From: Sphingobacteriales bacterium 44-61
GTDB taxonomy: Bacteria > Bacteroidota > Bacteroidia > Chitinophagales > Chitinophagaceae
DNA length: 64,000 nt
Direction of reading: 5' to 3'
Assembly: GCA_001898405.1 (NCBI GenBank)
Contig: MKTW01000002.1
Span: forward strand, 556,175-620,174
A model generated the notes under the pieces. That model was not told the origin of the DNA and made no database searches. It was given only the letters and a program-made list of their open reading frames with translations. A program made the position numbers and the translations under genes. Positions 1-64,000 of this stretch are shown in pieces; the stretch's first letter is position 1; each line of letters begins with the position of its first letter.

Positions 1-3000
1 ATGAATCCCAATAATCAACAACTGGCGGGCAGTGGTGGAGGTTTGGGTGTACAGCAAAGCAATGATCCCTTATATGGAAATAAGCCAGACGGCAGTTTAT
101 TTTATGGCAATCAAACAGGCTTTTCCAACAAACAAAACAGTCCCCTGGCAGGCGTTACTGTGCAATTGTATGTAGTTACTCAATATAAGATTGCAGAAGG
201 AATACAACCTGCAAGTTTGGATAACCTTGAAACTTCATTCAATTCAAGCGGGCTGCATGAAGGCCGTGATGGGATAATATATGAAGGCGGGCCATTGGCA
301 ACGGCAACTACCGCAACTGATGGTAGTTTTTTCTTTGGAGTGCCTGATCTGGAGGATATGAATTTTGAATGGGAGCAGGATCAAACACCGGCATCCGTCA
401 ATGGTACCAGATCCCCTGACAATCCATTAGGACAGGTTGTTAGTCTCAACACATGGCGCAGAAAGGTATTGATGATAAAAGTAGCAACCGCACCTCACAC
501 TGCATGGCGTTATCCAATGCAATTTGTTGGCGGCGATATCCTTTCACAAGGTGCTGATATGGGCACGTTTTACAGCCCGGTAGTGGAATACTCAGAAACC
601 GTAACCGTTGCAGAAAAAAATAATCCAAGCATCACCAAAAGCGGAATGGAAGTATTGCTCCTGCGGGTAAAAACGGCACAGCGTCCCTCCTACATTTATG
701 TTCCAAAAGATGAAGTGCATCCGGGTAATTTTACTGACCCTGAAATATTCCGTTTCAATAATGTTGACTACGAAATTATTGCCAAAGACACTACCAATGC
801 CCAGGGAAAAGCCACATTCGATCATATAGTCGGGCAGCGCTGCACTGATAATACCAATATGCTTTATTATTATGCACGGCCTGCCGACAATCTTTCTACC
901 GGGTATTCGCTGGTGTTTCCTGCTCCTCAAAAATTATATACCGGTTGCATCTATAAGGGTGTGATTGGGGTTGATCTTGATATCCCCAGGATTTATGCAC
1001 GGGTAAGCAACACAGTTGCCGGCAATATGGGCGAGATGGCAATGTATGAGCAAGGCGCAAAATGGACACTCTGGCGAATAAAAAAAGCAGGTGCAGTTCA
1101 ATTGGGGCAAAGCCACGGGAATTGGGGTGCATTGATTGAAAATAACAAAACGAATTGGGCTTACATCAGGAGTGTGCTGGCAACAAGCGGGAATAATGCA
1201 TACCCCGCCAAAGCAGGAATTACCGGCGCTTCCGGAAGAATTGATGTAAAAGAGATGTATGTTACCTGGAGCCCCACCAATGAAGATTATTATTTTGTTC
1301 TGGAGATAGAAAAAGACGGCTTCTCTGCTATTATTACACCTGTTAACAAAAACAGCTCAGCTTCGGCTGCTCAAGGCGATATGCTGCCAGTTAAAAAAGG
1401 TGAAGCGTACAATCTTGGCGATCTTGATCTGAAACCCAATGGCAAGGTTACCATTACCCTGAAAGATGAAGAAGGCAGAAGTCTTCATGGCCAGGCCTAT
1501 TATACCGACCACCCTGCAACTGCACAGGTTGGAGAGATACAACCGCTCACACCTGGTTTTTTCATCAATCTTGCTGTGCCTTCAGGCAATGGCAGAAAGA
1601 TTGTTATCCTGCCAAAAGATATGGAAGTATATCAGCAGGACACTATCAGCATTGACGTCCCCGCCAGCGGTGTTTTGGAAAAAGAAGTGGTGGTGAAATA
1701 CAAGCTGCACCGCATTTATTTTAATATACAAGGCAGCAGCGGCATTGGCAACAGTAATCAAAAGAAAGCTTTACAGAACGCAAAAATCGAATTGCTGGAT
1801 CCTGTCAATATCAAAATGTATCCCGGCCTGCACAGCCCCTATATTTCGGAAGGCACATCTTCCAATGTCAATAATCTTCCCATCGGCGGTGGCAGAACTG
1901 ATAATAGCAGCGGCGTGGCAGATGATTTAGTGAATGAGTTTACCAGGACCACCAACCAGGGCGGCGGTGCTGATTTTGCCTTTAGAAATTCAGGCAGCAG
2001 GTTTAAGTTCCGCATCACCGGGCCAAAAGGCGAAGTGAGCTATGTCGTAATAGATAAGGAAGTAGCAAGTACCGCAGGGAAACACTGGCTGAAAGTGAAC
2101 GTAACACTGAAAGCCGGAAGAACGGTGAAAGGAACAGTAAAACTGGGCACTGCACCGGTGGCAATGGCAAGAGTGAAGCTTGAAAACCGCTTACCCCTGA
2201 TTGAAGCCTTTACCAATGAATCCGGAGAGTATATCCTGACAGGTGTTCCGGCCGATTCCAACCTCATCTTTTCAGCGGCTAAATCGGGTTATGTGGGAAT
2301 GGAATTCGATGAAAATAATCCAACTCAATTGTATTATGCCGGAAGTGCTGTTCACTCCAATGTTATGATTGCCGGGACCTCCAACATCGGCATCACCACT
2401 ATTGATTTTAAGTTGCGTATTTATGATGGATTAGATCTCAGCCAGATGCTGGGCTTTCCATTGGAAGTAACCAAACTCACGGAAACAAAAAACGGTGTGG
2501 TTTCAAGAGGCGGTTCAGCCGCCAAAACAGTAACTATATCAGGCCAGGTAGTTATTTCCGATGCCGACAACGAAATTTTTAAAATGCGTGGTGAAACCAC
2601 TGACGGCAATCCGCTTTCCACCATTCGGTTCAGCGACATAATTGTGATAGCCGATGAAAAGAAAAACGCGGTGGATACACCTTATGCCCGTCCGAAGACC
2701 CTGCCCATGAGCACTTCTGTCAATTTTCAGGAGATCAGTGTGTTTGGAAAAGAGGGTTACAATGCCATTATGGGCGATACAGAAAAAGGCGTTACACTTA
2801 ATAATTTCAGCTCTGGCGATACGATGCTGGGAGTGGCACAAGGCAAGGTGATCATTGATATTTCATCTTTCGGAAGCAACCGTTTTGCTCAAAAAGAAGA
2901 GATGTTCCTCAAGCCCATTGCCGGAAGCAACAATCTCTTCTTCCCGGTATTCACCGCTTCGGGCATTCCGGTGATAGATCCTCAAAGCGGTTTCCTCATC

Positions 3001-5163
3001 AGCAACGGTACAGGCGGCAGTTTTGAATACCTGCTCAAATACGGCCAGGATAGCTTTTCGGTCAAAGCTTCGTCAACTTCCTCCCGTTTGTATAAAGCAG
3101 CTGTGAAATTAGATTCACGGCTGCAAACCAACTTCAAAAATGTTAATCCTCAACACGCCAATCTCAACCTTCACCTGGGGGATATAACAATTAGCTCAAA
3201 CGGGCAGCTGTTCGATATTGCGCGGTCCGTTGCAGCGCAAAATATGGAAGCTCAAACCCTTCAACTAGGCGAGTTTGCTATTCATTTCAGCAGCCTTAAA
3301 ATGGATGAAAGCGGAGTGCAGTTTGGCGGAAAATTAGATGCGCTGGGCATGGAAATTCCGTTTGCAGACGCTACCCTTCACCCCAGTAGTTTTGTTCTTC
3401 TGCAAGGCTCACTCAACCTCAATTCGCTGTCCATTCTCGGCGGTTCTGTTCCGGTAAAGGCAGATGACGGGGCAACATTCGGCTACGATGGTACGGAGAA
3501 GAACGCATGGTATTTAACGATAAGAGATGATGATGAGGATGGTACAGCCACTTCCATCAGCGGAGAACATTTGGAAGGGCTTGATAAAAATGCTGTCGTA
3601 GGTTTTAAATCAATGTGGTTTTATAGTAACGGCAGCAAATCGGTCAGCCTGTCTGAGAATAATCCTGCCTATCGCCTGCATAATATTGTCGATTTTACGA
3701 TCAACCAGGCAGAACTGTTTCCAAACACTCTTTCGCTGAATGGGATCATGGATCTGGGCATCCGGGATTTTACAGGCTATCAAACAGCATTGAATTATGA
3801 AAAGCCCGAAGTAGCTTCTGCAAAACCTGCACTTACCATTGTTGATTTTTCTATGCCGAATATTTTAATAAAAGGCGTGAGCCTGAATTTTAATCCGGGC
3901 AACATGACCGACGATGAGGGACTATACAGCAGCAGCATTCAGTTTTTGGATAAGGTGAACGGGAAATTGCAGATCCGCGGTTATTTGAGAGATGAAAACC
4001 CCGAAGTATTTAAAGGCGTAAGATATACCCTGATAAAAACCAACAACAGTACAGAACTCACGCTTGATGAAACACCCAAACAAACCATCAAATTAGGTGG
4101 CAGCAGCAGCGAAAGCAAACTTTTACTAAGCAATATAGACGGCAAAATGTGGGTAACCGATACCGGCTGGACACATCTCTATTTCAACGGCGATATGCCT
4201 GAAGAAATGGGCTTTACCTCAAATGGAAAACGGATGCGCTTTGATGTGGAAGGAAAGCTGAAAGTAACTAACCAGAAAGTGCGCCTGCAAAAAGCAACAA
4301 AGGATCTGAGCGGGCTTTCTTTAGAATACGATATGATCAATCATCGCCTGAAAGGGCAGATGAGTTTTAGTGACAACATCGGAACGGCTGCCGTCAACGG
4401 TATGGCAGAAGTGGTGATGGATAAGCGGGGCTATTATTTTATGTCAGGGGGACAAATGACGATGAGCAATCCGAAAGTAGAAGGTGCTGCATTTCTCCTG
4501 TTTGGCGATTACCAGCTCGCCGGCGGCGACCTTGAATCTCATGTTGATGGCATGCTAAGGCAATACAGTAAATATGTTGAGAATCTTAACGAGCTACCAA
4601 TGGGTTATTTGAATATGAAGGAAGACCGGCTACGTGGATTTTTCTTTGAAGGTGCCGGAGAAATCCCGTTCCCTGCCCTGCCAAATTTTGAAGTAGACCT
4701 GGTAGTAGTAAGTGCCAAACTGGAGGTTAACATAGGTGGCGACATACTGTTTGGGATCAACTTTGGTGAAGAAAGCACTAGTTACAATTTAGGAATGGGC
4801 GCATTTATAAACGCAGATCTGGCACTGGGTGTTAACCTGGGAATTGTTGGCGGAGGAGTGGCGATGCATGGCGATGCCGGTATTTATATAGACGGAACTT
4901 ATTCGGCAAACGACTATTACCAGCTGGCAGTTATGGGATACATCCATATCACCGGCTCTGCATGGGCAACCGCACTGGGCTTTGATGTAACAGTAGAAGG
5001 ATCTGTAGGCGTTGATGCAAAGGGTTATGTAACAAACAGGCCGGGAGAAGCAGATAAGTTTGAATTGGTATTTAGAGGAGAAGTAAAAGATGGAAAAGTG
5101 CAGGCGCCGGATGTAACGGAAACCAAAAGAGTAGAAAACCCGCCAAAGGAAGGTGGACAATAA
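1..5163 (+). CDS. Giant surface protein with carboxypeptidase-regulatory-like domain (5' end probably missing)
   Basis: The reading frame is open from base 1 to the stop at 5161-5163 (1720 residues visible). The first codon is ATG, but no signal peptide follows it and the sequence is already low-complexity extracellular protein, so the true start is probably upstream of the window. Around residues 700-775 a carboxypeptidase-regulatory-like beta-sandwich is visible (GRTVKGTVKLG, then a NESGEYILTGVP turn). Near the start, another SPLAGVTVQLY segment with TDGSFFFGVP looks like the same fold. The last 150 residues are rich in Gly, Ala and Val (VNLGIVGGGVAMHGDAG) and may form beta structure. It is probably exported and acts at the cell surface. 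It precedes a fibronectin-type protein by 36 bp, suggesting one transcription unit. No enzymatic motif is recognised, so the function is unknown. Confidence 0.75.
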   Translation: MNPNNQQLAGSGGGLGVQQSNDPLYGNKPDGSLFYGNQTGFSNKQNSPLAGVTVQLYVVTQYKIAEGIQPASLDNLETSFNSSGLHEGRDGIIYEGGPLATATTATDGSFFFGVPDLEDMNFEWEQDQTPASVNGTRSPDNPLGQVVSLNTWRRKVLMIKVATAPHTAWRYPMQFVGGDILSQGADMGTFYSPVVEYSETVTVAEKNNPSITKSGMEVLLLRVKTAQRPSYIYVPKDEVHPGNFTDPEIFRFNNVDYEIIAKDTTNAQGKATFDHIVGQRCTDNTNMLYYYARPADNLSTGYSLVFPAPQKLYTGCIYKGVIGVDLDIPRIYARVSNTVAGNMGEMAMYEQGAKWTLWRIKKAGAVQLGQSHGNWGALIENNKTNWAYIRSVLATSGNNAYPAKAGITGASGRIDVKEMYVTWSPTNEDYYFVLEIEKDGFSAIITPVNKNSSASAAQGDMLPVKKGEAYNLGDLDLKPNGKVTITLKDEEGRSLHGQAYYTDHPATAQVGEIQPLTPGFFINLAVPSGNGRKIVILPKDMEVYQQDTISIDVPASGVLEKEVVVKYKLHRIYFNIQGSSGIGNSNQKKALQNAKIELLDPVNIKMYPGLHSPYISEGTSSNVNNLPIGGGRTDNSSGVADDLVNEFTRTTNQGGGADFAFRNSGSRFKFRITGPKGEVSYVVIDKEVASTAGKHWLKVNVTLKAGRTVKGTVKLGTAPVAMARVKLENRLPLIEAFTNESGEYILTGVPADSNLIFSAAKSGYVGMEFDENNPTQLYYAGSAVHSNVMIAGTSNIGITTIDFKLRIYDGLDLSQMLGFPLEVTKLTETKNGVVSRGGSAAKTVTISGQVVISDADNEIFKMRGETTDGNPLSTIRFSDIIVIADEKKNAVDTPYARPKTLPMSTSVNFQEISVFGKEGYNAIMGDTEKGVTLNNFSSGDTMLGVAQGKVIIDISSFGSNRFAQKEEMFLKPIAGSNNLFFPVFTASGIPVIDPQSGFLISNGTGGSFEYLLKYGQDSFSVKASSTSSRLYKAAVKLDSRLQTNFKNVNPQHANLNLHLGDITISSNGQLFDIARSVAAQNMEAQTLQLGEFAIHFSSLKMDESGVQFGGKLDALGMEIPFADATLHPSSFVLLQGSLNLNSLSILGGSVPVKADDGATFGYDGTEKNAWYLTIRDDDEDGTATSISGEHLEGLDKNAVVGFKSMWFYSNGSKSVSLSENNPAYRLHNIVDFTINQAELFPNTLSLNGIMDLGIRDFTGYQTALNYEKPEVASAKPALTIVDFSMPNILIKGVSLNFNPGNMTDDEGLYSSSIQFLDKVNGKLQIRGYLRDENPEVFKGVRYTLIKTNNSTELTLDETPKQTIKLGGSSSESKLLLSNIDGKMWVTDTGWTHLYFNGDMPEEMGFTSNGKRMRFDVEGKLKVTNQKVRLQKATKDLSGLSLEYDMINHRLKGQMSFSDNIGTAAVNGMAEVVMDKRGYYFMSGGQMTMSNPKVEGAAFLLFGDYQLAGGDLESHVDGMLRQYSKYVENLNELPMGYLNMKEDRLRGFFFEGAGEIPFPALPNFEVDLVVVSAKLEVNIGGDILFGINFGEESTSYNLGMGAFINADLALGVNLGIVGGGVAMHGDAGIYIDGTYSANDYYQLAVMGYIHITGSAWATALGFDVTVEGSVGVDAKGYVTNRPGEADKFELVFRGEVKDGKVQAPDVTETKRVENPPKEGGQ

Positions 5164-5199
5164 AGCAGGCAATAGAGCTAATTAAAAATTGTCAGAATC

Positions 5200-7323
5200 A
5201 TGATCAGCAAAATTTTTATGATAAAAGAAAAAATAAAGATAGCTGTCAGCAATTTCAAGCAAAGCAGCATAAGGAGCCAGAAGGTAGAGAAACAGCAACT
5301 TATCCGGGTTTGTTTCTTTGCATCTCTAAGTGAAAAGATCATTCCAATCACAGTTCTGTCCCTTGCTTTCAGCTTTGCCATCTCAGCTCAACCTGTAATG
5401 CCCGGCATTGCAAGAGTGGGCGCAAAAGGAATTTTTGTTTTCGTAGGTGATCAGGTCAGCAATCGCGCAGGGAAAATCACTGCTTATCGCATTGAACGCA
5501 AAACCTTGCCTAATGGCGATTTCAGTGAAGCAGCCCGCCTGGAAGCTGTATCATCAGTATCAATGTTTAAAAAAAATATGGAAGCCTCTGCCAATTGGGT
5601 TCCCTACAAAATGAATTTGGATCAGTATAGAGTAGACAGTATTTGGACGCGGATGAAGCAAACAGGCGACCTCTCCTCCTTACAGAATACAGGATTAAGC
5701 CTACCGGTGATGGCAGGTTTTAATATGGCCTGGCTCGATACCAAAGTGGAAGCTGGAAAAGCTTATCAATACCGCATCACTGCTATCGGCACAAATGAAA
5801 TTTCACTAAGCAGCGAATTGATCTTTAACTCTCCGGGAGTGACAAAGCCCCGCATTGATCGTTTCCGCTACAACCAGGTGCGGAAAACGCTGGAAATATA
5901 CAGTTATGCCAAAGGTGAAAACAAACCTGTGCAAATTGAAGTGTTCAGAAGCGAAGAAAGAAACAAAGGATATGTGCAGGTGCCTGTAAAAACCGGTTTC
6001 TTCTCCCCTCAGCCAGACAGTATTCAATATCATATTTGGGACAGTACTGCCTTACCCGCACAGATGTACTGGTATTATGTAAAAGGATATGATGTCTTGG
6101 GCAATGCTTCTGCTTTCAGCGATACGCTTTCTTATGCTTCATTGGATTTTATTCAGATGCCATTACCCAAACAAATAAGCGTGCAGGCAGATAATGATGC
6201 TCAAGGCATTCATTTTTCATGGCAGTTGGATCAGCCTGAACTGATCAATATGCTCACGCTCTACCGCAGCACCAATTCAGTGAATGGATTTCAGCCTATC
6301 GCTGTGCTTGCACCTGACCAACTGAAATTTACCGATGAGAACCTGAAACCCGCCACCGCCTATTTCTACTATTTTGAAGTGGTATATAAAACACAGGAAC
6401 GTCCTAAGCGCACAACGTCGTTTGCGGGATCGTTTACCAGCAATAAAACACCGCAACAACCGGTTGTTGTTACTGCCGAAGGCGTGAAAGAAGGTGTTAG
6501 CCTGCAATGGGAAAACCACGAAGAAAACATCAGCGGTTTTTGGCTCTACCGTGCCGAACAGGGCAAACCGCTGCAACTTATCAGTGGGCCCATTCCCGCT
6601 GTAGACACTATTCGGCATTATACATTCACCGATACGGACAGCCTGCTAAGCGGCGGAAAGTTTTATCAATATGCCCTGAAATCTTATTCCACAAGTCATT
6701 TGGAAAGCATTTTTTCCGACACGGCAACGGCCCGGCCACTAAGAAATATTCCCGTTCCTCATCCGCCATTGCAGATAAATACCAATACCGACGGAGAAGC
6801 CGGTAAAGTGTGGGTGCTATGGGAGGATGTGTCAAAATACGATGAAATGGTAATGGGTTATATGCTGTTGCGCCAAAAGAACAGCAGTGAGAAAAAACAT
6901 AAAACTGATACCATTTTTTGCAGTGTAAATTTTTATGTAGACACATTGGTGAAGCAAGGCGAAAGCTATGCTTACACGGTTGTTTCGCAATCCATACTGG
7001 GTATGCAAAGCGTGCATTCGGAAACGGTAGTATTCAGCGCCGGTAAAAAGATGCTGCCTCCACCATCTTTATTGCTCGCCACTACCACCAAACAGGGTGT
7101 GTTACTGCAATGGGAGCCGCCTGCCAATGCAGACGCACTACGCTACAATATCTATCGCTACGAACGTGGTAAAGCACCGGTGAAAACCGGAACAGCGGTG
7201 GCTGGCAGCAGCTTCACCGATAAAACGGCGGTAAAAGGGAAGCTGTACTTCTATTCTCTGCGTTCCCTTGACGGCGGCCAGGAAAGCGAAAAGAGTAATG
7301 AGATGTCTTTAAGTTATCAATGA
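5200..7323 (+). CDS. Fibronectin type III-like repeat protein, exported
   Basis: A 707-residue protein without a recognisable enzyme motif. Six times it shows the aromatic strand pattern typical of Fn3 G-strands: AYQYRITAIG, YWYYVKGYDVLG, AYFYYFEVVY, FYQYALKSYS, SYAYTVVSQS and LYFYSLRSLDGG, each closing a unit of roughly 90-100 residues. A hydrophobic stretch at residues 47-63 ending in AISAQ looks like a signal peptide, which leaves an unusually long 46-residue basic leader after the first ATG. No closer in-frame ATG exists, so the start is uncertain. It follows the giant protein by 36 bp and precedes three lipoproteins on the same strand. A structural or adhesive role in a surface complex is inferred from domain type only. 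Confidence 0.75.
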   Translation: MISKIFMIKEKIKIAVSNFKQSSIRSQKVEKQQLIRVCFFASLSEKIIPITVLSLAFSFAISAQPVMPGIARVGAKGIFVFVGDQVSNRAGKITAYRIERKTLPNGDFSEAARLEAVSSVSMFKKNMEASANWVPYKMNLDQYRVDSIWTRMKQTGDLSSLQNTGLSLPVMAGFNMAWLDTKVEAGKAYQYRITAIGTNEISLSSELIFNSPGVTKPRIDRFRYNQVRKTLEIYSYAKGENKPVQIEVFRSEERNKGYVQVPVKTGFFSPQPDSIQYHIWDSTALPAQMYWYYVKGYDVLGNASAFSDTLSYASLDFIQMPLPKQISVQADNDAQGIHFSWQLDQPELINMLTLYRSTNSVNGFQPIAVLAPDQLKFTDENLKPATAYFYYFEVVYKTQERPKRTTSFAGSFTSNKTPQQPVVVTAEGVKEGVSLQWENHEENISGFWLYRAEQGKPLQLISGPIPAVDTIRHYTFTDTDSLLSGGKFYQYALKSYSTSHLESIFSDTATARPLRNIPVPHPPLQINTNTDGEAGKVWVLWEDVSKYDEMVMGYMLLRQKNSSEKKHKTDTIFCSVNFYVDTLVKQGESYAYTVVSQSILGMQSVHSETVVFSAGKKMLPPPSLLLATTTKQGVLLQWEPPANADALRYNIYRYERGKAPVKTGTAVAGSSFTDKTAVKGKLYFYSLRSLDGGQESEKSNEMSLSYQ

Positions 7324-7410
7324 ATCTCTAAACTATGGTTAGTTGTACCGAGAAAATATTTGTGATTTGCTCGCAGGTAAAATCAGGCAATAACAACTTA
7401 AAATAAAAGA

Positions 7411-7953
7411 ATGAATAATTACAAAAGAAAGCCCTGTCTGAGTTTCCCCTTCGGGAGACAGGAGATCGTATTATTTTTCGCCTGCTTGCTGCTATTCGCA
7501 GCCTGCGATAAACAAGGCCCTATGGGACCTCCGGGCGAACCCGGTCCTGATGGAACCTCAGGCGGACAGGGCGGCGGCGCTATCGTGTATCAAAGTACAG
7601 GCAGCGACAACTTTGACTGGGCGCAAACCGGCACATCAGACAACGCTGATATCTGGACATTGGCAATGAATGACAAAAATGTATTCACCCTGCCTAATTC
7701 CATCAAACCCCTGATTGACGAAGGCGGCATCATCATCGCCTACTTTCAATGGGACGGCGGTTGGATAAAACTGCCTGCAATACCAATACATCTTGACTCG
7801 CAAAAATACAGTTACCTGTACCGTGAAACCGGCGGCAGCCCAACGGTGGAAATAAAAGCAAGAATACCAAAAGGCGAAAGCCCCGCTTATATAGTAAGCC
7901 TTAAACTCTTTGTATTGCCGGCATCGGAATATGAGGAGATCGTTTTGGAATAA
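7411..7953 (+). CDS. Collagen-like lipoprotein, short form
   Basis: A 180-residue lipoprotein. A hydrophobic segment at residues 19-31 leads to a lipobox with Cys32 (LFAAC-DKQ). Directly after it comes a collagen-like Gly-X-Y run (GPMGPPGEPGPDG, residues 37-49) and a glycine-rich linker. The remaining ~125 residues form a beta-rich domain ending in a hydrophobic strand, SLKLFVLPASEY. The two following lipoproteins carry the same architecture, so the three are probably paralogues. Bacterial Gly-X-Y tracts can trimerise, but this one is only four to five triplets long. An inverted repeat in the first codons is listed separately. Function is unknown; an outer-membrane surface location is inferred. 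Confidence 0.8.
   Translation: MNNYKRKPCLSFPFGRQEIVLFFACLLLFAACDKQGPMGPPGEPGPDGTSGGQGGGAIVYQSTGSDNFDWAQTGTSDNADIWTLAMNDKNVFTLPNSIKPLIDEGGIIIAYFQWDGGWIKLPAIPIHLDSQKYSYLYRETGGSPTVEIKARIPKGESPAYIVSLKLFVLPASEYEEIVLE
7433..7462. repeat. Short inverted repeat inside the 5' coding region of the first collagen-like lipoprotein
   Basis: CCTGTCT at 7433-7439 pairs with AGACAGG at 7456-7462, with a smaller TCCC/GGGA pairing inside the loop. It encodes part of the lipoprotein N-terminal leader before the hydrophobic core. A comparable hairpin occupies the same region of the third lipoprotein gene (10352-10371). Confidence 0.45.
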
Positions 7954-7988
7954 GACAAACATACCTTCTACCTGTAATTGTAATAAAC

Positions 7989-10292
7989 ATGAGCTATAAC
8001 CTTTTTTCTGCAGCAGGGTTTGTTTCATTGATACTTGCCCTCCTGTTTTTAGCCTGCTCCAAAGAAGGAGTAGAAGGATTGCCGGGACCACAGGGCCCTC
8101 AAGGGCCTCCGGGCAGAAATGGTGCAGGCGGCGGCGCTGCTACAAAAATGACTGCGATAGACATCAGCAGCAACTCCTATACCTGGGTGAGTGGGCAACT
8201 GAACTACACTATAAACGGCGACCGTGTAAGTTATATTGACCTAGGGCAAAACATAGCCCGGGCCATTGACAGTGCCGGCACGATGGTATATGCTGAAATG
8301 GGAACAGGCACAGAAATCCAATGGATGAATATTCCCGATATGCCCGCAGGCACATCAACCGGATGGAGTCTTGGATACACGCTTGAAAAAACACAGCAAG
8401 CCACTTATCGTTTGCGTATTACAGCGCAGGGAACACCGACCATTACTGTAAGAAAAATCCGGGTGGTCATTATCCCATCGGAACTTTTTGGTGAAATGGG
8501 TGATGGCAACAAGACTGCCCCTATTTGCACCATCATTGCACCGCAGGATAATTCCTCTTTCTCCCTCACCGATACTATTCATGTAACTGTTACAGCTACC
8601 GACGCAGATGGCAGCATCGCTGATGTGCAACTTTTTGTGGACAGCACGGCTTTCGGTGCAGCAATAACTGATCCTCCCTATAATTTTACTATCAATCCAG
8701 GAACGTTGGAGGCTGGCTCGCACAGAATAATAGCAGTGGCAAAAGATAACGGGAATGCAACAGGCGCCGACACCGTAAACGTTTTAATAAACCTGGTTGA
8801 AAACAAAGCTCCCACCGTTAGCTTCACCACTCCCAAACACAATGAAAACTTTGCATCGAATGCAAATATTACGGCGGATATAAGTGCCACCGATGAAGAC
8901 GGGACCATTGCCGAAGTGCAGTTGTTTATAGACGGTGTGGCTTACGGTGCAAAAAGCACCACTCCTTATAGATTTACTATTCCGGCAGGTACACTGCAAC
9001 CTCAAACCGCTGCCTACATGCTGAAAGCTGTTGCTAAAGACAATCATGGTGCAACAGGAGAATCCTCCATAGCTATTAGTATTACCAACACGGTAACAGT
9101 AACTTCCTTCTCGCCCTCATCGGCGGGCTATGGTGCAGCAATAACTGTTACAGGCACAGGTTTCAGTACGGTTGCAGCCAACAATATCGTAACACTGAAC
9201 GGTATTCCCGCCCAGGTGGAAGCGGCAACGGCCACAGAACTGAAAATAAGAGTACCCAAAAACAAAAACACGACAGGCATCCTGCGGGTGCAGGTGCAAA
9301 GCGGAGGTGCAGCGAATGCACCAATGCCATTTACCTATTTGCTTACTTATACGGTGAGTACATTGGCGGGAAGCAGTACGGAAGGTTATAATGATGGAAC
9401 AGGTGTTGCGGCACAATTCGCATCTCCCAGGAGCGTGGCAGTAGACTCAAAGGGCAATATCTATGTGGCAGATGTAGGAAACAATCGAATCCGTAAAGTT
9501 ACTCCGGGTGGCGTGGTAACCACATTTGCAGGTAATGGATTTAAAAGTTATGCAGATGGTGAAGCCACTAAAGCGTCTTTCAACTCCCCTTCCGGTGTGG
9601 CGGTGGATGTTTCCGACAATATATATGTGGCTGATGCAGGCAACAATCGCATCCGGAAAATCACTCCTGCAGGCGTAGTTACCACAGTGGCAGGCGACGG
9701 TACAGCTGGCTTTTTTGATGCAGCAGACGTGAAAGCACGATTCAGATTTCCCCGCGGCATAGCCGTAGATGCTTCAGGAAATATTTATGTAGGCGACGAT
9801 GATAATAATCGTATTCGCAAAATCAGTCCTGCAGGTTTGGTTACAACGCTGGCAGGCTCCGGAGTGTCAGGCTCTGCCGACGGTACTGGTACGGCGGCAC
9901 AATTCAGTAGTCCAGGCGGCGTGGCAGTAGATGCTTCAGGCAATGTATATGTAGGAGATATTGGCAATGACGGCGTTCGCAAAATCACACCGGGTGGCGT
10001 GGTTACCACACTGGCGAGCGGTGCAAATATTTTAGACGGGCCCAATGGTGTAGCAATAGATGCTTCGGGAAATGTTTATGTAACAGTTCGTGAATCCCAT
10101 GTCATTCGCAAAATCACTCCTGCGGGTGAGGTCACTCTTGTGGCAGGTATTCAGAACTCTCAAGGCTTTATGGATGGTTTGAGCACTACAGCAAGATTCA
10201 CCGTTCCGGAAGGCATAGTGGTGGATGCTTCCGGTACTATCTATGTGGCGGATTTGGGCAACTACCGCATTCGTAAAATAGCAGCGGAGTAA
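7989..10292 (+). CDS. Collagen-like lipoprotein with Ig, IPT/TIG and NHL repeat domains
   Basis: A 767-residue lipoprotein. Signal peptide residues 1-22 and lipobox LFLAC give lipidated Cys23. A Gly-X-Y tract (GLPGPQGPQGPPG) spans residues 30-42. A beta domain shared with the two neighbouring lipoproteins ends near residue 165 (IRVVIIPSE). Two bacterial Ig-like domains follow, about residues 175-265 and 270-362 (DADGSIADVQLFVD; DEDGTIAEVQLFID). Next come an IPT/TIG domain at about 365-450 (SFSPSSAGYGAAITVTG) and about six NHL repeats to the C-terminus (VAVDSKGNIYVADVGNNRIRK-type units), forming a beta-propeller. This looks like a surface binding protein. NHL propellers bind protein, RNA or carbohydrate ligands, and nothing here decides which. 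It sits 35 bp after the short collagen-like lipoprotein. Confidence 0.85.
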   Translation: MSYNLFSAAGFVSLILALLFLACSKEGVEGLPGPQGPQGPPGRNGAGGGAATKMTAIDISSNSYTWVSGQLNYTINGDRVSYIDLGQNIARAIDSAGTMVYAEMGTGTEIQWMNIPDMPAGTSTGWSLGYTLEKTQQATYRLRITAQGTPTITVRKIRVVIIPSELFGEMGDGNKTAPICTIIAPQDNSSFSLTDTIHVTVTATDADGSIADVQLFVDSTAFGAAITDPPYNFTINPGTLEAGSHRIIAVAKDNGNATGADTVNVLINLVENKAPTVSFTTPKHNENFASNANITADISATDEDGTIAEVQLFIDGVAYGAKSTTPYRFTIPAGTLQPQTAAYMLKAVAKDNHGATGESSIAISITNTVTVTSFSPSSAGYGAAITVTGTGFSTVAANNIVTLNGIPAQVEAATATELKIRVPKNKNTTGILRVQVQSGGAANAPMPFTYLLTYTVSTLAGSSTEGYNDGTGVAAQFASPRSVAVDSKGNIYVADVGNNRIRKVTPGGVVTTFAGNGFKSYADGEATKASFNSPSGVAVDVSDNIYVADAGNNRIRKITPAGVVTTVAGDGTAGFFDAADVKARFRFPRGIAVDASGNIYVGDDDNNRIRKISPAGLVTTLAGSGVSGSADGTGTAAQFSSPGGVAVDASGNVYVGDIGNDGVRKITPGGVVTTLASGANILDGPNGVAIDASGNVYVTVRESHVIRKITPAGEVTLVAGIQNSQGFMDGLSTTARFTVPEGIVVDASGTIYVADLGNYRIRKIAAE

Positions 10293-10313
10293 AAACAATT
10301 AAAATTTAAAGCA

Positions 10314-11036
10314 ATGAACAATAATAAAATAAAATCCGGGGTAAGTTGTCCCATGCCTGTAAACAGGCATGCCTTTAGAATATGGAGATTGTTATTCCTC
10401 TCCATCGTTTTCCTTTCCTGTCAGAAAGGAGAACCGCTGCAAGGTCCGCCCGGCCCCGAAGGACCGGCAGGACAAGACGGTGCGGATGGCAGCGGTGGCA
10501 ACGGTGCAGCCATTGCCTACCAAACACCTGTTGGCACTACATTCAGATGGCTGGGCAATGATAAACAGTTTTACCTCGTACCCAAATTTCCAAGCGGTAT
10601 AGAGCAGGTTGAAGGTATTCCTATCAGGGACAGTGCCAAAACGCTCGCCAATGCTTTGGCATTGGTGTATATGCGCAGCACACGCACAGCAGGTGACACC
10701 GCCTGGATTGCTCTGCCGTATACCATCCGCTCTGCCAGCAACAGCAATGAAACGGATTCCTATGAATATAGTTTGGGTTACCACAATTATGATAATGATA
10801 TAGCGCCCTACGCAGATATCAGCCTTTTCGTGGATGCGGAAATTTATCAGAATATGGCAGGCAGCCTCACACCTGATTATAAAGTACAGGCTTTGCGCAT
10901 CATTTTTATACCCGTCACCGATTCAGGAAGGCTGCAAAGAATACCTGCTTTTGATACATCTCAAAAGGGTTTAAGTATGGAAGAAGTAATGAAGAAGTAT
11001 GGATTGAAGGAAAGTGATTACAGGGGAATAGAATAA
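10314..11036 (+). CDS. Collagen-like lipoprotein, third paralogue
   Basis: A 240-residue lipoprotein with signal peptide and lipobox FLSC (Cys36), followed at residues 43-56 by the Gly-X-Y tract GPPGPEGPAGQDGADG and a glycine-rich linker. The C-terminal part resembles the other two in ending its beta domain with a strand of type ALRIIFIPVTDS, and then adds a short charged tail (MEEVMKKYGLKESDYRGIE). Met14 is an alternative start that would give a more normal signal-peptide length. The DNA between Met1 and Met14 contains a perfect 9-bp hairpin. The gene lies 21 bp after the NHL lipoprotein and closes the surface cluster. Function unknown. Confidence 0.8.
   Translation: MNNNKIKSGVSCPMPVNRHAFRIWRLLFLSIVFLSCQKGEPLQGPPGPEGPAGQDGADGSGGNGAAIAYQTPVGTTFRWLGNDKQFYLVPKFPSGIEQVEGIPIRDSAKTLANALALVYMRSTRTAGDTAWIALPYTIRSASNSNETDSYEYSLGYHNYDNDIAPYADISLFVDAEIYQNMAGSLTPDYKVQALRIIFIPVTDSGRLQRIPAFDTSQKGLSMEEVMKKYGLKESDYRGIE
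10352..10371. repeat. Perfect inverted repeat at the 5' end of the third collagen-like lipoprotein gene
   Basis: CATGCCTGT at 10352-10360 and ACAGGCATG at 10363-10371 form a 9-bp stem with a 2-nt centre. The hairpin contains the alternative start codon Met14 of the lipoprotein, so it could influence start choice. Confidence 0.5.
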
Positions 11037-11073
11037 CGTGATATTTTTCATAATTGACAATTTGCAACCAGCT

Positions 11074-11484
11074 ATGACAGGCGTTAACATCATCCTTTTC
11101 ATATTGGCTTTGTTTGCCTTTTTGCCGCTCACTATTTTCCTTTATAAAAAAAGAAGGGCAGAAAAAATATTGAAAGAGGGCAAATCTATAACAGCAATTA
11201 TTTTTGATATTGTTGCTGGGTACAAATACCGTTACGAAGTAGTGCACTATTATTTTACGGCTGCAAATGGCAAACAATACAAAGGCAAGCTTACAACCAC
11301 ACCAGGCAAACATCGTATCAGGGAAACTATTGAAGTCTTTTATTTACCCGAAAATCCAAAACGAAATACGGTAAAGGGAGCATGGGGAAGCACTGTCTTT
11401 TTAATATTTATGATCGTTATTACTATAGTAGTATTGTGGATGACGTACAAGTTGTTTCAAATGGTGAGTGCAGGGGAGATATGA
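11074..11484 (+). CDS. DUF3592-like membrane protein
   Basis: A small protein (136 residues from the ATG at 11074; a GTG at 11038 would add 12). It has two membrane segments, about residues 5-23 (IILFILALFAFLPLTIFLY) and 110-130 (VFLIFMIVITIVVLWMTY), flanking a soluble beta domain. That domain has the family pattern VVHYYFTAANGKQYKG, then a V-x-YLPENPKRN turn, matching DUF3592 proteins. Its role in the family is unknown. It begins just after the last collagen-like lipoprotein (stop at 11034-11036) and could be read with it, though its content does not tie it to that cluster. Confidence 0.75.
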   Translation: MTGVNIILFILALFAFLPLTIFLYKKRRAEKILKEGKSITAIIFDIVAGYKYRYEVVHYYFTAANGKQYKGKLTTTPGKHRIRETIEVFYLPENPKRNTVKGAWGSTVFLIFMIVITIVVLWMTYKLFQMVSAGEI

Positions 11485-11582
11485 TAATTGCATTGACAGG
11501 TTGAAAAACTGATGAACGGAGATAGCAGAAATCTGCGATATTTTGTAACTTAACCGTTGATTTACTGCTAAACCAAACTACT

Positions 11583-11939
11583 ATGAATAGTAAGAACAAT
11601 GCCAGAGTTTACAAAATGTCCTTTGCAAGCGTTTACCCGCACTATATCCAAAAAGCGGAGAAAAAAGGGCGGACCAAAGCGGAAGTAGATGAAATCATAT
11701 TTTGGCTGACGGGCTATAATGCAAAGACGTTCCAACAGCACCTCGACAATAAAACCAATTTCGAAGACTTTTTCAATAAAGCGAAAATCAATCCCAATGC
11801 TTCAAAAATCACGGGAGTGATTTGCGGCTATCGCGTGGAAGAGATCGAAGATAAACTAATGCAACAAATCCGTTACTTGGATAAGATGATTGATGAGCTA
11901 GCAAAAGGCAAGATAATGGAGAAGATTTTAAGAAAGTAA
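11583..11939 (+). CDS. DUF2200 family protein
   Basis: A 118-residue soluble protein. From Met12 ([20 protein letters not shown]) it matches the compact DUF2200 family: a conserved Y-P[12 protein letters not shown] start, [12 protein letters not shown], then [22 protein letters not shown], and a C-terminal helix that ends in lysines. Family members are cytoplasmic, about 110 residues long and of unknown function, so Met12 at 11616 is a plausible alternative start. The gene stands alone: about 100 bp of non-coding sequence precedes it, and a convergent hydrolase gene follows. Confidence 0.85.
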
Positions 11940-12030
11940 CCGCCAAACGGAATAGCAATAAAATTGGATCTGTAACCCCACTTGCAGTAAGGTCCACCCG
12001 CTTTGAACGATAAGTATATTTTGAAAAATA

Positions 12031-13551
12031 CTATTTCTTTGAAATAAACTCCCCCCTCTCATCATTCCAGATCAGCTTATCGATCTGCCATTTTGTTATC
12101 TGCCCAAAAGAGGAACGTTGCTTTTCCAGTTTCTGCGCAAGGATCAGCTTTTCCCCATCTGTTCTGAGCGTGATCATTCCATACGTGGACACTACCCTTT
12201 GTTTTACCTTATCACTTTTCAGCTTCTTGGCTTCGATCACAATATACTCTGAAGAGGACCTTGAAAGTTCTGTGCTGTAAATAAGCGGACGGTCGCCACG
12301 TCCGTATTTGCCAATAGCCCCAAGCGTTTCAGGTCTCGGATGACAAAAAGATTCCTCATCTCCACTGGAAATGACAGTAGCAATGGGATTGATCGCCTGT
12401 AAAAATTCATTCGTGATATCATGACTTCCATGGTGGCAGGATTTGGCAACTTCCGACTGGAAGAATGGTCTGCAATCCTCAATGATCTGCCGGAGTTCAG
12501 CCTGGGCAGCGCTATTATTTCCCGTTGCTTCTGCTACCCTTTTTTTCACCTCTTCAATATCCTTACCACTATACTGGCTCATCAGGTAATCGGCCGATTT
12601 TGAGTTCAGATCACCACCCAGCAAAACCTTTACCTTCCCTATCCTTGCCATCAGCACTACTGAGTGACCGTTCTTTGTTTTCCCTACATCATCGCTAAAC
12701 CATCTCAGCGCCTTCTTCCCTCCCACCAGTTCGGGAACAGGCGCAAGCACTTCCAGCTTTAATGATTTGTCTTTATACAACAGGTTCTCCTTTGTCAGGT
12801 CCTTTGACACAGCCTCGATCGAAATATCCGGGAACGTGGCTATAGCTCCGGCCAATATTTTTTCATAATTGCTTTTCTTTCCTTCTGCATCAAGGACCCT
12901 GGTCAGTTTTTTATGCGTATCAATAAAATCAGTCAGGTATTTTCGCCCGTTTACTGAAGCACTTGCTCCAAGAGTGCTGCCTGTACGCTGGATAATACCA
13001 TTGTGATATATCTTCTCAAAATGTATCTGCCGTGATTGCCCGGCAGGAGGAGAAGAAAGCAAAGGAGCGAATCCTTTATAATGATCTTCATCCGGGTGGC
13101 TGACCACTGCATGGAACTTTGGCAACTGGCCACCAGGTTTGGCAAGGTTGAACCGCCAGCGCAGGAAGCGGTACATATTATCACTTTCTCCCGCATCAAT
13201 TACAAAATGCTCATCAGCTGGTGTTACCAAATGACAGCCGTCTCCCTGCCCGATGTCTACAAAATTCACTTCCAGCAACCGGCCGGTCTGGATTTCATCC
13301 AACCGTATCCAACCTTCATCCTGCCGGCTTCGTACACGCAACCAGGTTTCTCCCTCATGCTCCTGCATTGAACTTTCGTTCCATTTGAGATAAGCCGTCC
13401 GGGTTTTATTTTTGGGAGGTGTGATATAGTCGCCGAAAAGCAAATGCTGAATAGATTTGCCTCCGGGTTTATCAAATATCCTTACTTCGGGAAAAACGGC
13501 AAAGCCATGGCCCTGCCGGGTCAGTTGGCGGAGTTTGGATGGTATAGGCAT
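12031..13551 (-). CDS. ComEC-type metallo-beta-lactamase-fold hydrolase with N-terminal SH3-like domain
   Basis: A 506-residue soluble protein. Residues about 20-90 resemble a bacterial SH3-like domain (FPEVRIFDKPGG ... WLRVRSRQDEGWIRLDEI). From residue 93 a metallo-beta-lactamase fold begins (VNFVDIGQGDGCHLV). The metal site HPDEDH is at residues 152-157, followed by LLGGDLNS and a SCHHGSHD segment. The order DIGQGD, HxDxDH, GGD and HHGSHD is that of the ComEC/Rec2 C-terminal hydrolase domain, but the membrane channel parts are absent, so this is a stand-alone version. It lacks a signal peptide and is probably cytoplasmic. Substrate unknown; some stand-alone relatives act on nucleic acids or serve in defence. 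It is divergent from the AraC regulator gene. Confidence 0.85.
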   Translation of the reverse strand: MPIPSKLRQLTRQGHGFAVFPEVRIFDKPGGKSIQHLLFGDYITPPKNKTRTAYLKWNESSMQEHEGETWLRVRSRQDEGWIRLDEIQTGRLLEVNFVDIGQGDGCHLVTPADEHFVIDAGESDNMYRFLRWRFNLAKPGGQLPKFHAVVSHPDEDHYKGFAPLLSSPPAGQSRQIHFEKIYHNGIIQRTGSTLGASASVNGRKYLTDFIDTHKKLTRVLDAEGKKSNYEKILAGAIATFPDISIEAVSKDLTKENLLYKDKSLKLEVLAPVPELVGGKKALRWFSDDVGKTKNGHSVVLMARIGKVKVLLGGDLNSKSADYLMSQYSGKDIEEVKKRVAEATGNNSAAQAELRQIIEDCRPFFQSEVAKSCHHGSHDITNEFLQAINPIATVISSGDEESFCHPRPETLGAIGKYGRGDRPLIYSTELSRSSSEYIVIEAKKLKSDKVKQRVVSTYGMITLRTDGEKLILAQKLEKQRSSFGQITKWQIDKLIWNDERGEFISKK

Positions 13552-13644
13552 AAGGTGTGTTTACATGAAAATTAAACATTTTAATTGCCTTCCTGCGGTA
13601 TTCACGGTAAAATAATTATACCCGTATGGAGGCATACTCCGTTA

Positions 13645-13663
13645 GTTCCGATTTATACAATTC
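13645..13663 (+). promoter_or_regulatory. 19-bp element upstream of the AraC regulator, shared with the next operon
   Basis: GTTCCGATTTATACAATTC lies 17 bp before a TAATTTTG box (13681-13688). The same 19 bp with one mismatch recur at 14518-14536, 18 bp before a TACCTTTG box. Placement and duplication suggest binding sites for the AraC regulator encoded between them. Confidence 0.45.
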
Positions 13664-13680
13664 CTTTTTCCCGGAATAAC

Positions 13681-13688
13681 TAATTTTG
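13681..13688 (+). promoter_or_regulatory. Candidate Bacteroidota -7 box (TAATTTTG) for the AraC gene
   Basis: Exact match to TAnnTTTG, 10 bp before the ATG at 13699. This would leave only a very short leader. No clear -33 TTG box is visible at the usual spacing; the 19-bp shared element occupies that region instead, as expected for an activator-dependent promoter. Confidence 0.35.
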
Positions 13689-13698
13689 AGGGGGTTCC

Positions 13699-14514
13699 AT
13701 GCTCTATAAAGAATACATACCAGGCCAGGCCTTGCAGCAATATGTGAAATGCTATTATCTATCTGAATCGGACAGCGGTATTCCGGTTGAAGATAAAGCG
13801 TTTGCCACTGGCTGTATCGAAGTCATGTTCAATCTTGGCAGTGGTAAATGGCAAACATCGGTTGACGGCAATTTCATTACCACACCTTCCATCGAGCTAT
13901 GGGGGCAGATCATCAAGCCATTGACCTTCCGTTCGCTGGGCAGCAACCGCATGTTCGGCATAAGGTTCTATCCGCACACTGCAGCCGCATTCCTGGATGA
14001 TGAAATAAGCCTGTTCGGTGATCGTGTATCCAACTTCGCTGATATCGCCGGAAAGGAAGCGAAAACACTGCATGCGAAATTGCAGGAAGCAAAATCACCT
14101 GGTGAACTGATCACACTTACTGAAGAATATTTATTGCAACGCCTGGCTTTCGGGGAAAAGAAATGGCAGAAGATAAACCTGATAGGGAATGTAATCCATG
14201 AATTGAAACAGGAAGATTTTTTCGACAATATAGAAAATGTAGCTTCGAGGTACGGCATCACATCCCGCTATCTTCAAAAAATTTTCTTACAGCATACCGG
14301 CCTTACCCCAAAACTCTACTGCAAGATCAACCGGTTTCAAAACAGCCTGTTGTTGATTGCGAGAAGTAACCTATCCCTCACTGCTATTGCTTATGAATGC
14401 GGCTATTTCGACCAGTCACATTTTATACGTGAGTTCAAATCCTTCACCAACACCCCTCCTTCAGGCTTTGATACGGATAATTCTTCAGCCGTTCTTGCTT
14501 CTCCTAACAAATAA
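13699..14514 (+). CDS. AraC-family transcriptional regulator (DUF6597-type N-terminus)
   Basis: A 271-residue regulator. The N-terminal half (YKEYIPGQALQQYVKCYYLSE ... GSNRMFGIRFYPHTAAAFL) is the DUF6597-type sensor domain found in many Bacteroidota AraC proteins. The C-terminal ~100 residues hold the two AraC helix-turn-helix motifs: VASRYGITSRYLQKIF with TGLTPKLYCK, then LTAIAYECGYFDQSHFIREFK. It probably senses a small molecule and activates nearby genes. The downstream PEP-mutase-family operon and its own promoter share a 19-bp element, suggesting autoregulation plus control of that operon. GAGGGGG just upstream of the ATG is a good ribosome site. Confidence 0.9.
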   Translation: MLYKEYIPGQALQQYVKCYYLSESDSGIPVEDKAFATGCIEVMFNLGSGKWQTSVDGNFITTPSIELWGQIIKPLTFRSLGSNRMFGIRFYPHTAAAFLDDEISLFGDRVSNFADIAGKEAKTLHAKLQEAKSPGELITLTEEYLLQRLAFGEKKWQKINLIGNVIHELKQEDFFDNIENVASRYGITSRYLQKIFLQHTGLTPKLYCKINRFQNSLLLIARSNLSLTAIAYECGYFDQSHFIREFKSFTNTPPSGFDTDNSSAVLASPNK

Positions 14515-14517
14515 GCT

Positions 14518-14536
14518 GTTCCGTTTTATACAATTC
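14518..14536 (+). promoter_or_regulatory. Second copy of the 19-bp AraC-associated element
   Basis: GTTCCGTTTTATACAATTC, 18 of 19 identical to 13645-13663. It begins 4 bp after the AraC gene stop and lies 18 bp upstream of the TACCTTTG box that precedes the PEP-mutase-family gene. Confidence 0.45.
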
Positions 14537-14554
14537 GCGGGGATTCTGTTGAAA

Positions 14555-14562
14555 TACCTTTG
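14555..14562 (+). promoter_or_regulatory. Candidate -7 box (TACCTTTG) for the PEP-mutase-family operon
   Basis: Exact TAnnTTTG match 20 bp before the ATG at 14583, with the shared 19-bp element at activator distance upstream. Confidence 0.45.
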
Positions 14563-14582
14563 GGACAATAAAACAGAAAATC

Positions 14583-15356
14583 ATGTCAGCTAATTTTGAA
14601 AAATTTAAAGCCCTGCACCAGACAGGCGAGTTGCTTGTTTTACCAAACGCATGGGACGCAAAAAGTGCAACACTTTTCCAGGAAAAACATTTTCAGGCAA
14701 TAGGCACATCCAGTGCTGCCGTAGCCGCCAGCCTGGGTTACCAGGATGGCGAGAATATGCCTTTCAGCGAATACCTCTTTGTAATACAACGCATCCTTAC
14801 TGTTGTAAAAATTCCTGTATCCGTTGATATCGAAATGGGTTATGGCAAAACAAAAGAGCAGATCCTGGAAAACATCGTTCGCCTTACTGATCTGGGAGTA
14901 GCGGGTATTAATATCGAAGATTCAATTATCCACAACTCAAAACGAGCGCTTCAGAATGCCCCAGATTTTGCAGCGATTATTGAGTACGTAAAGAACAAGC
15001 TGGCTTCAACCAACCGATCTCTTTTCATCAATCTCCGGTGTGATACGTATATCCTGAATGTACCTGATAAAGCCAAAGAAACGGCCCAAAGATTAAAGGT
15101 ATATGAAGCCGCGGGAGCCGACGGGATCTTTCTTCCATTTATCCATGAAGAAAAGGAGATAGCTCATGCCGTTTCCAATACCAGGCTCCCTCTCAATGTG
15201 ATGTGTGTACCAGATCTCCCTGATTTTAAAACCCTGCTGAAACTGGGTGTAAAAAGGGTGAGTATGGGACCATTCCTGTTCAATAAAGTATATAAAGCCG
15301 CCGGGGATCTTTCAGAAAAAGTTCTCACAGAAAACAATTTTTCACCCATTCTTTAA
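14583..15356 (+). CDS. Isocitrate lyase / phosphoenolpyruvate mutase family protein
   Basis: A 257-residue protein of the PEP mutase/isocitrate lyase superfamily, a TIM-barrel fold acting on C-C or C-P bonds of 2-oxo acids. Visible motifs are LPNAWDAKSA at the start, VDIEMGYGKT (metal-binding Asp/Glu region, about residue 79), GVAGINIEDS, and FINLRCDTY. The last replaces the more usual NARTD of PEP mutases and methylisocitrate lyases. Substrate cannot be assigned. It is followed after 21 bp by a SnoaL/SgcJ-like gene, and the pair is preceded by the AraC gene, so all three probably act together in a small-molecule response. Confidence 0.88.
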   Translation: MSANFEKFKALHQTGELLVLPNAWDAKSATLFQEKHFQAIGTSSAAVAASLGYQDGENMPFSEYLFVIQRILTVVKIPVSVDIEMGYGKTKEQILENIVRLTDLGVAGINIEDSIIHNSKRALQNAPDFAAIIEYVKNKLASTNRSLFINLRCDTYILNVPDKAKETAQRLKVYEAAGADGIFLPFIHEEKEIAHAVSNTRLPLNVMCVPDLPDFKTLLKLGVKRVSMGPFLFNKVYKAAGDLSEKVLTENNFSPIL

Positions 15357-15377
15357 TCAATCTATAAAATAACAAGT

Positions 15378-15758
15378 ATGAACCTTCCAACAAAAGCACA
15401 GGACGCACATAGCGCACTGGCAGCCGCTTACAATACAGGCGATTTAAACACCGTATTGAGCATGTATGATGTAAACGGGATCATTGTAGCCGAGCCCCGC
15501 AATCCTGTATCGGGCAGGGAAAAATTTGAAGCTGCCGTAAAAGCCATTCTTGCCATCAAAGGGACAATGGAAATAAAGACCGTGTACTGCCTGCAAAGTG
15601 ATGATGTGGCTGTGGGCAGATCAGAATGGAGCATCAAAGACAATGGCGAAACAAAAGTGAGCGCCAAAGGCATTGAATTGCTGAAGCGACAGCCAGACGG
15701 CACCTGGAAGGTATTGATCGATCATGCATTCGGAGCAGAAGCAAATCTTGTTGCGTGA
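15378..15758 (+). CDS. SgcJ/EcaC-type SnoaL-fold (NTF2-like) protein
   Basis: A 126-residue NTF2-like protein. The pattern AHSALAAAYNTGDLNTVLSMYDVNGIIVAEP, then GREKFEAAVKAIL and a C-terminal LLKRQPDGTWKVLIDHAFG, is typical of the DUF4440/SgcJ group, which forms a small cone-shaped pocket and is often annotated as an oxidoreductase without biochemical proof. It lies 21 bp after the PEP-mutase-family gene and is probably co-transcribed with it. Cytoplasmic, ligand unknown. Confidence 0.85.
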   Translation: MNLPTKAQDAHSALAAAYNTGDLNTVLSMYDVNGIIVAEPRNPVSGREKFEAAVKAILAIKGTMEIKTVYCLQSDDVAVGRSEWSIKDNGETKVSAKGIELLKRQPDGTWKVLIDHAFGAEANLVA

Positions 15759-15778
15759 AAAGGATGTTCATCACAACT

Positions 15779-16126
15779 TTAGCTTTTTAAGGGATGATGC
15801 AGGTAAAGAAGCACGAGGTTGATCAATAAAAAAGGGATCTCGATCAGTACACCTTTCAGGTCCCTGCCTTGCAGGTGAAAACAGATGATCAGCAGAATAC
15901 CGGCAGCCATCAGGAAGTTGCCCCAGAGAAATGTTTTAGGATGCAGGATCAGCAAGGCGCTTAACATCGTGATAAGACCGTTGATCAGCAAAGCTGTTTT
16001 ATTGAAATGCCATTTATCAAACATAGCCACCATTTCCGGTTTGGCTGTAACCATGGCATATCCCTGCTTCAGTCCCATTATGACAGCAACGAGCATAAGC
16101 GCTCCGCTTAATACTTTAATCAGCAT
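15779..16126 (-). CDS. DoxX-like small integral membrane protein
   Basis: A 115-residue protein with four hydrophobic segments at about residues 1-20, 43-61, 66-83 and 91-110, the size and topology of DoxX/DUF4267-like membrane proteins. The loop KPEMVAMFDKWHF between the first two segments is amphipathic. Function in the family is poorly known. It is convergent with the SgcJ-like gene, with a 20-bp gap. An SDR gene upstream on the same strand is separated from it by a terminator-like hairpin, so it is probably transcribed alone. Confidence 0.75.
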   Translation of the reverse strand: MLIKVLSGALMLVAVIMGLKQGYAMVTAKPEMVAMFDKWHFNKTALLINGLITMLSALLILHPKTFLWGNFLMAAGILLIICFHLQGRDLKGVLIEIPFLLINLVLLYLHHPLKS

Positions 16127-16202
16127 CAGGTTTGTTTTGTTTAACTAAATATAACCAGTTTTTTGTAATGCTACATTTTGATAAAGGTTAGATTCCCATA
16201 AT

Positions 16203-16240
16203 AAGAATTCCAATGCTCTGAACAGAGCATTGGAATTCTT
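16203..16240 (-). terminator. Hairpin terminator after the SDR gene
   Basis: A 17-bp perfect stem: AAGAATTCCAATGCTCT at 16203-16219 pairs with its complement at 16224-16240 around a GAAC loop. It lies 15 bp beyond the stop of the SDR gene, in its direction of transcription. Confidence 0.65.
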
Positions 16241-16255
16241 TCCTCAGGATAAGGC

Positions 16256-17011
16256 TTATCTGGTGGTATATCCACCGTTTGCAAAAATGGTTTGACCGGT
16301 AATCCACCATCCGTCAGTAACCAGGAATTCTACAAGCGGTGCAATATCTTCGATCCTGGTAAGTCCGCCGAGCGCAGAAGCTGATTTGTGATAAGCTACG
16401 GAATCATTGGTTTCTGCAGGATAAAAGAACGGGGTATCCATAGGGCCGGGTGCCACAGCGGTAACAGATATCCCTCTTTCCCCAAACTCTTTTGCTGCAG
16501 CTCTTGTAAAATGTTCAACCGGGGCTTTGGCTCCTGCATAAGTGGAATAATAGCCGGTAAAAGCAGCCAGGAGTGAAGTAACAATAGTACATATCTTCCC
16601 ATTATCGTTCAACTGCTTGCCTGCCTCCTGCATAAAGAAATAGGCCTGCTTGGCATTTATCGCCATCATGGTGTCATAATCCGCTTCTGTTGTATCCACA
16701 AAAGGCTTTTTAAGCACCATGCCTACTGTGTTGATGGCAATATCGATACCTCCAAATCTGGCTTTAGCATCAGCAAAGAGTTTCTGCACATTGCCTACTT
16801 TGGTAAGATCACCCTGCAACAGTATTGCTTCGCCTCCCCCTGCCTTAATATCAGCGAGTGTTTTTTCAGCTTCTGCTTTTGTTTTATCACTATTGTAATG
16901 AATAGCCAGTTTTGCACCTTTCGCTGCCAGATTACGGCTTATCAGTCCGCCCAGGTTTTTAGCTCCTCCGGCAATAAGAACAATTTTACCCTTTAAATCA
17001 TTTCTTGACAT
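16256..17011 (-). CDS. SDR-family NAD(P)-dependent oxidoreductase
   Basis: A 251-residue short-chain dehydrogenase/reductase starting at the ATG at 17011; an upstream TTG would add seven residues. Visible motifs are the nucleotide-binding turn IAGGAKNLGG (a variant of TGxxxGxG), INTVG in the place of NNAG, the catalytic segment with Tyr and Lys (YSTYAGAKAPVEHFTRAAAKE), and VAPGPMDTPFF. It is a classical SDR by length; the substrate is unknown. An AraC-type DNA-binding protein gene lies 57 bp upstream on the same strand, so the two may be co-transcribed and the regulator may control this enzyme. Confidence 0.9.
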   Translation of the reverse strand: MSRNDLKGKIVLIAGGAKNLGGLISRNLAAKGAKLAIHYNSDKTKAEAEKTLADIKAGGGEAILLQGDLTKVGNVQKLFADAKARFGGIDIAINTVGMVLKKPFVDTTEADYDTMMAINAKQAYFFMQEAGKQLNDNGKICTIVTSLLAAFTGYYSTYAGAKAPVEHFTRAAAKEFGERGISVTAVAPGPMDTPFFYPAETNDSVAYHKSASALGGLTRIEDIAPLVEFLVTDGWWITGQTIFANGGYTTR

Positions 17012-17067
17012 AAGATCTTTTTTAATGTTCAATGATGAAGTAAAGTTGAGTCGCTAATAGCGGGATA

Positions 17068-17466
17068 TCATGGTGAACTTTTCGGTTTTTTACCGCTTGA
17101 ATATTTTTCCCTGTATTGGCCTGGAGTTATTCCCATATATTTTTTATAAAACTTGCCGAAATTGGAAGGGTCATAAGTCAGTTTAAGCGCAATTTCGCTT
17201 ACGGCAAGATCAGTCCTGGCAAGCAAAGCATTGGCCTGCTCCAGTATCTTTTGTATATAAAAATGACAGGGGTGATGCCCATAATCCTCTTTGATGATCT
17301 CGATCAGGTATTTGTGGGATACAAACAGTTTTTGCGCAATATCCTTTAATTCCAGCATTTCGGTTGCTTTGCCATTGATAAGATCAGCGAGGTGATCGTC
17401 CAGCAAATTGAAATACCTGTCGGCTATTTCTTTTTTACGCAATATGGTGTTTTGTGGTGAATACAT
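17068..17466 (-). CDS. Short AraC-type DNA-binding regulator
   Basis: A 132-residue protein consisting almost only of the AraC DNA-binding region. The first helix-turn-helix is LKDIAQKLFVSHKYLIEIIK. The second is VSEIALKLTYDPSNFGKFYK, followed by the family signature MGITPGQYREKY. A short N-terminal helix (ADRYFNLLDDHLADLIN) replaces a ligand domain. It lies upstream of the SDR gene on the same strand, with 57 bp between them. The downstream ~200 bp toward the GlxA-like gene holds no further gene. Confidence 0.85.
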   Translation of the reverse strand: MYSPQNTILRKKEIADRYFNLLDDHLADLINGKATEMLELKDIAQKLFVSHKYLIEIIKEDYGHHPCHFYIQKILEQANALLARTDLAVSEIALKLTYDPSNFGKFYKKYMGITPGQYREKYSSGKKPKSSP

Positions 17467-17660
17467 GCAGAAATGATGTTCAATCAGTCTTCAAGTTACA
17501 AAAGCAATAGCATATACACAGGGCTTTATTATTTTATTGAAAATATAAGTGAGGTTGCTATCTGCAATGCAATGCATACCGCAGTGTACATTATCCTGTA
17601 AAATCGTTCACCTGAAATCCCGCGTAAGGGATATTTTTCCGGATAGCCTGCGGCGCCATG

Positions 17661-18641
17661 TTAAACTACAGCCTCTTTATTGTATTTGCTTCTGTATTCC
17701 AATGGTGACATTCCCGTGATCTTCCTGAACACTTCCCGGAAGGCTTTTACATCTGAATAGCCAACCTCGTACATTATCTCGTTTACCGTTTTGCGGGTGG
17801 TTTCAAAAGCCTTTTTGGCCGATTCGATCTTTGCTCTTTGTAAGTATTCGACAGGAGTGTTCCCGGTTGCTTTGATAAATCTCCTGTCGAAATTTCTCCG
17901 GCCAATGGCAAACCTGGATGACAATTCCTCAACAGATATTTTTTCATGCAGGTTCTTTTCAATGAAAGCCTGGGCTTTCTTAATCACCTCGTCACTGTGT
18001 AATTTCTGCCCGGTAAATATGGTGAAGGAAGATTGGCTTTGCCTGTCTATTTCAATCTGGAACACTTTGGAGCAGAAAATAGCTGTTTGCCTGTCGTAAT
18101 GCTTTTCAATAAGGTAAATGATCAGGTTCAGGAAAGAATAAGCGCCGCCATTGGTATAAATTCCACTTTCATCCGTGATCAGTTTATCGGTTTGCAAATC
18201 AACCTGTGGAAACATATTTCTGAAATTGTCCGCTGCCGCCCAATGCGTAGAGCAGGTTTTGCCATTCAGCAATCCTGATGATGCCAACAAAAAAGCACCG
18301 GTGCAGATGCTTGCCACTTCAGCGCCGTTTTTGTATTGCTTCTCAATCCAGTCAACGATCAATTCGTTTCCTTTTATCGCTTTATCATAATTATGATTTA
18401 ATGAAGGAATAATGATGAGATGGGTTTTGGTGATGGCAGAGATATTAACCTGTGGCTTTACGGTAAACAGGCCATCATAGAAATCCACTTTTTTAGAAAT
18501 ACCCGCTAGTTGGATCTTAAACAATTCCTTCCGGCCGGTTTTTGTCCAGTACTCATTAGCCCTGGTAAATATTTTATAGGCCCCAACTATACTGCTTAGA
18601 TTATTTTGACCTTCCGGGACTATTATAGTAAGATGTTTCAT
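17661..18641 (-). CDS. GlxA-family transcriptional regulator (DJ-1/PfpI plus AraC domains)
   Basis: A 326-residue regulator. The start at 18641 (MKHLTIIVPEG) is chosen because AAAGGATCCG precedes it as a ribosome site and the family begins with this strand; an upstream ATG adds 18 unrelated residues. Residues 1-190 form a DJ-1/PfpI-type domain with the nucleophile-elbow segment VASICTGAFLLASSG. The C-terminal ~100 residues hold AraC motifs (VEELSSRFAIGRRNFDRRF; TGNTPVEYLQRAK; VNEIMYEVGYSDVKAFREVF). Such proteins usually activate catabolic or stress genes. The divergent SRPBCC/SnoaL gene pair is the obvious candidate target. Confidence 0.9.
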   Translation of the reverse strand: MKHLTIIVPEGQNNLSSIVGAYKIFTRANEYWTKTGRKELFKIQLAGISKKVDFYDGLFTVKPQVNISAITKTHLIIIPSLNHNYDKAIKGNELIVDWIEKQYKNGAEVASICTGAFLLASSGLLNGKTCSTHWAAADNFRNMFPQVDLQTDKLITDESGIYTNGGAYSFLNLIIYLIEKHYDRQTAIFCSKVFQIEIDRQSQSSFTIFTGQKLHSDEVIKKAQAFIEKNLHEKISVEELSSRFAIGRRNFDRRFIKATGNTPVEYLQRAKIESAKKAFETTRKTVNEIMYEVGYSDVKAFREVFRKITGMSPLEYRSKYNKEAVV

Positions 18642-18654
18642 CGGATCCTTTTTA

Positions 18655-18662
18655 CAAAGATA
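18655..18662 (-). promoter_or_regulatory. Candidate -7 box (TATCTTTG) for the GlxA-like gene
   Basis: On the minus strand this reads TATCTTTG, an exact TAnnTTTG match 13 bp upstream of the chosen start at 18641. Confidence 0.4.
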
Positions 18663-18733
18663 AATAGACGCCATGTCCAAATCAACCCACCACAAAGTCT
18701 ATTTAGCACCCCTTCCCGGACATATTCAGACAA

Positions 18734-18741
18734 TACATTTG
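18734..18741 (+). promoter_or_regulatory. Candidate -7 box (TACATTTG) for the SRPBCC/SnoaL operon
   Basis: Exact TAnnTTTG match, 33 bp before the ATG at 18775, facing away from the GlxA-like gene. Confidence 0.4.
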
Positions 18742-18774
18742 TAGTGCAAATAATTCATTAATAAAAAACGGGTT

Positions 18775-19245
18775 ATGGAAAATCAATATTTCACTATCAG
18801 TTTACAAACAAGCAAATCTCCGGAAGAAGTATTCCATGCCATCAATAATGTCCGCGGATGGTGGTGCGAGGATTTAAAGGGCAACTCACAAAAGACGGGT
18901 GATGAATTCGAGGTATGCTTCTTCGAAGACGTACACTATTCCAGGCAAAAGCTGGTGGAAGTGATCCCTGGGAAAAAAATAGTTTGGCTTGTTACAGAAA
19001 GCCGCCTGAATTTTCTTAAAGACAAAGAGGAATGGACAGGCACCAGGATCAGCTTTGAAATATCCAGGCAAGATGATAAGACCCAGATACTTTTCACCCA
19101 TTTTGGCTTACACCCCAAAATTGAATGTTTCCGTGATTGCTCCAACGGATGGAGTCAGTTCCTGGAACATAGCTTATTGAGCCTGATCAATACAGGCAAA
19201 GGACAACCCAATATCCTCGACGAGGAAATAAGTAAACATCAATAA
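18775..19245 (+). CDS. SRPBCC / AHSA1-like START-domain protein
   Basis: A 156-residue protein of the SRPBCC (START/Bet v1-like) fold. The start [22 protein letters not shown] is the usual first strand and helix of AHSA1-type domains. It is followed by a beta sheet ([18 protein letters not shown] ... [22 protein letters not shown]) and the long C-terminal helix ([22 protein letters not shown]). These proteins bind hydrophobic ligands; a specific role cannot be assigned. It is 11 bp upstream of a SnoaL-like gene and divergent from a GlxA-like regulator, which suggests a small regulated operon. Confidence 0.85.
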
Positions 19246-19256
19246 AATAAATTATT

Positions 19257-19634
19257 ATGGCAACAGATACATTGATATTAACGACACAGCAAGTAGCGGA
19301 CCGGTTCAATGAGCTTGCCCAACAGGAAAAGTGGTTTGAGATCCAGGACGAGCTCTTTGCAAACAATGTAAAAAGCATTGAACCGCCAAATTCGAAATAC
19401 CTGCCGAATGCAGAAGGGAAAACTGCTGTTCGTGAAAAAGGGGAAAACTGGGTAAAAAAGGTAGAAGCACTTCACAGCGCCCAGACGTCTGAACCGATCG
19501 TTAGCAGCAGTCACTTTGCAGTAACAAGGAAAAAGGATTTGACGATACGGGAAATCGGAAGAATACAAGTTAACCAGATCATGCTGTATGAAGTGAGGAA
19601 TGGCCTGATTGTATCAGAGCAGTTCTTTTATTAA
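19257..19634 (+). CDS. SnoaL-like (NTF2-fold) domain protein
   Basis: A 125-residue protein. The start TTQQVADRFNELAQQEKWFEIQDELFANNVKSIEP and the C-terminal strands IGRIQVNQIMLYEVRNGLIVSEQFFY match SnoaL-like domains that form a small ligand pocket. It is not closely similar to the SgcJ-like protein at 15378-15758. It lies 11 bp after the SRPBCC gene and is probably translated from the same message. Cytoplasmic; ligand or substrate unknown. Confidence 0.82.
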   Translation: MATDTLILTTQQVADRFNELAQQEKWFEIQDELFANNVKSIEPPNSKYLPNAEGKTAVREKGENWVKKVEALHSAQTSEPIVSSSHFAVTRKKDLTIREIGRIQVNQIMLYEVRNGLIVSEQFFY

Positions 19635-19671
19635 AGCGTTACTGGCATCAATACCTGTCTCAACATTTAAT

Positions 19672-19706
19672 AAGTACAAGGCGGATATCATTGCCGCCTT
19701 GTACTT
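19672..19706. terminator. Hairpin terminator after the SRPBCC/SnoaL operon
   Basis: A perfect 13-bp stem: AAGTACAAGGCGG at 19672-19684 and its complement at 19694-19706, loop ATATCATTG. It lies 38 bp beyond the SnoaL-like stop, facing a convergent gene, without a strong T-run. Confidence 0.55.
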
Positions 19707-19750
19707 GCTATTTGACCAGGTTTGATAGAGCCTTGAAAACTGCTTCTTCT

Positions 19751-19855
19751 TTATTTCCTGAAAATCTTATAAACCCGCACTCCTGCAAATATTATTATAG
19801 CGACCCATAATACTGTCCAGAGTACTAGTTTTAAATCAATTGTATATAGTTCCAT
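19751..19855 (-). CDS. Possible 34-residue membrane peptide
   Basis: A short reading frame (ATG at 19855, TAA at 19751-19753) lies 10 bp after the stop of the lipoprotein gene on the same strand. The peptide is MELYTIDLKLVLWTVLWVAI followed by IIFAGVRVYKIFRK: an acidic start, one strongly hydrophobic helix of about 20 residues and a basic C-terminus, a good single-pass membrane topology with an inside-positive tail. No homologue is recognised and no clear ribosome site is seen. It may be a real small protein read with the lipoprotein gene, or chance. Confidence 0.4.
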   Translation of the reverse strand: MELYTIDLKLVLWTVLWVAIIIFAGVRVYKIFRK

Positions 19856-19865
19856 ATATAAAGGT

Positions 19866-21356
19866 TTAAAATCTGCTGATAGAAATAAGTTCACCAGTAG
19901 CATTATTGAATTTCAATCTGAATTTAAAGTCCTGTTTATAAACAGTCCCTATACCATCAATAATGACATTATAGTGTAGTTTGCCAAAAACCTCCAGGGT
20001 TATTTCATTTCCGGCAAGACTTTTCCTGGTCGCAGCCTGATGCCAGGATGTCATCGGAGTAAAACCCCAGGTATCAGACTCCACATCCTTTATCTTCCAG
20101 GACCCATCAATTTTTTCCAATGTAACATCTACGTCAACGCCTCCAACGAAATTAAGGTTATATCTTCCCCTTTTGATCTTTTCCTGCTGGCTTAAAATTG
20201 CCGATGGTATTGAAAGATCATAACGGGTATTGTTCAAATTACCGACAGCATCTTTATATACCTGGAATTCATATAGTGAATTAAAGGTTTTAAAAGAAGG
20301 ATTGATAAGTACATTGTATTCAAAGTTGTCGCCTGGTGACAACATGCCTTCAAAAGCCGATACCTGATCCGGGGTTAAGGGCTCCCATCCATTCCCCTCA
20401 CAGGAACTGGCAAACCTTCCTGATTGGCAGGGGGTGGGATTAACTGGTGAGGGCCAATTTGTGCCACTGCCTCCATCACCGCTATTGCCCGGTTCTATAC
20501 CAGTGCCGGGAACATATCCCCAGCCATCGGGAATATCAATCCATTCTGTCCAGCACTCTGTGTACAAGCCCCACGCCGTGCATGGCGCATCTGTGCTATT
20601 ACTGGAAAGGAGCTGGTTTAACGGCCCTGCGTTGAAAGGTTTTAGTCCATATTGTATACAATAGGTGATAAGATAGCACTGCTCTGTTGCCAGCGCTTTG
20701 TTTGTATTTTGAGTGCCGGGCCCTCTGTCTAAGGTATATGTTATCGTAATGTCATCCCGGCCCGGGCCAGCATTAGCCATTTCTACCTTTTCAGCATTGG
20801 TAAGCAACCGTTCGTCTGTAATGGAGAATTTTTTCGTACCAAATACATGATTCTCCATTGAAGCAAATAAATGAAAGATGTTTCTTGCCTTAGCAAGGCC
20901 GAAATCATCATATTCTTTTTGATACAGCATCCTGAAACTCGTATCATTATTAATGGTCTTAATGACCAAACAGGCATTAACCTGAAATTGCGAATCCTTT
21001 ACAAAAGGAATATACGAAACAGTCGAATCATAAGGACCATTCTCATGGCTTATACCAGTTTTCTTCTCGCTGTAAACACTAATCACCTTATCCCATCTTG
21101 GGATACCGATCTTTCTGGCGTATTCTTCTGAAAAATGATATAGCTGATCTTCTTTGACGACAAATTCCCGGATAGCGGAGGCCAATGGGCCTACGGGGAG
21201 ATGATCTGAAAAGAAGCGGCTTGATCGAGCGTTCATAACTGGGCGATCCGGCTTTACTTCAAATGGCCGGTCTTCCTTTTTACAATTTGAAAGCGTCAAC
21301 ATAATTATCAGCGAGCAATGCCATATAAGGCGGGTTAAGAAGTTTTGAATTCTCAT
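19866..21356 (-). CDS. Hypothetical lipoprotein
   Basis: A 496-residue protein with a signal peptide and lipobox LTLSNCKK (Cys about residue 25), so it is probably anchored in the outer membrane or periplasm. The N-terminal half contains long extended segments with no motif I recognise. The middle is cysteine-, tryptophan- and glycine-rich (CTAWGLYTECWTEWIDIPDGWGYVPG, shown here in two parts: CTAWGLYTECWTEW and IDIPDGWGYVPG), followed by a Gly/Ser/Pro linker. The C-terminal ~150 residues form alternating beta strands (LNFVGGVDVDVTLEKIDGSW; KLHYNVIIDGIGTVYKQDF). It stands alone, divergent from an MFS gene, with a 10-bp-stem inverted repeat in the shared upstream region. Function unknown. Confidence 0.7.
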   Translation of the reverse strand: MRIQNFLTRLIWHCSLIIMLTLSNCKKEDRPFEVKPDRPVMNARSSRFFSDHLPVGPLASAIREFVVKEDQLYHFSEEYARKIGIPRWDKVISVYSEKKTGISHENGPYDSTVSYIPFVKDSQFQVNACLVIKTINNDTSFRMLYQKEYDDFGLAKARNIFHLFASMENHVFGTKKFSITDERLLTNAEKVEMANAGPGRDDITITYTLDRGPGTQNTNKALATEQCYLITYCIQYGLKPFNAGPLNQLLSSNSTDAPCTAWGLYTECWTEWIDIPDGWGYVPGTGIEPGNSGDGGSGTNWPSPVNPTPCQSGRFASSCEGNGWEPLTPDQVSAFEGMLSPGDNFEYNVLINPSFKTFNSLYEFQVYKDAVGNLNNTRYDLSIPSAILSQQEKIKRGRYNLNFVGGVDVDVTLEKIDGSWKIKDVESDTWGFTPMTSWHQAATRKSLAGNEITLEVFGKLHYNVIIDGIGTVYKQDFKFRLKFNNATGELISISRF

Positions 21357-21419
21357 ATAGTTTGGTTTACCAGGTTAGTTAATAAAAGGGGAGTAAAAGT
21401 AGAATGCATGGCTTTTTAG

Positions 21420-21447
21420 CCCAACGTTTTTTCAACTAAACGTTGGG
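21420..21447. repeat. Inverted repeat between divergent lipoprotein and MFS genes
   Basis: CCCAACGTTT at 21420-21429 and AAACGTTGGG at 21438-21447, loop TTTCAACT. It lies between two divergent starts (21356 and 21528), so it could be an operator or a structured leader rather than a terminator. Confidence 0.45.
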
Positions 21448-21527
21448 GTATTTTTCCCGTTTTTCCTTGTGAAAAAACCAAAACAGATTTTTCCCAACTG
21501 TCACAACAACCACTAACTTTATCATGC

Positions 21528-22700
21528 ATGAAATACCTGACGCGCACAATATGGATACTGTCACTCATCAGCCTGTTTACCGATACGGCGAGTGAAATGC
21601 TATACCCTATTATGCCCATTTATTTAAAGAGTATCGGGTTTTCTGTGCTGCTGATCGGCATACTGGAAGGAATTGCTGAAGCTACAGCAGGATTAAGCAA
21701 AGGCTATTTTGGCAAGTTGTCTGACCATACAGGCAGGCGGGCTCCTTTTGTACAGTTAGGTTATACTTTAAGTGCTTTATCCAAACCTATGATGGCTGCT
21801 TTTGTGTATCCGCTTTGGATATTCCTGGCCCGGACGATCGACCGGTTAGGCAAAGGCATCCGCACCGGAGCCAGGGATGCGCTGCTTTCTGATGAGGCAA
21901 CTACCGGCACCAAAGGCCGTGTTTTTGGTTTTCACCGTTCGATGGATACTGTTGGCGCAGTGCTCGGCCCCCTGTTCGCATTGATCTATCTGTATTTTTA
22001 TCCGGGGCAATACCAGATACTGTTCCTTATCGCCTTTATTCCCGGCCTGCTGGCCATTTGCCTGTCCTTTTATCTCAAAGACAAAAACCGGAAGCCTAAA
22101 GAAAATAAAGCACCGGTCTCATTTTTCTCATTCCTGCATTACTGGAAACACAGCCCCACCGCTTACCGGAAACTGGTAGCCGGATTACTGATCTTCACTT
22201 TATGCAACAGTTCAGATGTTTTCCTTTTGCTTAAAGTAAAGCAAGCCGGGCTGGACGATTCCGCTACGATCGGCGTCTATATTTTTTATAACCTGGTATT
22301 TGCCCTGGCTGCATTTCCCGCAGGCATACTTGCCGATAAGATAGGATTGAAAAAAGTATTTATTACCGGCTTACTCCTTTTTGCATTGGTATATGCCGGT
22401 ATGAGCTTTAATGGCAGTATCTTTTTTTATGGCTTTCTTTTTCTGCTGTATGGATTATATGCTGCTGCAACCGAAGGGATCTCCAAAGCCTGGATCAGCA
22501 ATATCACCGATAAAGCAGACACAGCCACCGCTATAGGCACTTACACAGGATTTCAAAGCATTTGTACTATGCTGGCAAGCTTTATTACAGGCTGGCTATG
22601 GTTCCAGTTCGGAGCTGTTCCTGCATTTGTGGCAACTGCAACAATAGCCCTTGCTGTTCTTTTATATTTCCTGATTGGCATTAAAGAGTCAGACCGGTAG
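21528..22700 (+). CDS. MFS transporter
   Basis: A 390-residue integral membrane protein with about 12 hydrophobic segments. It shows the major facilitator signature between helices 2 and 3 (GYFGKLSDHTGRRAPF) and a strongly conserved loop RTIDRLGKGIRTGARDALLSD, typical of a widespread MFS subgroup. The substrate cannot be read from sequence; relatives are annotated only as general MFS proteins. It ends at the base before the end of the convergent SMP-30 gene, leaving no space for a separate terminator. Confidence 0.9.
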   Translation: MKYLTRTIWILSLISLFTDTASEMLYPIMPIYLKSIGFSVLLIGILEGIAEATAGLSKGYFGKLSDHTGRRAPFVQLGYTLSALSKPMMAAFVYPLWIFLARTIDRLGKGIRTGARDALLSDEATTGTKGRVFGFHRSMDTVGAVLGPLFALIYLYFYPGQYQILFLIAFIPGLLAICLSFYLKDKNRKPKENKAPVSFFSFLHYWKHSPTAYRKLVAGLLIFTLCNSSDVFLLLKVKQAGLDDSATIGVYIFYNLVFALAAFPAGILADKIGLKKVFITGLLLFALVYAGMSFNGSIFFYGFLFLLYGLYAAATEGISKAWISNITDKADTATAIGTYTGFQSICTMLASFITGWLWFQFGAVPAFVATATIALAVLLYFLIGIKESDR

Positions 22701-23621
22701 TTACTCCACTCCCTTCACGTTCATCTTCAATGTATAAACAGACTCAGAAGCAGTAATGAACAGTATATTCCTTTTCTTCCCTCCAAAACAAATATTGCCG
22801 ACCCACTTGGATGGTACAGGAATATGCCCAACCTTTACGCCCACCTTATTATAAATGGTAACACCAGAACCAGCCAAATAGAGATTGCCCTGGTTATCCA
22901 GTGTAATCCCGTCTGCTCCCTGTGGTGCAAATAATTCCTTCTCACTCAGATCACCATCTTCCCCGATCACATATTTATAGGTTTTATCGGCCTGTATATC
23001 GGCCACAAACAATGCTTTTCCATCCGGAGTGCCAACAATGCCATTAGGCCTTACCAGTTTATCTTCCACTACCCTCGCCTGCTTTGCGCCTTTAGGCAGG
23101 TAATACACTTTCATTCCATCCTGTGCAGGTTGCTTTCGCTCCCAGTAATCCCGCTGGTAATAAGGGTCTGTGAAATAAATGCCTCCCTTCAGATCTACCC
23201 AAAGATCATTAGGGCCGTTAAGTTGTTTACTTTCATAATTATCCAGCAACACTTCTTTTTCTCCTGTTGGTGAGATGGACCATAATTCACCTTTTTCATC
23301 AGCACAGGCAAGAAGATTACCCTGCCTGTCAAAATACAATCCATTGGAGCGGCCTGTCTTATCCATGAAAAGAGAAAGATTCCCTTTCACATCGTACTTC
23401 CATATTTTATCATTGGGCTGATCAGTGAAATAGATATCACCTTTTTTATTTACAGCAGGTCCTTCGGTGAAACTGAATTGGCTGGAGATCTTGTTGAGTA
23501 CCGCCCCTTTAGCTACTTCCCTGATCCCGTCTAAACTGTTTTGCCCGGCATCCTGTGCTAAAGCTAATTGACGGGTAAATAAAACGAGCGACACCAGTAA
23601 CAGGCGAAAACCTCTTTCCAT
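22701..23621 (-). CDS. SMP-30/gluconolactonase family protein, exported
   Basis: A 306-residue protein with an N-terminal signal peptide (LLLVSLVLFTRQLALAQ, residues 6-22) and a six-bladed SMP-30/LRE propeller. Conserved blade segments are visible: FTEGPAVNKKGDIYFTDQPND, SNGLYFDRQGNLLACAD, LNGPNDLWVDLKGGIYFTDP, RPNGIVGTPDGKALFVAD and GADGITLDNQGNLYLAG. Glu in FTEGP, Asn in NGPND and Asp in the later blade are the usual metal ligands. The family hydrolyses sugar lactones. As the last gene of the PUL it would act on a lactone made by the FAD oxidoreductases encoded upstream, which is inference. Confidence 0.9.
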   Translation of the reverse strand: MERGFRLLLVSLVLFTRQLALAQDAGQNSLDGIREVAKGAVLNKISSQFSFTEGPAVNKKGDIYFTDQPNDKIWKYDVKGNLSLFMDKTGRSNGLYFDRQGNLLACADEKGELWSISPTGEKEVLLDNYESKQLNGPNDLWVDLKGGIYFTDPYYQRDYWERKQPAQDGMKVYYLPKGAKQARVVEDKLVRPNGIVGTPDGKALFVADIQADKTYKYVIGEDGDLSEKELFAPQGADGITLDNQGNLYLAGSGVTIYNKVGVKVGHIPVPSKWVGNICFGGKKRNILFITASESVYTLKMNVKGVE

Positions 23622-23646
23622 AAAAAAATTTCAGGAAAGGTAAGGA

Positions 23647-24537
23647 TTAACGTCCGATCGCCGTCCCCTTCCTGTTGTGCCATTCACTGGCTGCGCCTAC
23701 CAGTGAAGCATGTTCCCCCAACTGGGTTACCCTCACCGGAATGTCCAGGCCATGATACTGAAATACGGCTTTCAGGGCAGGATAGAATCGGTTGAATGCT
23801 TTGGAGATATTGCCGCCGATCACGATCAGTTCCGCCGGCGTACTTCTTAATACAGACAGGAAAAGATCACCAAGATTGATCCCTAACTCTGTAAAGACCT
23901 CCTTCGCCACTTCATCTGTTTCTGCCAGCTCAGCCAGTTCCTTCACATTCGAAACATGCCTGCCCGAAACGCTGGCATATCTTGCTACCAATGCACCATG
24001 AGAGAAATAATCTTCCGCTATCCCATTTTTAAAAGGCATGCACCACAAATCTGCATCAACAGCACGTCCTTCTTTTGCGAATGCACTGCCAAAGCCGGTT
24101 CCAAGTGTTATACCGAAAACGGTATTATACCCTTTGGCAACACCGCTAAATAATTCCCCCTGCAAAAAACAAGCGGCATCATTGGTAAAAGTAATATCGG
24201 CCTTATCTGTATTCAATGCTTCAGCCAGCAGTTCTTTCACATTTAACCCATACAGTGACCTGTATTTCCCCTGATCTTTTATCAATGAAATGCCTTCATT
24301 ATAATCAAAAGGACCTGGCATAGCAATACCTGTGCGGCCAGATTGCAGCTGGTGTGAAGCAAAACAATCACGGATCACTGAAGCCCATCCGCCAACGATC
24401 TCTCCTGCTGTGCCATTAGCATTTACCGTATCCCTTCTTTGTGATCCGGGCAATATTTTTCGATCTGTAAGATTGATCAGGGCTGCTGTAATATGCGAAC
24501 CTCCTATGTCAACTCCCGCAACGATTGAACTCTTCAT
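23647..24537 (-). CDS. ROK-family sugar kinase-like protein
   Basis: A 296-residue protein, start at 24537 (MKSSIVAGVDIGGSHITAAL), where the ROK phosphate-1 motif begins; an upstream start would add 28 unrelated residues overlapping a repeat. It shows IAMPGPFDYNEG, the catalytic-Asp segment FTNDAACFLQGE, and ITLGTGFGSAF for nucleotide binding. The zinc site CxCGxxGCxE and the ExGH motif of typical ROK kinases are not present; that region reads DLWCMPFKNGIAEDYF. It probably phosphorylates a sugar or sugar derivative released by the PUL enzymes, but the altered site makes the substrate uncertain. It lies 25 bp upstream of the SMP-30 gene. Confidence 0.85.
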   Translation of the reverse strand: MKSSIVAGVDIGGSHITAALINLTDRKILPGSQRRDTVNANGTAGEIVGGWASVIRDCFASHQLQSGRTGIAMPGPFDYNEGISLIKDQGKYRSLYGLNVKELLAEALNTDKADITFTNDAACFLQGELFSGVAKGYNTVFGITLGTGFGSAFAKEGRAVDADLWCMPFKNGIAEDYFSHGALVARYASVSGRHVSNVKELAELAETDEVAKEVFTELGINLGDLFLSVLRSTPAELIVIGGNISKAFNRFYPALKAVFQYHGLDIPVRVTQLGEHASLVGAASEWHNRKGTAIGR

Positions 24538-24565
24538 AAAAACACTGAAACTGTTTAGATTACTC

Positions 24566-24625
24566 CTTTGTGCTCTTTGCGTCTTTGTGGGAGGGTCATC
24601 CCTCGAAGATGCAAAGAGCACAAAG
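24566..24625. repeat. Imperfect inverted repeat of the CTTTGTG family
   Basis: The left arm at 24566-24595 begins CTTTGTGCTCTTTGC; the right arm at 24600-24625 is its near complement, ending GCAAAGAGCACAAAG. The element fills the gap between the ROK start and the upstream GH92 stop. It resembles the larger copy at 45132-45233. Confidence 0.65.
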
Positions 24626-24628
24626 AAT

Positions 24629-26923
24629 TTACTTAACTGGATCCGATACAGAAAATGGATAAGCCGCTTCTTCTGTTCCCCTTTGCTTATTTGCTGCAGC
24701 AGATAAATTAAAATTCAATGAACCTCCATTCATCAACGCAGTATGCCCCAACCAGTTTTTAGTATATGGCCGGCCATTCATTGTTATCGCCTGCACATAT
24801 TTATTCTCTTTGGAACTCGTGGGCGAAGTAATAGTGAGCTTCTTTCCGTTTTCAAACCGTATACTCATTTTTTTGAACAACGGGGTACCTATTACATACT
24901 GATCCGTACCTGGGCAAACCGGATAAAAGCCCATTGCAGAAAATACATACCAGGAAGATGTTTGTCCATTATCTTCATCACCACAATAGCCATCGGGCGT
25001 GGGCAGGTACAGGCGGTCCATCACTTCACGTATCCAGTATTGTGTTTTCCATGGCTCACCTGCATAATTGTACAGGTAGATCATGTGCTGGATCGGCTGG
25101 TTGCCATGTGCATATTGTCCCATGTTCATTACCTGCATTTCCTTTATTTCATGGATCACTTTTTTATAATAGCTCTCATCGAATGTAGGAGGCATGATAA
25201 ATACAGAGTCCAGCATTTTCACAAACTCTTTCTTTCCTCCCATCAGCTTGATCAATCCGCGAACATCATGAAACACACTCCAGGTATAATGCCAGCTATT
25301 GCCTTCTGTAAATGCGCCACCCCATTTGAAAGGATTGAAAGGTGACTGAAAACTTCCGTCCTTGTTTTTTCCACGCATCAGCTTGCTGCTGTCGTCAAAC
25401 AGGTTGCGATAGTTCATGGCGCGTTTGGCATATAATTCCACTTCTTCAGCAGGGCGGCCCAAAGCTTTTCCCAGGCGGGAGATCATATAATCATCATAAG
25501 CATACTCTAATGTGCGTGCTGCATTTTCATTGATGCCTACATCAAAAGGCACATAGCCCAACTCATTATAATAGGTATAGCCCTTGCGGCCTACGGCCGT
25601 TAGCGGCCCTTCACTATTGGCATCTTTCAATAAAGCCTCATACAAAGTATGGATGTCGTAACCACGCAATCCTTTCAGGTAAGCATCTGCCACTACCGAA
25701 GCGGAGTTGTTACCGATCATGCTATTGCGGTAACCTGGGCTGCTCCATTCAGGCAACCATCCTCCTTCTTTATAAGCATTCACCAACCCTTCCTGCATTT
25801 CTTTATTCACTGAAGGGAATACCAGGTTCAGGAATGGATACAGGGAACGGAATGTATCCCAGAACCCGGTACCTGCATAAAGATAGCCGGGCAATACCTG
25901 CCCGTTATACGGACTATAATGAACGATCTTTCCTGACGCATCTTTTTCATAATGCTTTTGCGGGAACAACATGCTGCGGTAAAGGCAGGAATAAAAAGTG
26001 CGTGTTTGATCGGCTGTGCCGCCTTCTGCAATCACCCTCTCCAGTTGTTTATTCCAGGCAGCTTTGGCTTTTTTCTTTACCGTGTCAAAATCATCCTGTT
26101 GCAATTCCTGCTGCAGGTTCAATTCAGCCTGTTCAAAACTGATAAAGGAAGATGCAACACGTGCTTTTACCTGCTGACCTTTTTTTGTTTTGAACCCGAT
26201 CACCGCACCAGTATGATTAGCTTGCTTCTCCAGCACATCTTTCTCCAGCACTTTATCATTCCATAAATAAGTAGTAGTAAATGCCTGGTCCAAATAAATC
26301 ACGAAATAATTTTTGAACCCTTCGGGAACACCGCCTCTGTTCCGGGTGGTATAACCAATGATCTTTTTTTCCGCAGGTATTATTTTGATATAAGACCCTT
26401 TGTCCAGCGCATCGATCACCAGGAATGCACTATCCGTTGCGGGATAGGTAAACCGGAATGATGCCGCCCTTTCTGTAGACGTGATCTCTGCAAGCACATC
26501 ATGATCAGCCAGGTAAACGCTGTAATAATAGGGTTTGGAAACTTCTGCTTTGTGTGAGAACCAACTGCCACGGTCTGCTTCCCTGAACACAGCCTTGCCT
26601 GTTATTGGCATCAATGCAAACTGGCCATAATCATTGATCCATGGTGATGGCTGATGGGTTTGTTTAAAACCAACGATCTTATCCGCATCATAAGTATAAG
26701 CCCATCCATCTCCCATTACTCCTGTTTGCGGCGTCCAGAAATTCATGCCCCAGGGCAAAGCAATAGCCGGATAAGTATTGCCATTGGAAAAGCTATGTTT
26801 GGAAGCAGTTCCTACGAGTGGGTTCACCCATTCCACAGGGTCAGTTACCTGGTTTACCTGTTGCGCAGGCAGATCTATATTCGCTGCTGCAATACCAAAC
26901 AGTAAAAAGACTATTTTCTTCAT
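24629..26923 (-). CDS. GH92 family alpha-mannosidase-type glycosidase
   Basis: A 764-residue secreted enzyme; the start at 26923 (MKKIVFLLFGIAAANIDLPAQ) gives a clean signal peptide. It matches glycoside hydrolase family 92: the N-terminal VNPLVGT segment, WTYTYD-like substrate loops, EGNSWHYTWSVFHD, and the catalytic region GDEDNGQTSSWYVFSAMGFY at about residue 648. GH92 enzymes are calcium-dependent exo-acting alpha-mannosidases. It lies 10 bp after the FAD oxidoreductase with golvesin-like domain. A second, more divergent GH92 is encoded at 31011-33395 in the same locus. Confidence 0.93.
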   Translation of the reverse strand: MKKIVFLLFGIAAANIDLPAQQVNQVTDPVEWVNPLVGTASKHSFSNGNTYPAIALPWGMNFWTPQTGVMGDGWAYTYDADKIVGFKQTHQPSPWINDYGQFALMPITGKAVFREADRGSWFSHKAEVSKPYYYSVYLADHDVLAEITSTERAASFRFTYPATDSAFLVIDALDKGSYIKIIPAEKKIIGYTTRNRGGVPEGFKNYFVIYLDQAFTTTYLWNDKVLEKDVLEKQANHTGAVIGFKTKKGQQVKARVASSFISFEQAELNLQQELQQDDFDTVKKKAKAAWNKQLERVIAEGGTADQTRTFYSCLYRSMLFPQKHYEKDASGKIVHYSPYNGQVLPGYLYAGTGFWDTFRSLYPFLNLVFPSVNKEMQEGLVNAYKEGGWLPEWSSPGYRNSMIGNNSASVVADAYLKGLRGYDIHTLYEALLKDANSEGPLTAVGRKGYTYYNELGYVPFDVGINENAARTLEYAYDDYMISRLGKALGRPAEEVELYAKRAMNYRNLFDDSSKLMRGKNKDGSFQSPFNPFKWGGAFTEGNSWHYTWSVFHDVRGLIKLMGGKKEFVKMLDSVFIMPPTFDESYYKKVIHEIKEMQVMNMGQYAHGNQPIQHMIYLYNYAGEPWKTQYWIREVMDRLYLPTPDGYCGDEDNGQTSSWYVFSAMGFYPVCPGTDQYVIGTPLFKKMSIRFENGKKLTITSPTSSKENKYVQAITMNGRPYTKNWLGHTALMNGGSLNFNLSAAANKQRGTEEAAYPFSVSDPVK

Positions 26924-26933
26924 TTCGCTGATT

Positions 26934-28943
26934 TTATTTTTCGGGTACAAAAAGAATGGCATCTGCCGCTAACACACCATCTGCGTTTTTATTGCTGATA
27001 GATACATAAGAAGAAGAACCTTCAGGCAATTTGAATTTTCCCAGATGCACCCACTCACCGGAAGTTTGTCCTTTCACTATTATGTCTGCCGTTTTGATCA
27101 CTACTTCCTTTATTTCCTTTCCATCAAATATAATATGTGTTATCCGGGAAGAGGCATTCTGCAATCTTGGTCTTGAATAAGTATATATATCATAATAACC
27201 TGCTTTGTTGATATAGGGGCGAAACCGCACTTCTTTTTCTTCCTTTGGAGTAGGGCGGGCAATGAAGGTATTAGGTCCATAACCACCGCCTTTTACTACC
27301 GACCAGGTACCTTTCTTTTCCACATACAGGGAATCGCTATTATCGATAACTGTTTCACGGGGAGTGCCGTCAACCAGCGGATTTAATTTCAATTCTTCCT
27401 GCAATGCCCATACATGAATATCCTGCACAGCTTTCTTCTCTTTGAGAGACTGCACAGCGGCAAGCCCCGCAGATTGACCAAGCACCATAAACACCGGCTC
27501 CATGCGGATGGAACCATAACTGATATGCGTTGCGGACAAACAAACCGGCACCAGCAGGTTATTGCATTCATTTTTCTTAGGCACCAGTGAACGGTAAGAA
27601 ATGGGATAAGGCGCCAAATTGCCTTCTTCCACATCCCCTTCGTTTTTGACCATGCCATCGATCACGATCCTAAGACTGTTGTGTGAATCCATGCCATAAG
27701 CAGCCATTCCTATTCCATCCTTCACAATCTCTTTGGATTGACAGTTGGCCTGCGTCATCACATATTCACCGACCATTCTCCTGGCTTCACGTACATACAT
27801 CTGCCAGCTCCAGTTGCCATTGTCGGCATACTCATCTTTGGGATAACCCCAGTCAAGCATAAAATTGCGGACTGAATCGGGAATCCGTGGATCATGCCCT
27901 ATGAAATACAACAACCCTTTGTTATAGATCTCATGTTCCTTCTGTATTCTTGCTCTTGTCTCATAATCACCATCAGGATAATCCCAGTTCATACCGATCA
28001 TATCTGTTGAGAAGCCACCACCGTTATTGATATCTGTTTTATGGTTTGGCATCAGGTCAAACTTCAGGATCTCACGGATATCGTTAGGCGCTGTGAGTTT
28101 TGCAATGTAACGGGGAAGCAATTCATATTTCGTGGAGTCATATCCCGGAGGGCGTGTGATCGGGATCCTGTTAGCTGGATCATTCGTAAGGCAGATCCTG
28201 AAATTGTATGCCTGCACATGCTTATCACCGCTGCCAATGGGTGGCAGCTTTGCATCGCTGATGCCCCACAGCAATCCACTACTGGGATCACCGGGGATTT
28301 TGTAGGGGTCCACGCCATCCGGGATCTGGTTGCCTCTTTGCGGAGTCTTTGACGGTTGCACCTGCACGCCGTTAAAGGTTTCATTGTACTGACTGTTGGC
28401 TTCGCGGCCTACGGTATAGGAAACTCCTGCTCTCGCCATCAGGTCGCCTTCATAAGAACAATCGATAAATACTTTTGCTTTTACAGTAGTTAGTTTCCTT
28501 GGCTGAACAGATACATTCTCCAGTTGTATCTCCCTGATCGAACCTTTTTCTTTTTTAGCAGATATGATCCTGTTTTGCCTCAGCACTTCCACTTTGGCAG
28601 ATTGAATGTATTGTTCAAATACCGATTCAGCTACACTTGGCTCAAAGATCCAGGCTTCAAATTGGTTATAGTGTTTTCCAACACGGCGGTAAAAATCAAG
28701 GCCCAATCCTGTAACAGCATATTTATTGCCAATATCAGTGTAGCCTAATCCTCCTGAAGAAAGTCCGCCCAAATGTTTTCCTGGTTCTATCAGCAAAACG
28801 GATTTACCCTTCATTTTGACAGTGTAAGCAGCTATCACGCCTGCGGATGTGCCGCCGTAAATACACACATCATAAGTTTTTTGCGCCCCTGATGCCAAGC
28901 CCAGAATTAAAAAACTACAGGCCAGGAAGAACTTTTGTTTCAT
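26934..28943 (-). CDS. Secreted FAD-dependent oxidoreductase with C-terminal golvesin-like domain
   Basis: A 669-residue protein starting at 28943 (MKQKFFLACSFLILGLASGAQ), a clear signal peptide. Residues about 22-60 carry the FAD-binding fold: DVCIYGGTSAGVIAAYTV, then LLIEPGKHLGGLSSGGLGYTD, as in the FAD_oxidored (PF12831) family. Near the end of the catalytic part RMEPVFMVLGQSAGLAA closes the FAD site. The last ~140 residues resemble the golvesin C-terminal-like, carbohydrate-binding-type domain (AGYYDIYTYSRPR, GEWVHLGKFKLPEGSSSYV, GVLAADAILFVP). Substrates of this family are not established. It is one of three such enzymes in the PUL, and the only one with this extra domain. Confidence 0.88.
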   Translation of the reverse strand: MKQKFFLACSFLILGLASGAQKTYDVCIYGGTSAGVIAAYTVKMKGKSVLLIEPGKHLGGLSSGGLGYTDIGNKYAVTGLGLDFYRRVGKHYNQFEAWIFEPSVAESVFEQYIQSAKVEVLRQNRIISAKKEKGSIREIQLENVSVQPRKLTTVKAKVFIDCSYEGDLMARAGVSYTVGREANSQYNETFNGVQVQPSKTPQRGNQIPDGVDPYKIPGDPSSGLLWGISDAKLPPIGSGDKHVQAYNFRICLTNDPANRIPITRPPGYDSTKYELLPRYIAKLTAPNDIREILKFDLMPNHKTDINNGGGFSTDMIGMNWDYPDGDYETRARIQKEHEIYNKGLLYFIGHDPRIPDSVRNFMLDWGYPKDEYADNGNWSWQMYVREARRMVGEYVMTQANCQSKEIVKDGIGMAAYGMDSHNSLRIVIDGMVKNEGDVEEGNLAPYPISYRSLVPKKNECNNLLVPVCLSATHISYGSIRMEPVFMVLGQSAGLAAVQSLKEKKAVQDIHVWALQEELKLNPLVDGTPRETVIDNSDSLYVEKKGTWSVVKGGGYGPNTFIARPTPKEEKEVRFRPYINKAGYYDIYTYSRPRLQNASSRITHIIFDGKEIKEVVIKTADIIVKGQTSGEWVHLGKFKLPEGSSSYVSISNKNADGVLAADAILFVPEK

Positions 28944-28986
28944 AGTTATTTTTTTTATGAAATAATATTTTAAATGCTGCGCAGCC

Positions 28987-30210
28987 TTATTCAATATAAT
29001 CGAGGTCTTTTCCAAATGTCTCTTCCATTTTCCATACTGCCCATAAAGCCAGCAATGCAGTTCCCGCCAATATCAATCCTGCTGAACCAAGCACGCCCAC
29101 ATGTGCAGTCCCCAGTAAGAACAAAGGAGTGAACAGGTTCACACTTCCCCTAACAAAATTGGGGACTGTGGTTGCCACTGTAGCACGCATATTCGTACCA
29201 AACTGTTCTGCTCCTATGGTCACAAATAATGCCCAATAGCCGATCGCAAAACCCAGTAACAGGCAAAGGCCATAAAACACAGCCAGGCTTTGTGTTCTTT
29301 GTAATAAATAGATCGCTACTATTCCACAAGTCAGCAATACGAAAATGGCTACTGTTTTTCTCCGGCTTTTCAGCATCTGGCTGAGAATGCCACTGCTCAT
29401 ATCTCCGAGTGAAAGACCGATATAAGAAAACATAACAGCCTTTCCGGCATTCACCGGTTCCGTTAATCCAATTGCTTTTCCAAATTCAGGTGAGAAGGTG
29501 ATCAGTATCCCGATCACAAACCAGATCGGCAAACCGATCATGATACAACGCAGGTATTTTAAAAGCCGTTTCTTTGAAGTGAACAACATAAAGAAATTAC
29601 CACGACTGGTATTCTTTTCTTTAATGTGTTTGAAAATACCTGATTCAAACACATTAAAACGCAATACCAGCAAAGCCAGGCCAAGGCCACCACCGATAAA
29701 GTAAGCAATCCTCCAGTCGTACATGTCTGCAATAAAATAAGCCAGCACTGCGCCAAGCACGCCCACAGAAGCAACCAGTGAAGTGCCATAGCCTCTTATT
29801 TCTTTTGGCAATACTTCGGCAACCAGGGTAATGCCGGCACCCAATTCACCGGCAAGACCAATGCCTGCGATAAAACGAAGCAATGCGTACTGGTCAATGT
29901 TTGTTACAAAACCGTTTGCAATATTGGCTGCTGAATATAAAAGAATAGACCCAAATAATACCGACAGGCGGCCCTTCTTGTCACCCAATATCCCCCAAAA
30001 GATACCGCCGATCAGCATACCGGCCATCTGCATATTGATCAGGTAAATGCCCTTACTCAGCAATTGATCGTCCGGTACCTGCAAAGCATGAAGGCTGGGC
30101 ACGCGGACAATGCTGAATAATAAAAGATCGTAGATGTCTACAAAATAGCCAAGAGCCGCTACGATCACAGGAATGGAGAACAGGGAACGGGCTACGGACT
30201 TATTAATCAT
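28987..30210 (-). CDS. MFS sugar/acid transporter of the PUL
   Basis: A membrane protein of 407 residues from the ATG at 30210; an in-frame ATG at 30243 would add 11 residues. About 12 hydrophobic segments are visible. MFS signatures are present: GGIFWGILGDKKGRLSVLFG after helix 2 and RFIAGIGLAGELGAGITLVAE in helix 4, a pattern of the sugar- and organic-acid-porter branch. It probably imports the monosaccharide or oxidised product across the inner membrane. The gene lies between the SGNH hydrolase and the golvesin-domain oxidoreductase. Confidence 0.88.
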   Translation of the reverse strand: MINKSVARSLFSIPVIVAALGYFVDIYDLLLFSIVRVPSLHALQVPDDQLLSKGIYLINMQMAGMLIGGIFWGILGDKKGRLSVLFGSILLYSAANIANGFVTNIDQYALLRFIAGIGLAGELGAGITLVAEVLPKEIRGYGTSLVASVGVLGAVLAYFIADMYDWRIAYFIGGGLGLALLVLRFNVFESGIFKHIKEKNTSRGNFFMLFTSKKRLLKYLRCIMIGLPIWFVIGILITFSPEFGKAIGLTEPVNAGKAVMFSYIGLSLGDMSSGILSQMLKSRRKTVAIFVLLTCGIVAIYLLQRTQSLAVFYGLCLLLGFAIGYWALFVTIGAEQFGTNMRATVATTVPNFVRGSVNLFTPLFLLGTAHVGVLGSAGLILAGTALLALWAVWKMEETFGKDLDYIE

Positions 30211-30251
30211 AAATGGTGACTGTTTGATGCCGCCATGCGGCAATTATTTTA

Positions 30252-30989
30252 TCAGGATAATAATTTTTTCAAGTAAGCCGGATAGCTTTCTCCATCTACA
30301 GATCCATCACCACGGGTAATGCTGTCGCCAAAACATACAATGCGCTCTACCGGCAATTGATTGAATTGAATAAACTGGCTCACAGCCAAACCCAAAAAGC
30401 GGTATCCGTTTGGAGTAGGGTGCACACCATCGTTTTTTTTGCTGTTCTCTTCATTGCGCAGGAGGCTGTCTTTATCCGTTCCGATCTTTCCCACTTTTTC
30501 GAATAGCGACCCTACATCAAAAAAAGAAGCCGACTTCTCTGCAGCCACTTCTTTAATGATCGTATTCATAGCGACTCTTTTACCGGAAGGTCCTTCGGGT
30601 TGAAAGAAGTCTGCAGGATGGCGTGTCAGCAAATAAGGTTCATAAAAAGGAAGAATGGTCATCAGTAACAGTTTACTGCCACTGTCCATGATCTTACCAG
30701 AAAGCTCACGGAGATTAGTCCTGAACTTATCAGGAGGCACAAACTTGCCATTGTTCATATCATTGGTACCGATCATCATGATGGTCAAACTCGGTTTATG
30801 TGCCAGGCAATCGGTATCGATCCGCTTCAACAGATTATTGGTGTTATTACCGGATATACCAGCATTCACCACAAGTTCCAATGCTCCGCTCCGTTTATTC
30901 GTGGAAGACGCAGATGCCTGCAATAAGCCTGCACTTCCCAGTGTTGAGGCAAGGATGGCTGACCGGCGGATAAAATCTTTTCTGTGCAT
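30252..30989 (-). CDS. SGNH/GDSL hydrolase with circularly permuted motif order
   Basis: A 245-residue exported hydrolase. The N-terminus (MHRKDFIRRSAILASTLG) resembles a Tat-type or Sec signal peptide. Motif order is unusual. The Gly block GISGN is at residues 44-48, block III GTND at 74-77, and the Asp-His block DGVHPT at 187-192. The nucleophile block GDSITRG, normally first, is at 221-227, followed by the helix ESYPAYLKKLLS that ends the protein. All catalytic residues are present (Ser223, Gly44, Asn76, Asp187, His190), so an active circular permutant is likely. SGNH enzymes remove acetyl or other acyl groups from glycans; within this PUL a deacetylase role is inferred. Confidence 0.88.
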   Translation of the reverse strand: MHRKDFIRRSAILASTLGSAGLLQASASSTNKRSGALELVVNAGISGNNTNNLLKRIDTDCLAHKPSLTIMMIGTNDMNNGKFVPPDKFRTNLRELSGKIMDSGSKLLLMTILPFYEPYLLTRHPADFFQPEGPSGKRVAMNTIIKEVAAEKSASFFDVGSLFEKVGKIGTDKDSLLRNEENSKKNDGVHPTPNGYRFLGLAVSQFIQFNQLPVERIVCFGDSITRGDGSVDGESYPAYLKKLLS

Positions 30990-31010
30990 GTTTTCGTTTT
31001 TGATTCAGAC

Positions 31011-33395
31011 TTAATCAATAATGGTAGACATGGAAGGAGGCGCATCTTCCGGTTTGCTGCCCCAGCGTTGATTGGGTTTAGGCCCGAGGTCAAGCACCAG
31101 CTTTCCTCCATTCACCAGTTCACTATGATAAAACCAGGGAGATCTCAAAGGTTTGCCGTTCAGGCTGGCTGATTGGATATACCTGTTCTTATCTGTGCTT
31201 TTGGGAGCTTCGATCACGAATGTTTTGCCTTTATAATAATCTTCATCCAGGTGAATAGTGATTTTGGTAAAGATGGGACTTCCGATTTCATAGACCGGTT
31301 TAACGGCTCCGCCTCCATCCATTTCAAACAGACCGATCGCGCTCATCACGAACCAGGCACCGCCCTGTCCTTCATCTTCATCACCAGGCCAGCCATGTGC
31401 AGGCGTGAGCCCATAGTATTTATTCATGATCTCTCTTACCCAGTATTGCGTAAGCCAGGGTTTGCCCGAATAATTATACAAGTAAGCAGATTGCATTCCC
31501 GGCTGGTTGCCATGGTTCACAGCCGGCAAAGGACTTCCATGCTGACGGAAATTCATCGTTGCCCCATATTCAAAACCCCTGGTAAGCCGGGCATTGAATG
31601 AATCTTTACCGATCATTTTTACCAGCGCATTCACATCATGCGGCAGGAAGAAATTATACTGGAAAGCATTTCCTTCCACAAACCCTACCCAGGAATAGCG
31701 AGGGTTCTTTGCTTCACTTTGGGATAAATAAAATTCCAGCCATTTCCCATCCTTATCCTTCCTGCGGAAATAACGGATGGTTGAATCGAAAATATTTTTA
31801 TAGTTATATGCGCGTTGGATAAAATAATTATAATCTTCATTTTTTCCCAGCGCTTTTGCCATCTGTGCCACGTTCCAATCATCAAAAGCATAATCGATCG
31901 TGTTGGAACTCGGACCTTCGTACGGTGTACCAAAAACTTTAAAACGGCTCCAGTTACTGCCATCGGGTACATAGCCCAGCTTTTTATAGATATCCAGTTG
32001 CCTGTTGCCGGCCAATCCTCCACAAGGGTGGGCAATGCCCTGCTCGGTTTGCAACTTCTTCATGGCAGTATACGCTTTCTCCACATCGAAATTGCGGATG
32101 CCTTTCTGGAAAGCACTGTTCATTAAGGTTATTTCATGATTACCGACCATGATATCACAATACTCCAGACCAATAGGGCCATTGGGTAGCCAACCTCCTT
32201 TATCAGACATTTCGATGAATGACCTGATCCAATCGTTGGAATACTTCGGTGTGATCAATGACCAGAGTTGATTCAGGTTCCATTGCGCACCCCAGAATGC
32301 ATCACTGCCCAGCATAGGGGAAGAAGGATCTTTTACCTGTTGTACCTGTTCGCACATATCAACATACTGCCCATCCACATCACTGAAAGTGGTGCGGGAA
32401 CAATAAGCCCGGTAGAAATTTGTATAGAATTTTCTTCTTTCGTCTTCAGTGCCACCTTCCACTTCGATCCTGTTAAGGATCTTCGCCCATTCTGCTCTTG
32501 CGTTTTGCCTTACTGCATTAAAGTCCCAACCGAATGGTTCTGATTCCACCTGCAGGTTTTTCCTTGCCTGCTCAATGCTGACGAAAGAGATGGCAGTTTT
32601 CAATTGTATCACTTCACCTTCTTTGGTATTGAAGTTCAGGAAAGCGCCCACATCTCCATGTCCCCAATTGTATGAGGCAATACTGTCTATATCCGCATTC
32701 ACCCAGGTGCCGAACGATTTCATCGGCTTGTCAAGCTTCGCTACAAAATAAATGGTGTAGTCGTTGGAGAGGCTGGCAAACCAGTTGAACATTTGCTGTT
32801 TGCAAAAACCCTCGATCTCATAATCATTTACTTTTTTAATGGAGGCCCAATCCACCTCGTAAGGATATTCAGTAGGTATTTTCAGATCGAAAAGAATGCG
32901 GGAAGAATTGGAAGCCGGAAAAGTATAGCGTTGAAAACCGGTACGGTTGGTGCTGGTCAGTTCTGTTTTAATGCCATAGTCTTTCAGGAATACAGAATAG
33001 TAACCAATGGAAGCAGATTCAGAAGCATGATCAAACCGGGAACGGTAACCGGAATCCGGTTGATTGATCTTCCCCGGTTGGGTTTGCAAAGGACCCGTTA
33101 CCGGCATTGTCAGCAAGCCGGCCATTGCCCAGCTATGTATATGGCTGAAACCGGCAATATTATCTGTTGCATAATTATATCCTGCATGCGTACCGTCTTC
33201 TTTATTATCCGGGCTCAGTTTTACCATGCTGAATGGCATGGAAGGGCCGGGATATTGCATCCATCTTACTTCCGTGGTGCCGATCATCGGGTCAACATAG
33301 TCGACCGGTTCCTTTTTCTGCGCAGCCGCTTGCAAAACGTTCAATACAGCAATACAGATCAATATATTTCTCATCCTTTTCATGACTGGAATCAT
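31011..33395 (-). CDS. GH92 family glycosidase, divergent copy
   Basis: A 794-residue secreted enzyme. Met1 overlaps the upstream stop as ATGA; Met5 and Met8 are also possible starts (MKRMRNILICIAVLNVLQAA is the signal peptide). Family 92 features are VDPMIGT near the mature N-terminus, GFSHIHSWAM, VEGNAFQYNFFLPHD, and GDEDEGQGGAWFVMSAIGLF at about residue 671, where the first GH92 has GDEDNGQ. The two GH92 proteins are not recent duplicates, so different linkages or positions on one glycan are likely. The ATGA overlap indicates translational coupling with the preceding FAD oxidoreductase. Confidence 0.92.
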   Translation of the reverse strand: MIPVMKRMRNILICIAVLNVLQAAAQKKEPVDYVDPMIGTTEVRWMQYPGPSMPFSMVKLSPDNKEDGTHAGYNYATDNIAGFSHIHSWAMAGLLTMPVTGPLQTQPGKINQPDSGYRSRFDHASESASIGYYSVFLKDYGIKTELTSTNRTGFQRYTFPASNSSRILFDLKIPTEYPYEVDWASIKKVNDYEIEGFCKQQMFNWFASLSNDYTIYFVAKLDKPMKSFGTWVNADIDSIASYNWGHGDVGAFLNFNTKEGEVIQLKTAISFVSIEQARKNLQVESEPFGWDFNAVRQNARAEWAKILNRIEVEGGTEDERRKFYTNFYRAYCSRTTFSDVDGQYVDMCEQVQQVKDPSSPMLGSDAFWGAQWNLNQLWSLITPKYSNDWIRSFIEMSDKGGWLPNGPIGLEYCDIMVGNHEITLMNSAFQKGIRNFDVEKAYTAMKKLQTEQGIAHPCGGLAGNRQLDIYKKLGYVPDGSNWSRFKVFGTPYEGPSSNTIDYAFDDWNVAQMAKALGKNEDYNYFIQRAYNYKNIFDSTIRYFRRKDKDGKWLEFYLSQSEAKNPRYSWVGFVEGNAFQYNFFLPHDVNALVKMIGKDSFNARLTRGFEYGATMNFRQHGSPLPAVNHGNQPGMQSAYLYNYSGKPWLTQYWVREIMNKYYGLTPAHGWPGDEDEGQGGAWFVMSAIGLFEMDGGGAVKPVYEIGSPIFTKITIHLDEDYYKGKTFVIEAPKSTDKNRYIQSASLNGKPLRSPWFYHSELVNGGKLVLDLGPKPNQRWGSKPEDAPPSMSTIID

Positions 33396-35290
33396 TTTTT
33401 GTTTTTGGTTTTTTCAAAGATCCATTGCAATACATCTCCCCTTTTGCTGTTCACCGTAAAGTTTTTCTTCAGTTTGATCCCGGACAGTTTTTCCCAATCA
33501 GCCAGATCCGTTGCGCTTGCTTTATCATCCAGTTTCGCTTCCCAACCCGGAACATAACCCTGCAGGCCGAGGAATTGCAAAGCCCTGAACTGAGGATGAT
33601 CCGGTTTCACATCTTTATAATAAATAAGAATGGAGTTTTGATTGATCAGTTCATCCTGTACTTTCTTTATAGATACCTTTTGTGCGGTTTCTTTTGTTTC
33701 CATCGATACAACTGCTGCCACCCCTGCAGCCTGGCCTAAAGCCATCCAGCAAGGTTCCATACGCAGCGTGGCCAGTCCAAGATGCGTGGCAGATGCAGGT
33801 ACCGGCGCCAGTAGATTGGAGATATTTGGAGGTACGATCACACCATAAGGAACAGTGTAAGGAGCCGCACCGTAACTTAAAAATCCTTCCAGTGTATGTT
33901 TGCCTTTCTCGCGTTTGCGTGTAGCGTGTGAATCAATACCATAATGACTGGCCGTTAAGCTTGAAGCGTACACAGGAGGGCGGCCACCTGTTTTAACCAC
34001 CGTTGCATCTGCAGCAGTGAACAGGTACATCCCTCTCATCCTTCTTCCTTCACGTACATATACCTGCCGGGGAAAATTGCCGTTATCGGTAAACTCATCA
34101 TTGGCCAATCCCCATTCTTTGCACTCTTTGCGAAACCATTCCGGCAAAGCAGGATCATTTTGCCCAAACCATAAAAGACCCAATGTATATTCTTTCAAAC
34201 GTTGCGCAAATCTGTCGCGCCATTCCCAGGATGAACTTGGCCAGGCCCAGTTCTCTTCCGGCAGATCAGTTGATACCAAAGCACGGTGCTGGTTATTTGC
34301 ATCAGTCTTGCCATTGGGCAGTATCACTTTGTTTACCAGCCGCTGCATACCCTGTGGCATAAACTTGCCCGTAGGCGGCAATCCCTGTGCAACCAGGCGG
34401 GCATTGGAATCCTTTTGCGCCTGCGTCATTTGTTTATATTCGATACCTGCATGATGACCGGTTAGTACATCCTCCACAATAGAAGCATATTCTTCCCGGT
34501 TATAGTTAGCCGGTTGAGGAATGGCTACTCTTTTTGCAGGATCAGTGGTCAGGCAAAGGCGGTAGTTATATGCCTGGATAGCATTATCAGCCATATTGGT
34601 AGAACCATCTTCCTGCGCATCGCTTGCCCATAGCTTGTATACAACGCCGGCAAAAGGTTCATTGTATTCTTTAATGCCTTCCCTTCCCAATGCAAAAGGA
34701 ACACCTGCCGCTGCAATAAGATCGCCTTCGTAGCTGGCATCAATGAAGAATTTGCCGGTGTACTGTTCTGTCTGTTTGGTTTCCCTGTTCAATACTTTAA
34801 TACCGGTAATGGTATTACCATTCATGATCAGGTTGGCAGGGTCAGCATCAAACTGGCGGTTGGTAAGCAGGGTCACCAGCGGTGCTTCCTTCAGCATATC
34901 GTGCAATACCATTTCCCCAACAGAGGGTTCAAAATGATAACCGTTCACACAATCTTTTACCTGCTGCGATTGAGCGCCATATTTATTGACGTAATGCGTT
35001 TTGATACGGTTGATGAATTCGAGAAATAAACCGCCTGTTGCTCCGCGGGTGATCAGATCAGTAGCACCGAGGCCATTCGCCACCAGCCCTCCCGGATGTG
35101 TTGTCCGCTCCAGGATCAATGAACGTTTGCCCATTTTACCGGCAGCAATACCGGCCATGATGCCGGAGGGGGTTCCACTTACAATAACAAGATCATAGGC
35201 ACCCGTTTGCGCATGAGCAGAAAACAATGTTCCCAAACAAAGAAGAAGGGAGAGACAAAGGCATTTCATACACTTGATCGTTTTTTTCAT
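33392..35290 (-). CDS. Secreted FAD-dependent oxidoreductase, second in the PUL
   Basis: A 632-residue protein with a signal peptide (CLCLSLLLCLGTLFSAHAQ). The FAD-binding motif reads DLVIVSGTPSGIMAGIAAGK followed by LILERTTHPGGLVANGLGATD, as in the FAD_oxidored (PF12831) family. RMEPCWMALGQAAGVAAVV lies near the end of the catalytic domain. The last ~70 residues (FRALQFLGLQGYVPGWEAKL) resemble an SLH-like helical module. It is the first gene after LacI, and the candidate LacI operator (35295-35310) lies almost against its ATG. Met8 at 35269 is a possible later start. Substrate unknown. Confidence 0.88.
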   Translation of the reverse strand: MKKTIKCMKCLCLSLLLCLGTLFSAHAQTGAYDLVIVSGTPSGIMAGIAAGKMGKRSLILERTTHPGGLVANGLGATDLITRGATGGLFLEFINRIKTHYVNKYGAQSQQVKDCVNGYHFEPSVGEMVLHDMLKEAPLVTLLTNRQFDADPANLIMNGNTITGIKVLNRETKQTEQYTGKFFIDASYEGDLIAAAGVPFALGREGIKEYNEPFAGVVYKLWASDAQEDGSTNMADNAIQAYNYRLCLTTDPAKRVAIPQPANYNREEYASIVEDVLTGHHAGIEYKQMTQAQKDSNARLVAQGLPPTGKFMPQGMQRLVNKVILPNGKTDANNQHRALVSTDLPEENWAWPSSSWEWRDRFAQRLKEYTLGLLWFGQNDPALPEWFRKECKEWGLANDEFTDNGNFPRQVYVREGRRMRGMYLFTAADATVVKTGGRPPVYASSLTASHYGIDSHATRKREKGKHTLEGFLSYGAAPYTVPYGVIVPPNISNLLAPVPASATHLGLATLRMEPCWMALGQAAGVAAVVSMETKETAQKVSIKKVQDELINQNSILIYYKDVKPDHPQFRALQFLGLQGYVPGWEAKLDDKASATDLADWEKLSGIKLKKNFTVNSKRGDVLQWIFEKTKNKK

Positions 35291-35294
35291 GGAA

Positions 35295-35310
35295 GCTAAT
35301 TCGTTTTAGC
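35295..35310. promoter_or_regulatory. Candidate LacI operator (copy 1)
   Basis: GCTAATTCGTTTTAGC, a near-palindrome (GCTAA...TTAGC) with a central CG as in LacI-family operators. It sits between the LacI gene and the FAD oxidoreductase start. An identical 16-mer occurs upstream of SusC at 45020-45035. Confidence 0.65.
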
Positions 35311-35334
35311 GATAGATTTAAAAAAAAGGGGCTG

Positions 35335-36342
35335 CTAGGCAGATTCCCTGTTAATGATTTCAGTGGGTATGCGTACCAGCTTTTTGGCACTCTTTCTTGT
35401 TACACCCAGCTCACCCATTAATATTTTTACAGCGGTTCTTGCGATATCTTCTATTGGCTGACTGATGGCTGTTATAGATGGCGTACAGAGATCGAACACC
35501 TCGTTATCATCAAAGCAAATTACTGCCAGGTCATCCGGTATTTTCAGTTTCAGTTCCTTGATCGCCTGCAAGCCATGAATACCGATATAGTTGGTGGCAA
35601 ACACAACTGCCTCAGGAGACTCTGTTTTAAGATAGGTCTTGATCTTTTCAATCGCTTCTTTCTTTCCCCCATCCTTATAATCCACTTTCAGTATCTGCTT
35701 TTTGCTTTTGTAAAGATGCTGCTTTTCCAGCGCTGCGATAAATCCTTTCTCCCTTTCCTTCATCTGCATCAGGTCAAGATCGGGAGTGATAAAGCTGATC
35801 TTCTTATATCCCTTTTTGATAAGCAGGTTCACGCCTTTTACTATGCCTTCAAAGTTGTTGACCATTACATGGGGACATTCCATGTCTTCAAAATAACGGT
35901 CGATCAATACCAGTGGAATTTTACGGTTGATAAGTTTTCCGATCTTATTGCGCATACCGGATGTAGGTGTGATAAGATAACCATCCACTTGCTGCTGCTG
36001 CAACATATCCAACAACCCCTCTCCTTTTTCATCATCATTCTCTGTACTGCAATACACCACTTTATAATCAAAAAGATTGGCTTCTTCTTCAATTGTTTTG
36101 GCAAGTGTGGAAAAGAAATGGTTGGCAATATCTTCCACTATCAGTCCTATGATCTTGGTTTGCCCGGTGCGCAGGGCAACGGCAATATTATTGGGACGAT
36201 AGCCTGTTTCTTCTGCTACTTTCAGGATCCTGCTGGTCAGTTCTTCACTGATCCGCATTTCCTTGCTTCTTCCGTTCAATGCAAATGAAACAGTGGTGGG
36301 TGATACGCCTACGATCCTGGCCAGTTCTTTTAGTGATGCCAT
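35335..36342 (-). CDS. LacI-family transcriptional regulator of the PUL
   Basis: A 335-residue repressor-type regulator. Residues 1-22 are the LacI helix-turn-helix (SLKELARIVGVSPTTVSFAL), followed by a hinge (YRPNNIAVALRTG) and a periplasmic-binding-protein-like ligand domain (KIIGLIVEDIANHFFSTLAK; VVFATNYIGIHGLQAIKE; LAVICFDDNEVFDL). It lies inside the PUL between the GxGYxYP gene and the second FAD oxidoreductase. Two identical 16-bp near-palindromes, one upstream of SusC and one just after this gene, are its likely operators. The inducer is probably a sugar released by the locus. No ECF sigma/anti-sigma pair is seen, so LacI appears to be the local regulator. Confidence 0.92.
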   Translation of the reverse strand: MASLKELARIVGVSPTTVSFALNGRSKEMRISEELTSRILKVAEETGYRPNNIAVALRTGQTKIIGLIVEDIANHFFSTLAKTIEEEANLFDYKVVYCSTENDDEKGEGLLDMLQQQQVDGYLITPTSGMRNKIGKLINRKIPLVLIDRYFEDMECPHVMVNNFEGIVKGVNLLIKKGYKKISFITPDLDLMQMKEREKGFIAALEKQHLYKSKKQILKVDYKDGGKKEAIEKIKTYLKTESPEAVVFATNYIGIHGLQAIKELKLKIPDDLAVICFDDNEVFDLCTPSITAISQPIEDIARTAVKILMGELGVTRKSAKKLVRIPTEIINRESA

Positions 36343-36411
36343 AAATTTGCTTTCTCTCTTGTGATATTTGTTACAAGTATAATTTTTTTTTGATATACCT
36401 GTGAATATACT

Positions 36412-38124
36412 TTAACGGTCATTGATCACTTTCCTGGTAGCTTCGGGGTCATGCTTCATCCTGATCCTCCACAGAAGCTCTTCTACCGATACCACCGTTG
36501 TATGCCCATCGATCCTTTCTTTTGTCCACCACACAGCCGGTACCCCCTTGTGGGCCGCATCATCTTTCATGCCTTTTACCGGATCTGCTTTGCCTGATGA
36601 TGGGTCGGCAAACTGCGACCAGGCATGAACGATCGTCCAGTCCAGTTTGCTATCACCTGATAAGGTACTGTCCGTATTTATCCAGTTGGCAAGAGCTGCC
36701 GGATTGCCTGACCCCGGCCTGGGCAGGTTGGCCCAAAGCTGGTAGCGGGCAGCTACTACCGGTATCTCGGTCCCTTTTTTATTTTTTACCCAGAACACTT
36801 TTCCATGTCCGCCATTATAAGGTGAATATTGTACGGCGATCATGCCTGTGAGGTCGTCTATTTCCTCTGCATAGATCCTGTAAGCTTTCATGGCCGCTTC
36901 GCCAGATATATTCCGGCAAATAAATCCAAATACTTTGGTACCCGTACGTTTCATTTGTGCATTGATCTTTTGGGCATAATCCCGCAATATCTTCTCCGGC
37001 ATACCGGTGCTTTTGGCAAACAGGTCAGGGTAATAATAACCACCTCCGTATTCCACCACCGATGCAAGATCGGTTTGTGTGCCCGCCAGGTAATTATATA
37101 CATCACGGCCTGCTTGTGAAAGATTGAGCACGCAGGAAGTATACGACATCGGGAGCCGGTTCCTGTAATCATTCCCCCAGTATTCTTTATTATTCAGGAA
37201 ACCGCCGAAAGTCCATTGCATATTATCTCCATCACTTAATACGAATGAATGGAAATTTCCTTTTTTTTCCCAATCAATTTTTGCAGGGTCCACCCCTTTC
37301 AACTTCACTGGTTCCTCTGCAGATGGAATAGACAGCAGCGCAAGGTTCATACACCAATCGGTAGCTGTATTGATCAACCCGTAACGTGTGCAGGGTTCTA
37401 TCTGTTTGAATTCATCTCCTTTATTCCATCCTATCACGGGTGAAACAGGACGCACCCATTTGAGGATGGTGTACAACACACTATCCACTCCATAATACAC
37501 CATGCTTTTATGGGCAATGGCATAATCCCTGTTGTTGGAAAATTTCGGGTTGGCCAGCACCAGCAAACCCGGATTCAGTTGGTTTTTCAGTTCATTAAAA
37601 ATAATAGTGTCGGGTTGCCGGGTGGTAGCATCTGCAAGTTTGGTCAATCCCAATTTCTTTGCAGCAGCTTCCTGCGAAATATCTACCAGTATACCTTTTT
37701 GCAAACCAGCATACACAGTTGCCAGGTTGATGGAATTATCCTGCTTCGTCACATCATACAACACATAACCCTTTACAACTCCTTTTTTAGCATACCTTTT
37801 TACCAGCTCCCATACTTTATATTCTCCTGCTTTCTTTGCATCCAGCCTTTTCATCAGCGATGCATAATAGATCGCATAATCCGGATTGGGGGTAGAGATC
37901 CAGACAGCTTCGCTGAATGTTCCTTCGTTCACAGCCTGCGCTGCCAGTCCGGACACAGATTGAGCGAGGTTCATTTCCCGCAGGTCTGCGGCACGCGCTA
38001 TTTTACAGGTGCTGACAGACCGTGGCGCTTTCTGATCAGGCCACCAACCATCGCCTGCGCAAACAGAAAGACTCCAGGCAAATAAGAACAGTACCAGTAA
38101 TATCTTATGGTTGTTCATTGTCAT
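36412..38124 (-). CDS. GxGYxYP domain protein, secreted
   Basis: A 570-residue protein with a signal peptide (ILLVLFLFAWSLSVCAG). It carries the defining motif near residue 360 as EYGGGYYYPDLF, and an upstream Asp-rich segment FVLSDGDNMQW near residue 300, matching the GxGYxYP family (N- and C-terminal domains). The family is thought to act on carbohydrates because it occurs in polysaccharide loci, but no activity has been established to my knowledge. Its start overlaps the stop of the preceding FAD oxidoreductase by one base (TAATG), so the two are translationally coupled. That makes a joint action on one substrate likely. Confidence 0.88.
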   Translation of the reverse strand: MTMNNHKILLVLFLFAWSLSVCAGDGWWPDQKAPRSVSTCKIARAADLREMNLAQSVSGLAAQAVNEGTFSEAVWISTPNPDYAIYYASLMKRLDAKKAGEYKVWELVKRYAKKGVVKGYVLYDVTKQDNSINLATVYAGLQKGILVDISQEAAAKKLGLTKLADATTRQPDTIIFNELKNQLNPGLLVLANPKFSNNRDYAIAHKSMVYYGVDSVLYTILKWVRPVSPVIGWNKGDEFKQIEPCTRYGLINTATDWCMNLALLSIPSAEEPVKLKGVDPAKIDWEKKGNFHSFVLSDGDNMQWTFGGFLNNKEYWGNDYRNRLPMSYTSCVLNLSQAGRDVYNYLAGTQTDLASVVEYGGGYYYPDLFAKSTGMPEKILRDYAQKINAQMKRTGTKVFGFICRNISGEAAMKAYRIYAEEIDDLTGMIAVQYSPYNGGHGKVFWVKNKKGTEIPVVAARYQLWANLPRPGSGNPAALANWINTDSTLSGDSKLDWTIVHAWSQFADPSSGKADPVKGMKDDAAHKGVPAVWWTKERIDGHTTVVSVEELLWRIRMKHDPEATRKVINDR

Positions 38125-39752
38125 TATTCTTTTCCTGCAGGCAGATCAGCCAGTGTTTTTAATTTATGTTCCAGCAAAGCTCCCTGGCTGCGCAGCTTAT
38201 CTCCTAATACTTTTACATCAATATCCTGTACTGCTTTACCTTCTTTGATCGCCAGCACAGCTGCATTCCCTGCAGCCTGCCCCATGATCATGTACTGAGG
38301 TTCCATACGGATAGTGGAATACACTACATGGCTGGAGGAAACACAAACTGTTACCAACAGGTTGTTCAGTTCTGTACGCTTTGGCGTGAGCACACGATAA
38401 GGGATCTGGTAAGGAATATGTTTCATTCTCTCCTGCTCTGTCCGTTGCGGTGTGCCTTCATATTTAAGAATGCCTTTTTCATCAACCCAGGCCTGTACCC
38501 GATGCACATCGAGACCATAAGAACCCAATCCAACCGGGTCTTCTTTCTGCATTTCAGAAACCACATCTTTTTGTATCATCACCCAATCACCTTTCATCCT
38601 GCGGCCTTCGCGCACATACAGTTCATAGGGCCAGTTATTATTGTCGGCAAATTCATCTTTCGCCAATCCCCATTTATTGAACTCGTCCCTGTATTCCTTC
38701 GGAAGCCTTGGATCATTGGCCAGGAAATAAACAAATCCCTGTACATAGTTGATATGGTCCTGCCAGATGGCTGCTCTTTTTTTGTAAGATCCATCAGGAT
38801 AATCCCAACTGCCGCCTACATAATCAGCATTGTTAAAATCAACTTTGTTGTTGGGCACTTTGCCTAAGCCTGGGAATGTTTTAGCAGCAGCCTCTGCAGC
38901 ACCCTGCTTTTCGATTGAGCCCAGCGTATTGCGGAGCAAATCAGTATAACGCCGGGGATCATATCCCTTTGGCTTGGGGAAAGGAACCAGGTTATTCTTA
39001 TCATTTGTCAGCGATAACCTGAAATTATAAGCCTGTGTTTTTTTATCACCGGAACCAACAGGACCAGGCGGAGTCCTTTGCACACCTGGCAACAACTTAC
39101 CATTCTCATCATACGCACTTTGTGAACCAAATGCATCGCGCACACCAGCCGAATATTCACTGTACAGGCTCTGCGCTTCGCGGCCCACTGTATAAGAAGC
39201 TCCTGCAAAAGCCATCAGATCACCTTCATAAGTAGCATCAATAAACACTTTGCCGCTATACACTTTCCCATCTTCCATCGTGACCGATACGATCTGTCCA
39301 TTCTTTTTCTTCACCCCCCCCTTCTCTTTCAACCGTTGACCATACAGCACGGTCACTCCTGCCTCACTCACCATATCATTCAATATCTTCTCTGCCACAT
39401 GCGGCTCCGGGAACCACGCTGCAGAATCCTTCGCATTCGTCTGATAATATCTGCCTGCACGCAGATACACTTCCTTAGCATACCCGCCAATCACGTCCTT
39501 CCTGCCCACATCAGTCGCAGAAAGCCCGCCAGACACCATTCCACCAATATGCTTCTTCGGCTCCAATACCACCACCTTCATTCCCTCCCTTGCAGCACTC
39601 ACTGCCGCAATCACTCCCGAAGCCGTTCCGCCATACACCACCACATCATAACTATCCTCTACTGTTTTCTCTTTCCTAAAAGAAAACAACCCCACACACA
39701 ACATCCCCACTATAATCACATACCACCTGCTTTTTAATAAAACCTTTTTCAT
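38124..39752 (-). CDS. Secreted FAD-dependent oxidoreductase, third in the PUL
   Basis: A 542-residue protein with an N-terminal hydrophobic signal ([16 protein letters not shown]). FAD motifs are [20 protein letters not shown] and [41 protein letters not shown] closes the domain (FAD_oxidored family). Unlike its two paralogues in the locus it has no extra C-terminal module. It is the first enzyme gene after SusCD and is coupled by a one-base overlap to the GxGYxYP gene. Sequence divergence among the three oxidoreductases suggests separate substrates or positions rather than recent duplication. Confidence 0.9.
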
Positions 39753-39830
39753 ACTCCTATTCTATTTTTATAAGTACTCTAAAAAACGCGCTCATCGCGC
39801 CTATTCGTGGCACATATTTTTTCCCACGTC

Positions 39831-39852
39831 ATTCATGCTTATTCGTGCTTAT
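39831..39852. repeat. Short tandem repeat beside the SusD stop
   Basis: ATTCATGCTT at 39831-39840 is followed by ATTCGTGCTT at 39841-39850, with another ATTCGTGG at 39803-39810. It overlaps the SusD stop codon. It may be a remnant of a dispersed repeat, but the similarity is short. Confidence 0.3.
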
Positions 39853-41552
39853 TGGTACATAGGGTTCTGTTTAAAATTCTCCTTATTCGTCGACAGGTCC
39901 AATTCCGATTGCGGGATCGGGAACAAATAATGCTTCGATGGATCAAAGCTTGTTGCTGTATTCACGATGTTACTATTATTCGCCGGCCTTGTCAGCTCCA
40001 GGAAGTATTCAAATTTGCCTGTTCTTGCCAGGTCAAACCAACGCTGGAACTCAAAACAAAGCTCCCTTGATCTTTCTTTCAGTATCTCTTCAATAGTAAT
40101 ATCCGATGCTGTATAGTTCAGGAAACCCGGCGTACTGCTTTCAGGAACAGGTGTTCCATTTGCTGCAAGCCCTCTTGCCCTTTGACGTACACGGTTGATC
40201 GCTTCCAGCCCTTCATCAGAGATCACGCCGTTCTTTTTATAATCTGCTTCGGCAAACATCAGCAGCACATCTGCAAAACGGAGGATGATCACGTTATTGG
40301 GACAGTTGGAATAAAGATAAATGGATGATTCCTTCCAGCTATTACCCCAGCGGTATTTGGTAACACCGCAACGGCCCAGTACAGTCTGATTATACTTGTC
40401 AGGGTTGTAAGTAGACCAGATATAGGCTAACGTAGATGGAGCATTATTAGCAATGGTCACCATTGAGTCAGAAAGATTCCACACTCTTCTTTTATCATAA
40501 TCCGGTGAAGCGAGCGTGGGTTTATAATATTTGTAGAACTTCGGTACGTATACCAGGTTGCACTGACCGATCATTGAATTCGTATAATACGCAGGGTTGC
40601 CATTGATGGTACCGCCGCTTGCAATCATGCCCCATTCTTTTGTCCACTGGGTGCCATAGGGCACAACAGAACTGAATTGCAATTCAAATAAAGACTCTGC
40701 GTTGGTATTCTTGTTCTCGATCTTGAACACATCACCATATACCGGCAATAAAGAAGCACCGCTGTTATCTTTCACATCCTTCAGCACCGTCCATGCTTTG
40801 GTATAGAGCTCATTTGTACTTTCTGTGATTCCCTGGTAGCCTGGCACCTTGTTAGCTTCTTTAGCAGAAGCCATCGTGAGATAAACTTTACCAAGCAACG
40901 CTTTGGCTGCCCATTGGTTTGCATGCCCGTTGTTGGTTTTAGCAGTAGGCAGCACATTGGGAGATGATGCAAAGTTGAGATCACCTACGATCAGGTCATA
41001 CACATCTTTAATCGGGCGGCGGGGAAGGCCATAATCAAAATCACCGGTGATCGGCTGATCAATGATCGGCAATTCACCATATGCCTGCACCAACCTGAAA
41101 TAAACGAATGCACGGATAAAACGGGCCTCGCCGATGATCACATTTCTTTGCGCTTCTGTAATGGAAGCCACTTTCTCCGCAGCAGCCATAATGGTGTTAG
41201 CACGCGCAGCGATCTGGAAATGACGGATCCAGTATTCATAGATCGCACCTTCGCTTACAGAAAAAGTATGGCGGTCGAAATTAAACCGTACCCCTGATGA
41301 ACCTTTGAACATCCCTTCATCAGTTCCCAGTTCTGTCATGAATAAAGGCGTGTTGGTGTACACACCGAACAGGTCCTTGGCTGATGAATACATGCCCACA
41401 ATGCCCGCATCCAGGGTCACTTTGTCCACAAAAAAATTGTCTGATGTATACTGGGTCTGCGGTTTTTCTTCCAGGAATTTTTTACAGGAAGTGCCGACTA
41501 CTGGCAGCAAAGCCAATACCCATATCCATTTTTTTATTGATGCTGATTTCAT
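39849..41552 (-). CDS. SusD/RagB-type outer-membrane glycan-binding lipoprotein
   Basis: A 567-residue lipoprotein. The signal peptide ends in a lipobox, VVGTSCKKFLEEKPQ (Cys about residue 23), followed by the SusD start pattern. Helical TPR-like regions (ARFIRAFVYFRLVQAYGELP; NQWAAKALLGKVYLTMASAK) and the C-terminal RGLAANGTPVPES ... ILKERSRELCFEFQRWFDLARTG segment are characteristic of SusD/RagB proteins. It binds oligosaccharide at the cell surface as a lid on the SusC transporter. It lies 20 bp after the SusC gene. It is full length for the family. Confidence 0.95.
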   Translation of the reverse strand: MKSASIKKWIWVLALLPVVGTSCKKFLEEKPQTQYTSDNFFVDKVTLDAGIVGMYSSAKDLFGVYTNTPLFMTELGTDEGMFKGSSGVRFNFDRHTFSVSEGAIYEYWIRHFQIAARANTIMAAAEKVASITEAQRNVIIGEARFIRAFVYFRLVQAYGELPIIDQPITGDFDYGLPRRPIKDVYDLIVGDLNFASSPNVLPTAKTNNGHANQWAAKALLGKVYLTMASAKEANKVPGYQGITESTNELYTKAWTVLKDVKDNSGASLLPVYGDVFKIENKNTNAESLFELQFSSVVPYGTQWTKEWGMIASGGTINGNPAYYTNSMIGQCNLVYVPKFYKYYKPTLASPDYDKRRVWNLSDSMVTIANNAPSTLAYIWSTYNPDKYNQTVLGRCGVTKYRWGNSWKESSIYLYSNCPNNVIILRFADVLLMFAEADYKKNGVISDEGLEAINRVRQRARGLAANGTPVPESSTPGFLNYTASDITIEEILKERSRELCFEFQRWFDLARTGKFEYFLELTRPANNSNIVNTATSFDPSKHYLFPIPQSELDLSTNKENFKQNPMYQ

Positions 41553-41572
41553 ATTGGAACAATCTTTAAAAA

Positions 41573-44500
41573 TTAGAATTGAAGTTTTATACCTGCAGAA
41601 TACACTTTTGATCTTGGATAAGAGGCATAATCCATTGAAGGCATCAGGTCGCCAAATCCTCCCTGGCGTGTGTTCACTTCGGGATCATATCCAGTATACT
41701 TGGTGGATATCCAAAGATTTTTGCCGCTTACAAAAACAGACATACCGGTGAGCCCTGCGCGTTTAACCCATTTGGAGGTCAAAAAGCTGTACGACAAGGT
41801 CACATCGCTGAGGCGGATAAAGGAACCATCTTCTATCCAGTCAGACAACATCAGCAGTTCTTCACTGCTGCCCGGCATACGGAATCTATTGGTCGGGTTG
41901 CCGGCTTCTACCAGTGCGCCGCTTGTCATATCATACAAGGAAGGTCTCCAGCTATCTGCAATGCCTTTGGTCATGTTGCCGGTATTGCGGCCTGACTCGA
42001 GGGAGATCCTGTTGGCATTATACAATTTATTGCCATAGCTGTATTGCAACACTACATTCAGGTTAAATCCTTTATAGCTTACAGAATTGGTAAGGCCGCC
42101 GGTAAACTTCGGTTGTCCCTGTCCAAGTATCACACGGTCTGCTGTGTTGATGATACCATCTCCATTCTGATCAATGAAGCGGCGTGTGCCGGGGCGGATG
42201 GTATTGATCGCCTGTCCGTTGATCATCGTCAATCCTGATGCGAGGATCTCTGCCTGTGATTGCCAGATACCGTCTGTTTGATAACCGAACCACTGTCCTA
42301 TCGGTTGACCATTGCGGATGATGGCAGTAGTTCCCACACCAGGCACCACTCCGGGATCCAATCCCAGGTCAGCGCCGATCTCGATCGCTTTTGATTTGTT
42401 GAAACCAATATTTGCATCCACATTCCAGCTAAGTCCTGGTTTGTTGATAATAAGTGCACCGAGTGTAATTTCCACACCACTGTTTTGTATGGAACCAAGA
42501 TTGGTCCAGGTGTTGCGGTAGCCGCTATAACCAGGTGTTATTTTCTGGATCAGCAGGTCTTTTGTTTTTTTCAGGTACCATTCAGCAGTAAGGCTGACCC
42601 TGTTGTCGAAGAGACCGATATCAAGACCGGTGTTCACTTGCGTGGTAGTTTCCCATTTCAGGGAAGTGTTTTCAGGCCTTTCAACCACTACACCATAGTT
42701 GGGTGTGTTGCCATCCATTGGCGAGAAATAAGTGGAAATAGTTGACAGGGTGAGATAAGAAGGAATAGCCGTGTTACCACTCTGTCCCACACTTGCACGA
42801 AGTTTCATGTTGCTGACAGGCTTAACACCTTTCATGAAGTTCTCATCAGAGATACGCCATGCCAGCGCTGCGGACGGGAAGTAAGCCCACTTATTATTTT
42901 TGCTGAAGCGTGACGAACCGTCTGCACGGAAAGTGGCTGTAGCAAGATAACGTCCTTTATAATTGTATTCCACACGGCCCAGGAAAGAAGCCATGCTCCA
43001 TTTGGTAATATTATACGTAGGGATGATGGGAACGGTCCCATTTTGTAACCCATAAACGCCCAGTACTTCCACATCATAGTTCTGGTTTTCTGCTGTGATC
43101 AGGTTCAGGTTGCTTTTCTCAAAGATGGCGCCTGCCACTGCATTAAATACATGGTCCCTGCCGATACGTCCTTTATAATACAAAAGGTTTTCGTTCATGA
43201 ACCGGTTGGTATTGCCGCGTGATAAATAAGCACGGCCATTAAACCTTGAACCGGCTGATGTATACCTGGGATAATATGCATCGGTGTTCACATTATTGGA
43301 AGTGAAGTTGCCGGTGGTACGGAAGGTGAAGTTCTTATTGATGTTCCATTCCAGTGCCATCCGCGCCAGCCATTCCATATTGTTTTTATTATTGGTAATG
43401 TTTTTGGCGAGAGAATAAGGATTGGTGGTAATGAATCCGTCCACATCCGCGTTGTCCTCCACATCAGTTACAGTCAGGGGTTGCACGGGTGGCTTGGCCA
43501 GCATGCTTGTTACGATGGCGTTGGATGCAATACCTCCATTCAGTGTATTGACCAGGAAGCCGTTGGTTTCACTACGGGTATAAGCGATATTGCTGGTAAC
43601 CGTTACAGTAGGAGCCAGCTTTTGCTGGAAATTAAAACGGCCATTATATCTTTTGTAATTGCTGAACACCACTAAACCGCCCTGGTCCATATACCCTCCC
43701 ATAAAAGAAAACTTGGTATCTCTCGAGCCACCTGTTGCACTGATACGGTATTCCTGAACCATGCTGTTCTGGAACATGGCACGTTGCCAATCCGTATTCG
43801 TACTGTCGGGGCTGGCATATTTCTCCCAGTCATGATAAGTCTGGTCCATCGCAACACCCCAGAAACCACCAGGGGTACCCAGCGGGCTATCGCGGAAATA
43901 AGTATAGCCGATCTGTGTGGTAGCTGGTGCATTAGGATCGGAAGCACTTGCAGGAGAATAGGTGTAGCCTGAAGCCTGGAAACGTGCGCGTGCATATTCA
44001 GGTGCATTCAGCAAACCAAAGAGGTGGCCGGGCCGTTGATAAGCCATGTTGGAATACAGTTCCAGCCTGGTTTTACCGGCTTTACCACTTTTAGTAGTGA
44101 CAAGGATAACTCCATTGGCGCCGCGGGCACCATACATAGCAGTACCGGATGCGTCTTTCAGTATTTCCACTGATTCAATATCACCGGGGTTGATATTATT
44201 GATATCATCCTGCAGCACGCCGTCCACTACAAATAAAGGGGTACTTCCTGCGCTGACGGAGCTGGCACCACGGATGCGGATGGTATTTTCAGAACCTGGT
44301 GTACCATCATTCTGGGTGATCTGCACGCCGGCAGCCTTGCCTTTCATGGCATCGGCCAGGGAAAAAATGGTGCGGTCAGACAAAGCCTCTTTTGAAATGG
44401 AAGAAACAGAACCGGTAAGATCTTTTTTCTTCGCAGTGCCGTAGCCGATCACTACTACATCATCCAGGTCCCCGGCTTTTACCTGCATGGTCACATCAAT

Positions 44501-44791
44501 CACTGTTCTTCTGTTCACTCTTTCTACGGCAGTCTCCATACCTACATAAGTAAATACCAGGACAGCGCTATCTGATGATAAATTAAAAGTGTAAGTGCCG
44601 GCCGCAGTGGTCAGCGTTCTTTTGTTGGATGCTCTTTCGCGGATGGTAACACCCTGCAGGGGCGTTTTATTGATATCCGTAACGGTGCCGGTTACCGTTC
44701 TGTTGGATTGAGCGTAAGCAGGTAGCCCGGTGATGGTGGCAAGCAGGCAACCTAATACTGTGAAAACAAGAATTGCATTTCTCTTTTGCAT
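41573..44791 (-). CDS. SusC/RagA-type TonB-dependent outer-membrane transporter
   Basis: A 1072-residue protein. The start at 44791 (MQKRNAILVFTVLGCLLA) gives a signal peptide ending near AYAQS. It is followed by the carboxypeptidase-like N-terminal domain (VTGTVTDINKTPLQGVTIRE), the TonB-box/plug transition DDVVVIGYGTAKKKDLTGSV, the plug with RIRGASSVSAGSTPLFVVDG, and the barrel ending in SAGIKLQF. It imports glycan fragments across the outer membrane with SusD. It is the first gene of the locus. A 16-bp LacI-type operator lies 229 bp upstream, next to a weak TTTG-N19-TACTTTCA promoter-like arrangement. Confidence 0.96.
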   Translation of the reverse strand: MQKRNAILVFTVLGCLLATITGLPAYAQSNRTVTGTVTDINKTPLQGVTIRERASNKRTLTTAAGTYTFNLSSDSAVLVFTYVGMETAVERVNRRTVIDVTMQVKAGDLDDVVVIGYGTAKKKDLTGSVSSISKEALSDRTIFSLADAMKGKAAGVQITQNDGTPGSENTIRIRGASSVSAGSTPLFVVDGVLQDDINNINPGDIESVEILKDASGTAMYGARGANGVILVTTKSGKAGKTRLELYSNMAYQRPGHLFGLLNAPEYARARFQASGYTYSPASASDPNAPATTQIGYTYFRDSPLGTPGGFWGVAMDQTYHDWEKYASPDSTNTDWQRAMFQNSMVQEYRISATGGSRDTKFSFMGGYMDQGGLVVFSNYKRYNGRFNFQQKLAPTVTVTSNIAYTRSETNGFLVNTLNGGIASNAIVTSMLAKPPVQPLTVTDVEDNADVDGFITTNPYSLAKNITNNKNNMEWLARMALEWNINKNFTFRTTGNFTSNNVNTDAYYPRYTSAGSRFNGRAYLSRGNTNRFMNENLLYYKGRIGRDHVFNAVAGAIFEKSNLNLITAENQNYDVEVLGVYGLQNGTVPIIPTYNITKWSMASFLGRVEYNYKGRYLATATFRADGSSRFSKNNKWAYFPSAALAWRISDENFMKGVKPVSNMKLRASVGQSGNTAIPSYLTLSTISTYFSPMDGNTPNYGVVVERPENTSLKWETTTQVNTGLDIGLFDNRVSLTAEWYLKKTKDLLIQKITPGYSGYRNTWTNLGSIQNSGVEITLGALIINKPGLSWNVDANIGFNKSKAIEIGADLGLDPGVVPGVGTTAIIRNGQPIGQWFGYQTDGIWQSQAEILASGLTMINGQAINTIRPGTRRFIDQNGDGIINTADRVILGQGQPKFTGGLTNSVSYKGFNLNVVLQYSYGNKLYNANRISLESGRNTGNMTKGIADSWRPSLYDMTSGALVEAGNPTNRFRMPGSSEELLMLSDWIEDGSFIRLSDVTLSYSFLTSKWVKRAGLTGMSVFVSGKNLWISTKYTGYDPEVNTRQGGFGDLMPSMDYASYPRSKVYSAGIKLQF

Positions 44792-45019
44792 GGTTATGGC
44801 ATTAATAAGCAATAAATATCCTTCGGGCTACGTCAGCACCTTTTAATGGTAACGTACCCGTTTTTCCACGGAACTATTTCAGCATAATGGCCGGCTGCTA
44901 AAGCAACTGGCGGGGTGGCTGAAAGAAAATAATATTGATAAGGTTAAGAAGGGAGTAAGCTTCTCGGGCTGATAAAGTGATGTAGCATGGCAATCGCAAT
45001 TTTGAGGTTTGGGATAGTT

Positions 45020-45035
45020 GCTAATTCGTTTTAGC
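45020..45035. promoter_or_regulatory. Candidate LacI operator (copy 2), upstream of SusC
   Basis: GCTAATTCGTTTTAGC, identical to 35295-35310. On the minus strand a TTTG box (45067-45070) and TACTTTCA (45040-45047) are spaced 19 bp apart just upstream, so a repressor bound here would cover the start of transcription. The promoter match is weak (4 of 6 consensus positions in the -7 box). Confidence 0.65.
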
Positions 45036-45131
45036 ATTGTGAAAGTAAGAGTTTTTTCTGTACTGCCAAATATTTTTCTCAAAAAAGTTATTCCCACAGA
45101 GATTGGGGAATTATAATATGATGTAGTTATG

Positions 45132-45233
45132 AGTTGGTCCCACGAAGACAACAAAGAACACAAAGAAAATATTTCCCACTAATCATTTACAGAAAAAATC
45201 TTTGTGTTCTTTGTTGTCTTCGTGGGACTAACT
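45132..45233. repeat. Large inverted repeat of the CTTTGTG family
   Basis: Two 35-bp arms (45132-45166 and 45199-45233), complementary except at one position, flank a 32-bp centre. The arm reads TCTTTGTGTTCTTTGTTGTC followed by TTCGTGGGACTAACT. It shares its pattern with the imperfect copy at 24566-24625. Confidence 0.75.
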
Positions 45234-45261
45234 CCCCTGCCCGATCATGCTTTCTCTTTAG

Positions 45262-45269
45262 TATTTTTG
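45262..45269 (+). promoter_or_regulatory. Candidate -7 box (TATTTTTG) for the DUF2130 gene
   Basis: Exact TAnnTTTG match 19 bp before the ATG at 45289, just after the large inverted repeat. Confidence 0.4.
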
Positions 45270-45288
45270 ATCTTTAAACAATTACCAG

Positions 45289-46497
45289 ATGGCTACCGAT
45301 ATAAAATGCCCGAATTGCGGTCACCAGTTTGAACCGAATGATGCAATAAGGGAAGAAGTGGAAAAAGAATTACGCTCTAAAGCAGCAGACTGGCAAAAGA
45401 AAAAGAATGAAGAATTCCAGCTCAAACTGGAAGAGGAAAGAAAGCGTATGCAGCAAAGTATGGAAGAAAACATCCGTAAAAATCTTACTGGCGATTTTGA
45501 AAACAAACTACGCCTACTTGAACAAAACAATAAAGACAACGAAGAAAAACTGAAGCTTGCCCGTCAAAAAGAACTGGAATACTTAAAGAAAGAACAGGAA
45601 CTGAAAAACAAGGAAGATGAACTGGAGATCACCGTACAGAAAAAACTGCAGCAGGAACGGGAAAAACTTTCTGAAGACCTCCGTAAAATAGAAGAGCAAA
45701 AAGTAGCCGCCCGGGAAAGTGAATTCCAGTTGCGGTTGAAAGAACTGGAAAAACAACTGGAAGACCAGAAGAAACTGGCCGATGAAATGCGCCGCAAAGC
45801 AGAACAGGGTTCAACCCAATTGCAGGGAGAGATCCAGGAACTGGCGCTGGAAGAAATGCTGCGCACTGCTTTTCCCTTTGACCTGATCGCTGAAGTAGGC
45901 AAAGGCATCCGTGGCGCAGATTGTGTGCAAACTGTCCGCAACAACCTGGGACAGGAATGCGGAAAGATCATTTATGAAAGCAAACGCACCAATAATTTCA
46001 TTGCCGACTGGATCGAAAAACTCAAAACCGATATGCGCAGCCTTGGTGCAGATATGGCCGTGATCGTTACCCGCACCATGCCGCGTGATATGGACGGATT
46101 TGGTTTGAAAGATGGTGTCTGGATCTGCTCTTACTCAGAAGTGAAAGCACTTGCAGTTGTGTTGCGTGATACCATTATGCGCGTCTCCAATGCCGTAAGG
46201 AATAATGAGAACAAAGGTGATAAAATGCACATGCTCTATGATTATCTCACCAGCAATGAATTTGCAGAGCAATGGAAAGCCATCCGTGAAGGTTTCCTGG
46301 GTATGAAAATATCTATCCAGAAAGAACGGGATGCCATGGAAAAATTATGGAAGACCCGGGAGAAACAACTGGAAAAAGTATTGTTGAACGCCACGCATAT
46401 CCGTGGTTCCATCGAAGGAATAGCAGGAATGGAATCGGCAGTAGACCTGCATCTGCTGGAAGACAATGACGATAATGAAGATGACATGGCGCATTAA
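45289..46497 (+). CDS. DUF2130 domain protein with long coiled coil
   Basis: A 402-residue soluble protein. The N-terminus carries a zinc-ribbon half (IKCPNCGHQFEPND, one CxxC). A long Glu/Lys/Gln-rich coiled coil follows at about residues 24-185. The C-terminal DUF2130 domain (LEEMLRTAFPFDLIAEVGKGIRGADC; CGKIIYESKRTNNF; MAVIVTRTMPRDMDGF; DGVWICSYSEVKAL) is complete. The E-V-G-K-G and Y-E-S-K-R segments recall nuclease-like folds, but no activity is established. It is transcribed away from the PUL and convergent with a phosphopantetheinyl transferase gene. Confidence 0.9.
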   Translation: MATDIKCPNCGHQFEPNDAIREEVEKELRSKAADWQKKKNEEFQLKLEEERKRMQQSMEENIRKNLTGDFENKLRLLEQNNKDNEEKLKLARQKELEYLKKEQELKNKEDELEITVQKKLQQEREKLSEDLRKIEEQKVAARESEFQLRLKELEKQLEDQKKLADEMRRKAEQGSTQLQGEIQELALEEMLRTAFPFDLIAEVGKGIRGADCVQTVRNNLGQECGKIIYESKRTNNFIADWIEKLKTDMRSLGADMAVIVTRTMPRDMDGFGLKDGVWICSYSEVKALAVVLRDTIMRVSNAVRNNENKGDKMHMLYDYLTSNEFAEQWKAIREGFLGMKISIQKERDAMEKLWKTREKQLEKVLLNATHIRGSIEGIAGMESAVDLHLLEDNDDNEDDMAH

Positions 46498-46509
46498 TGC
46501 CGGCCGTTC

Positions 46510-47124
46510 TTATTCTCCGTCCACTACCCATGCCAGCACCAGGTGCTCCAGCATCCTGTAGTGGACTTTCAGCTTTTTATGCTTTGGCTCGAAAAAGCAA
46601 TCGATCACTTCTTTGCCCGGATCCTGCCGCTGCAACTGGATATGCTCTTTAAAATCAACCTTTCCTTCCCCATACCATTTAAACACGGCTTCTTTTGCGC
46701 TCCAGAATGCAGTGAGCTGACGCAATTCACCGTTCAAATGAAGCCGCAACTGTTCAGCGCCTGACATAAACTTATCCCTGATCTTTTCAATCTTTTCCAC
46801 CGGTATCTCAATATCGATCCCTACCCTTCTGTCTTTGCTTACAATAGCCGCAGCATAGTCACCACAATGGGAGATAGAGAAATGGTATTGGTCATCCGGC
46901 AAAAAGGGTTTGCGTGTATCTGCGATCTGCACCAGCTCATATGGGAAATCAGGAAATAAAAACTGCAGCAGGAACCTCCCTGCCAGGTGTTGCAACCGCT
47001 TATGCGGGTGGGTCACATCCCTGTGCTGGGGCACATTCCCTTTGAAGAATTCCTCGGTCTCTTCAATCTTCCAGATTCCCAAACGGGTAGTTTCATTAAT
47101 GGGATGTTGAAAAAAAATCGGCAT
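46510..47124 (-). CDS. 4'-phosphopantetheinyl transferase superfamily protein
   Basis: A 204-residue enzyme starting at the ATG at 47124; an upstream frame extends into the divergent dCTP deaminase start and is not plausible. Key motifs are RKPFL at 71-75, HFSISHCGDYAA at 81-92, the magnesium site VGIDIE at 101-106, and WSAKEAVFKWYG at 141-152. This is a Sfp/HetI-like arrangement. The enzyme moves phosphopantetheine from CoA to a conserved serine of an acyl or peptidyl carrier protein. No carrier-protein or polyketide gene is in the window, so the target may be the fatty-acid ACP. Confidence 0.9.
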   Translation of the reverse strand: MPIFFQHPINETTRLGIWKIEETEEFFKGNVPQHRDVTHPHKRLQHLAGRFLLQFLFPDFPYELVQIADTRKPFLPDDQYHFSISHCGDYAAAIVSKDRRVGIDIEIPVEKIEKIRDKFMSGAEQLRLHLNGELRQLTAFWSAKEAVFKWYGEGKVDFKEHIQLQRQDPGKEVIDCFFEPKHKKLKVHYRMLEHLVLAWVVDGE

Positions 47125-47175
47125 TAGTGGCTGTTTCGTCTTTATTTTGGGAGTAACAATCCTTATCCACCAGCT

Positions 47176-47183
47176 CAAAATTA
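47176..47183 (-). promoter_or_regulatory. Candidate -7 box (TAATTTTG) for the phosphopantetheinyl transferase gene
   Basis: Minus-strand exact TAnnTTTG match, 51 bp upstream of the start at 47124, in the shared divergent promoter region. Confidence 0.35.
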
Positions 47184-47208
47184 AAAAGTAAAAAGGCAAA
47201 AACTTAAA

Positions 47209-47216
47209 TAGTTTTG
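47209..47216 (+). promoter_or_regulatory. Candidate -7 box (TAGTTTTG) for the dCTP deaminase gene
   Basis: Plus-strand exact TAnnTTTG match with a following C, 59 bp before the ATG at 47276. Confidence 0.4.
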
Positions 47217-47275
47217 CGGCGGTACACAAAACCACGGGTTTTACATTTACCGGCCGAGTTATAAAACACGAGACA

Positions 47276-47812
47276 ATGATCTTATCTGACAAACGCATAC
47301 TGGAAGAAATAGAAAAAGGAACGATCCTGTTATCACCTTATGACCGCGAATGCCTGGGCAGTAATTCATACGACGTGCACCTGGGCAAATGGCTGGCCAC
47401 TTACAAGGAACATATCCTGGATTCAAAAAAACATAACGAGATCGAGTACTTTGAAATACCCGAGGAAGGCTTTGTCCTTTATCCCCACATATTTTACCTG
47501 GGTGTAACGCTCGAGTATACCGAAACACACGCCCATGTCCCCTTCCTGGAAGGCAAATCATCTACCGGACGCCTTGGCATCGACATCCACGCCACTGCCG
47601 GCAAAGGCGATGTCGGCTTTTGCGGGCACTGGACACTCGAAATTTCTGTGAAGCAACCGGTAAAAGTTTACAAGGGTATGCCGGTGGGACAACTAATTTA
47701 TTTTCCTGTGGAAGGTGATATAGAAGTTAAATACAATCAGAAGAAAAATGCAAAATATAGCGGGCAACCAGACAAACCAGTGGAAAGTATGATGTGGAAG
47801 AACAAATTCTAG
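47276..47812 (+). CDS. dcd: dCTP deaminase
   Basis: A 178-residue enzyme that converts dCTP to dUTP, supplying dUMP for thymidylate synthesis. The trimeric dCTP deaminase/dUTPase fold is recognisable: ILSDKRILEEIEKG, the LGSNSYDVHLG segment, FLEGKSSTGRLGIDIHATAG with the conserved Ser and Arg, and HWTLEISV with the catalytic Glu. Length is normal for the family. It could be the bifunctional form, which sequence alone does not decide. It is divergent from the phosphopantetheinyl transferase and ends 2 bp before a very long inverted repeat. Confidence 0.93.
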   Translation: MILSDKRILEEIEKGTILLSPYDRECLGSNSYDVHLGKWLATYKEHILDSKKHNEIEYFEIPEEGFVLYPHIFYLGVTLEYTETHAHVPFLEGKSSTGRLGIDIHATAGKGDVGFCGHWTLEISVKQPVKVYKGMPVGQLIYFPVEGDIEVKYNQKKNAKYSGQPDKPVESMMWKNKF

Positions 47813-47813
47813 C

Positions 47814-47949
47814 CTAAACGACCCCTTCCCGTCCTTCCCGCCTTACCGGTAAGATTTACTTACTTTTTTTTCATATTTCTTACCGGTAAAAAAATTACTT
47901 CCTGTTTTTTTTACCGGTAAGGCGGGAAGGACGGGAAGGGGTCGTTTAG
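47814..47949. repeat. 39-bp perfect inverted repeat with three TTACCGGTAA palindromes
   Basis: The arms at 47814-47852 and 47911-47949 are exactly complementary over 39 bp (outer end CTAAACGACCCCTTCCCG). The palindrome TTACCGGTAA closes each arm (47843-47852, 47911-47920), and a third copy lies in the T-rich centre (47880-47889). The element occupies the whole gap between the convergent dCTP deaminase and DUF3810 genes, so it may end transcription both ways. Its length and internal palindromes are unusual for a plain terminator. Confidence 0.85.
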
Positions 47950-47972
47950 AATAATACTATTTGTATAGCCGG

Positions 47973-49085
47973 TTACAGTGCTTCTATCCCGAATCTCTTA
48001 TAGTAGGCGATCAGCCAGGCCACCACTTCATTGTAAGTTTCCCGCCCTCCCGGTTGATTATTCGCCTTAAGGAAGTTGCCATACCCCCAGGAAATAAAGT
48101 TTTCTACAGGATTCCTGTGCTTCCGGTAAAACTCCCGGTATTCCACTATGTCTTTGATCACGGTTGAATCCAGTTGTTGCTGGTATTGCCTGGCCAACGC
48201 TGTATCGCGCCGCGCTACTTCATTGATGGCATAATTGTACATGTCAAAATACATCGAGTACCTGAACACCGGTAGCCTGCTCTCCTTCCCGGCAAGGAAT
48301 GCAACAAAATTGGCTTCGTTCTCCTTGCCATAGCCTAGTTGGTGTGCGATCTCGTGAAGGGTTACAAACGGCTCCAGGAAACGGGGGATCGTTGTGTTTA
48401 CCTGTGCTTCGCCGGAAAAGGGATTGTAATACCCCTGAAATCCGAGGTAGTTTCCCAGGTAGCTGAAAATGGAAGGTTTTACTGACCTGGGCTGGTAAGC
48501 CAGGAAGGGGTACCGCAAAGCCACTTCATTATAAAGAATGGAGCTTTCCCGGAAAAGGTCCTTCTTCTTTCTTACAGAATCGCGCCTGGCAGGGCTGGCT
48601 TGTACGGCATATGTGTTCAGCCGCTGTTGTAATACCCCTGTCAGCGTATCAAGATCGGCAAGGCTGTATTTCTTTACTTTAACGCCCAATTGCGCTGAAA
48701 TACCCTGACGGTTGTAATTAAGTCCCCAAAACAGGTTGAACGAGACATATATAAAAAGAAAAAAGAATATCCCCTGTTGGAGTGCTTTAATAAAATATCG
48801 CCGGTTCAGTTGTTTTCGGAAGGCCAGCCTCCCGAAAAGGAAAATGCGGTAGATGAGCACCAGCACCAGGAAGGCATAGAACAGGTCGCCGATGCTGAAG
48901 GGGATCCAGCCAAACAGGAAGCGCTGAATACCTCCGACAACGGGGTAAAACCCATAGGTGTAATATTTTTCCACCCAGGCGGGATATAAAGACACCCATT
49001 TGATCAGGATACAAAGCAGGACCAGTAATACCCAGCTCCAGCTCTTCATCAGGCGTTTAAACAGCCGGGAAACTAGTTTCTGCAC
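47973..49085 (-). CDS. DUF3810 family membrane protein with HExxH motif
   Basis: A 370-residue protein. Three hydrophobic segments, about residues 15-35, 60-85 and 103-122, anchor it in the inner membrane. The remaining part contains a zinc-protease-like HEIAHQLGYGKENEANFVAF motif (H-E-x-x-H with a downstream E-x-x-A), as in DUF3810 proteins. Family function is unknown, and the HExxH motif suggests but does not prove peptidase activity. The gene is convergent with dCTP deaminase across the long inverted repeat. Confidence 0.88.
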   Translation of the reverse strand: MQKLVSRLFKRLMKSWSWVLLVLLCILIKWVSLYPAWVEKYYTYGFYPVVGGIQRFLFGWIPFSIGDLFYAFLVLVLIYRIFLFGRLAFRKQLNRRYFIKALQQGIFFFLFIYVSFNLFWGLNYNRQGISAQLGVKVKKYSLADLDTLTGVLQQRLNTYAVQASPARRDSVRKKKDLFRESSILYNEVALRYPFLAYQPRSVKPSIFSYLGNYLGFQGYYNPFSGEAQVNTTIPRFLEPFVTLHEIAHQLGYGKENEANFVAFLAGKESRLPVFRYSMYFDMYNYAINEVARRDTALARQYQQQLDSTVIKDIVEYREFYRKHRNPVENFISWGYGNFLKANNQPGGRETYNEVVAWLIAYYKRFGIEAL

Positions 49086-49196
49086 AAAGACGTATTTTAA
49101 ACATATTCTGGATCAGCGTGTTAAATCAAAATGACTGGGCAAAAATAATCCAAAAACAAACCCGTTTATTATCCGTAATTTTTCGGGGAAATCCCT

Positions 49197-49204
49197 TACC
49201 TTTG
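49197..49204 (+). promoter_or_regulatory. Candidate -7 box (TACCTTTG) for the DUF177-rpmF-plsX operon
   Basis: Exact TAnnTTTG match followed by C, 22 bp before the ATG at 49227. Confidence 0.5.
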
Positions 49205-49226
49205 CCAACTCTTTAAAAAGTTGATC

Positions 49227-49775
49227 ATGGCCTACCGGCGGGAATTTGAGATAGCTTTTGTGGGATTAAAACCCGGTGTACATGAATACAACTACGAGAT
49301 CACGGATAAGTTCTTTGAGGCATTCCAGCAGCAGGATTTCCGGAACTGCAGGGCGAATGTAAAGTTGTTGCTCGACAAAAAGAATGGCTTCATGTTATTG
49401 AAGTTTGAGATCGGCGGTTCACTGGAAGTTACCTGCGACCGTTGCAACAATGACCTTCCCCTGGAGCTTTGGGACGAGTTCAACATCACTGTAAAGATGG
49501 TGGAAGAACCCGAACTGATGAATGACCAGGAAGATGACCCGGATGTGTACTATATCAGCCGTGGCGAAAGCCATATTGATGTAGCCAACTGGATCTACGA
49601 ATTCATTAACCTGACCATTCCGATGCAAAAAACCTGCGGTTACGATAAGGCCGATGGCCCTTATTGCAACCCCAAAGCACTGGACCTCTTGAAAAAGCTG
49701 GAGATCAAAGACACTGAAAAGAAAGAGAATCCGATCTGGAAAGGATTGGAAAAATTTAAAGACCTGGATAATTAA
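49227..49775 (+). CDS. DUF177 (YceD-like) protein
   Basis: A 182-residue protein starting at the ATG at 49227; a TTG two codons earlier is less likely. It carries the DUF177/YceD pattern: LEVTCDRCNNDLPLELWDEF, then an acidic segment, and CGYDKADGPYCNPKALDLL with further cysteines that may bind metal. YceD proteins are encoded just upstream of ribosomal protein L32 in most bacteria and are linked to 23S rRNA maturation. The same order is kept here: this gene, then rpmF 49 bp later, then plsX. Confidence 0.9.
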   Translation: MAYRREFEIAFVGLKPGVHEYNYEITDKFFEAFQQQDFRNCRANVKLLLDKKNGFMLLKFEIGGSLEVTCDRCNNDLPLELWDEFNITVKMVEEPELMNDQEDDPDVYYISRGESHIDVANWIYEFINLTIPMQKTCGYDKADGPYCNPKALDLLKKLEIKDTEKKENPIWKGLEKFKDLDN

Positions 49776-49824
49776 ATGGAAGGCCGGAAGCCGGCGATTT
49801 TTTAAAGATTATAATTGTTGAGTT

Positions 49825-50016
49825 ATGCCAAATCCGAAACGCAGACACAGTCAGCAAAGAAGCGCAAAACGCAGAACACACTATAAAGCTACTGCACAGA
49901 CTTTATCTACCGACAGCACCACGAACGAAATTCATGTTCGTCACCGTGCACACGTGAGTGAAGGCAAGCTTTACTATAAAGGTAAAGTAGTGGCTGAAAA
50001 GTCTCCCGTAAAGTAA
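49825..50016 (+). CDS. rpmF: Large-subunit ribosomal protein L32
   Basis: A 63-residue protein with the L32 start PNPKRRHSQQRSAKRRTHYKA. The C-terminal half (VRHRAHVSEGKLYYKGKVV) lacks the four cysteines of the zinc-ribbon type, so this is a zinc-free form. It sits in the conserved DUF177-rpmF-plsX order. The 117 bp after it, before plsX, contain an imperfect hairpin (50020-50045). Confidence 0.95.
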   Translation: MPNPKRRHSQQRSAKRRTHYKATAQTLSTDSTTNEIHVRHRAHVSEGKLYYKGKVVAEKSPVK

Positions 50017-50019
50017 TAA

Positions 50020-50045
50020 GCAGGCGGTAAAGCCTTACCCCCTGC
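50020..50045 (+). promoter_or_regulatory. Hairpin between rpmF and plsX
   Basis: GCAGGCGGTAA (50020-50030) pairs with TTACCCCCTGC (50035-50045), with one C-C mismatch. A second possible stem, AATTCCAAA (50058-50066) with TTTGGAATT (50093-50101), follows. It has no T-run, so it is more likely an attenuator or mRNA-processing structure than a terminator. Confidence 0.35.
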
Positions 50046-50133
50046 CTTAAACTTGTTAATTCCAAAATCTATTGGGTGATAACCTGATGGAATTTGGAAT
50101 TTCTATTTTTAGAATTTGTATTTTACGCTTCCA

Positions 50134-51072
50134 ATGAACATCGGACTTGACATGATGGGCGGCGACCTTGCCCCGCTTGAAGCGGTAAAAGGCGTGTTGC
50201 AATACCTCAGCGAAGAAAAAACTACCGCCAACCTATTCCTTATTGGCGATCAGCCCCAGATAGAAAAATTGCTGGATGAACATAAAGTGCCCCGCGAACG
50301 TATTCACCTGGTGCATGCTGAACAGGTGATCGATATGCACGAGCACCCCACCAAAGCGATGAAAGAAAAACAACGTTCTTCTATCGCCATCGGCTTTCAT
50401 CTTTTAGCTACCGGCAAAACGGACTCGTTCATCAGTGCAGGCAATACCGGCGCCATGCTGGTAGGTGCCCTGTTCAGCATTAAAGCACTGGAAGGTGTAT
50501 TAAGACCCACCATCTCCACCATTATTCCCAAAGAAAATGGCAGCACCGGGCTCTTGCTTGATGTAGGCCTGAATGCAGATTGCAAACCTGAACAATTGAA
50601 CCAGTTTGCCATCATGGGCTCCGTATATGCACAACTCATGCTCGGTATTGAAAAACCGCGTGTCGGTTTAATGAACGTAGGTGAAGAAGAAGGAAAGGGC
50701 AACCTGCTTGCACAGGCAACTTATCCCCTGCTGAAAGCCAATCAGCACATCCATTTCGTTGGCAATATCGAAGGAAGGGATGTACTGGAAGATAAAGCCG
50801 ATGTGATGGTTTGTGAAGGTTTTACCGGTAATATTATACTGAAGCTGGCCGAATCCTTATATGAGATCACCCACCGGCAAAAGATCGAGCACGAATATTT
50901 CGAGCGGTTCAACTTTGAGAATTATGGCGGCACTCCGGTATTGGGTGTCAGCAAACCCGTGATCATCGGACATGGCATCTCCAAAGCAAAAGCATTTAAG
51001 AATATGATCGTTGTGGCACAGCAGATGCTGGAGAAGGACGTGCTGGGAAAAATGAAAGACGAGTTACAATAA
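50134..51072 (+). CDS. plsX: Phosphate acyltransferase PlsX
   Basis: A 312-residue enzyme from the ATG at 50134 (MNIGLDMMGGDLAP). PlsX makes acyl-phosphate from acyl-ACP in phospholipid synthesis. Typical segments are DMMGGDLAPLEAVKG, VIDMHEHPTKAMKEK, FISAGNTGAMLVGA, GLLLDVGLNADCKPE, MLGIEKPRVGLMNVGEEEGKG and VCEGFTGNIILK. Length is normal. In many bacteria fabH follows plsX; here a convergent membrane glycosyltransferase-like gene follows, so the operon ends. Confidence 0.95.
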   Translation: MNIGLDMMGGDLAPLEAVKGVLQYLSEEKTTANLFLIGDQPQIEKLLDEHKVPRERIHLVHAEQVIDMHEHPTKAMKEKQRSSIAIGFHLLATGKTDSFISAGNTGAMLVGALFSIKALEGVLRPTISTIIPKENGSTGLLLDVGLNADCKPEQLNQFAIMGSVYAQLMLGIEKPRVGLMNVGEEEGKGNLLAQATYPLLKANQHIHFVGNIEGRDVLEDKADVMVCEGFTGNIILKLAESLYEITHRQKIEHEYFERFNFENYGGTPVLGVSKPVIIGHGISKAKAFKNMIVVAQQMLEKDVLGKMKDELQ

Positions 51073-51081
51073 ACATCTGTA

Positions 51082-51140
51082 GTGTATAATAATATAATAG
51101 GGCGCCTCTATATAAGGCGCCCTATTATATTATTATACAC
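51082..51140. terminator. 26-bp perfect hairpin between convergent genes
   Basis: The arms at 51082-51107 and 51115-51140 are exactly complementary, with an AT-rich outer part, a GGGCGCC inner part and a 7-nt loop (CTATATA). It lies 9 bp after the plsX stop and 8 bp before the end of the convergent gene, so it probably stops transcription in both directions. Confidence 0.75.
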
Positions 51141-51148
51141 ACGTTCCG

Positions 51149-52780
51149 TCAAGGTACATATACCTCGATCACGCCTTTGGTATCCCCTCTCCTCGGTGCA
51201 AAGAAAGAATCCACCAGCTGGTAATTGGCCCGCAGGCTGTCCCTGACGCGGAAAGGATAAAAATTATTCAATGTAGGGATGTATTCAAATAATACCAGGT
51301 CATATTTTTTCTCCGCAATATTTTTTTCAAACATCTCCGCTTGCTTATTGAACATAGCTACGCCCAGATGATACCATAAAGGATAATATTCCCCTTTCTC
51401 CAGTTTATACGGTATCTCAACTGCGAGCGGTGTAAGCTCAGACATATTCAGCACTTTCAGGTCTTTTTTCTGCTTCACGATATCCATATTCATCAACCGC
51501 TTGATCCCTTCTACTGTTGGGGCCGGCATATAAATATTCCTGAATGATTTCAGATCTGAAAATACCCACTCTGATAACGGTATTTCGAGCGTGTCTTTTG
51601 GAAGGATCATGTAAGTCTGCCGGTTGACCACATTTTCTGCAGAAGCGATTGTTTCAGCTTTGGCAGGTATGGCACGTTCCAGTACCCGGTCTATATACCT
51701 CCAGTATACATTGCTCCACCATAATAGTACACCGGCTACAGTTACAGGTCCCAGCCAGCGGGTATTCGCTGCGCCTGCAGGCAGCAGTTTCACCAACTGA
51801 GTAAGGATATAGGCAATGGCAAAACTGTGAAAGAACACGTTGTTATCCGGCGGAGTATAACTCGTAACCTGAAATACAGCTGCTTCCCACAAAATAGCCA
51901 GTGTCAGCAGGAGAAACAATGCATCTGCTTTCGCCTGCCAGAATGCTTTCCAGGACCTGAACCTTATCACAGCCAGTATGGCGATCAGGAACAGGTAAAA
52001 TTTGATCCAGACAGAATTAATAAAGAATTCCTGCACGATCTCCATCAAAGATATCCTTGCTGAGTGAGGAGGCTGACCATGATTGAACCAATAACCGAAT
52101 CCATGCCCCAGGAATGGCAGCACAATCAGTACTCCCATAATCACCAGTACGGCAGTAAAAATGAATAAGGATTTCCATTTCCTTTCCTGCAAGCCATTAA
52201 AGAACAAGACAGCCAGGCTTATCAATACAGCCATCGCTCCGGCATCCTGTTTGGTAAAGAAAGAACAGAGTGTAAAAAAAGCAGCAAGCGCCAGGAAAGC
52301 TGTATGTTTTTTCCCCTGTACACTGAGCGCTTTGAAAAGAAAGGCCAGACCAATGAACTCATACACGATCACCGTATGATTGTACCATGGCCAGAAATTG
52401 AAGAAGGAATAAGAAAGGCAGTACAACAGTACGCTTGCAAAACGGGTCGCAGGCGGCACATCCAGGCTTTTAAGGATAGAACGGAAAGCAAGACCTGAGA
52501 GAATATTAATGAATACCTGCGCTTTCACCAGTGTGATCATCTGTGTACCGAACAGTTTGAAGAAAATACCGGGTATCGCCCAGTACATTCCGCCCATAGG
52601 CAACCCGAAGTCCCTGAATGGCAATTCGCCCTGGCTGATCCGGTAAGCCCCTTCCCAGGAAAGAAAAATGTTTACCCGGTAAGGAAATGTGACAAATAAG
52701 GGAACACAAGCCAACAATAAGATAACACCAATTTCGAATACGGATAAGGAGTTCTTTTTTAGATTGACCCTCAGGCTCAT
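51149..52780 (-). CDS. Polytopic GT-C-type membrane glycosyltransferase-like protein
   Basis: A 543-residue integral membrane protein from the ATG at 52780, with about 10-11 hydrophobic segments and a ~140-residue C-terminal soluble tail. The first periplasmic loop (FLSWEGAYRISQGELPFRDFG) resembles the acidic catalytic loop of GT-C/GT39-like enzymes, which use polyprenyl-phosphate sugars as donors. The assignment is by topology and this motif only. A divergent UbiA-type gene that would make a polyprenyl-phosphate-linked sugar fits this idea. Confidence 0.7.
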   Translation of the reverse strand: MSLRVNLKKNSLSVFEIGVILLLACVPLFVTFPYRVNIFLSWEGAYRISQGELPFRDFGLPMGGMYWAIPGIFFKLFGTQMITLVKAQVFINILSGLAFRSILKSLDVPPATRFASVLLYCLSYSFFNFWPWYNHTVIVYEFIGLAFLFKALSVQGKKHTAFLALAAFFTLCSFFTKQDAGAMAVLISLAVLFFNGLQERKWKSLFIFTAVLVIMGVLIVLPFLGHGFGYWFNHGQPPHSARISLMEIVQEFFINSVWIKFYLFLIAILAVIRFRSWKAFWQAKADALFLLLTLAILWEAAVFQVTSYTPPDNNVFFHSFAIAYILTQLVKLLPAGAANTRWLGPVTVAGVLLWWSNVYWRYIDRVLERAIPAKAETIASAENVVNRQTYMILPKDTLEIPLSEWVFSDLKSFRNIYMPAPTVEGIKRLMNMDIVKQKKDLKVLNMSELTPLAVEIPYKLEKGEYYPLWYHLGVAMFNKQAEMFEKNIAEKKYDLVLFEYIPTLNNFYPFRVRDSLRANYQLVDSFFAPRRGDTKGVIEVYVP

Positions 52781-52883
52781 ACTATTTAATGAATTTTTGT
52801 AAACATAAAACAAAATGCCTTATAGTAAAAGCATTATTAAATCTCCGTTTTAGTTTGTATTTTGGCAAATAATTCATCGTAAA

Positions 52884-53768
52884 GTGTCTTATATCAAATT
52901 ATTAAGGCCGAAAGACTGGGCCAAGAACCTTTTCCTTTTTATCCCTCTTTTTTTTGCAGGAGAGTTCACCGATCTTGGTAAAATCTCGCAGATCTTACTG
53001 GGCTTCATTGCCTTTTCGGCAATTGCCAGCAGTATTTATATCCTCAACGATTACCGGGATATTGAAGATGACCGTAAACATCCGGTTAAATGCAAAAGGC
53101 CGCTGGCCAGCGGTGCTGTAAGCAAACCTTCAGCACTGGTCATTGCAGCAATACTCATCGTCGGAGGTTTCCTGCTTGCCTGGCAGATCAGGGATAAATT
53201 CCTTTTCGTACTCGCTATCTATTTCCTGATCAACCTGGGCTATTCATTTGGTCTTAAATCAGTAGCCATACTGGATATCATTCTCCTGGCAATAGGGTTT
53301 GTATTAAGAGTGAAAGCAGGCTCAGTCATTGCATACATCCCCCTTTCAGAATGGATCATCATTATGGTATTCCTGCTCGCCCTGTTCATGGCCATTGGTA
53401 AACGGAGGGATGATGTTATCCTGAAACTGAGCTCCGGTGTGGATATGCGCAAATCCATCAAAGGTTATAACCTGGAACTGCTGAACGTGTTGCTGGCACT
53501 GATCTGCGCCGTGATCATTGTTTCTTATTTCATGTATACGATGTCGCCTGAAACAATGGCAAGACTCGGAACTCATCGCTTATACTATACTTGCCTTTTT
53601 GTAATGGCTGGCATTATGCGGTATCTCCAGATCATTTTTGTGATGGCGGATTCCGGTTCACCTACCAAGATCTTATACAGGGACCGTTTTATCCAGATCG
53701 TCCTTGTTCTTTGGGTCGCTTCGTTCGTGGCCATTCTTTATTTGAAGAATGATACGTTTTTCAAATAA
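52884..53768 (+). CDS. UbiA-family prenyltransferase, decaprenyl-phosphate phosphoribosyltransferase-like
   Basis: A 294-residue membrane protein starting at GTG 52884, with about nine hydrophobic segments. The first aspartate motif NDYRDIEDD is at residues 55-63, and a second UbiA region (LDIILLAIGFVLRVKAG) follows near residue 130. RPKDWAKNLFLFIPLFFAGE at the start is typical of the subgroup that includes decaprenyl-phosphate phosphoribosyltransferase (joining PRPP to a polyprenyl phosphate). The following SDR and HAD genes match the next steps of that route, which strengthens the call. Confidence 0.88.
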   Translation: MSYIKLLRPKDWAKNLFLFIPLFFAGEFTDLGKISQILLGFIAFSAIASSIYILNDYRDIEDDRKHPVKCKRPLASGAVSKPSALVIAAILIVGGFLLAWQIRDKFLFVLAIYFLINLGYSFGLKSVAILDIILLAIGFVLRVKAGSVIAYIPLSEWIIIMVFLLALFMAIGKRRDDVILKLSSGVDMRKSIKGYNLELLNVLLALICAVIIVSYFMYTMSPETMARLGTHRLYYTCLFVMAGIMRYLQIIFVMADSGSPTKILYRDRFIQIVLVLWVASFVAILYLKNDTFFK

Positions 53769-53908
53769 AGGCGGAGCCTGCCGGCTGGAATGATCTTTCA
53801 TCACCAGCCAGTATCAAAATCCAATCTCTGTTACGGGCAAACCCGGTTGCATTGCACGGCCGTTATTCCGGGCAAGCCTTATTTTGTCAATTAATCAAGC
53901 TAACATAC

Positions 53909-54640
53909 ATGCCAACTGTATTAATACTGGGTGCTTCATCGGAAATGGGTTTTGAAATAGCCCGGAAATTTGCCATACAGAAATTTGATGTGCAACTGGC
54001 GGGCAGGCAACCGGACCAGATCCGCCCGCTGCAGTCCGACCTGCAGATCCGTTACGGCGTGCATTGCACTGTTCATGCATTCGATGCAATGGATATGGCC
54101 TCACACAACTCATTTTATCAAAGCCTTCCGGCAAAACCTGATGTTACCGCCTGCATCGTTGGCTATATGAATGATAACGAAAAAGTGATCGCCGACCAGG
54201 CAGAAACCATTCGTACCATCAATACCAATTTCACAGGGCCAGTGTCTATCCTGAATATCATTGCCGCTGATTATGCGGCCCGGAAAAGCGGCACGATCAT
54301 CGGGATCAGTTCAGTAGCCGGTCTCCGCGGACGCCAGAGCAACTATATTTATGGCAGCGCCAAAGCTGGTTTCACCGCTTATCTCTCCGGTCTGCGGAAC
54401 AAATTATATCATGACGGTGTTCATGTTGTTACTGTATTGCCGGGCTTTGTGAATACGAGGATGACGGCGCATCTCGCTCTTCCTCCCCTGTTGACTGCAC
54501 AACCGCAGCAGGTTGCTGACGCCGTGTATAAAGCTTATTTGAAGAAAAAGAATGTGATTTATGTAAAATGGTTCTGGAAATGGATCATGCTCATTATTAC
54601 TTCTATTCCGGAGTCCATGTTCAAAAAGAAAAAACTGTGA
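53909..54640 (+). CDS. SDR-family reductase, DprE2-like
   Basis: A 243-residue short-chain reductase starting at the ATG at 53909; an earlier in-frame ATG adds 19 unrelated residues. It has the nucleotide-binding loop GASSEMG at residues 8-14, the catalytic Tyr148 and Lys152 in YIYGSAKAGF, and Ser134/135. Similarity of arrangement to DprE2 (reduction of the keto intermediate in decaprenylphosphoryl-arabinose synthesis) is suggested by its neighbours, UbiA before and HAD phosphatase after. The oxidase partner DprE1 is not in this window. Its stop overlaps the next start as GTGA. Confidence 0.8.
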   Translation: MPTVLILGASSEMGFEIARKFAIQKFDVQLAGRQPDQIRPLQSDLQIRYGVHCTVHAFDAMDMASHNSFYQSLPAKPDVTACIVGYMNDNEKVIADQAETIRTINTNFTGPVSILNIIAADYAARKSGTIIGISSVAGLRGRQSNYIYGSAKAGFTAYLSGLRNKLYHDGVHVVTVLPGFVNTRMTAHLALPPLLTAQPQQVADAVYKAYLKKKNVIYVKWFWKWIMLIITSIPESMFKKKKL

Positions 54641-55236
54641 AAAAGATCGCCTTCTTTGATTTTGACGGTACCATTACCACCCATGACACCCTGCTGGAGT
54701 TCATCAAGTTCAGCAAAGGCTCTGGTGCATTTTACACCGGTTTCGCAATGAACAGCCCCTTCCTGGTGGCCATGAAACTGAAATTGCTCAGCAACCAGCC
54801 TGTAAAAGAAAAGATACTGCGGTATTTCTTCGGTGGTATGCCGGAAAAGAATTTTAATGAAGCCTGCCACAACTTCCAGGAGCAGAGCCTGCCTCAACTG
54901 ATACGGCCGGGAGCATTAAAAGAAATAAAAAAATTCCAGGAAGAAGGCATTGAAGTCATCATTGTATCAGCATCTCCTGAGAATTGGATACGCCAGTGGG
55001 CCGAAAGCCAGAGACTGAAACTCATCGCTACAAGATTGGAGGTAAAAGATGGAAAGATCACAGGGCGGATCAGCGGAAAGAACTGTTATGGTATAGAAAA
55101 AGTGAACCGTATACGCGAACTCTTCCAACTGGAGCAATATGAAGCCATTTATGCGTATGGAGATTCATCCGGCGATAATGAACTACTGGCTATCGCACAT
55201 TTCCCTTCTAAAAAACCTTTCCGCGAATCAATATGA
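54637..55236 (+). CDS. HAD-IB family phosphatase
   Basis: A 199-residue hydrolase. The start is taken as GTG 54637, overlapping the SDR stop (GTGA); an ATG at 54568 would add 23 residues read from the SDR end and is unlikely. The nucleophile motif FFDFDGTIT gives Asp8 and Asp10, VIIVSASPENW is the second motif, and YAYGDSSGDNELLAIA the fourth. In the context of a UbiA phosphoribosyltransferase it may remove the 5-phosphate from polyprenyl-phosphoryl-phosphoribose. Its stop overlaps the following glycosyltransferase start as ATGA. Confidence 0.88.
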   Translation: MKKIAFFDFDGTITTHDTLLEFIKFSKGSGAFYTGFAMNSPFLVAMKLKLLSNQPVKEKILRYFFGGMPEKNFNEACHNFQEQSLPQLIRPGALKEIKKFQEEGIEVIIVSASPENWIRQWAESQRLKLIATRLEVKDGKITGRISGKNCYGIEKVNRIRELFQLEQYEAIYAYGDSSGDNELLAIAHFPSKKPFRESI

Positions 55237-56447
55237 AAACAGAAGAGCAATACCTTATCCAGGGACGGGATATCGTAGTAATCAGCATACAACCCTGGTA
55301 TTATGAATTGGGCAGTAACTGTAAAAATATTGCTACGCAATTTTCCCGGCACAACCGTGTCCTCTATATAAATATTCCTATTACGCGGAAAACCTTTTAT
55401 GCAAGGAACAATTCAAAAGGCGTAGCAGAACATTGCAGGATCATCAGGGAGAAAGGCCGGACAATTGAGCAGATCGGCGAAAACATGTGGCAGTTCTATC
55501 CTACCACACTGATTGAATCAATCAACTGGATGCCTTCAACTGCTGCATTCCGCGCCGTTAATTATATCAATAACCGCCGTTTTGCTGCTGATATCCGGAA
55601 GGCGATCGAAGAGATGAACTTCAAAAATATCATCCTGTTCAACGACAATGATATTTACAATGGCTTCCATCTGAAGGAGCTGATCAAACCCAGCGTATAC
55701 GTTTATTACATGCGGGATTTCCTGCAGGGATATCCATTCTGGAAAAAACATTCATCAGTACTGGAGCCGAAACTGATCGCAAAATCAGATGTGGTGGTCA
55801 CCAACTCCACTTATTATGCAGAATATGCTGCTGGCTTTAACCCCCTCTCCTATTATGCCGGGCAGGGTTGTAACCTGGCTTTATTCAAAAACCAGGATTA
55901 TGCAGCGCCGCCCGAACTTGCAGAGATCAAAAAACCACTGATCGGCTATGTAGGTGCGCTGGACTCGGCAAGGCTCCATATTCCAACCATCGCCCTGATC
56001 GCCCGTGCGCGCCCTGACTGGAGCGTTGTGCTTGTGGGGCCGGAGGACAATAATTTTATTAATAGCGAACTACATCAGCTTCCCAATGTTCATTTCCTGG
56101 GAAGAAAACATATTTCGGAGTTGCCCGCTTTTGTAAAGCATTTTGACGTTTGCATGAACCCGCAGGAAGTGAACCTCATCACCACGGGCAATTACCCCCT
56201 TAAAATAGACGAATACCTGGCTTTGGGAAAGCCTGTAGTGGCCACTCGTACAAAAGCAATGAAGCTGTTCGAAGCATATACTTTCCAGGCAGACAGGCCT
56301 GAAGAATATCCTGCACTGATTGAAAAAGCATTGCAAAGCACAACCCCGGAAGTTGCCAGATCAAGGGTCGATTTTGCCAGCAGTCATACCTGGGAAAACA
56401 GCATTTACGAAACTTACCGCGCCATCGACCAATACAAGCCAGGCTAA
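55233..56447 (+). CDS. Glycosyltransferase (GT4-like), first
   Basis: A 404-residue cytoplasmic protein with a GT-B fold pattern. An N-terminal Rossmann domain starts at DIVVISIQPWYYELGSN. In the C-terminal domain are IGYVGALDSARLHIPTIALIA, WSVVLVGPEDNNF, VHFLGRKHISELPAFVKHFDVCMNPQ, and the donor-binding KIDEYLALGKPVVATRTKAM. This matches retaining GT4-type enzymes. It is coupled to the HAD phosphatase by a 4-bp overlap, so it probably belongs to the same glycan pathway. The sugar is unknown. Confidence 0.88.
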   Translation: MKTEEQYLIQGRDIVVISIQPWYYELGSNCKNIATQFSRHNRVLYINIPITRKTFYARNNSKGVAEHCRIIREKGRTIEQIGENMWQFYPTTLIESINWMPSTAAFRAVNYINNRRFAADIRKAIEEMNFKNIILFNDNDIYNGFHLKELIKPSVYVYYMRDFLQGYPFWKKHSSVLEPKLIAKSDVVVTNSTYYAEYAAGFNPLSYYAGQGCNLALFKNQDYAAPPELAEIKKPLIGYVGALDSARLHIPTIALIARARPDWSVVLVGPEDNNFINSELHQLPNVHFLGRKHISELPAFVKHFDVCMNPQEVNLITTGNYPLKIDEYLALGKPVVATRTKAMKLFEAYTFQADRPEEYPALIEKALQSTTPEVARSRVDFASSHTWENSIYETYRAIDQYKPG

Positions 56448-56523
56448 CCAGTTTAGAACCAAAAAATTACCCACATACGGATATTTTTTAATACCCATAG
56501 AAGGTTTTCATCACTATTATTTA

Positions 56524-56531
56524 TACTTTTG
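56524..56531 (+). promoter_or_regulatory. Candidate -7 box (TACTTTTG) upstream of the T9SS cargo gene
   Basis: Exact TAnnTTTG match 115 bp before the ATG at 56647, in the otherwise empty 199-bp gap after the glycosyltransferase gene. Confidence 0.35.
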
Positions 56532-56646
56532 ATTATATTACACTTCCCTCTCCGATACCTTCTGCAAGAATCATTTATCAAAGCATATCCTCTAAAAACC
56601 ATTTAACGGGAAACACTTATTTATTTCGTTACAAATTTGCTTTGTT

Positions 56647-58317
56647 ATGAATCAAAATTCTACCTTCTTAAAGCTACAATGTCTAACCACTTTTTGTTTG
56701 GCATCTTTATTAACTATGGCGCAAACTGCGGGTGATTACAGAACCGCAGCCTCAGGAAACTGGAACAATACTGCTACCTGGGAACGTTATGATGGTGTAA
56801 CATGGATTGCAAATCCGGCTGTACCTACAAGCGCAGATGGAGCGATCGCTATCAGGAACGGCCATAATGTTACGCTTACCGCCCCTGTAACAGCAGACCA
56901 GCTGACAGTTGAAACCGGCGGAACATTAACGCTCAGCAGTTTTGGAAACAATCTTACCATTAATGATGGAGCAGGAACAGACCTGACAGTAGATGGTACC
57001 CTGGCCCTTGGCCCAACCAACATTACCGCTTCGCCGGCCACTGCCACCGCCGTCATCAACGGTACGTTTAACTGGACCGATGGCACAATAGCGATCACTA
57101 CCACTGCCAATGCATCCGCTGTATTGAATCTATCAGGCAACACACAGAAGAATATCAACAATTCCACCTTTACCAATGATGGTACCCTAAACTGGGCAAC
57201 AGGCGCCAGCAGTGGCGGCATTTTCTTTAATAACGGCCACCTTATTAATAATGGCACCATCAACGAGCAATTCCAGTCCAATCGTGGCTTCTTCCCTAAC
57301 GCAGGCACGAATTCGTTTGTAAACAATGGTACTTTTAATAAAACCACTACTTTTAATTTTGCCAACCTGGCTGTTCCCTTTACCAATAGTAGTACCGGCA
57401 TATTAAAAGGTACCGGGCTCTACAATCTTGATGGTACTATTTCCAATACAGGCACTGTAGCTCCGGGCAACTCTCCCGGCGCTCTTACAGTAAACCCGGC
57501 TGTTATCACCGGGCAAACCCCAACATTGAGTTTTGAGGTCGATGGCGGTACCCCGGTAACAGAGTATGACCAGCTGACTGTAAATAACCCGGTTAATGTA
57601 ACCGGTTCCAATCTGGTTGTTACAGAAACGAACTCACATTCTCCGTTACAGACTTATACCATTATGAACGCGTCAAGTATCTCGGGCACCTTTGCCTCTG
57701 TAACGATCCCTATCAACTATACGCTCAATTATACGTCTGGAGGTACCACAGTTTCAGTAACCAAAAACTCTTTCTCCCTGCCATTGACCTGGGGTGATAT
57801 CAATGCTGTAGCGGAAGGCAGTGCTGCAGTACGTATCAACTTCTCCACACTGCAGGAAATAGAAACTGCAAGCTTTGTGATCGAACATTCAACCGATGGC
57901 GCCAATTTCACTGCTGCAGGAGATCTGCCGGCTGCAGGAAACAGTGGCACAACACTCAAATATTCATTTGTACATAATAGCCCAAGCCTTTCAACAACGA
58001 ATTTCTACCGCATCAAACAATTCGATATTAACGGGCATTTCACTTATTCCAAAACCATCGTGTTCCGCTTCCATGGCAATACAACCAAAGCGGTCATATT
58101 GAAAGAAAACCCGGTTAAAACTACCTTGAACTTTACTGTACTGGAAGAAGATCTCCGTATCAGGTTAACAGATCTTTCCGGACGCCAGGTGGTATTGAAA
58201 AATGTTCAGCCCGGTGCAGAAACCCTGGACATGAGCAATTATCCTGGTGGGCTTTACATCCTTTCAGTTTATAAGAACGCTGAGATGGTTCAACAACTGA
58301 AAGTAATTAAACAGTAA
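56647..58317 (+). CDS. T9SS type A sorting domain protein with beta-helix-like repeats
   Basis: A 556-residue exported protein. The signal peptide ends near LLTMAQT (residue 26). The first domain (SGNWNNTATWERYDGVTW ... SADGAIAIRNGHNVTLTAPV) resembles G8-like or adhesin head segments. It is followed by Asn/Thr/Gly-rich repeats of type FTNDGTLNWATGAS, FVNNGTFNKTTTF and SNTGTVAPGNSPGALTV, which suggest a beta-helix. The last ~80 residues (ILKENPVKTTLNFTV ... LSGRQVVLKNV ... YPGGLYILSV) are a type A C-terminal sorting domain, so it should be secreted by the type IX system and attached to the surface. Confidence 0.85.
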   Translation: MNQNSTFLKLQCLTTFCLASLLTMAQTAGDYRTAASGNWNNTATWERYDGVTWIANPAVPTSADGAIAIRNGHNVTLTAPVTADQLTVETGGTLTLSSFGNNLTINDGAGTDLTVDGTLALGPTNITASPATATAVINGTFNWTDGTIAITTTANASAVLNLSGNTQKNINNSTFTNDGTLNWATGASSGGIFFNNGHLINNGTINEQFQSNRGFFPNAGTNSFVNNGTFNKTTTFNFANLAVPFTNSSTGILKGTGLYNLDGTISNTGTVAPGNSPGALTVNPAVITGQTPTLSFEVDGGTPVTEYDQLTVNNPVNVTGSNLVVTETNSHSPLQTYTIMNASSISGTFASVTIPINYTLNYTSGGTTVSVTKNSFSLPLTWGDINAVAEGSAAVRINFSTLQEIETASFVIEHSTDGANFTAAGDLPAAGNSGTTLKYSFVHNSPSLSTTNFYRIKQFDINGHFTYSKTIVFRFHGNTTKAVILKENPVKTTLNFTVLEEDLRIRLTDLSGRQVVLKNVQPGAETLDMSNYPGGLYILSVYKNAEMVQQLKVIKQ

Positions 58318-58337
58318 GGCGCCCTGGTTACAAAAAC

Positions 58338-59540
58338 ATGAATAATACGGATCAATTGACGGGTATCAGGGAACTGAATGTGTATGCGCATGGTGATTCA
58401 TCGGAGATCAGTACCTGGTCAAACGTACCTTATTTGTTTACAGAAACCCTGATCAAAAAAGGGATTAAGGTAAATAGGATCGATATCAACCCCAGACCTC
58501 TGCCGGAGAAGTTTTTCAACCGGTACGTCTGGCGGGTGATCCGTAAGCTGACGGGTAAGGATGATTTCTATGGTTATATCCGTACGGGTATGAACCATGC
58601 AGAAGTGAAAAAACGCATTGCAAAAGCCGTAAAGCAATACCCCAATGCTGAGGCAGAAATATTTATTTCCTTCAGCCATTCCGCGTCCCACTGCAGCAAA
58701 AAGCCATCCATACTTTTCGGAGATTGGACGATCGCTTATCACTTTGACTATTTTCTTGAGAAGAAGCCAGGATCCCTGGAGCGTGCTTCTATCAGGCGGC
58801 AGGATGAAGAAATGGAAAGTGCCGGTCTGATCATCTCACTTTTTCCCGGCATTACGCGATACCTGAAGAATTATTACCGCAACCCCAATATCCAATACAT
58901 TGGGAATGTCGTTAACCGGATCTGGGATGAACCTTCAGCCGATCTTCCTTTATCAAAAAAGCAATCGAAAAACATCCTTTTTATCGGCAGCAGACGCTAC
59001 CGTGAAGGAGCCCTTCAGCTTGTAGAAGCTTTCCGGCAATTACGCGGCCAGGGTATGGAACTTCAGCTCCATATCATCGGAATGAAAAAGGAAGACCTCA
59101 GCCTTTCTGATCACGACATTTTTGCATATGGCTATCTCGATAAAGGCGACCCTGCCCAAAGAAAGCAATACTACCAGCTACTCCAGGATGCCAGGGTGAT
59201 CGTAAATACTACAGACAAATGGGGAGCTTTCTCTTCTATGGTGGAAGCAATGTATTTTTATACGCCGGTGATCACCACACCATATAATGAATTTGTAGAA
59301 ACATTCGGACAACAGATACCATTTGGCTTTTATTCGGCAGCTACAGTTGTTTCATTGAAAAACTGCCTGGAAAATATTTTTACGGCAACTGATTACCCGG
59401 CAATGTGCTATAGCGCACATGAACAGGTCAAAGATTTCACCTGGGACAATTATATTGACCAACTGCTTGAAAACATCCGGAAGCTTCCGGCATTTGACCA
59501 GCAAAAAAAGGATCAGACCGTTCCGGCAGATCGGATTTGA
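58338..59540 (+). CDS. Glycosyltransferase (GT4-like), second
   Basis: A 400-residue cytoplasmic protein lying 20 bp after the T9SS cargo gene. The C-terminal GT-B domain is clear: KNILFIGSRRYREGALQLVEAF, LQLHIIGMKKEDL, YGYLDKGDPAQRKQYYQLL, and SSMVEAMYFYTPVITTPYNEFVE, the E-x-x-Y/x-G-type donor loop of GT4 enzymes. The N-terminal domain is divergent, with FISFSHSASHCSKKPSILFGD. It may contribute to the surface glycan that anchors T9SS cargo, but this is only suggested by adjacency. Confidence 0.85.
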   Translation: MNNTDQLTGIRELNVYAHGDSSEISTWSNVPYLFTETLIKKGIKVNRIDINPRPLPEKFFNRYVWRVIRKLTGKDDFYGYIRTGMNHAEVKKRIAKAVKQYPNAEAEIFISFSHSASHCSKKPSILFGDWTIAYHFDYFLEKKPGSLERASIRRQDEEMESAGLIISLFPGITRYLKNYYRNPNIQYIGNVVNRIWDEPSADLPLSKKQSKNILFIGSRRYREGALQLVEAFRQLRGQGMELQLHIIGMKKEDLSLSDHDIFAYGYLDKGDPAQRKQYYQLLQDARVIVNTTDKWGAFSSMVEAMYFYTPVITTPYNEFVETFGQQIPFGFYSAATVVSLKNCLENIFTATDYPAMCYSAHEQVKDFTWDNYIDQLLENIRKLPAFDQQKKDQTVPADRI

Positions 59541-59561
59541 ATGGCATCCCGTTAACTAAGG

Positions 59562-59606
59562 CATAAAAAAAATCAGCTTACTATCCGTAAGCTGATTTTT
59601 TTTATG
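59562..59606. terminator. Bidirectional terminator between convergent genes
   Basis: A perfect 20-bp stem: CATAAAAAAAATCAGCTTAC at 59562-59581 pairs with its complement at 59587-59606, loop TATCC. With A8 and T8 runs in the arms it works as an intrinsic terminator for both the glycosyltransferase (plus) and the giant PKD protein (minus). Confidence 0.9.
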
Positions 59607-59620
59607 ATCACACCAGACCT

Positions 59621-62600
59621 TTAGAGTTTGATGAATTTTGCAGTTCTCATTGTATTGATATCCGCTCCCACCCTTACGAGATATGTGCCCTGGATGAACC
59701 TGGATACGTCCACACGTTTGATCATGTGGTAACTATCACGCTGGAACTCTTCCCTGTACAACACAGCTCCTTTCATATCCATGATCACAATAACAGATTT
59801 ATTTTTCTTCGTCACTGCATCGATGGAGATATCGATATAGTTCGTTGCAGGGTTTGGATAAATCTTCAGGTAAGACTCTCCTGCCAGCACATCGATCATG
59901 ACAGTATCTTTTGCAATCGCACCTTTATTGTCTTTCACCTGCAGCTCGAAATAGTGTTTACCGGCAACAAGATGCGTCACCTCTGGCCTTGCCTGGTTAG
60001 GCTGTGCCATCTCCGGCTGCGCAGGTCCGCTGATCCAGCTCCACAGATATGTACTGATCTGGCCATCTGGGTCAAAACTTGCAGTTCCATCAAGATGTGC
60101 AGAATCTGAAGGGAAGCTAATAACCCTGTCGTCGCCAGCAACGGCAACAGGTGGCCTATTAGTACTCGACGCTGCATTAACAATAACCTGTACAGTAGCT
60201 TTACCTGTAGCACCCTTATTATCTGTTACAGTAAACTCAAAGCGGTAAGTGCCCACTGCTGTCAATCGCTGTATGGTAGTCAATGCCTGCGTTGGAGAAA
60301 CAATGGTTGATGCAGCCGGCCCTGCAACCTGTTTCCAGGCATAAGAGCTGATGGTACCATCTTCATCCGTGCCTGTACCCAGAAGTGCTACGCTGCTTGT
60401 TGGCTGGGTGATAACAACATCGTTTCCGGCAGATGCCTTCGGGGCCTGGTTAGCAGGCGGGGCACCCGGGTTCACGATCACCATGATAGTATCCTTTCCG
60501 GTTGCGCCATCATCGTCTGTTACAGTCAATTCAAATTCATAACTCCCCTGCACAAGGTTCAACACAAGGGTTTGCTTTTGTGTGGGCGTGACGATATTGA
60601 ACTGAGCCGGCCCACTGATCTTCTTCCAGAGGTAGGTAGAGATGATGCCGTCTGTATCGTAGCTTGCATTACCGCTCAGCGTTACGCTGTTGGTGGGTAA
60701 TGTCATTACGATATTGTTTCCTGTAACAGCCACCGGAGCCTGGTTCGACTGAGGCGATGCATTCACTGTTACCTGCACTGTATCCTTTGCAACAGCACCG
60801 CTGTTATCCTTTACTATCAATTCGAACCTGTATATGCCCTGTGAGAGGTTAATGAGTTCAGTCTGCGCCTGCGTCGGTGTTGAGATCGTGAATTGTGCAG
60901 GTCCAACGATCTTGTTCCACTGATAAGTAGTGATTGAACCATCAGGATCGTAGCTGGAAGCACCGTTCAGGGTCAGTGAATTGGTTGGCAGGGTGATCAC
61001 GCGATCATTTCCTGCTTTCGCTACCGGCAACTGGTTAGCTGGCGGTGCGGTCACTGTAACCTGTACAGTATCTTTTCCGATAGCGCCTGTATTGTCTGTT
61101 ACTACGAGCTCAAATTTATATACACCTTCCACAAGGCCATTTACCAATGTCTGAGCCTGTGTTGCAGAAGCGATCGTGAACTGTGTGGGGCCTGCAATTT
61201 TGTTCCACTTGTAAGAAGCAATGGTACCGTCTTCATCATAGCTGGCATTGCCATTCAGGGTTACACTGTTTTGCGGTAATACAATGGAAATCGCATTGCC
61301 TGCAATTGCCACGGGCACATGGTTGGGTACTGGCACCGGGCTTACCGTAATCTTCAGCGTATCTTTTGCCGTTGCACCTTTATCATCGGTAACCTGAAGC
61401 GAGAAGAGATAAACACCTTCTACCAGGTTATTGATCACGGTCTGGGATTGATTGGCCGTTGCGATCGTGAACTGTGCAGGGCCATCGATCTTTGTCCACT
61501 GATATGTATTGACCGTTCCATCGGTATCATAGCTGTTGTTGCCATTTACTGTAACACTGTTCTGCGGAAGAACAATAGTCTGATTACCGCTTACGATCGC
61601 CACAGGAGCTTTGTTCACTGCTGCATTCACAGTAATGGAAATAGTATCGCGGCTTATAGCCTGTTTGTTATCTGTAACTTTCAACTCAAAGCGGTAAACA
61701 CCCTGGGCAAGGTTATTGACAACAGTTTGAACAGTATTCGGGGACACGATCGTAAACTGTGCCGGGCCATCGATCTTTGTCCATTGATAACCGGTAATGC
61801 TCCCATCAGCATCGGTGCTTCCGTTCCCGTTTACCGTTACACTGCTGACAGGTAATGTGATCACCTGGTTATTGCCGGCGACCGCTACCGGCGGTTGGTT
61901 TGGGAGAGGTGCTGCGTTTACGGTTACCTGAATGGTATCTTTTGCAATCGCACTCTTATTATCGGTTACTTTCAATTCAAATTTATAAACGCCCTGTACG
62001 AGGTTATTGATGGTCGTCTGTGACTGTGTAGCCGCCGCAATGCTGAACTGGGCAGGTCCGGCGATCTTTGTCCACTGATAGCTTCCGATAGTCCCATCTG
62101 AATCATAGCTGGCCGATCCATTCACGGTGACCGTATTGGTCGGAAGCGTAATTGTCTGGTCCTTTCCGGCTACTGCCACAGGCAAGGCATTATAATTAGC
62201 AGCATTCACTGTTATTTTCACTGTATCAGAGATAGTGGCAGTATTATTATCGATCATCTGCACACTGAACTGGTAAGTTCCGGGTATAAGATCTGTTACA
62301 GTTGTTGTTTTTGACTGAGGGTTGGTGATAACAGGTGCACCCGGGCCACTGATCTTTTTCCATACCCAACCAGTAATGGTATAGGTGCTGGTGGCCGTGC
62401 CGGTTGCAGACAGGGTAACTGTTGCATTGGAGGTTGTCTGATCAGCGCCGGCATTGAGCTTATAGATCGAGAACGGAACAGATACCACCGGACTTGCCTG
62501 CATAGGGTTTCTCGCAGTTGGTACCAGTACATCAAGACCGTTTGGATAGGTCGCTTCAGCAGAGCTGATCAATCCCCTTCCGCCAACAAGCGCCTTATCC

Positions 62601-64000
62601 CTTCCCCAATGGTACGCAACATTGTTTTCGTCCAGACCCCACCAGTAGAATGTATATACGTTTGAAGTAAAAATATCTTTCCATTTGATCCCTGACTGGG
62701 GCAATACCTGCTGCGGCTTCGTATACATTAACCTGCCTTTACCCCAATCCCAGTCGTATGGTTTTGGATTCATTTCCGCATGGTTCACCCATTCTGATCC
62801 AATACCCAGTTCGCCCTGAACATTATCACCGAGTGTAAAGAGTCTTCCAAGGCTGTCGATATAAGCAATAGTATTCTGGTTGGCATTGATCTTTTTGATA
62901 GGAACAGTCAGGTTCCACAGATTCTTGATGCCAACAGGATTTGCAGCAGTCTGAGAACCACCCCAGAACTGGTAGTCGCTACCCCATACATAAGGATAAC
63001 CCATCGTTTGAGAACCTGTTGCATCCGGTACAAGGGCGCCAAAAAAGTCCCAGCGGGAACCGAAAATATCAATCGCAGGACGGGGGAAAGTGCGGATCAC
63101 CGGGTTGATATTACCCTGAGACCATTCATACACGCGTCCGTCAGTTGTCAGGGCCAGGATCTTCCTGCCCAGGCTGACTTTGGTAAATGTTACACCAGCC
63201 GGTGAAAGTTTTATTGGTTTGGTGATAACAGCAGAACCTGCATAAAGATCATAATCATCATTACCCCAGTACCACAAAGAACCATCATTCTTCAGTGTTA
63301 CGTAAGTAAAGAAATAACCGTAAATGGATTTGTTATTATTGAAGACAGCACCGGTTGTATCAGCATTGATCCTGTCAGGTATAACAGAAGTTCTGCGGCC
63401 AACCCATGCATAACCGTCTTCATCGATCATTGTACAGATATTGAAGCCAATTGATATGTCTTTTACTTTCTTTCCACCCAGGTTATAAGGCATGATCTCC
63501 ACCCTGTTTGCTGCCTGGTTGAAGCCATACACGTAACATTTTTCATCGCTATACAACCAGTATGCACCATATTCTGTACAAGCCACTTTTGTTACATACA
63601 AGCCGCCGCCGCCTGGAGAAGCTGCCTGCACTGTCACTTCTACATCACTGCTTACGGTTGCACCGCTATTGTCTGTCGCAGAAAGCCTGAACACATAAAA
63701 GCCTTGTGTAAGATCACGGATCTCTGTCTGAGCAGCATCGGGAGAAACGATCGTTGCATTACCACCGCTCACTTTTGTCCATGCATAAGACGCGATAGTA
63801 CCATCATTGTCGGAAGCAGTTCCATTCAATGTAAGCGTATTTGTTGGCAAAGTGATCGTTTGGGCATTGCCTGCATTTACTATAGGGACCTGGTTAGCCG
63901 GAGGTGCAGCATTCACTGTCACCTGCACTTCTGCACTCGCAGTTGAATCTCCGTTATCTGTTACAGTAAGCCTGAACACATAAGTTCCCTCCTCAAGATC
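59621..64000 (-). CDS. Giant T9SS-sorted PKD-repeat protein with RCC1-like block (N-terminus outside window)
   Basis: The minus-strand frame is open to base 64000 and begins mid-domain (EEGTYVFRLTVTDNGDS), so the start lies beyond the window; about 1459 residues are visible. From the N-terminal side there is the end of one PKD-like unit and one complete unit. Next comes an RCC1-like block at about 63617-62470 (KNDGSLWYWGND; LTTDGRVYEWSQGN; FTLGDNVQGELGIG). Nine consecutive PKD/REJ-like units of about 95-98 residues follow (each with ITLPTNSVTLNG-, DxDGTIxxYxW- and VTDNxGAxxKDTVxVTV-type segments). The last 80 residues are a T9SS type A sorting domain (LKIYPNPATNYIDISID ... GTYLVRV). It is probably a secreted, surface-bound adhesin-like protein. 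Confidence 0.92.
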   Translation of the reverse strand, partial: DLEEGTYVFRLTVTDNGDSTASAEVQVTVNAAPPANQVPIVNAGNAQTITLPTNTLTLNGTASDNDGTIASYAWTKVSGGNATIVSPDAAQTEIRDLTQGFYVFRLSATDNSGATVSSDVEVTVQAASPGGGGLYVTKVACTEYGAYWLYSDEKCYVYGFNQAANRVEIMPYNLGGKKVKDISIGFNICTMIDEDGYAWVGRRTSVIPDRINADTTGAVFNNNKSIYGYFFTYVTLKNDGSLWYWGNDDYDLYAGSAVITKPIKLSPAGVTFTKVSLGRKILALTTDGRVYEWSQGNINPVIRTFPRPAIDIFGSRWDFFGALVPDATGSQTMGYPYVWGSDYQFWGGSQTAANPVGIKNLWNLTVPIKKINANQNTIAYIDSLGRLFTLGDNVQGELGIGSEWVNHAEMNPKPYDWDWGKGRLMYTKPQQVLPQSGIKWKDIFTSNVYTFYWWGLDENNVAYHWGRDKALVGGRGLISSAEATYPNGLDVLVPTARNPMQASPVVSVPFSIYKLNAGADQTTSNATVTLSATGTATSTYTITGWVWKKISGPGAPVITNPQSKTTTVTDLIPGTYQFSVQMIDNNTATISDTVKITVNAANYNALPVAVAGKDQTITLPTNTVTVNGSASYDSDGTIGSYQWTKIAGPAQFSIAAATQSQTTINNLVQGVYKFELKVTDNKSAIAKDTIQVTVNAAPLPNQPPVAVAGNNQVITLPVSSVTVNGNGSTDADGSITGYQWTKIDGPAQFTIVSPNTVQTVVNNLAQGVYRFELKVTDNKQAISRDTISITVNAAVNKAPVAIVSGNQTIVLPQNSVTVNGNNSYDTDGTVNTYQWTKIDGPAQFTIATANQSQTVINNLVEGVYLFSLQVTDDKGATAKDTLKITVSPVPVPNHVPVAIAGNAISIVLPQNSVTLNGNASYDEDGTIASYKWNKIAGPTQFTIASATQAQTLVNGLVEGVYKFELVVTDNTGAIGKDTVQVTVTAPPANQLPVAKAGNDRVITLPTNSLTLNGASSYDPDGSITTYQWNKIVGPAQFTISTPTQAQTELINLSQGIYRFELIVKDNSGAVAKDTVQVTVNASPQSNQAPVAVTGNNIVMTLPTNSVTLSGNASYDTDGIISTYLWKKISGPAQFNIVTPTQKQTLVLNLVQGSYEFELTVTDDDGATGKDTIMVIVNPGAPPANQAPKASAGNDVVITQPTSSVALLGTGTDEDGTISSYAWKQVAGPAASTIVSPTQALTTIQRLTAVGTYRFEFTVTDNKGATGKATVQVIVNAASSTNRPPVAVAGDDRVISFPSDSAHLDGTASFDPDGQISTYLWSWISGPAQPEMAQPNQARPEVTHLVAGKHYFELQVKDNKGAIAKDTVMIDVLAGESYLKIYPNPATNYIDISIDAVTKKNKSVIVIMDMKGAVLYREEFQRDSYHMIKRVDVSRFIQGTYLVRVGADINTMRTAKFIKL
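59870..62465. repeat. Tandem ~290-bp coding repeats (nine PKD-like units)
   Basis: Nine head-to-tail units of about 285-295 bp encode PKD-like domains. Recurring DNA strings such as GATCTTTGTCCACTGATA recur about every 290 bp at about 61486 and 62066, with a near match between. Several units remain close at DNA level (61.2-62.2 kb), which suggests recent amplification or gene conversion; the outer units are more diverged. Confidence 0.8.

Follow-up and report, generated by a model that had tools for sequence, protein, structure and literature searches.

How is an apparent SGNH hydrolase to be understood when its nucleophile block stands at the end of the chain and not at the beginning? The SGNH superfamily is a large class of enzymes named after the order of its blocks, and it is this order that is changed in one gene of the window, the stretch of 64,000 nucleotides from Sphingobacteriales bacterium 44-61 that we analyzed. 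The open reading frame lies on the minus strand (30989→30252), begins with ATG and encodes 245 amino acids. Both its translation and our alignment A3 give the block order Gly–Asn–Asp/His–Ser (G-N-H-S), i.e. II-III-V-I, and the serine of the GDS motif, Ser223, is located 22 residues before the C-terminus. The features of the gene are the following.

30252..30989, minus strand: predicted circularly permuted SGNH hydrolase, 245 aa, order G-N-H-S (translation, PF13472, model)
30903..30989, minus strand: putative N-terminal export signal, residues 1-29, with twin-arginine-like IRRSAILAS, leading into beta-2 (read from sequence)
30846..30860, minus strand: block II GISGN, residues 44-48; G44, G47 and N48 invariant in alignment A1
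30759..30770, minus strand: block III GTND, residues 74-77, with oxyanion-hole Asn76; invariant in A1, G and N invariant in A3
30414..30431, minus strand: block V DGVHPT, residues 187-192, predicted catalytic Asp187/His190; D and H invariant in A3
30309..30329, minus strand: block I GDSITRG, residues 221-227, predicted catalytic Ser223, C-terminal; C-x-G-D-S-x-T invariant in A3
30255..30284, minus strand: predicted closing helix alpha-1, residues 236-245, new C-terminus (model secondary structure, H206-214 in mature numbering)

The four motifs and the closing helix stand in the translation exactly where the preliminary description of this DNA, which named no strand, had put them. The export signal at residues 1-29 may be of the Tat type; several relatives start with M-x-RR-x-FL. 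In our reading the gene product is very probably an exported SGNH hydrolase with a circularly permuted chain, opened between blocks I and II.

The first evidence comes from rotating the sequence. The native protein matches the profile PF13472 (Lipase_GDSL_2) in two stretches, the best of which covers profile positions 32-177 (82.6 bits, 6.2e-23). With the C-terminal piece placed in front, the match becomes one stretch covering 1-177 of 178 positions (94.0 bits, 2e-26). Both scores lie above the curated cut-off of 32.9 bits, and PF00657 behaves in the same way on rotation. Matches to PDB entries also improve (7c2a, from 5.2e-7 to 5.7e-10) and span the new joint. Since the linear order I-II-III-V is absent from the native protein and is restored by rotation, we file the protein as a permuted variant of Lipase_GDSL_2 and not as a plain member. 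When 28 family members were turned through every position and scored against an HMM of canonical Bacteroidota SGNHs, the best rotation fell just ahead of GDS in all 28, with a gain of 8-18 bits over the native order. Six canonical controls peaked unrotated; they were part of the HMM training set and so are not independent, and they show only that the rotation method behaves.

An AF2 model built with 13 sequences reached pLDDT 83.5, and one built on A3 (31 sequences, signal removed) reached pLDDT 94.5 and pTM 0.91. In mature numbering, residues 4-184 of the model match the canonical chain from beta-2 onward, a strand at 187-191 leads into GDS, and a helix at 206-214 follows. VIA-align against 1yzf gave Z 17.0 over 155 residues with rmsd 3.1. 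High Z was also found to acetyl xylan esterases and Bacteroides acylhydrolases (Foldseek, VIA-align), and these two kinds of enzyme are the closest solved relatives. Being sequential, both aligners left residues 215-245, including block I, essentially unaligned. The predicted structure has the SGNH three-layer fold, the placement of block I lying outside the aligned part; Ser223 would presumably come close to His190. Compared with Lipase_GDSL_2 structures (1yzf, AlAXEase 7ddy, Axe2 3w7v), the protein shares all blocks (GDS, G, GxND, DxxH) and the same fold over ~155 residues (Z 14.6-17.0), but it has block I with beta-1/alpha-1 at the C-terminus. For none of the family members did our search find an assay of activity or an experimental structure.

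How could such a chain still work? The opening would lie in the loop that follows block I and its helix alpha-1 and leads to strand beta-2 with block II, whereas a short linker of ~7 residues (210-216) would bridge the former C- and N-termini. Beta-1, the Ser223 turn and alpha-1 would be made last, yet they should pack at the usual position in the sheet. Ser223 would then act with His190/Asp187 and the Gly47/Asn76 oxyanion hole, as in canonical SGNH enzymes; Gly47 is presumably the block II oxyanion-hole glycine, judging by alignment to TesA-type enzymes. In SGNH chemistry the serine attacks the ester carbonyl while His and Asp relay a proton (SGNH review). Applied here, Ser223 would attack the ester carbonyl, His190/Asp187 would relay the proton, and the oxyanion would be held by the amide of the serine, the amide of the block II glycine and the side chain of Asn76.

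How well are these residues preserved among relatives? We used two alignments, A1 with 12-13 homologues of 36-70% identity to the window protein, and A3 with 31 sequences from several families (the window protein, 28 bacterial and 2 phage sequences). A1 has 34 invariant columns, and GDS lies within the last ~20–40 residues in all its homologues. C219, G221, D222, S223 and T225 are invariant in A1 and also in A3; the C-x-GDS-[IL]-T motif near the C-terminus is kept in 31/31 rows of A3 and in a third phage protein (L136). The set S223, G47, N76 and D187/H190 is invariant in A1; in A3 the serine remains invariant, as do Asn of block III and both Asp and His of block V, and G47 is kept in at least 90%. 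Conservation of this extent is more than a chance motif would show. Blocks II and III are spaced by 32 residues in 23/23 rows examined. The cysteine C219 (window 30333-30335), two residues ahead of GDS, is itself present in every one of the 31 A3 sequences.

In the block I tail, three near relatives gave dN = 0 at dS 0.24-0.43, over only 33-34 codons. Between the window and its nearest relative, dN/dS is 0.195 in this tail and 0.093 elsewhere, where dS is near saturation. The tail being so short, the result is supportive only, though it points to purifying selection on block I. An active enzyme would fit both the conserved residues and this selection.

The neighbouring genes, all on the same strand, are listed below.

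41573..44812, minus strand: SusC-like TonB-dependent receptor (PF07715/PF13715)
39849..41552, minus strand: SusD-like protein (PF07980/PF14322)
38124..39752, minus strand: PF12831 FAD-dependent oxidoreductase c (PF12831 3e-103)
36412..38124, minus strand: GxGYxYP putative glycoside hydrolase (PF14323)
35335..36342, minus strand: LacI-type regulator (PF00356/PF13377)
33392..35290, minus strand: PF12831 FAD-dependent oxidoreductase b (PF12831 2.4e-82)
31011..33395, minus strand: GH92 family protein, directly upstream of the SGNH gene (PF07971/PF17678)
28987..30243, minus strand: MFS sugar transporter, directly downstream of the SGNH gene (PF07690)
26934..29015, minus strand: PF12831 FAD-dependent oxidoreductase a with Golvesin_C domain (PF12831 7.5e-108)
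24629..26962, minus strand: second GH92 family protein (PF07971 5.5e-179)
23647..24621, minus strand: ROK family sugar kinase (PF00480)
22701..23621, minus strand: SMP-30/gluconolactonase-like protein (PF08450)

No GDS was found upstream of the SGNH gene, nor is there room for one, as the GH92 gene ends 21 bp before the ATG. Downstream we found no SGNH body; the MFS transporter gene follows at once, so the terminal GDS does not open a further SGNH gene, and a fusion with a downstream SGNH gene is ruled out because no such gene is present. It is therefore hardly credible that the frame is a truncation artefact, a canonical SGNH protein without its N-terminal GDS that reads into the start of a second one as a broken hybrid: duplication with fusion is the usual route to permutation and two relatives (G145, G046) do carry broken copies, but the same order recurs in 31 diverse intact sequences of one clade, the tail appears to be under purifying selection, and neither a GDS remnant upstream nor an SGNH continuation downstream exists. 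Loss of an N-terminal GDS, which the preliminary description had named as the outcome that would speak against permutation, is countered by this conserved clade and the lack of an upstream GDS; the clade and the selection test likewise rule out a pseudogene.

Permuted SGNH folds are already known from AlgX/AlgJ and PatB1, with the order H-S-G-N and altered motifs (PMC9487903, PMC4148444). The alginate O-acetyltransferases AlgX/AlgJ resemble the window protein in being circularly permuted, but they have the H-S-G-N cut, GTSYS, DxH and Tyr for the block III Asn (PMC9487903, PMC4148444), in contrast to G-N-H-S, GDSIT, DGVH and GTND here. The DHHW family, with the secondary cell wall O-acetyltransferase PatB1, also has a circularly permuted SGNH core, but with KDS, TDHHW, DxRY in block II, a beta-sandwich cap and the AlgX-like H-S-G-N cut (PMC9487903), whereas the window protein has GDSIT and DGVHPT. 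That the protein is a transferase-type, SGNH-like member of one of these families is very improbable. The shared permutation of the fold (PMC9487903, PMC4148444) speaks for it, but their chains are cut between blocks III and V and ours between I and II; they carry GTS or KDS together with DxH or TDHHW, and their oxyanion hole has Tyr or Arg, while the window protein keeps GDS, GTND and DxxH and matches Lipase_GDSL_2. Neither the AlgX/AlgJ set (H-S-G-N; GTSYS, DxH, Tyr) nor the DHHW set (KDS, TDHHW) occurs in it, and motif order refutes the identity. A G-N-H-S permutant, cut between blocks I and II, was not found in the open-licence literature that our search covered, and the arrangement may thus be a new one.

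Did the permutation arise once? Our first tree held 65 rows of rotated permutants and canonical SGNHs, and it placed 28 permutants on one side of a branch with support 99/95. The second tree, enlarged by one bacterial member, by three domains from phages and by canonical rows of greater distance, kept the permutants together at 92/94, below the starred level. Against the rotated profile, canonical rows scored 85-96 bits and permutants 225-251, and by these scores no canonical relative close enough to date the permutation was found. It is improbable that the permutation arose repeatedly and that bacterial and phage permutants are convergent. Convergence would agree with the several long branches of the second tree and with its lower support (92/94 against 99/95), which came with the inclusion of phage copies and more distant canonical rows; the identical cut point and C-x-GDSIT in all permutants, which stand together in the best tree and in 92% of bootstrap trees, argue against it. 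The trees support the permutants as one clade, which would probably have originated by duplication and fusion, the usual route, with both ends trimmed afterwards. No two-domain intermediate with GDS at both ends was flagged when the loci collected by then were scanned with a pattern. The rotation tests, the confident model and this single clade of like-permuted homologues support the circular permutation first proposed from the motif order, and we regard it as well supported that the SGNH fold is permuted throughout the clade and that its catalytic residues are intact.

The permutants come from Bacteroidota and from phages, and the distribution of the gene is sporadic. In an order sample of 398 genomes, 21 had the gene at E <= 1e-25, one of them broken; in the phylum sample and the class sample (395 genomes) only four each had it, the window's own included, and the one other sampled genome of the genus gave no match. 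Named hosts are Pedobacter sp., Flavobacterium algicola and Sinomicrobium oceani. A plasmid search gave no match over 80% of the query. This patchiness suggests horizontal transfer or loss. In one relative (G046; L066, ~11754-11852) a remnant of a second permuted SGNH, with GVS for GDS and with stops, lies between two PF12831 genes, which suggests a decayed duplicate of a flavoprotein-esterase pair. In another (G145; L014 / L074) a 79-aa open frame, a broken copy, holds only the C-terminal part of a permuted SGNH and adjoins a PF12831 gene. Two loci whose matches cross stop codons (L015, L016) gave nothing under the strict pattern.

Permuted SGNH domains also occur in three viral contigs. In L112 the domain is standalone and precedes an endolysin, with genes for an Erf-like protein and a DNA polymerase exonuclease also close by. 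The L136 gene is surrounded by baseplate wedge genes and an endolysin, and its protein ends with CVGDSITYG...YPAQLKILLNT. Longer, tail-type proteins carry the permuted domain at their C-terminal end in L113 and L136. Lipase and tail fibre families are among the PHROG matches, and Foldseek against viral models returned ordinary partial matches only. Phage tail SGNH esterases (PHROG 6102, 8460) likewise carry an SGNH domain in tail-type proteins, but Gordonia phage Lambo gp5, characterised by name, has block I first, unlike the three contigs. Lambo gp5 and a Nonomuraea match had suggestive alignment ranges and were rejected as permutants, both having block I first; DobbysSock gp27 showed no clear GDS on reading and was not placed.

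What, then, might the enzyme do? SusC/SusD, two GH92 genes, GxGYxYP, LacI, ROK and MFS are co-oriented on the minus strand, as in a SusC/SusD polysaccharide utilisation locus, and the glycan-utilisation context named in the preliminary description is borne out by SusC/SusD, the two GH92 genes, the ROK kinase, the LacI regulator and three PF12831 flavoproteins. That description had further expected a homologue clade tied to GH92/PF12831 loci. The PF12831 part stands: a PF12831 gene lies within 2 kb on the same strand in 20/29 permutant loci, which are not independent, several being from one genus (g8). GH92 is rare near permutants and no general partner; that part of the expectation held for the window and a single close relative (G004) only. 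SusC/SusD are present in many of the 29 neighbourhoods. PF12831 matches number at most 10 per genome in all but one of 20 genomes counted; there are two in G007, two in G121 and one in G833, and all three genomes have one of them directly adjoining the permutant. A literature search on PF12831 in polysaccharide utilisation, or on 3-keto/FAD in such loci, returned nothing.

Loci without PF12831 have SDR, ADH, MR_MLE or BNR genes among others. Three permutants (L072, L034, L070) stand beside MR_MLE, SDR, ADH, SSF or BNR instead of PF12831, the last of them with no obvious signal peptide, and they are possibly a second functional branch. In the window itself, 22701-44812 combines three PF12831 flavoproteins and an SMP-30/gluconolactonase-like gene in one SusC/SusD locus, a possible sugar-oxidation route.

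The likely role is that of an exported carbohydrate O-acylesterase beside a PF12831 flavoprotein, the substrate class being read from the neighbours only. The enzyme would remove O-acyl, probably acetyl, groups from glycan fragments, beside the flavoprotein and glycosidases, and for members with signal peptides the site would be the periplasm; given the export signal and the SusC/SusD locus, the enzyme most likely de-acylates glycan fragments in the periplasm after their import. The flavoprotein and the esterase may act on the same oligosaccharide. Members may differ in role, as the phage copies and the loci with MR_MLE, SDR or ADH genes nearby suggest. A rival reading keeps the permuted fold and makes the protein an acyltransferase, or gives it another substrate, either an ester that is not a carbohydrate or a lactone produced by the PF12831 flavoprotein. 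We think this unlikely, yet worth keeping in mind: the PF12831 linkage is tight, an SMP-30 lactonase-like gene lies in the locus at 22701-23621, and SGNH proteins include transferases and thioesterases, but hydrolysis of acyl esters is what the oxyanion residues, which are canonical, and the nearest relatives of solved structure, acetyl xylan esterases and acylhydrolases, point to.

Beyond the carbohydrate esterase role we can propose, tentatively and with doubt prevailing, a previously undescribed permuted SGNH subfamily that serves as a dedicated PF12831 partner in glycan breakdown by oxidation and ester/lactone hydrolysis, with transfers between the glycan loci of bacteria and the tail proteins of phages. 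The rearrangement has stayed hidden because family searches label the permutants as ordinary GDSL lipases. The intact catalytic residues and the new opening point would mean that the fold tolerates a cut beside its nucleophile segment, and in the permutant clade nature provides a set in which the origin of permutations can be studied. For gene families that are poorly characterised, the constant company of PF12831 is a lead open to testing, and from the phage copies it seems that tail-type proteins may carry a tool for removing esters.
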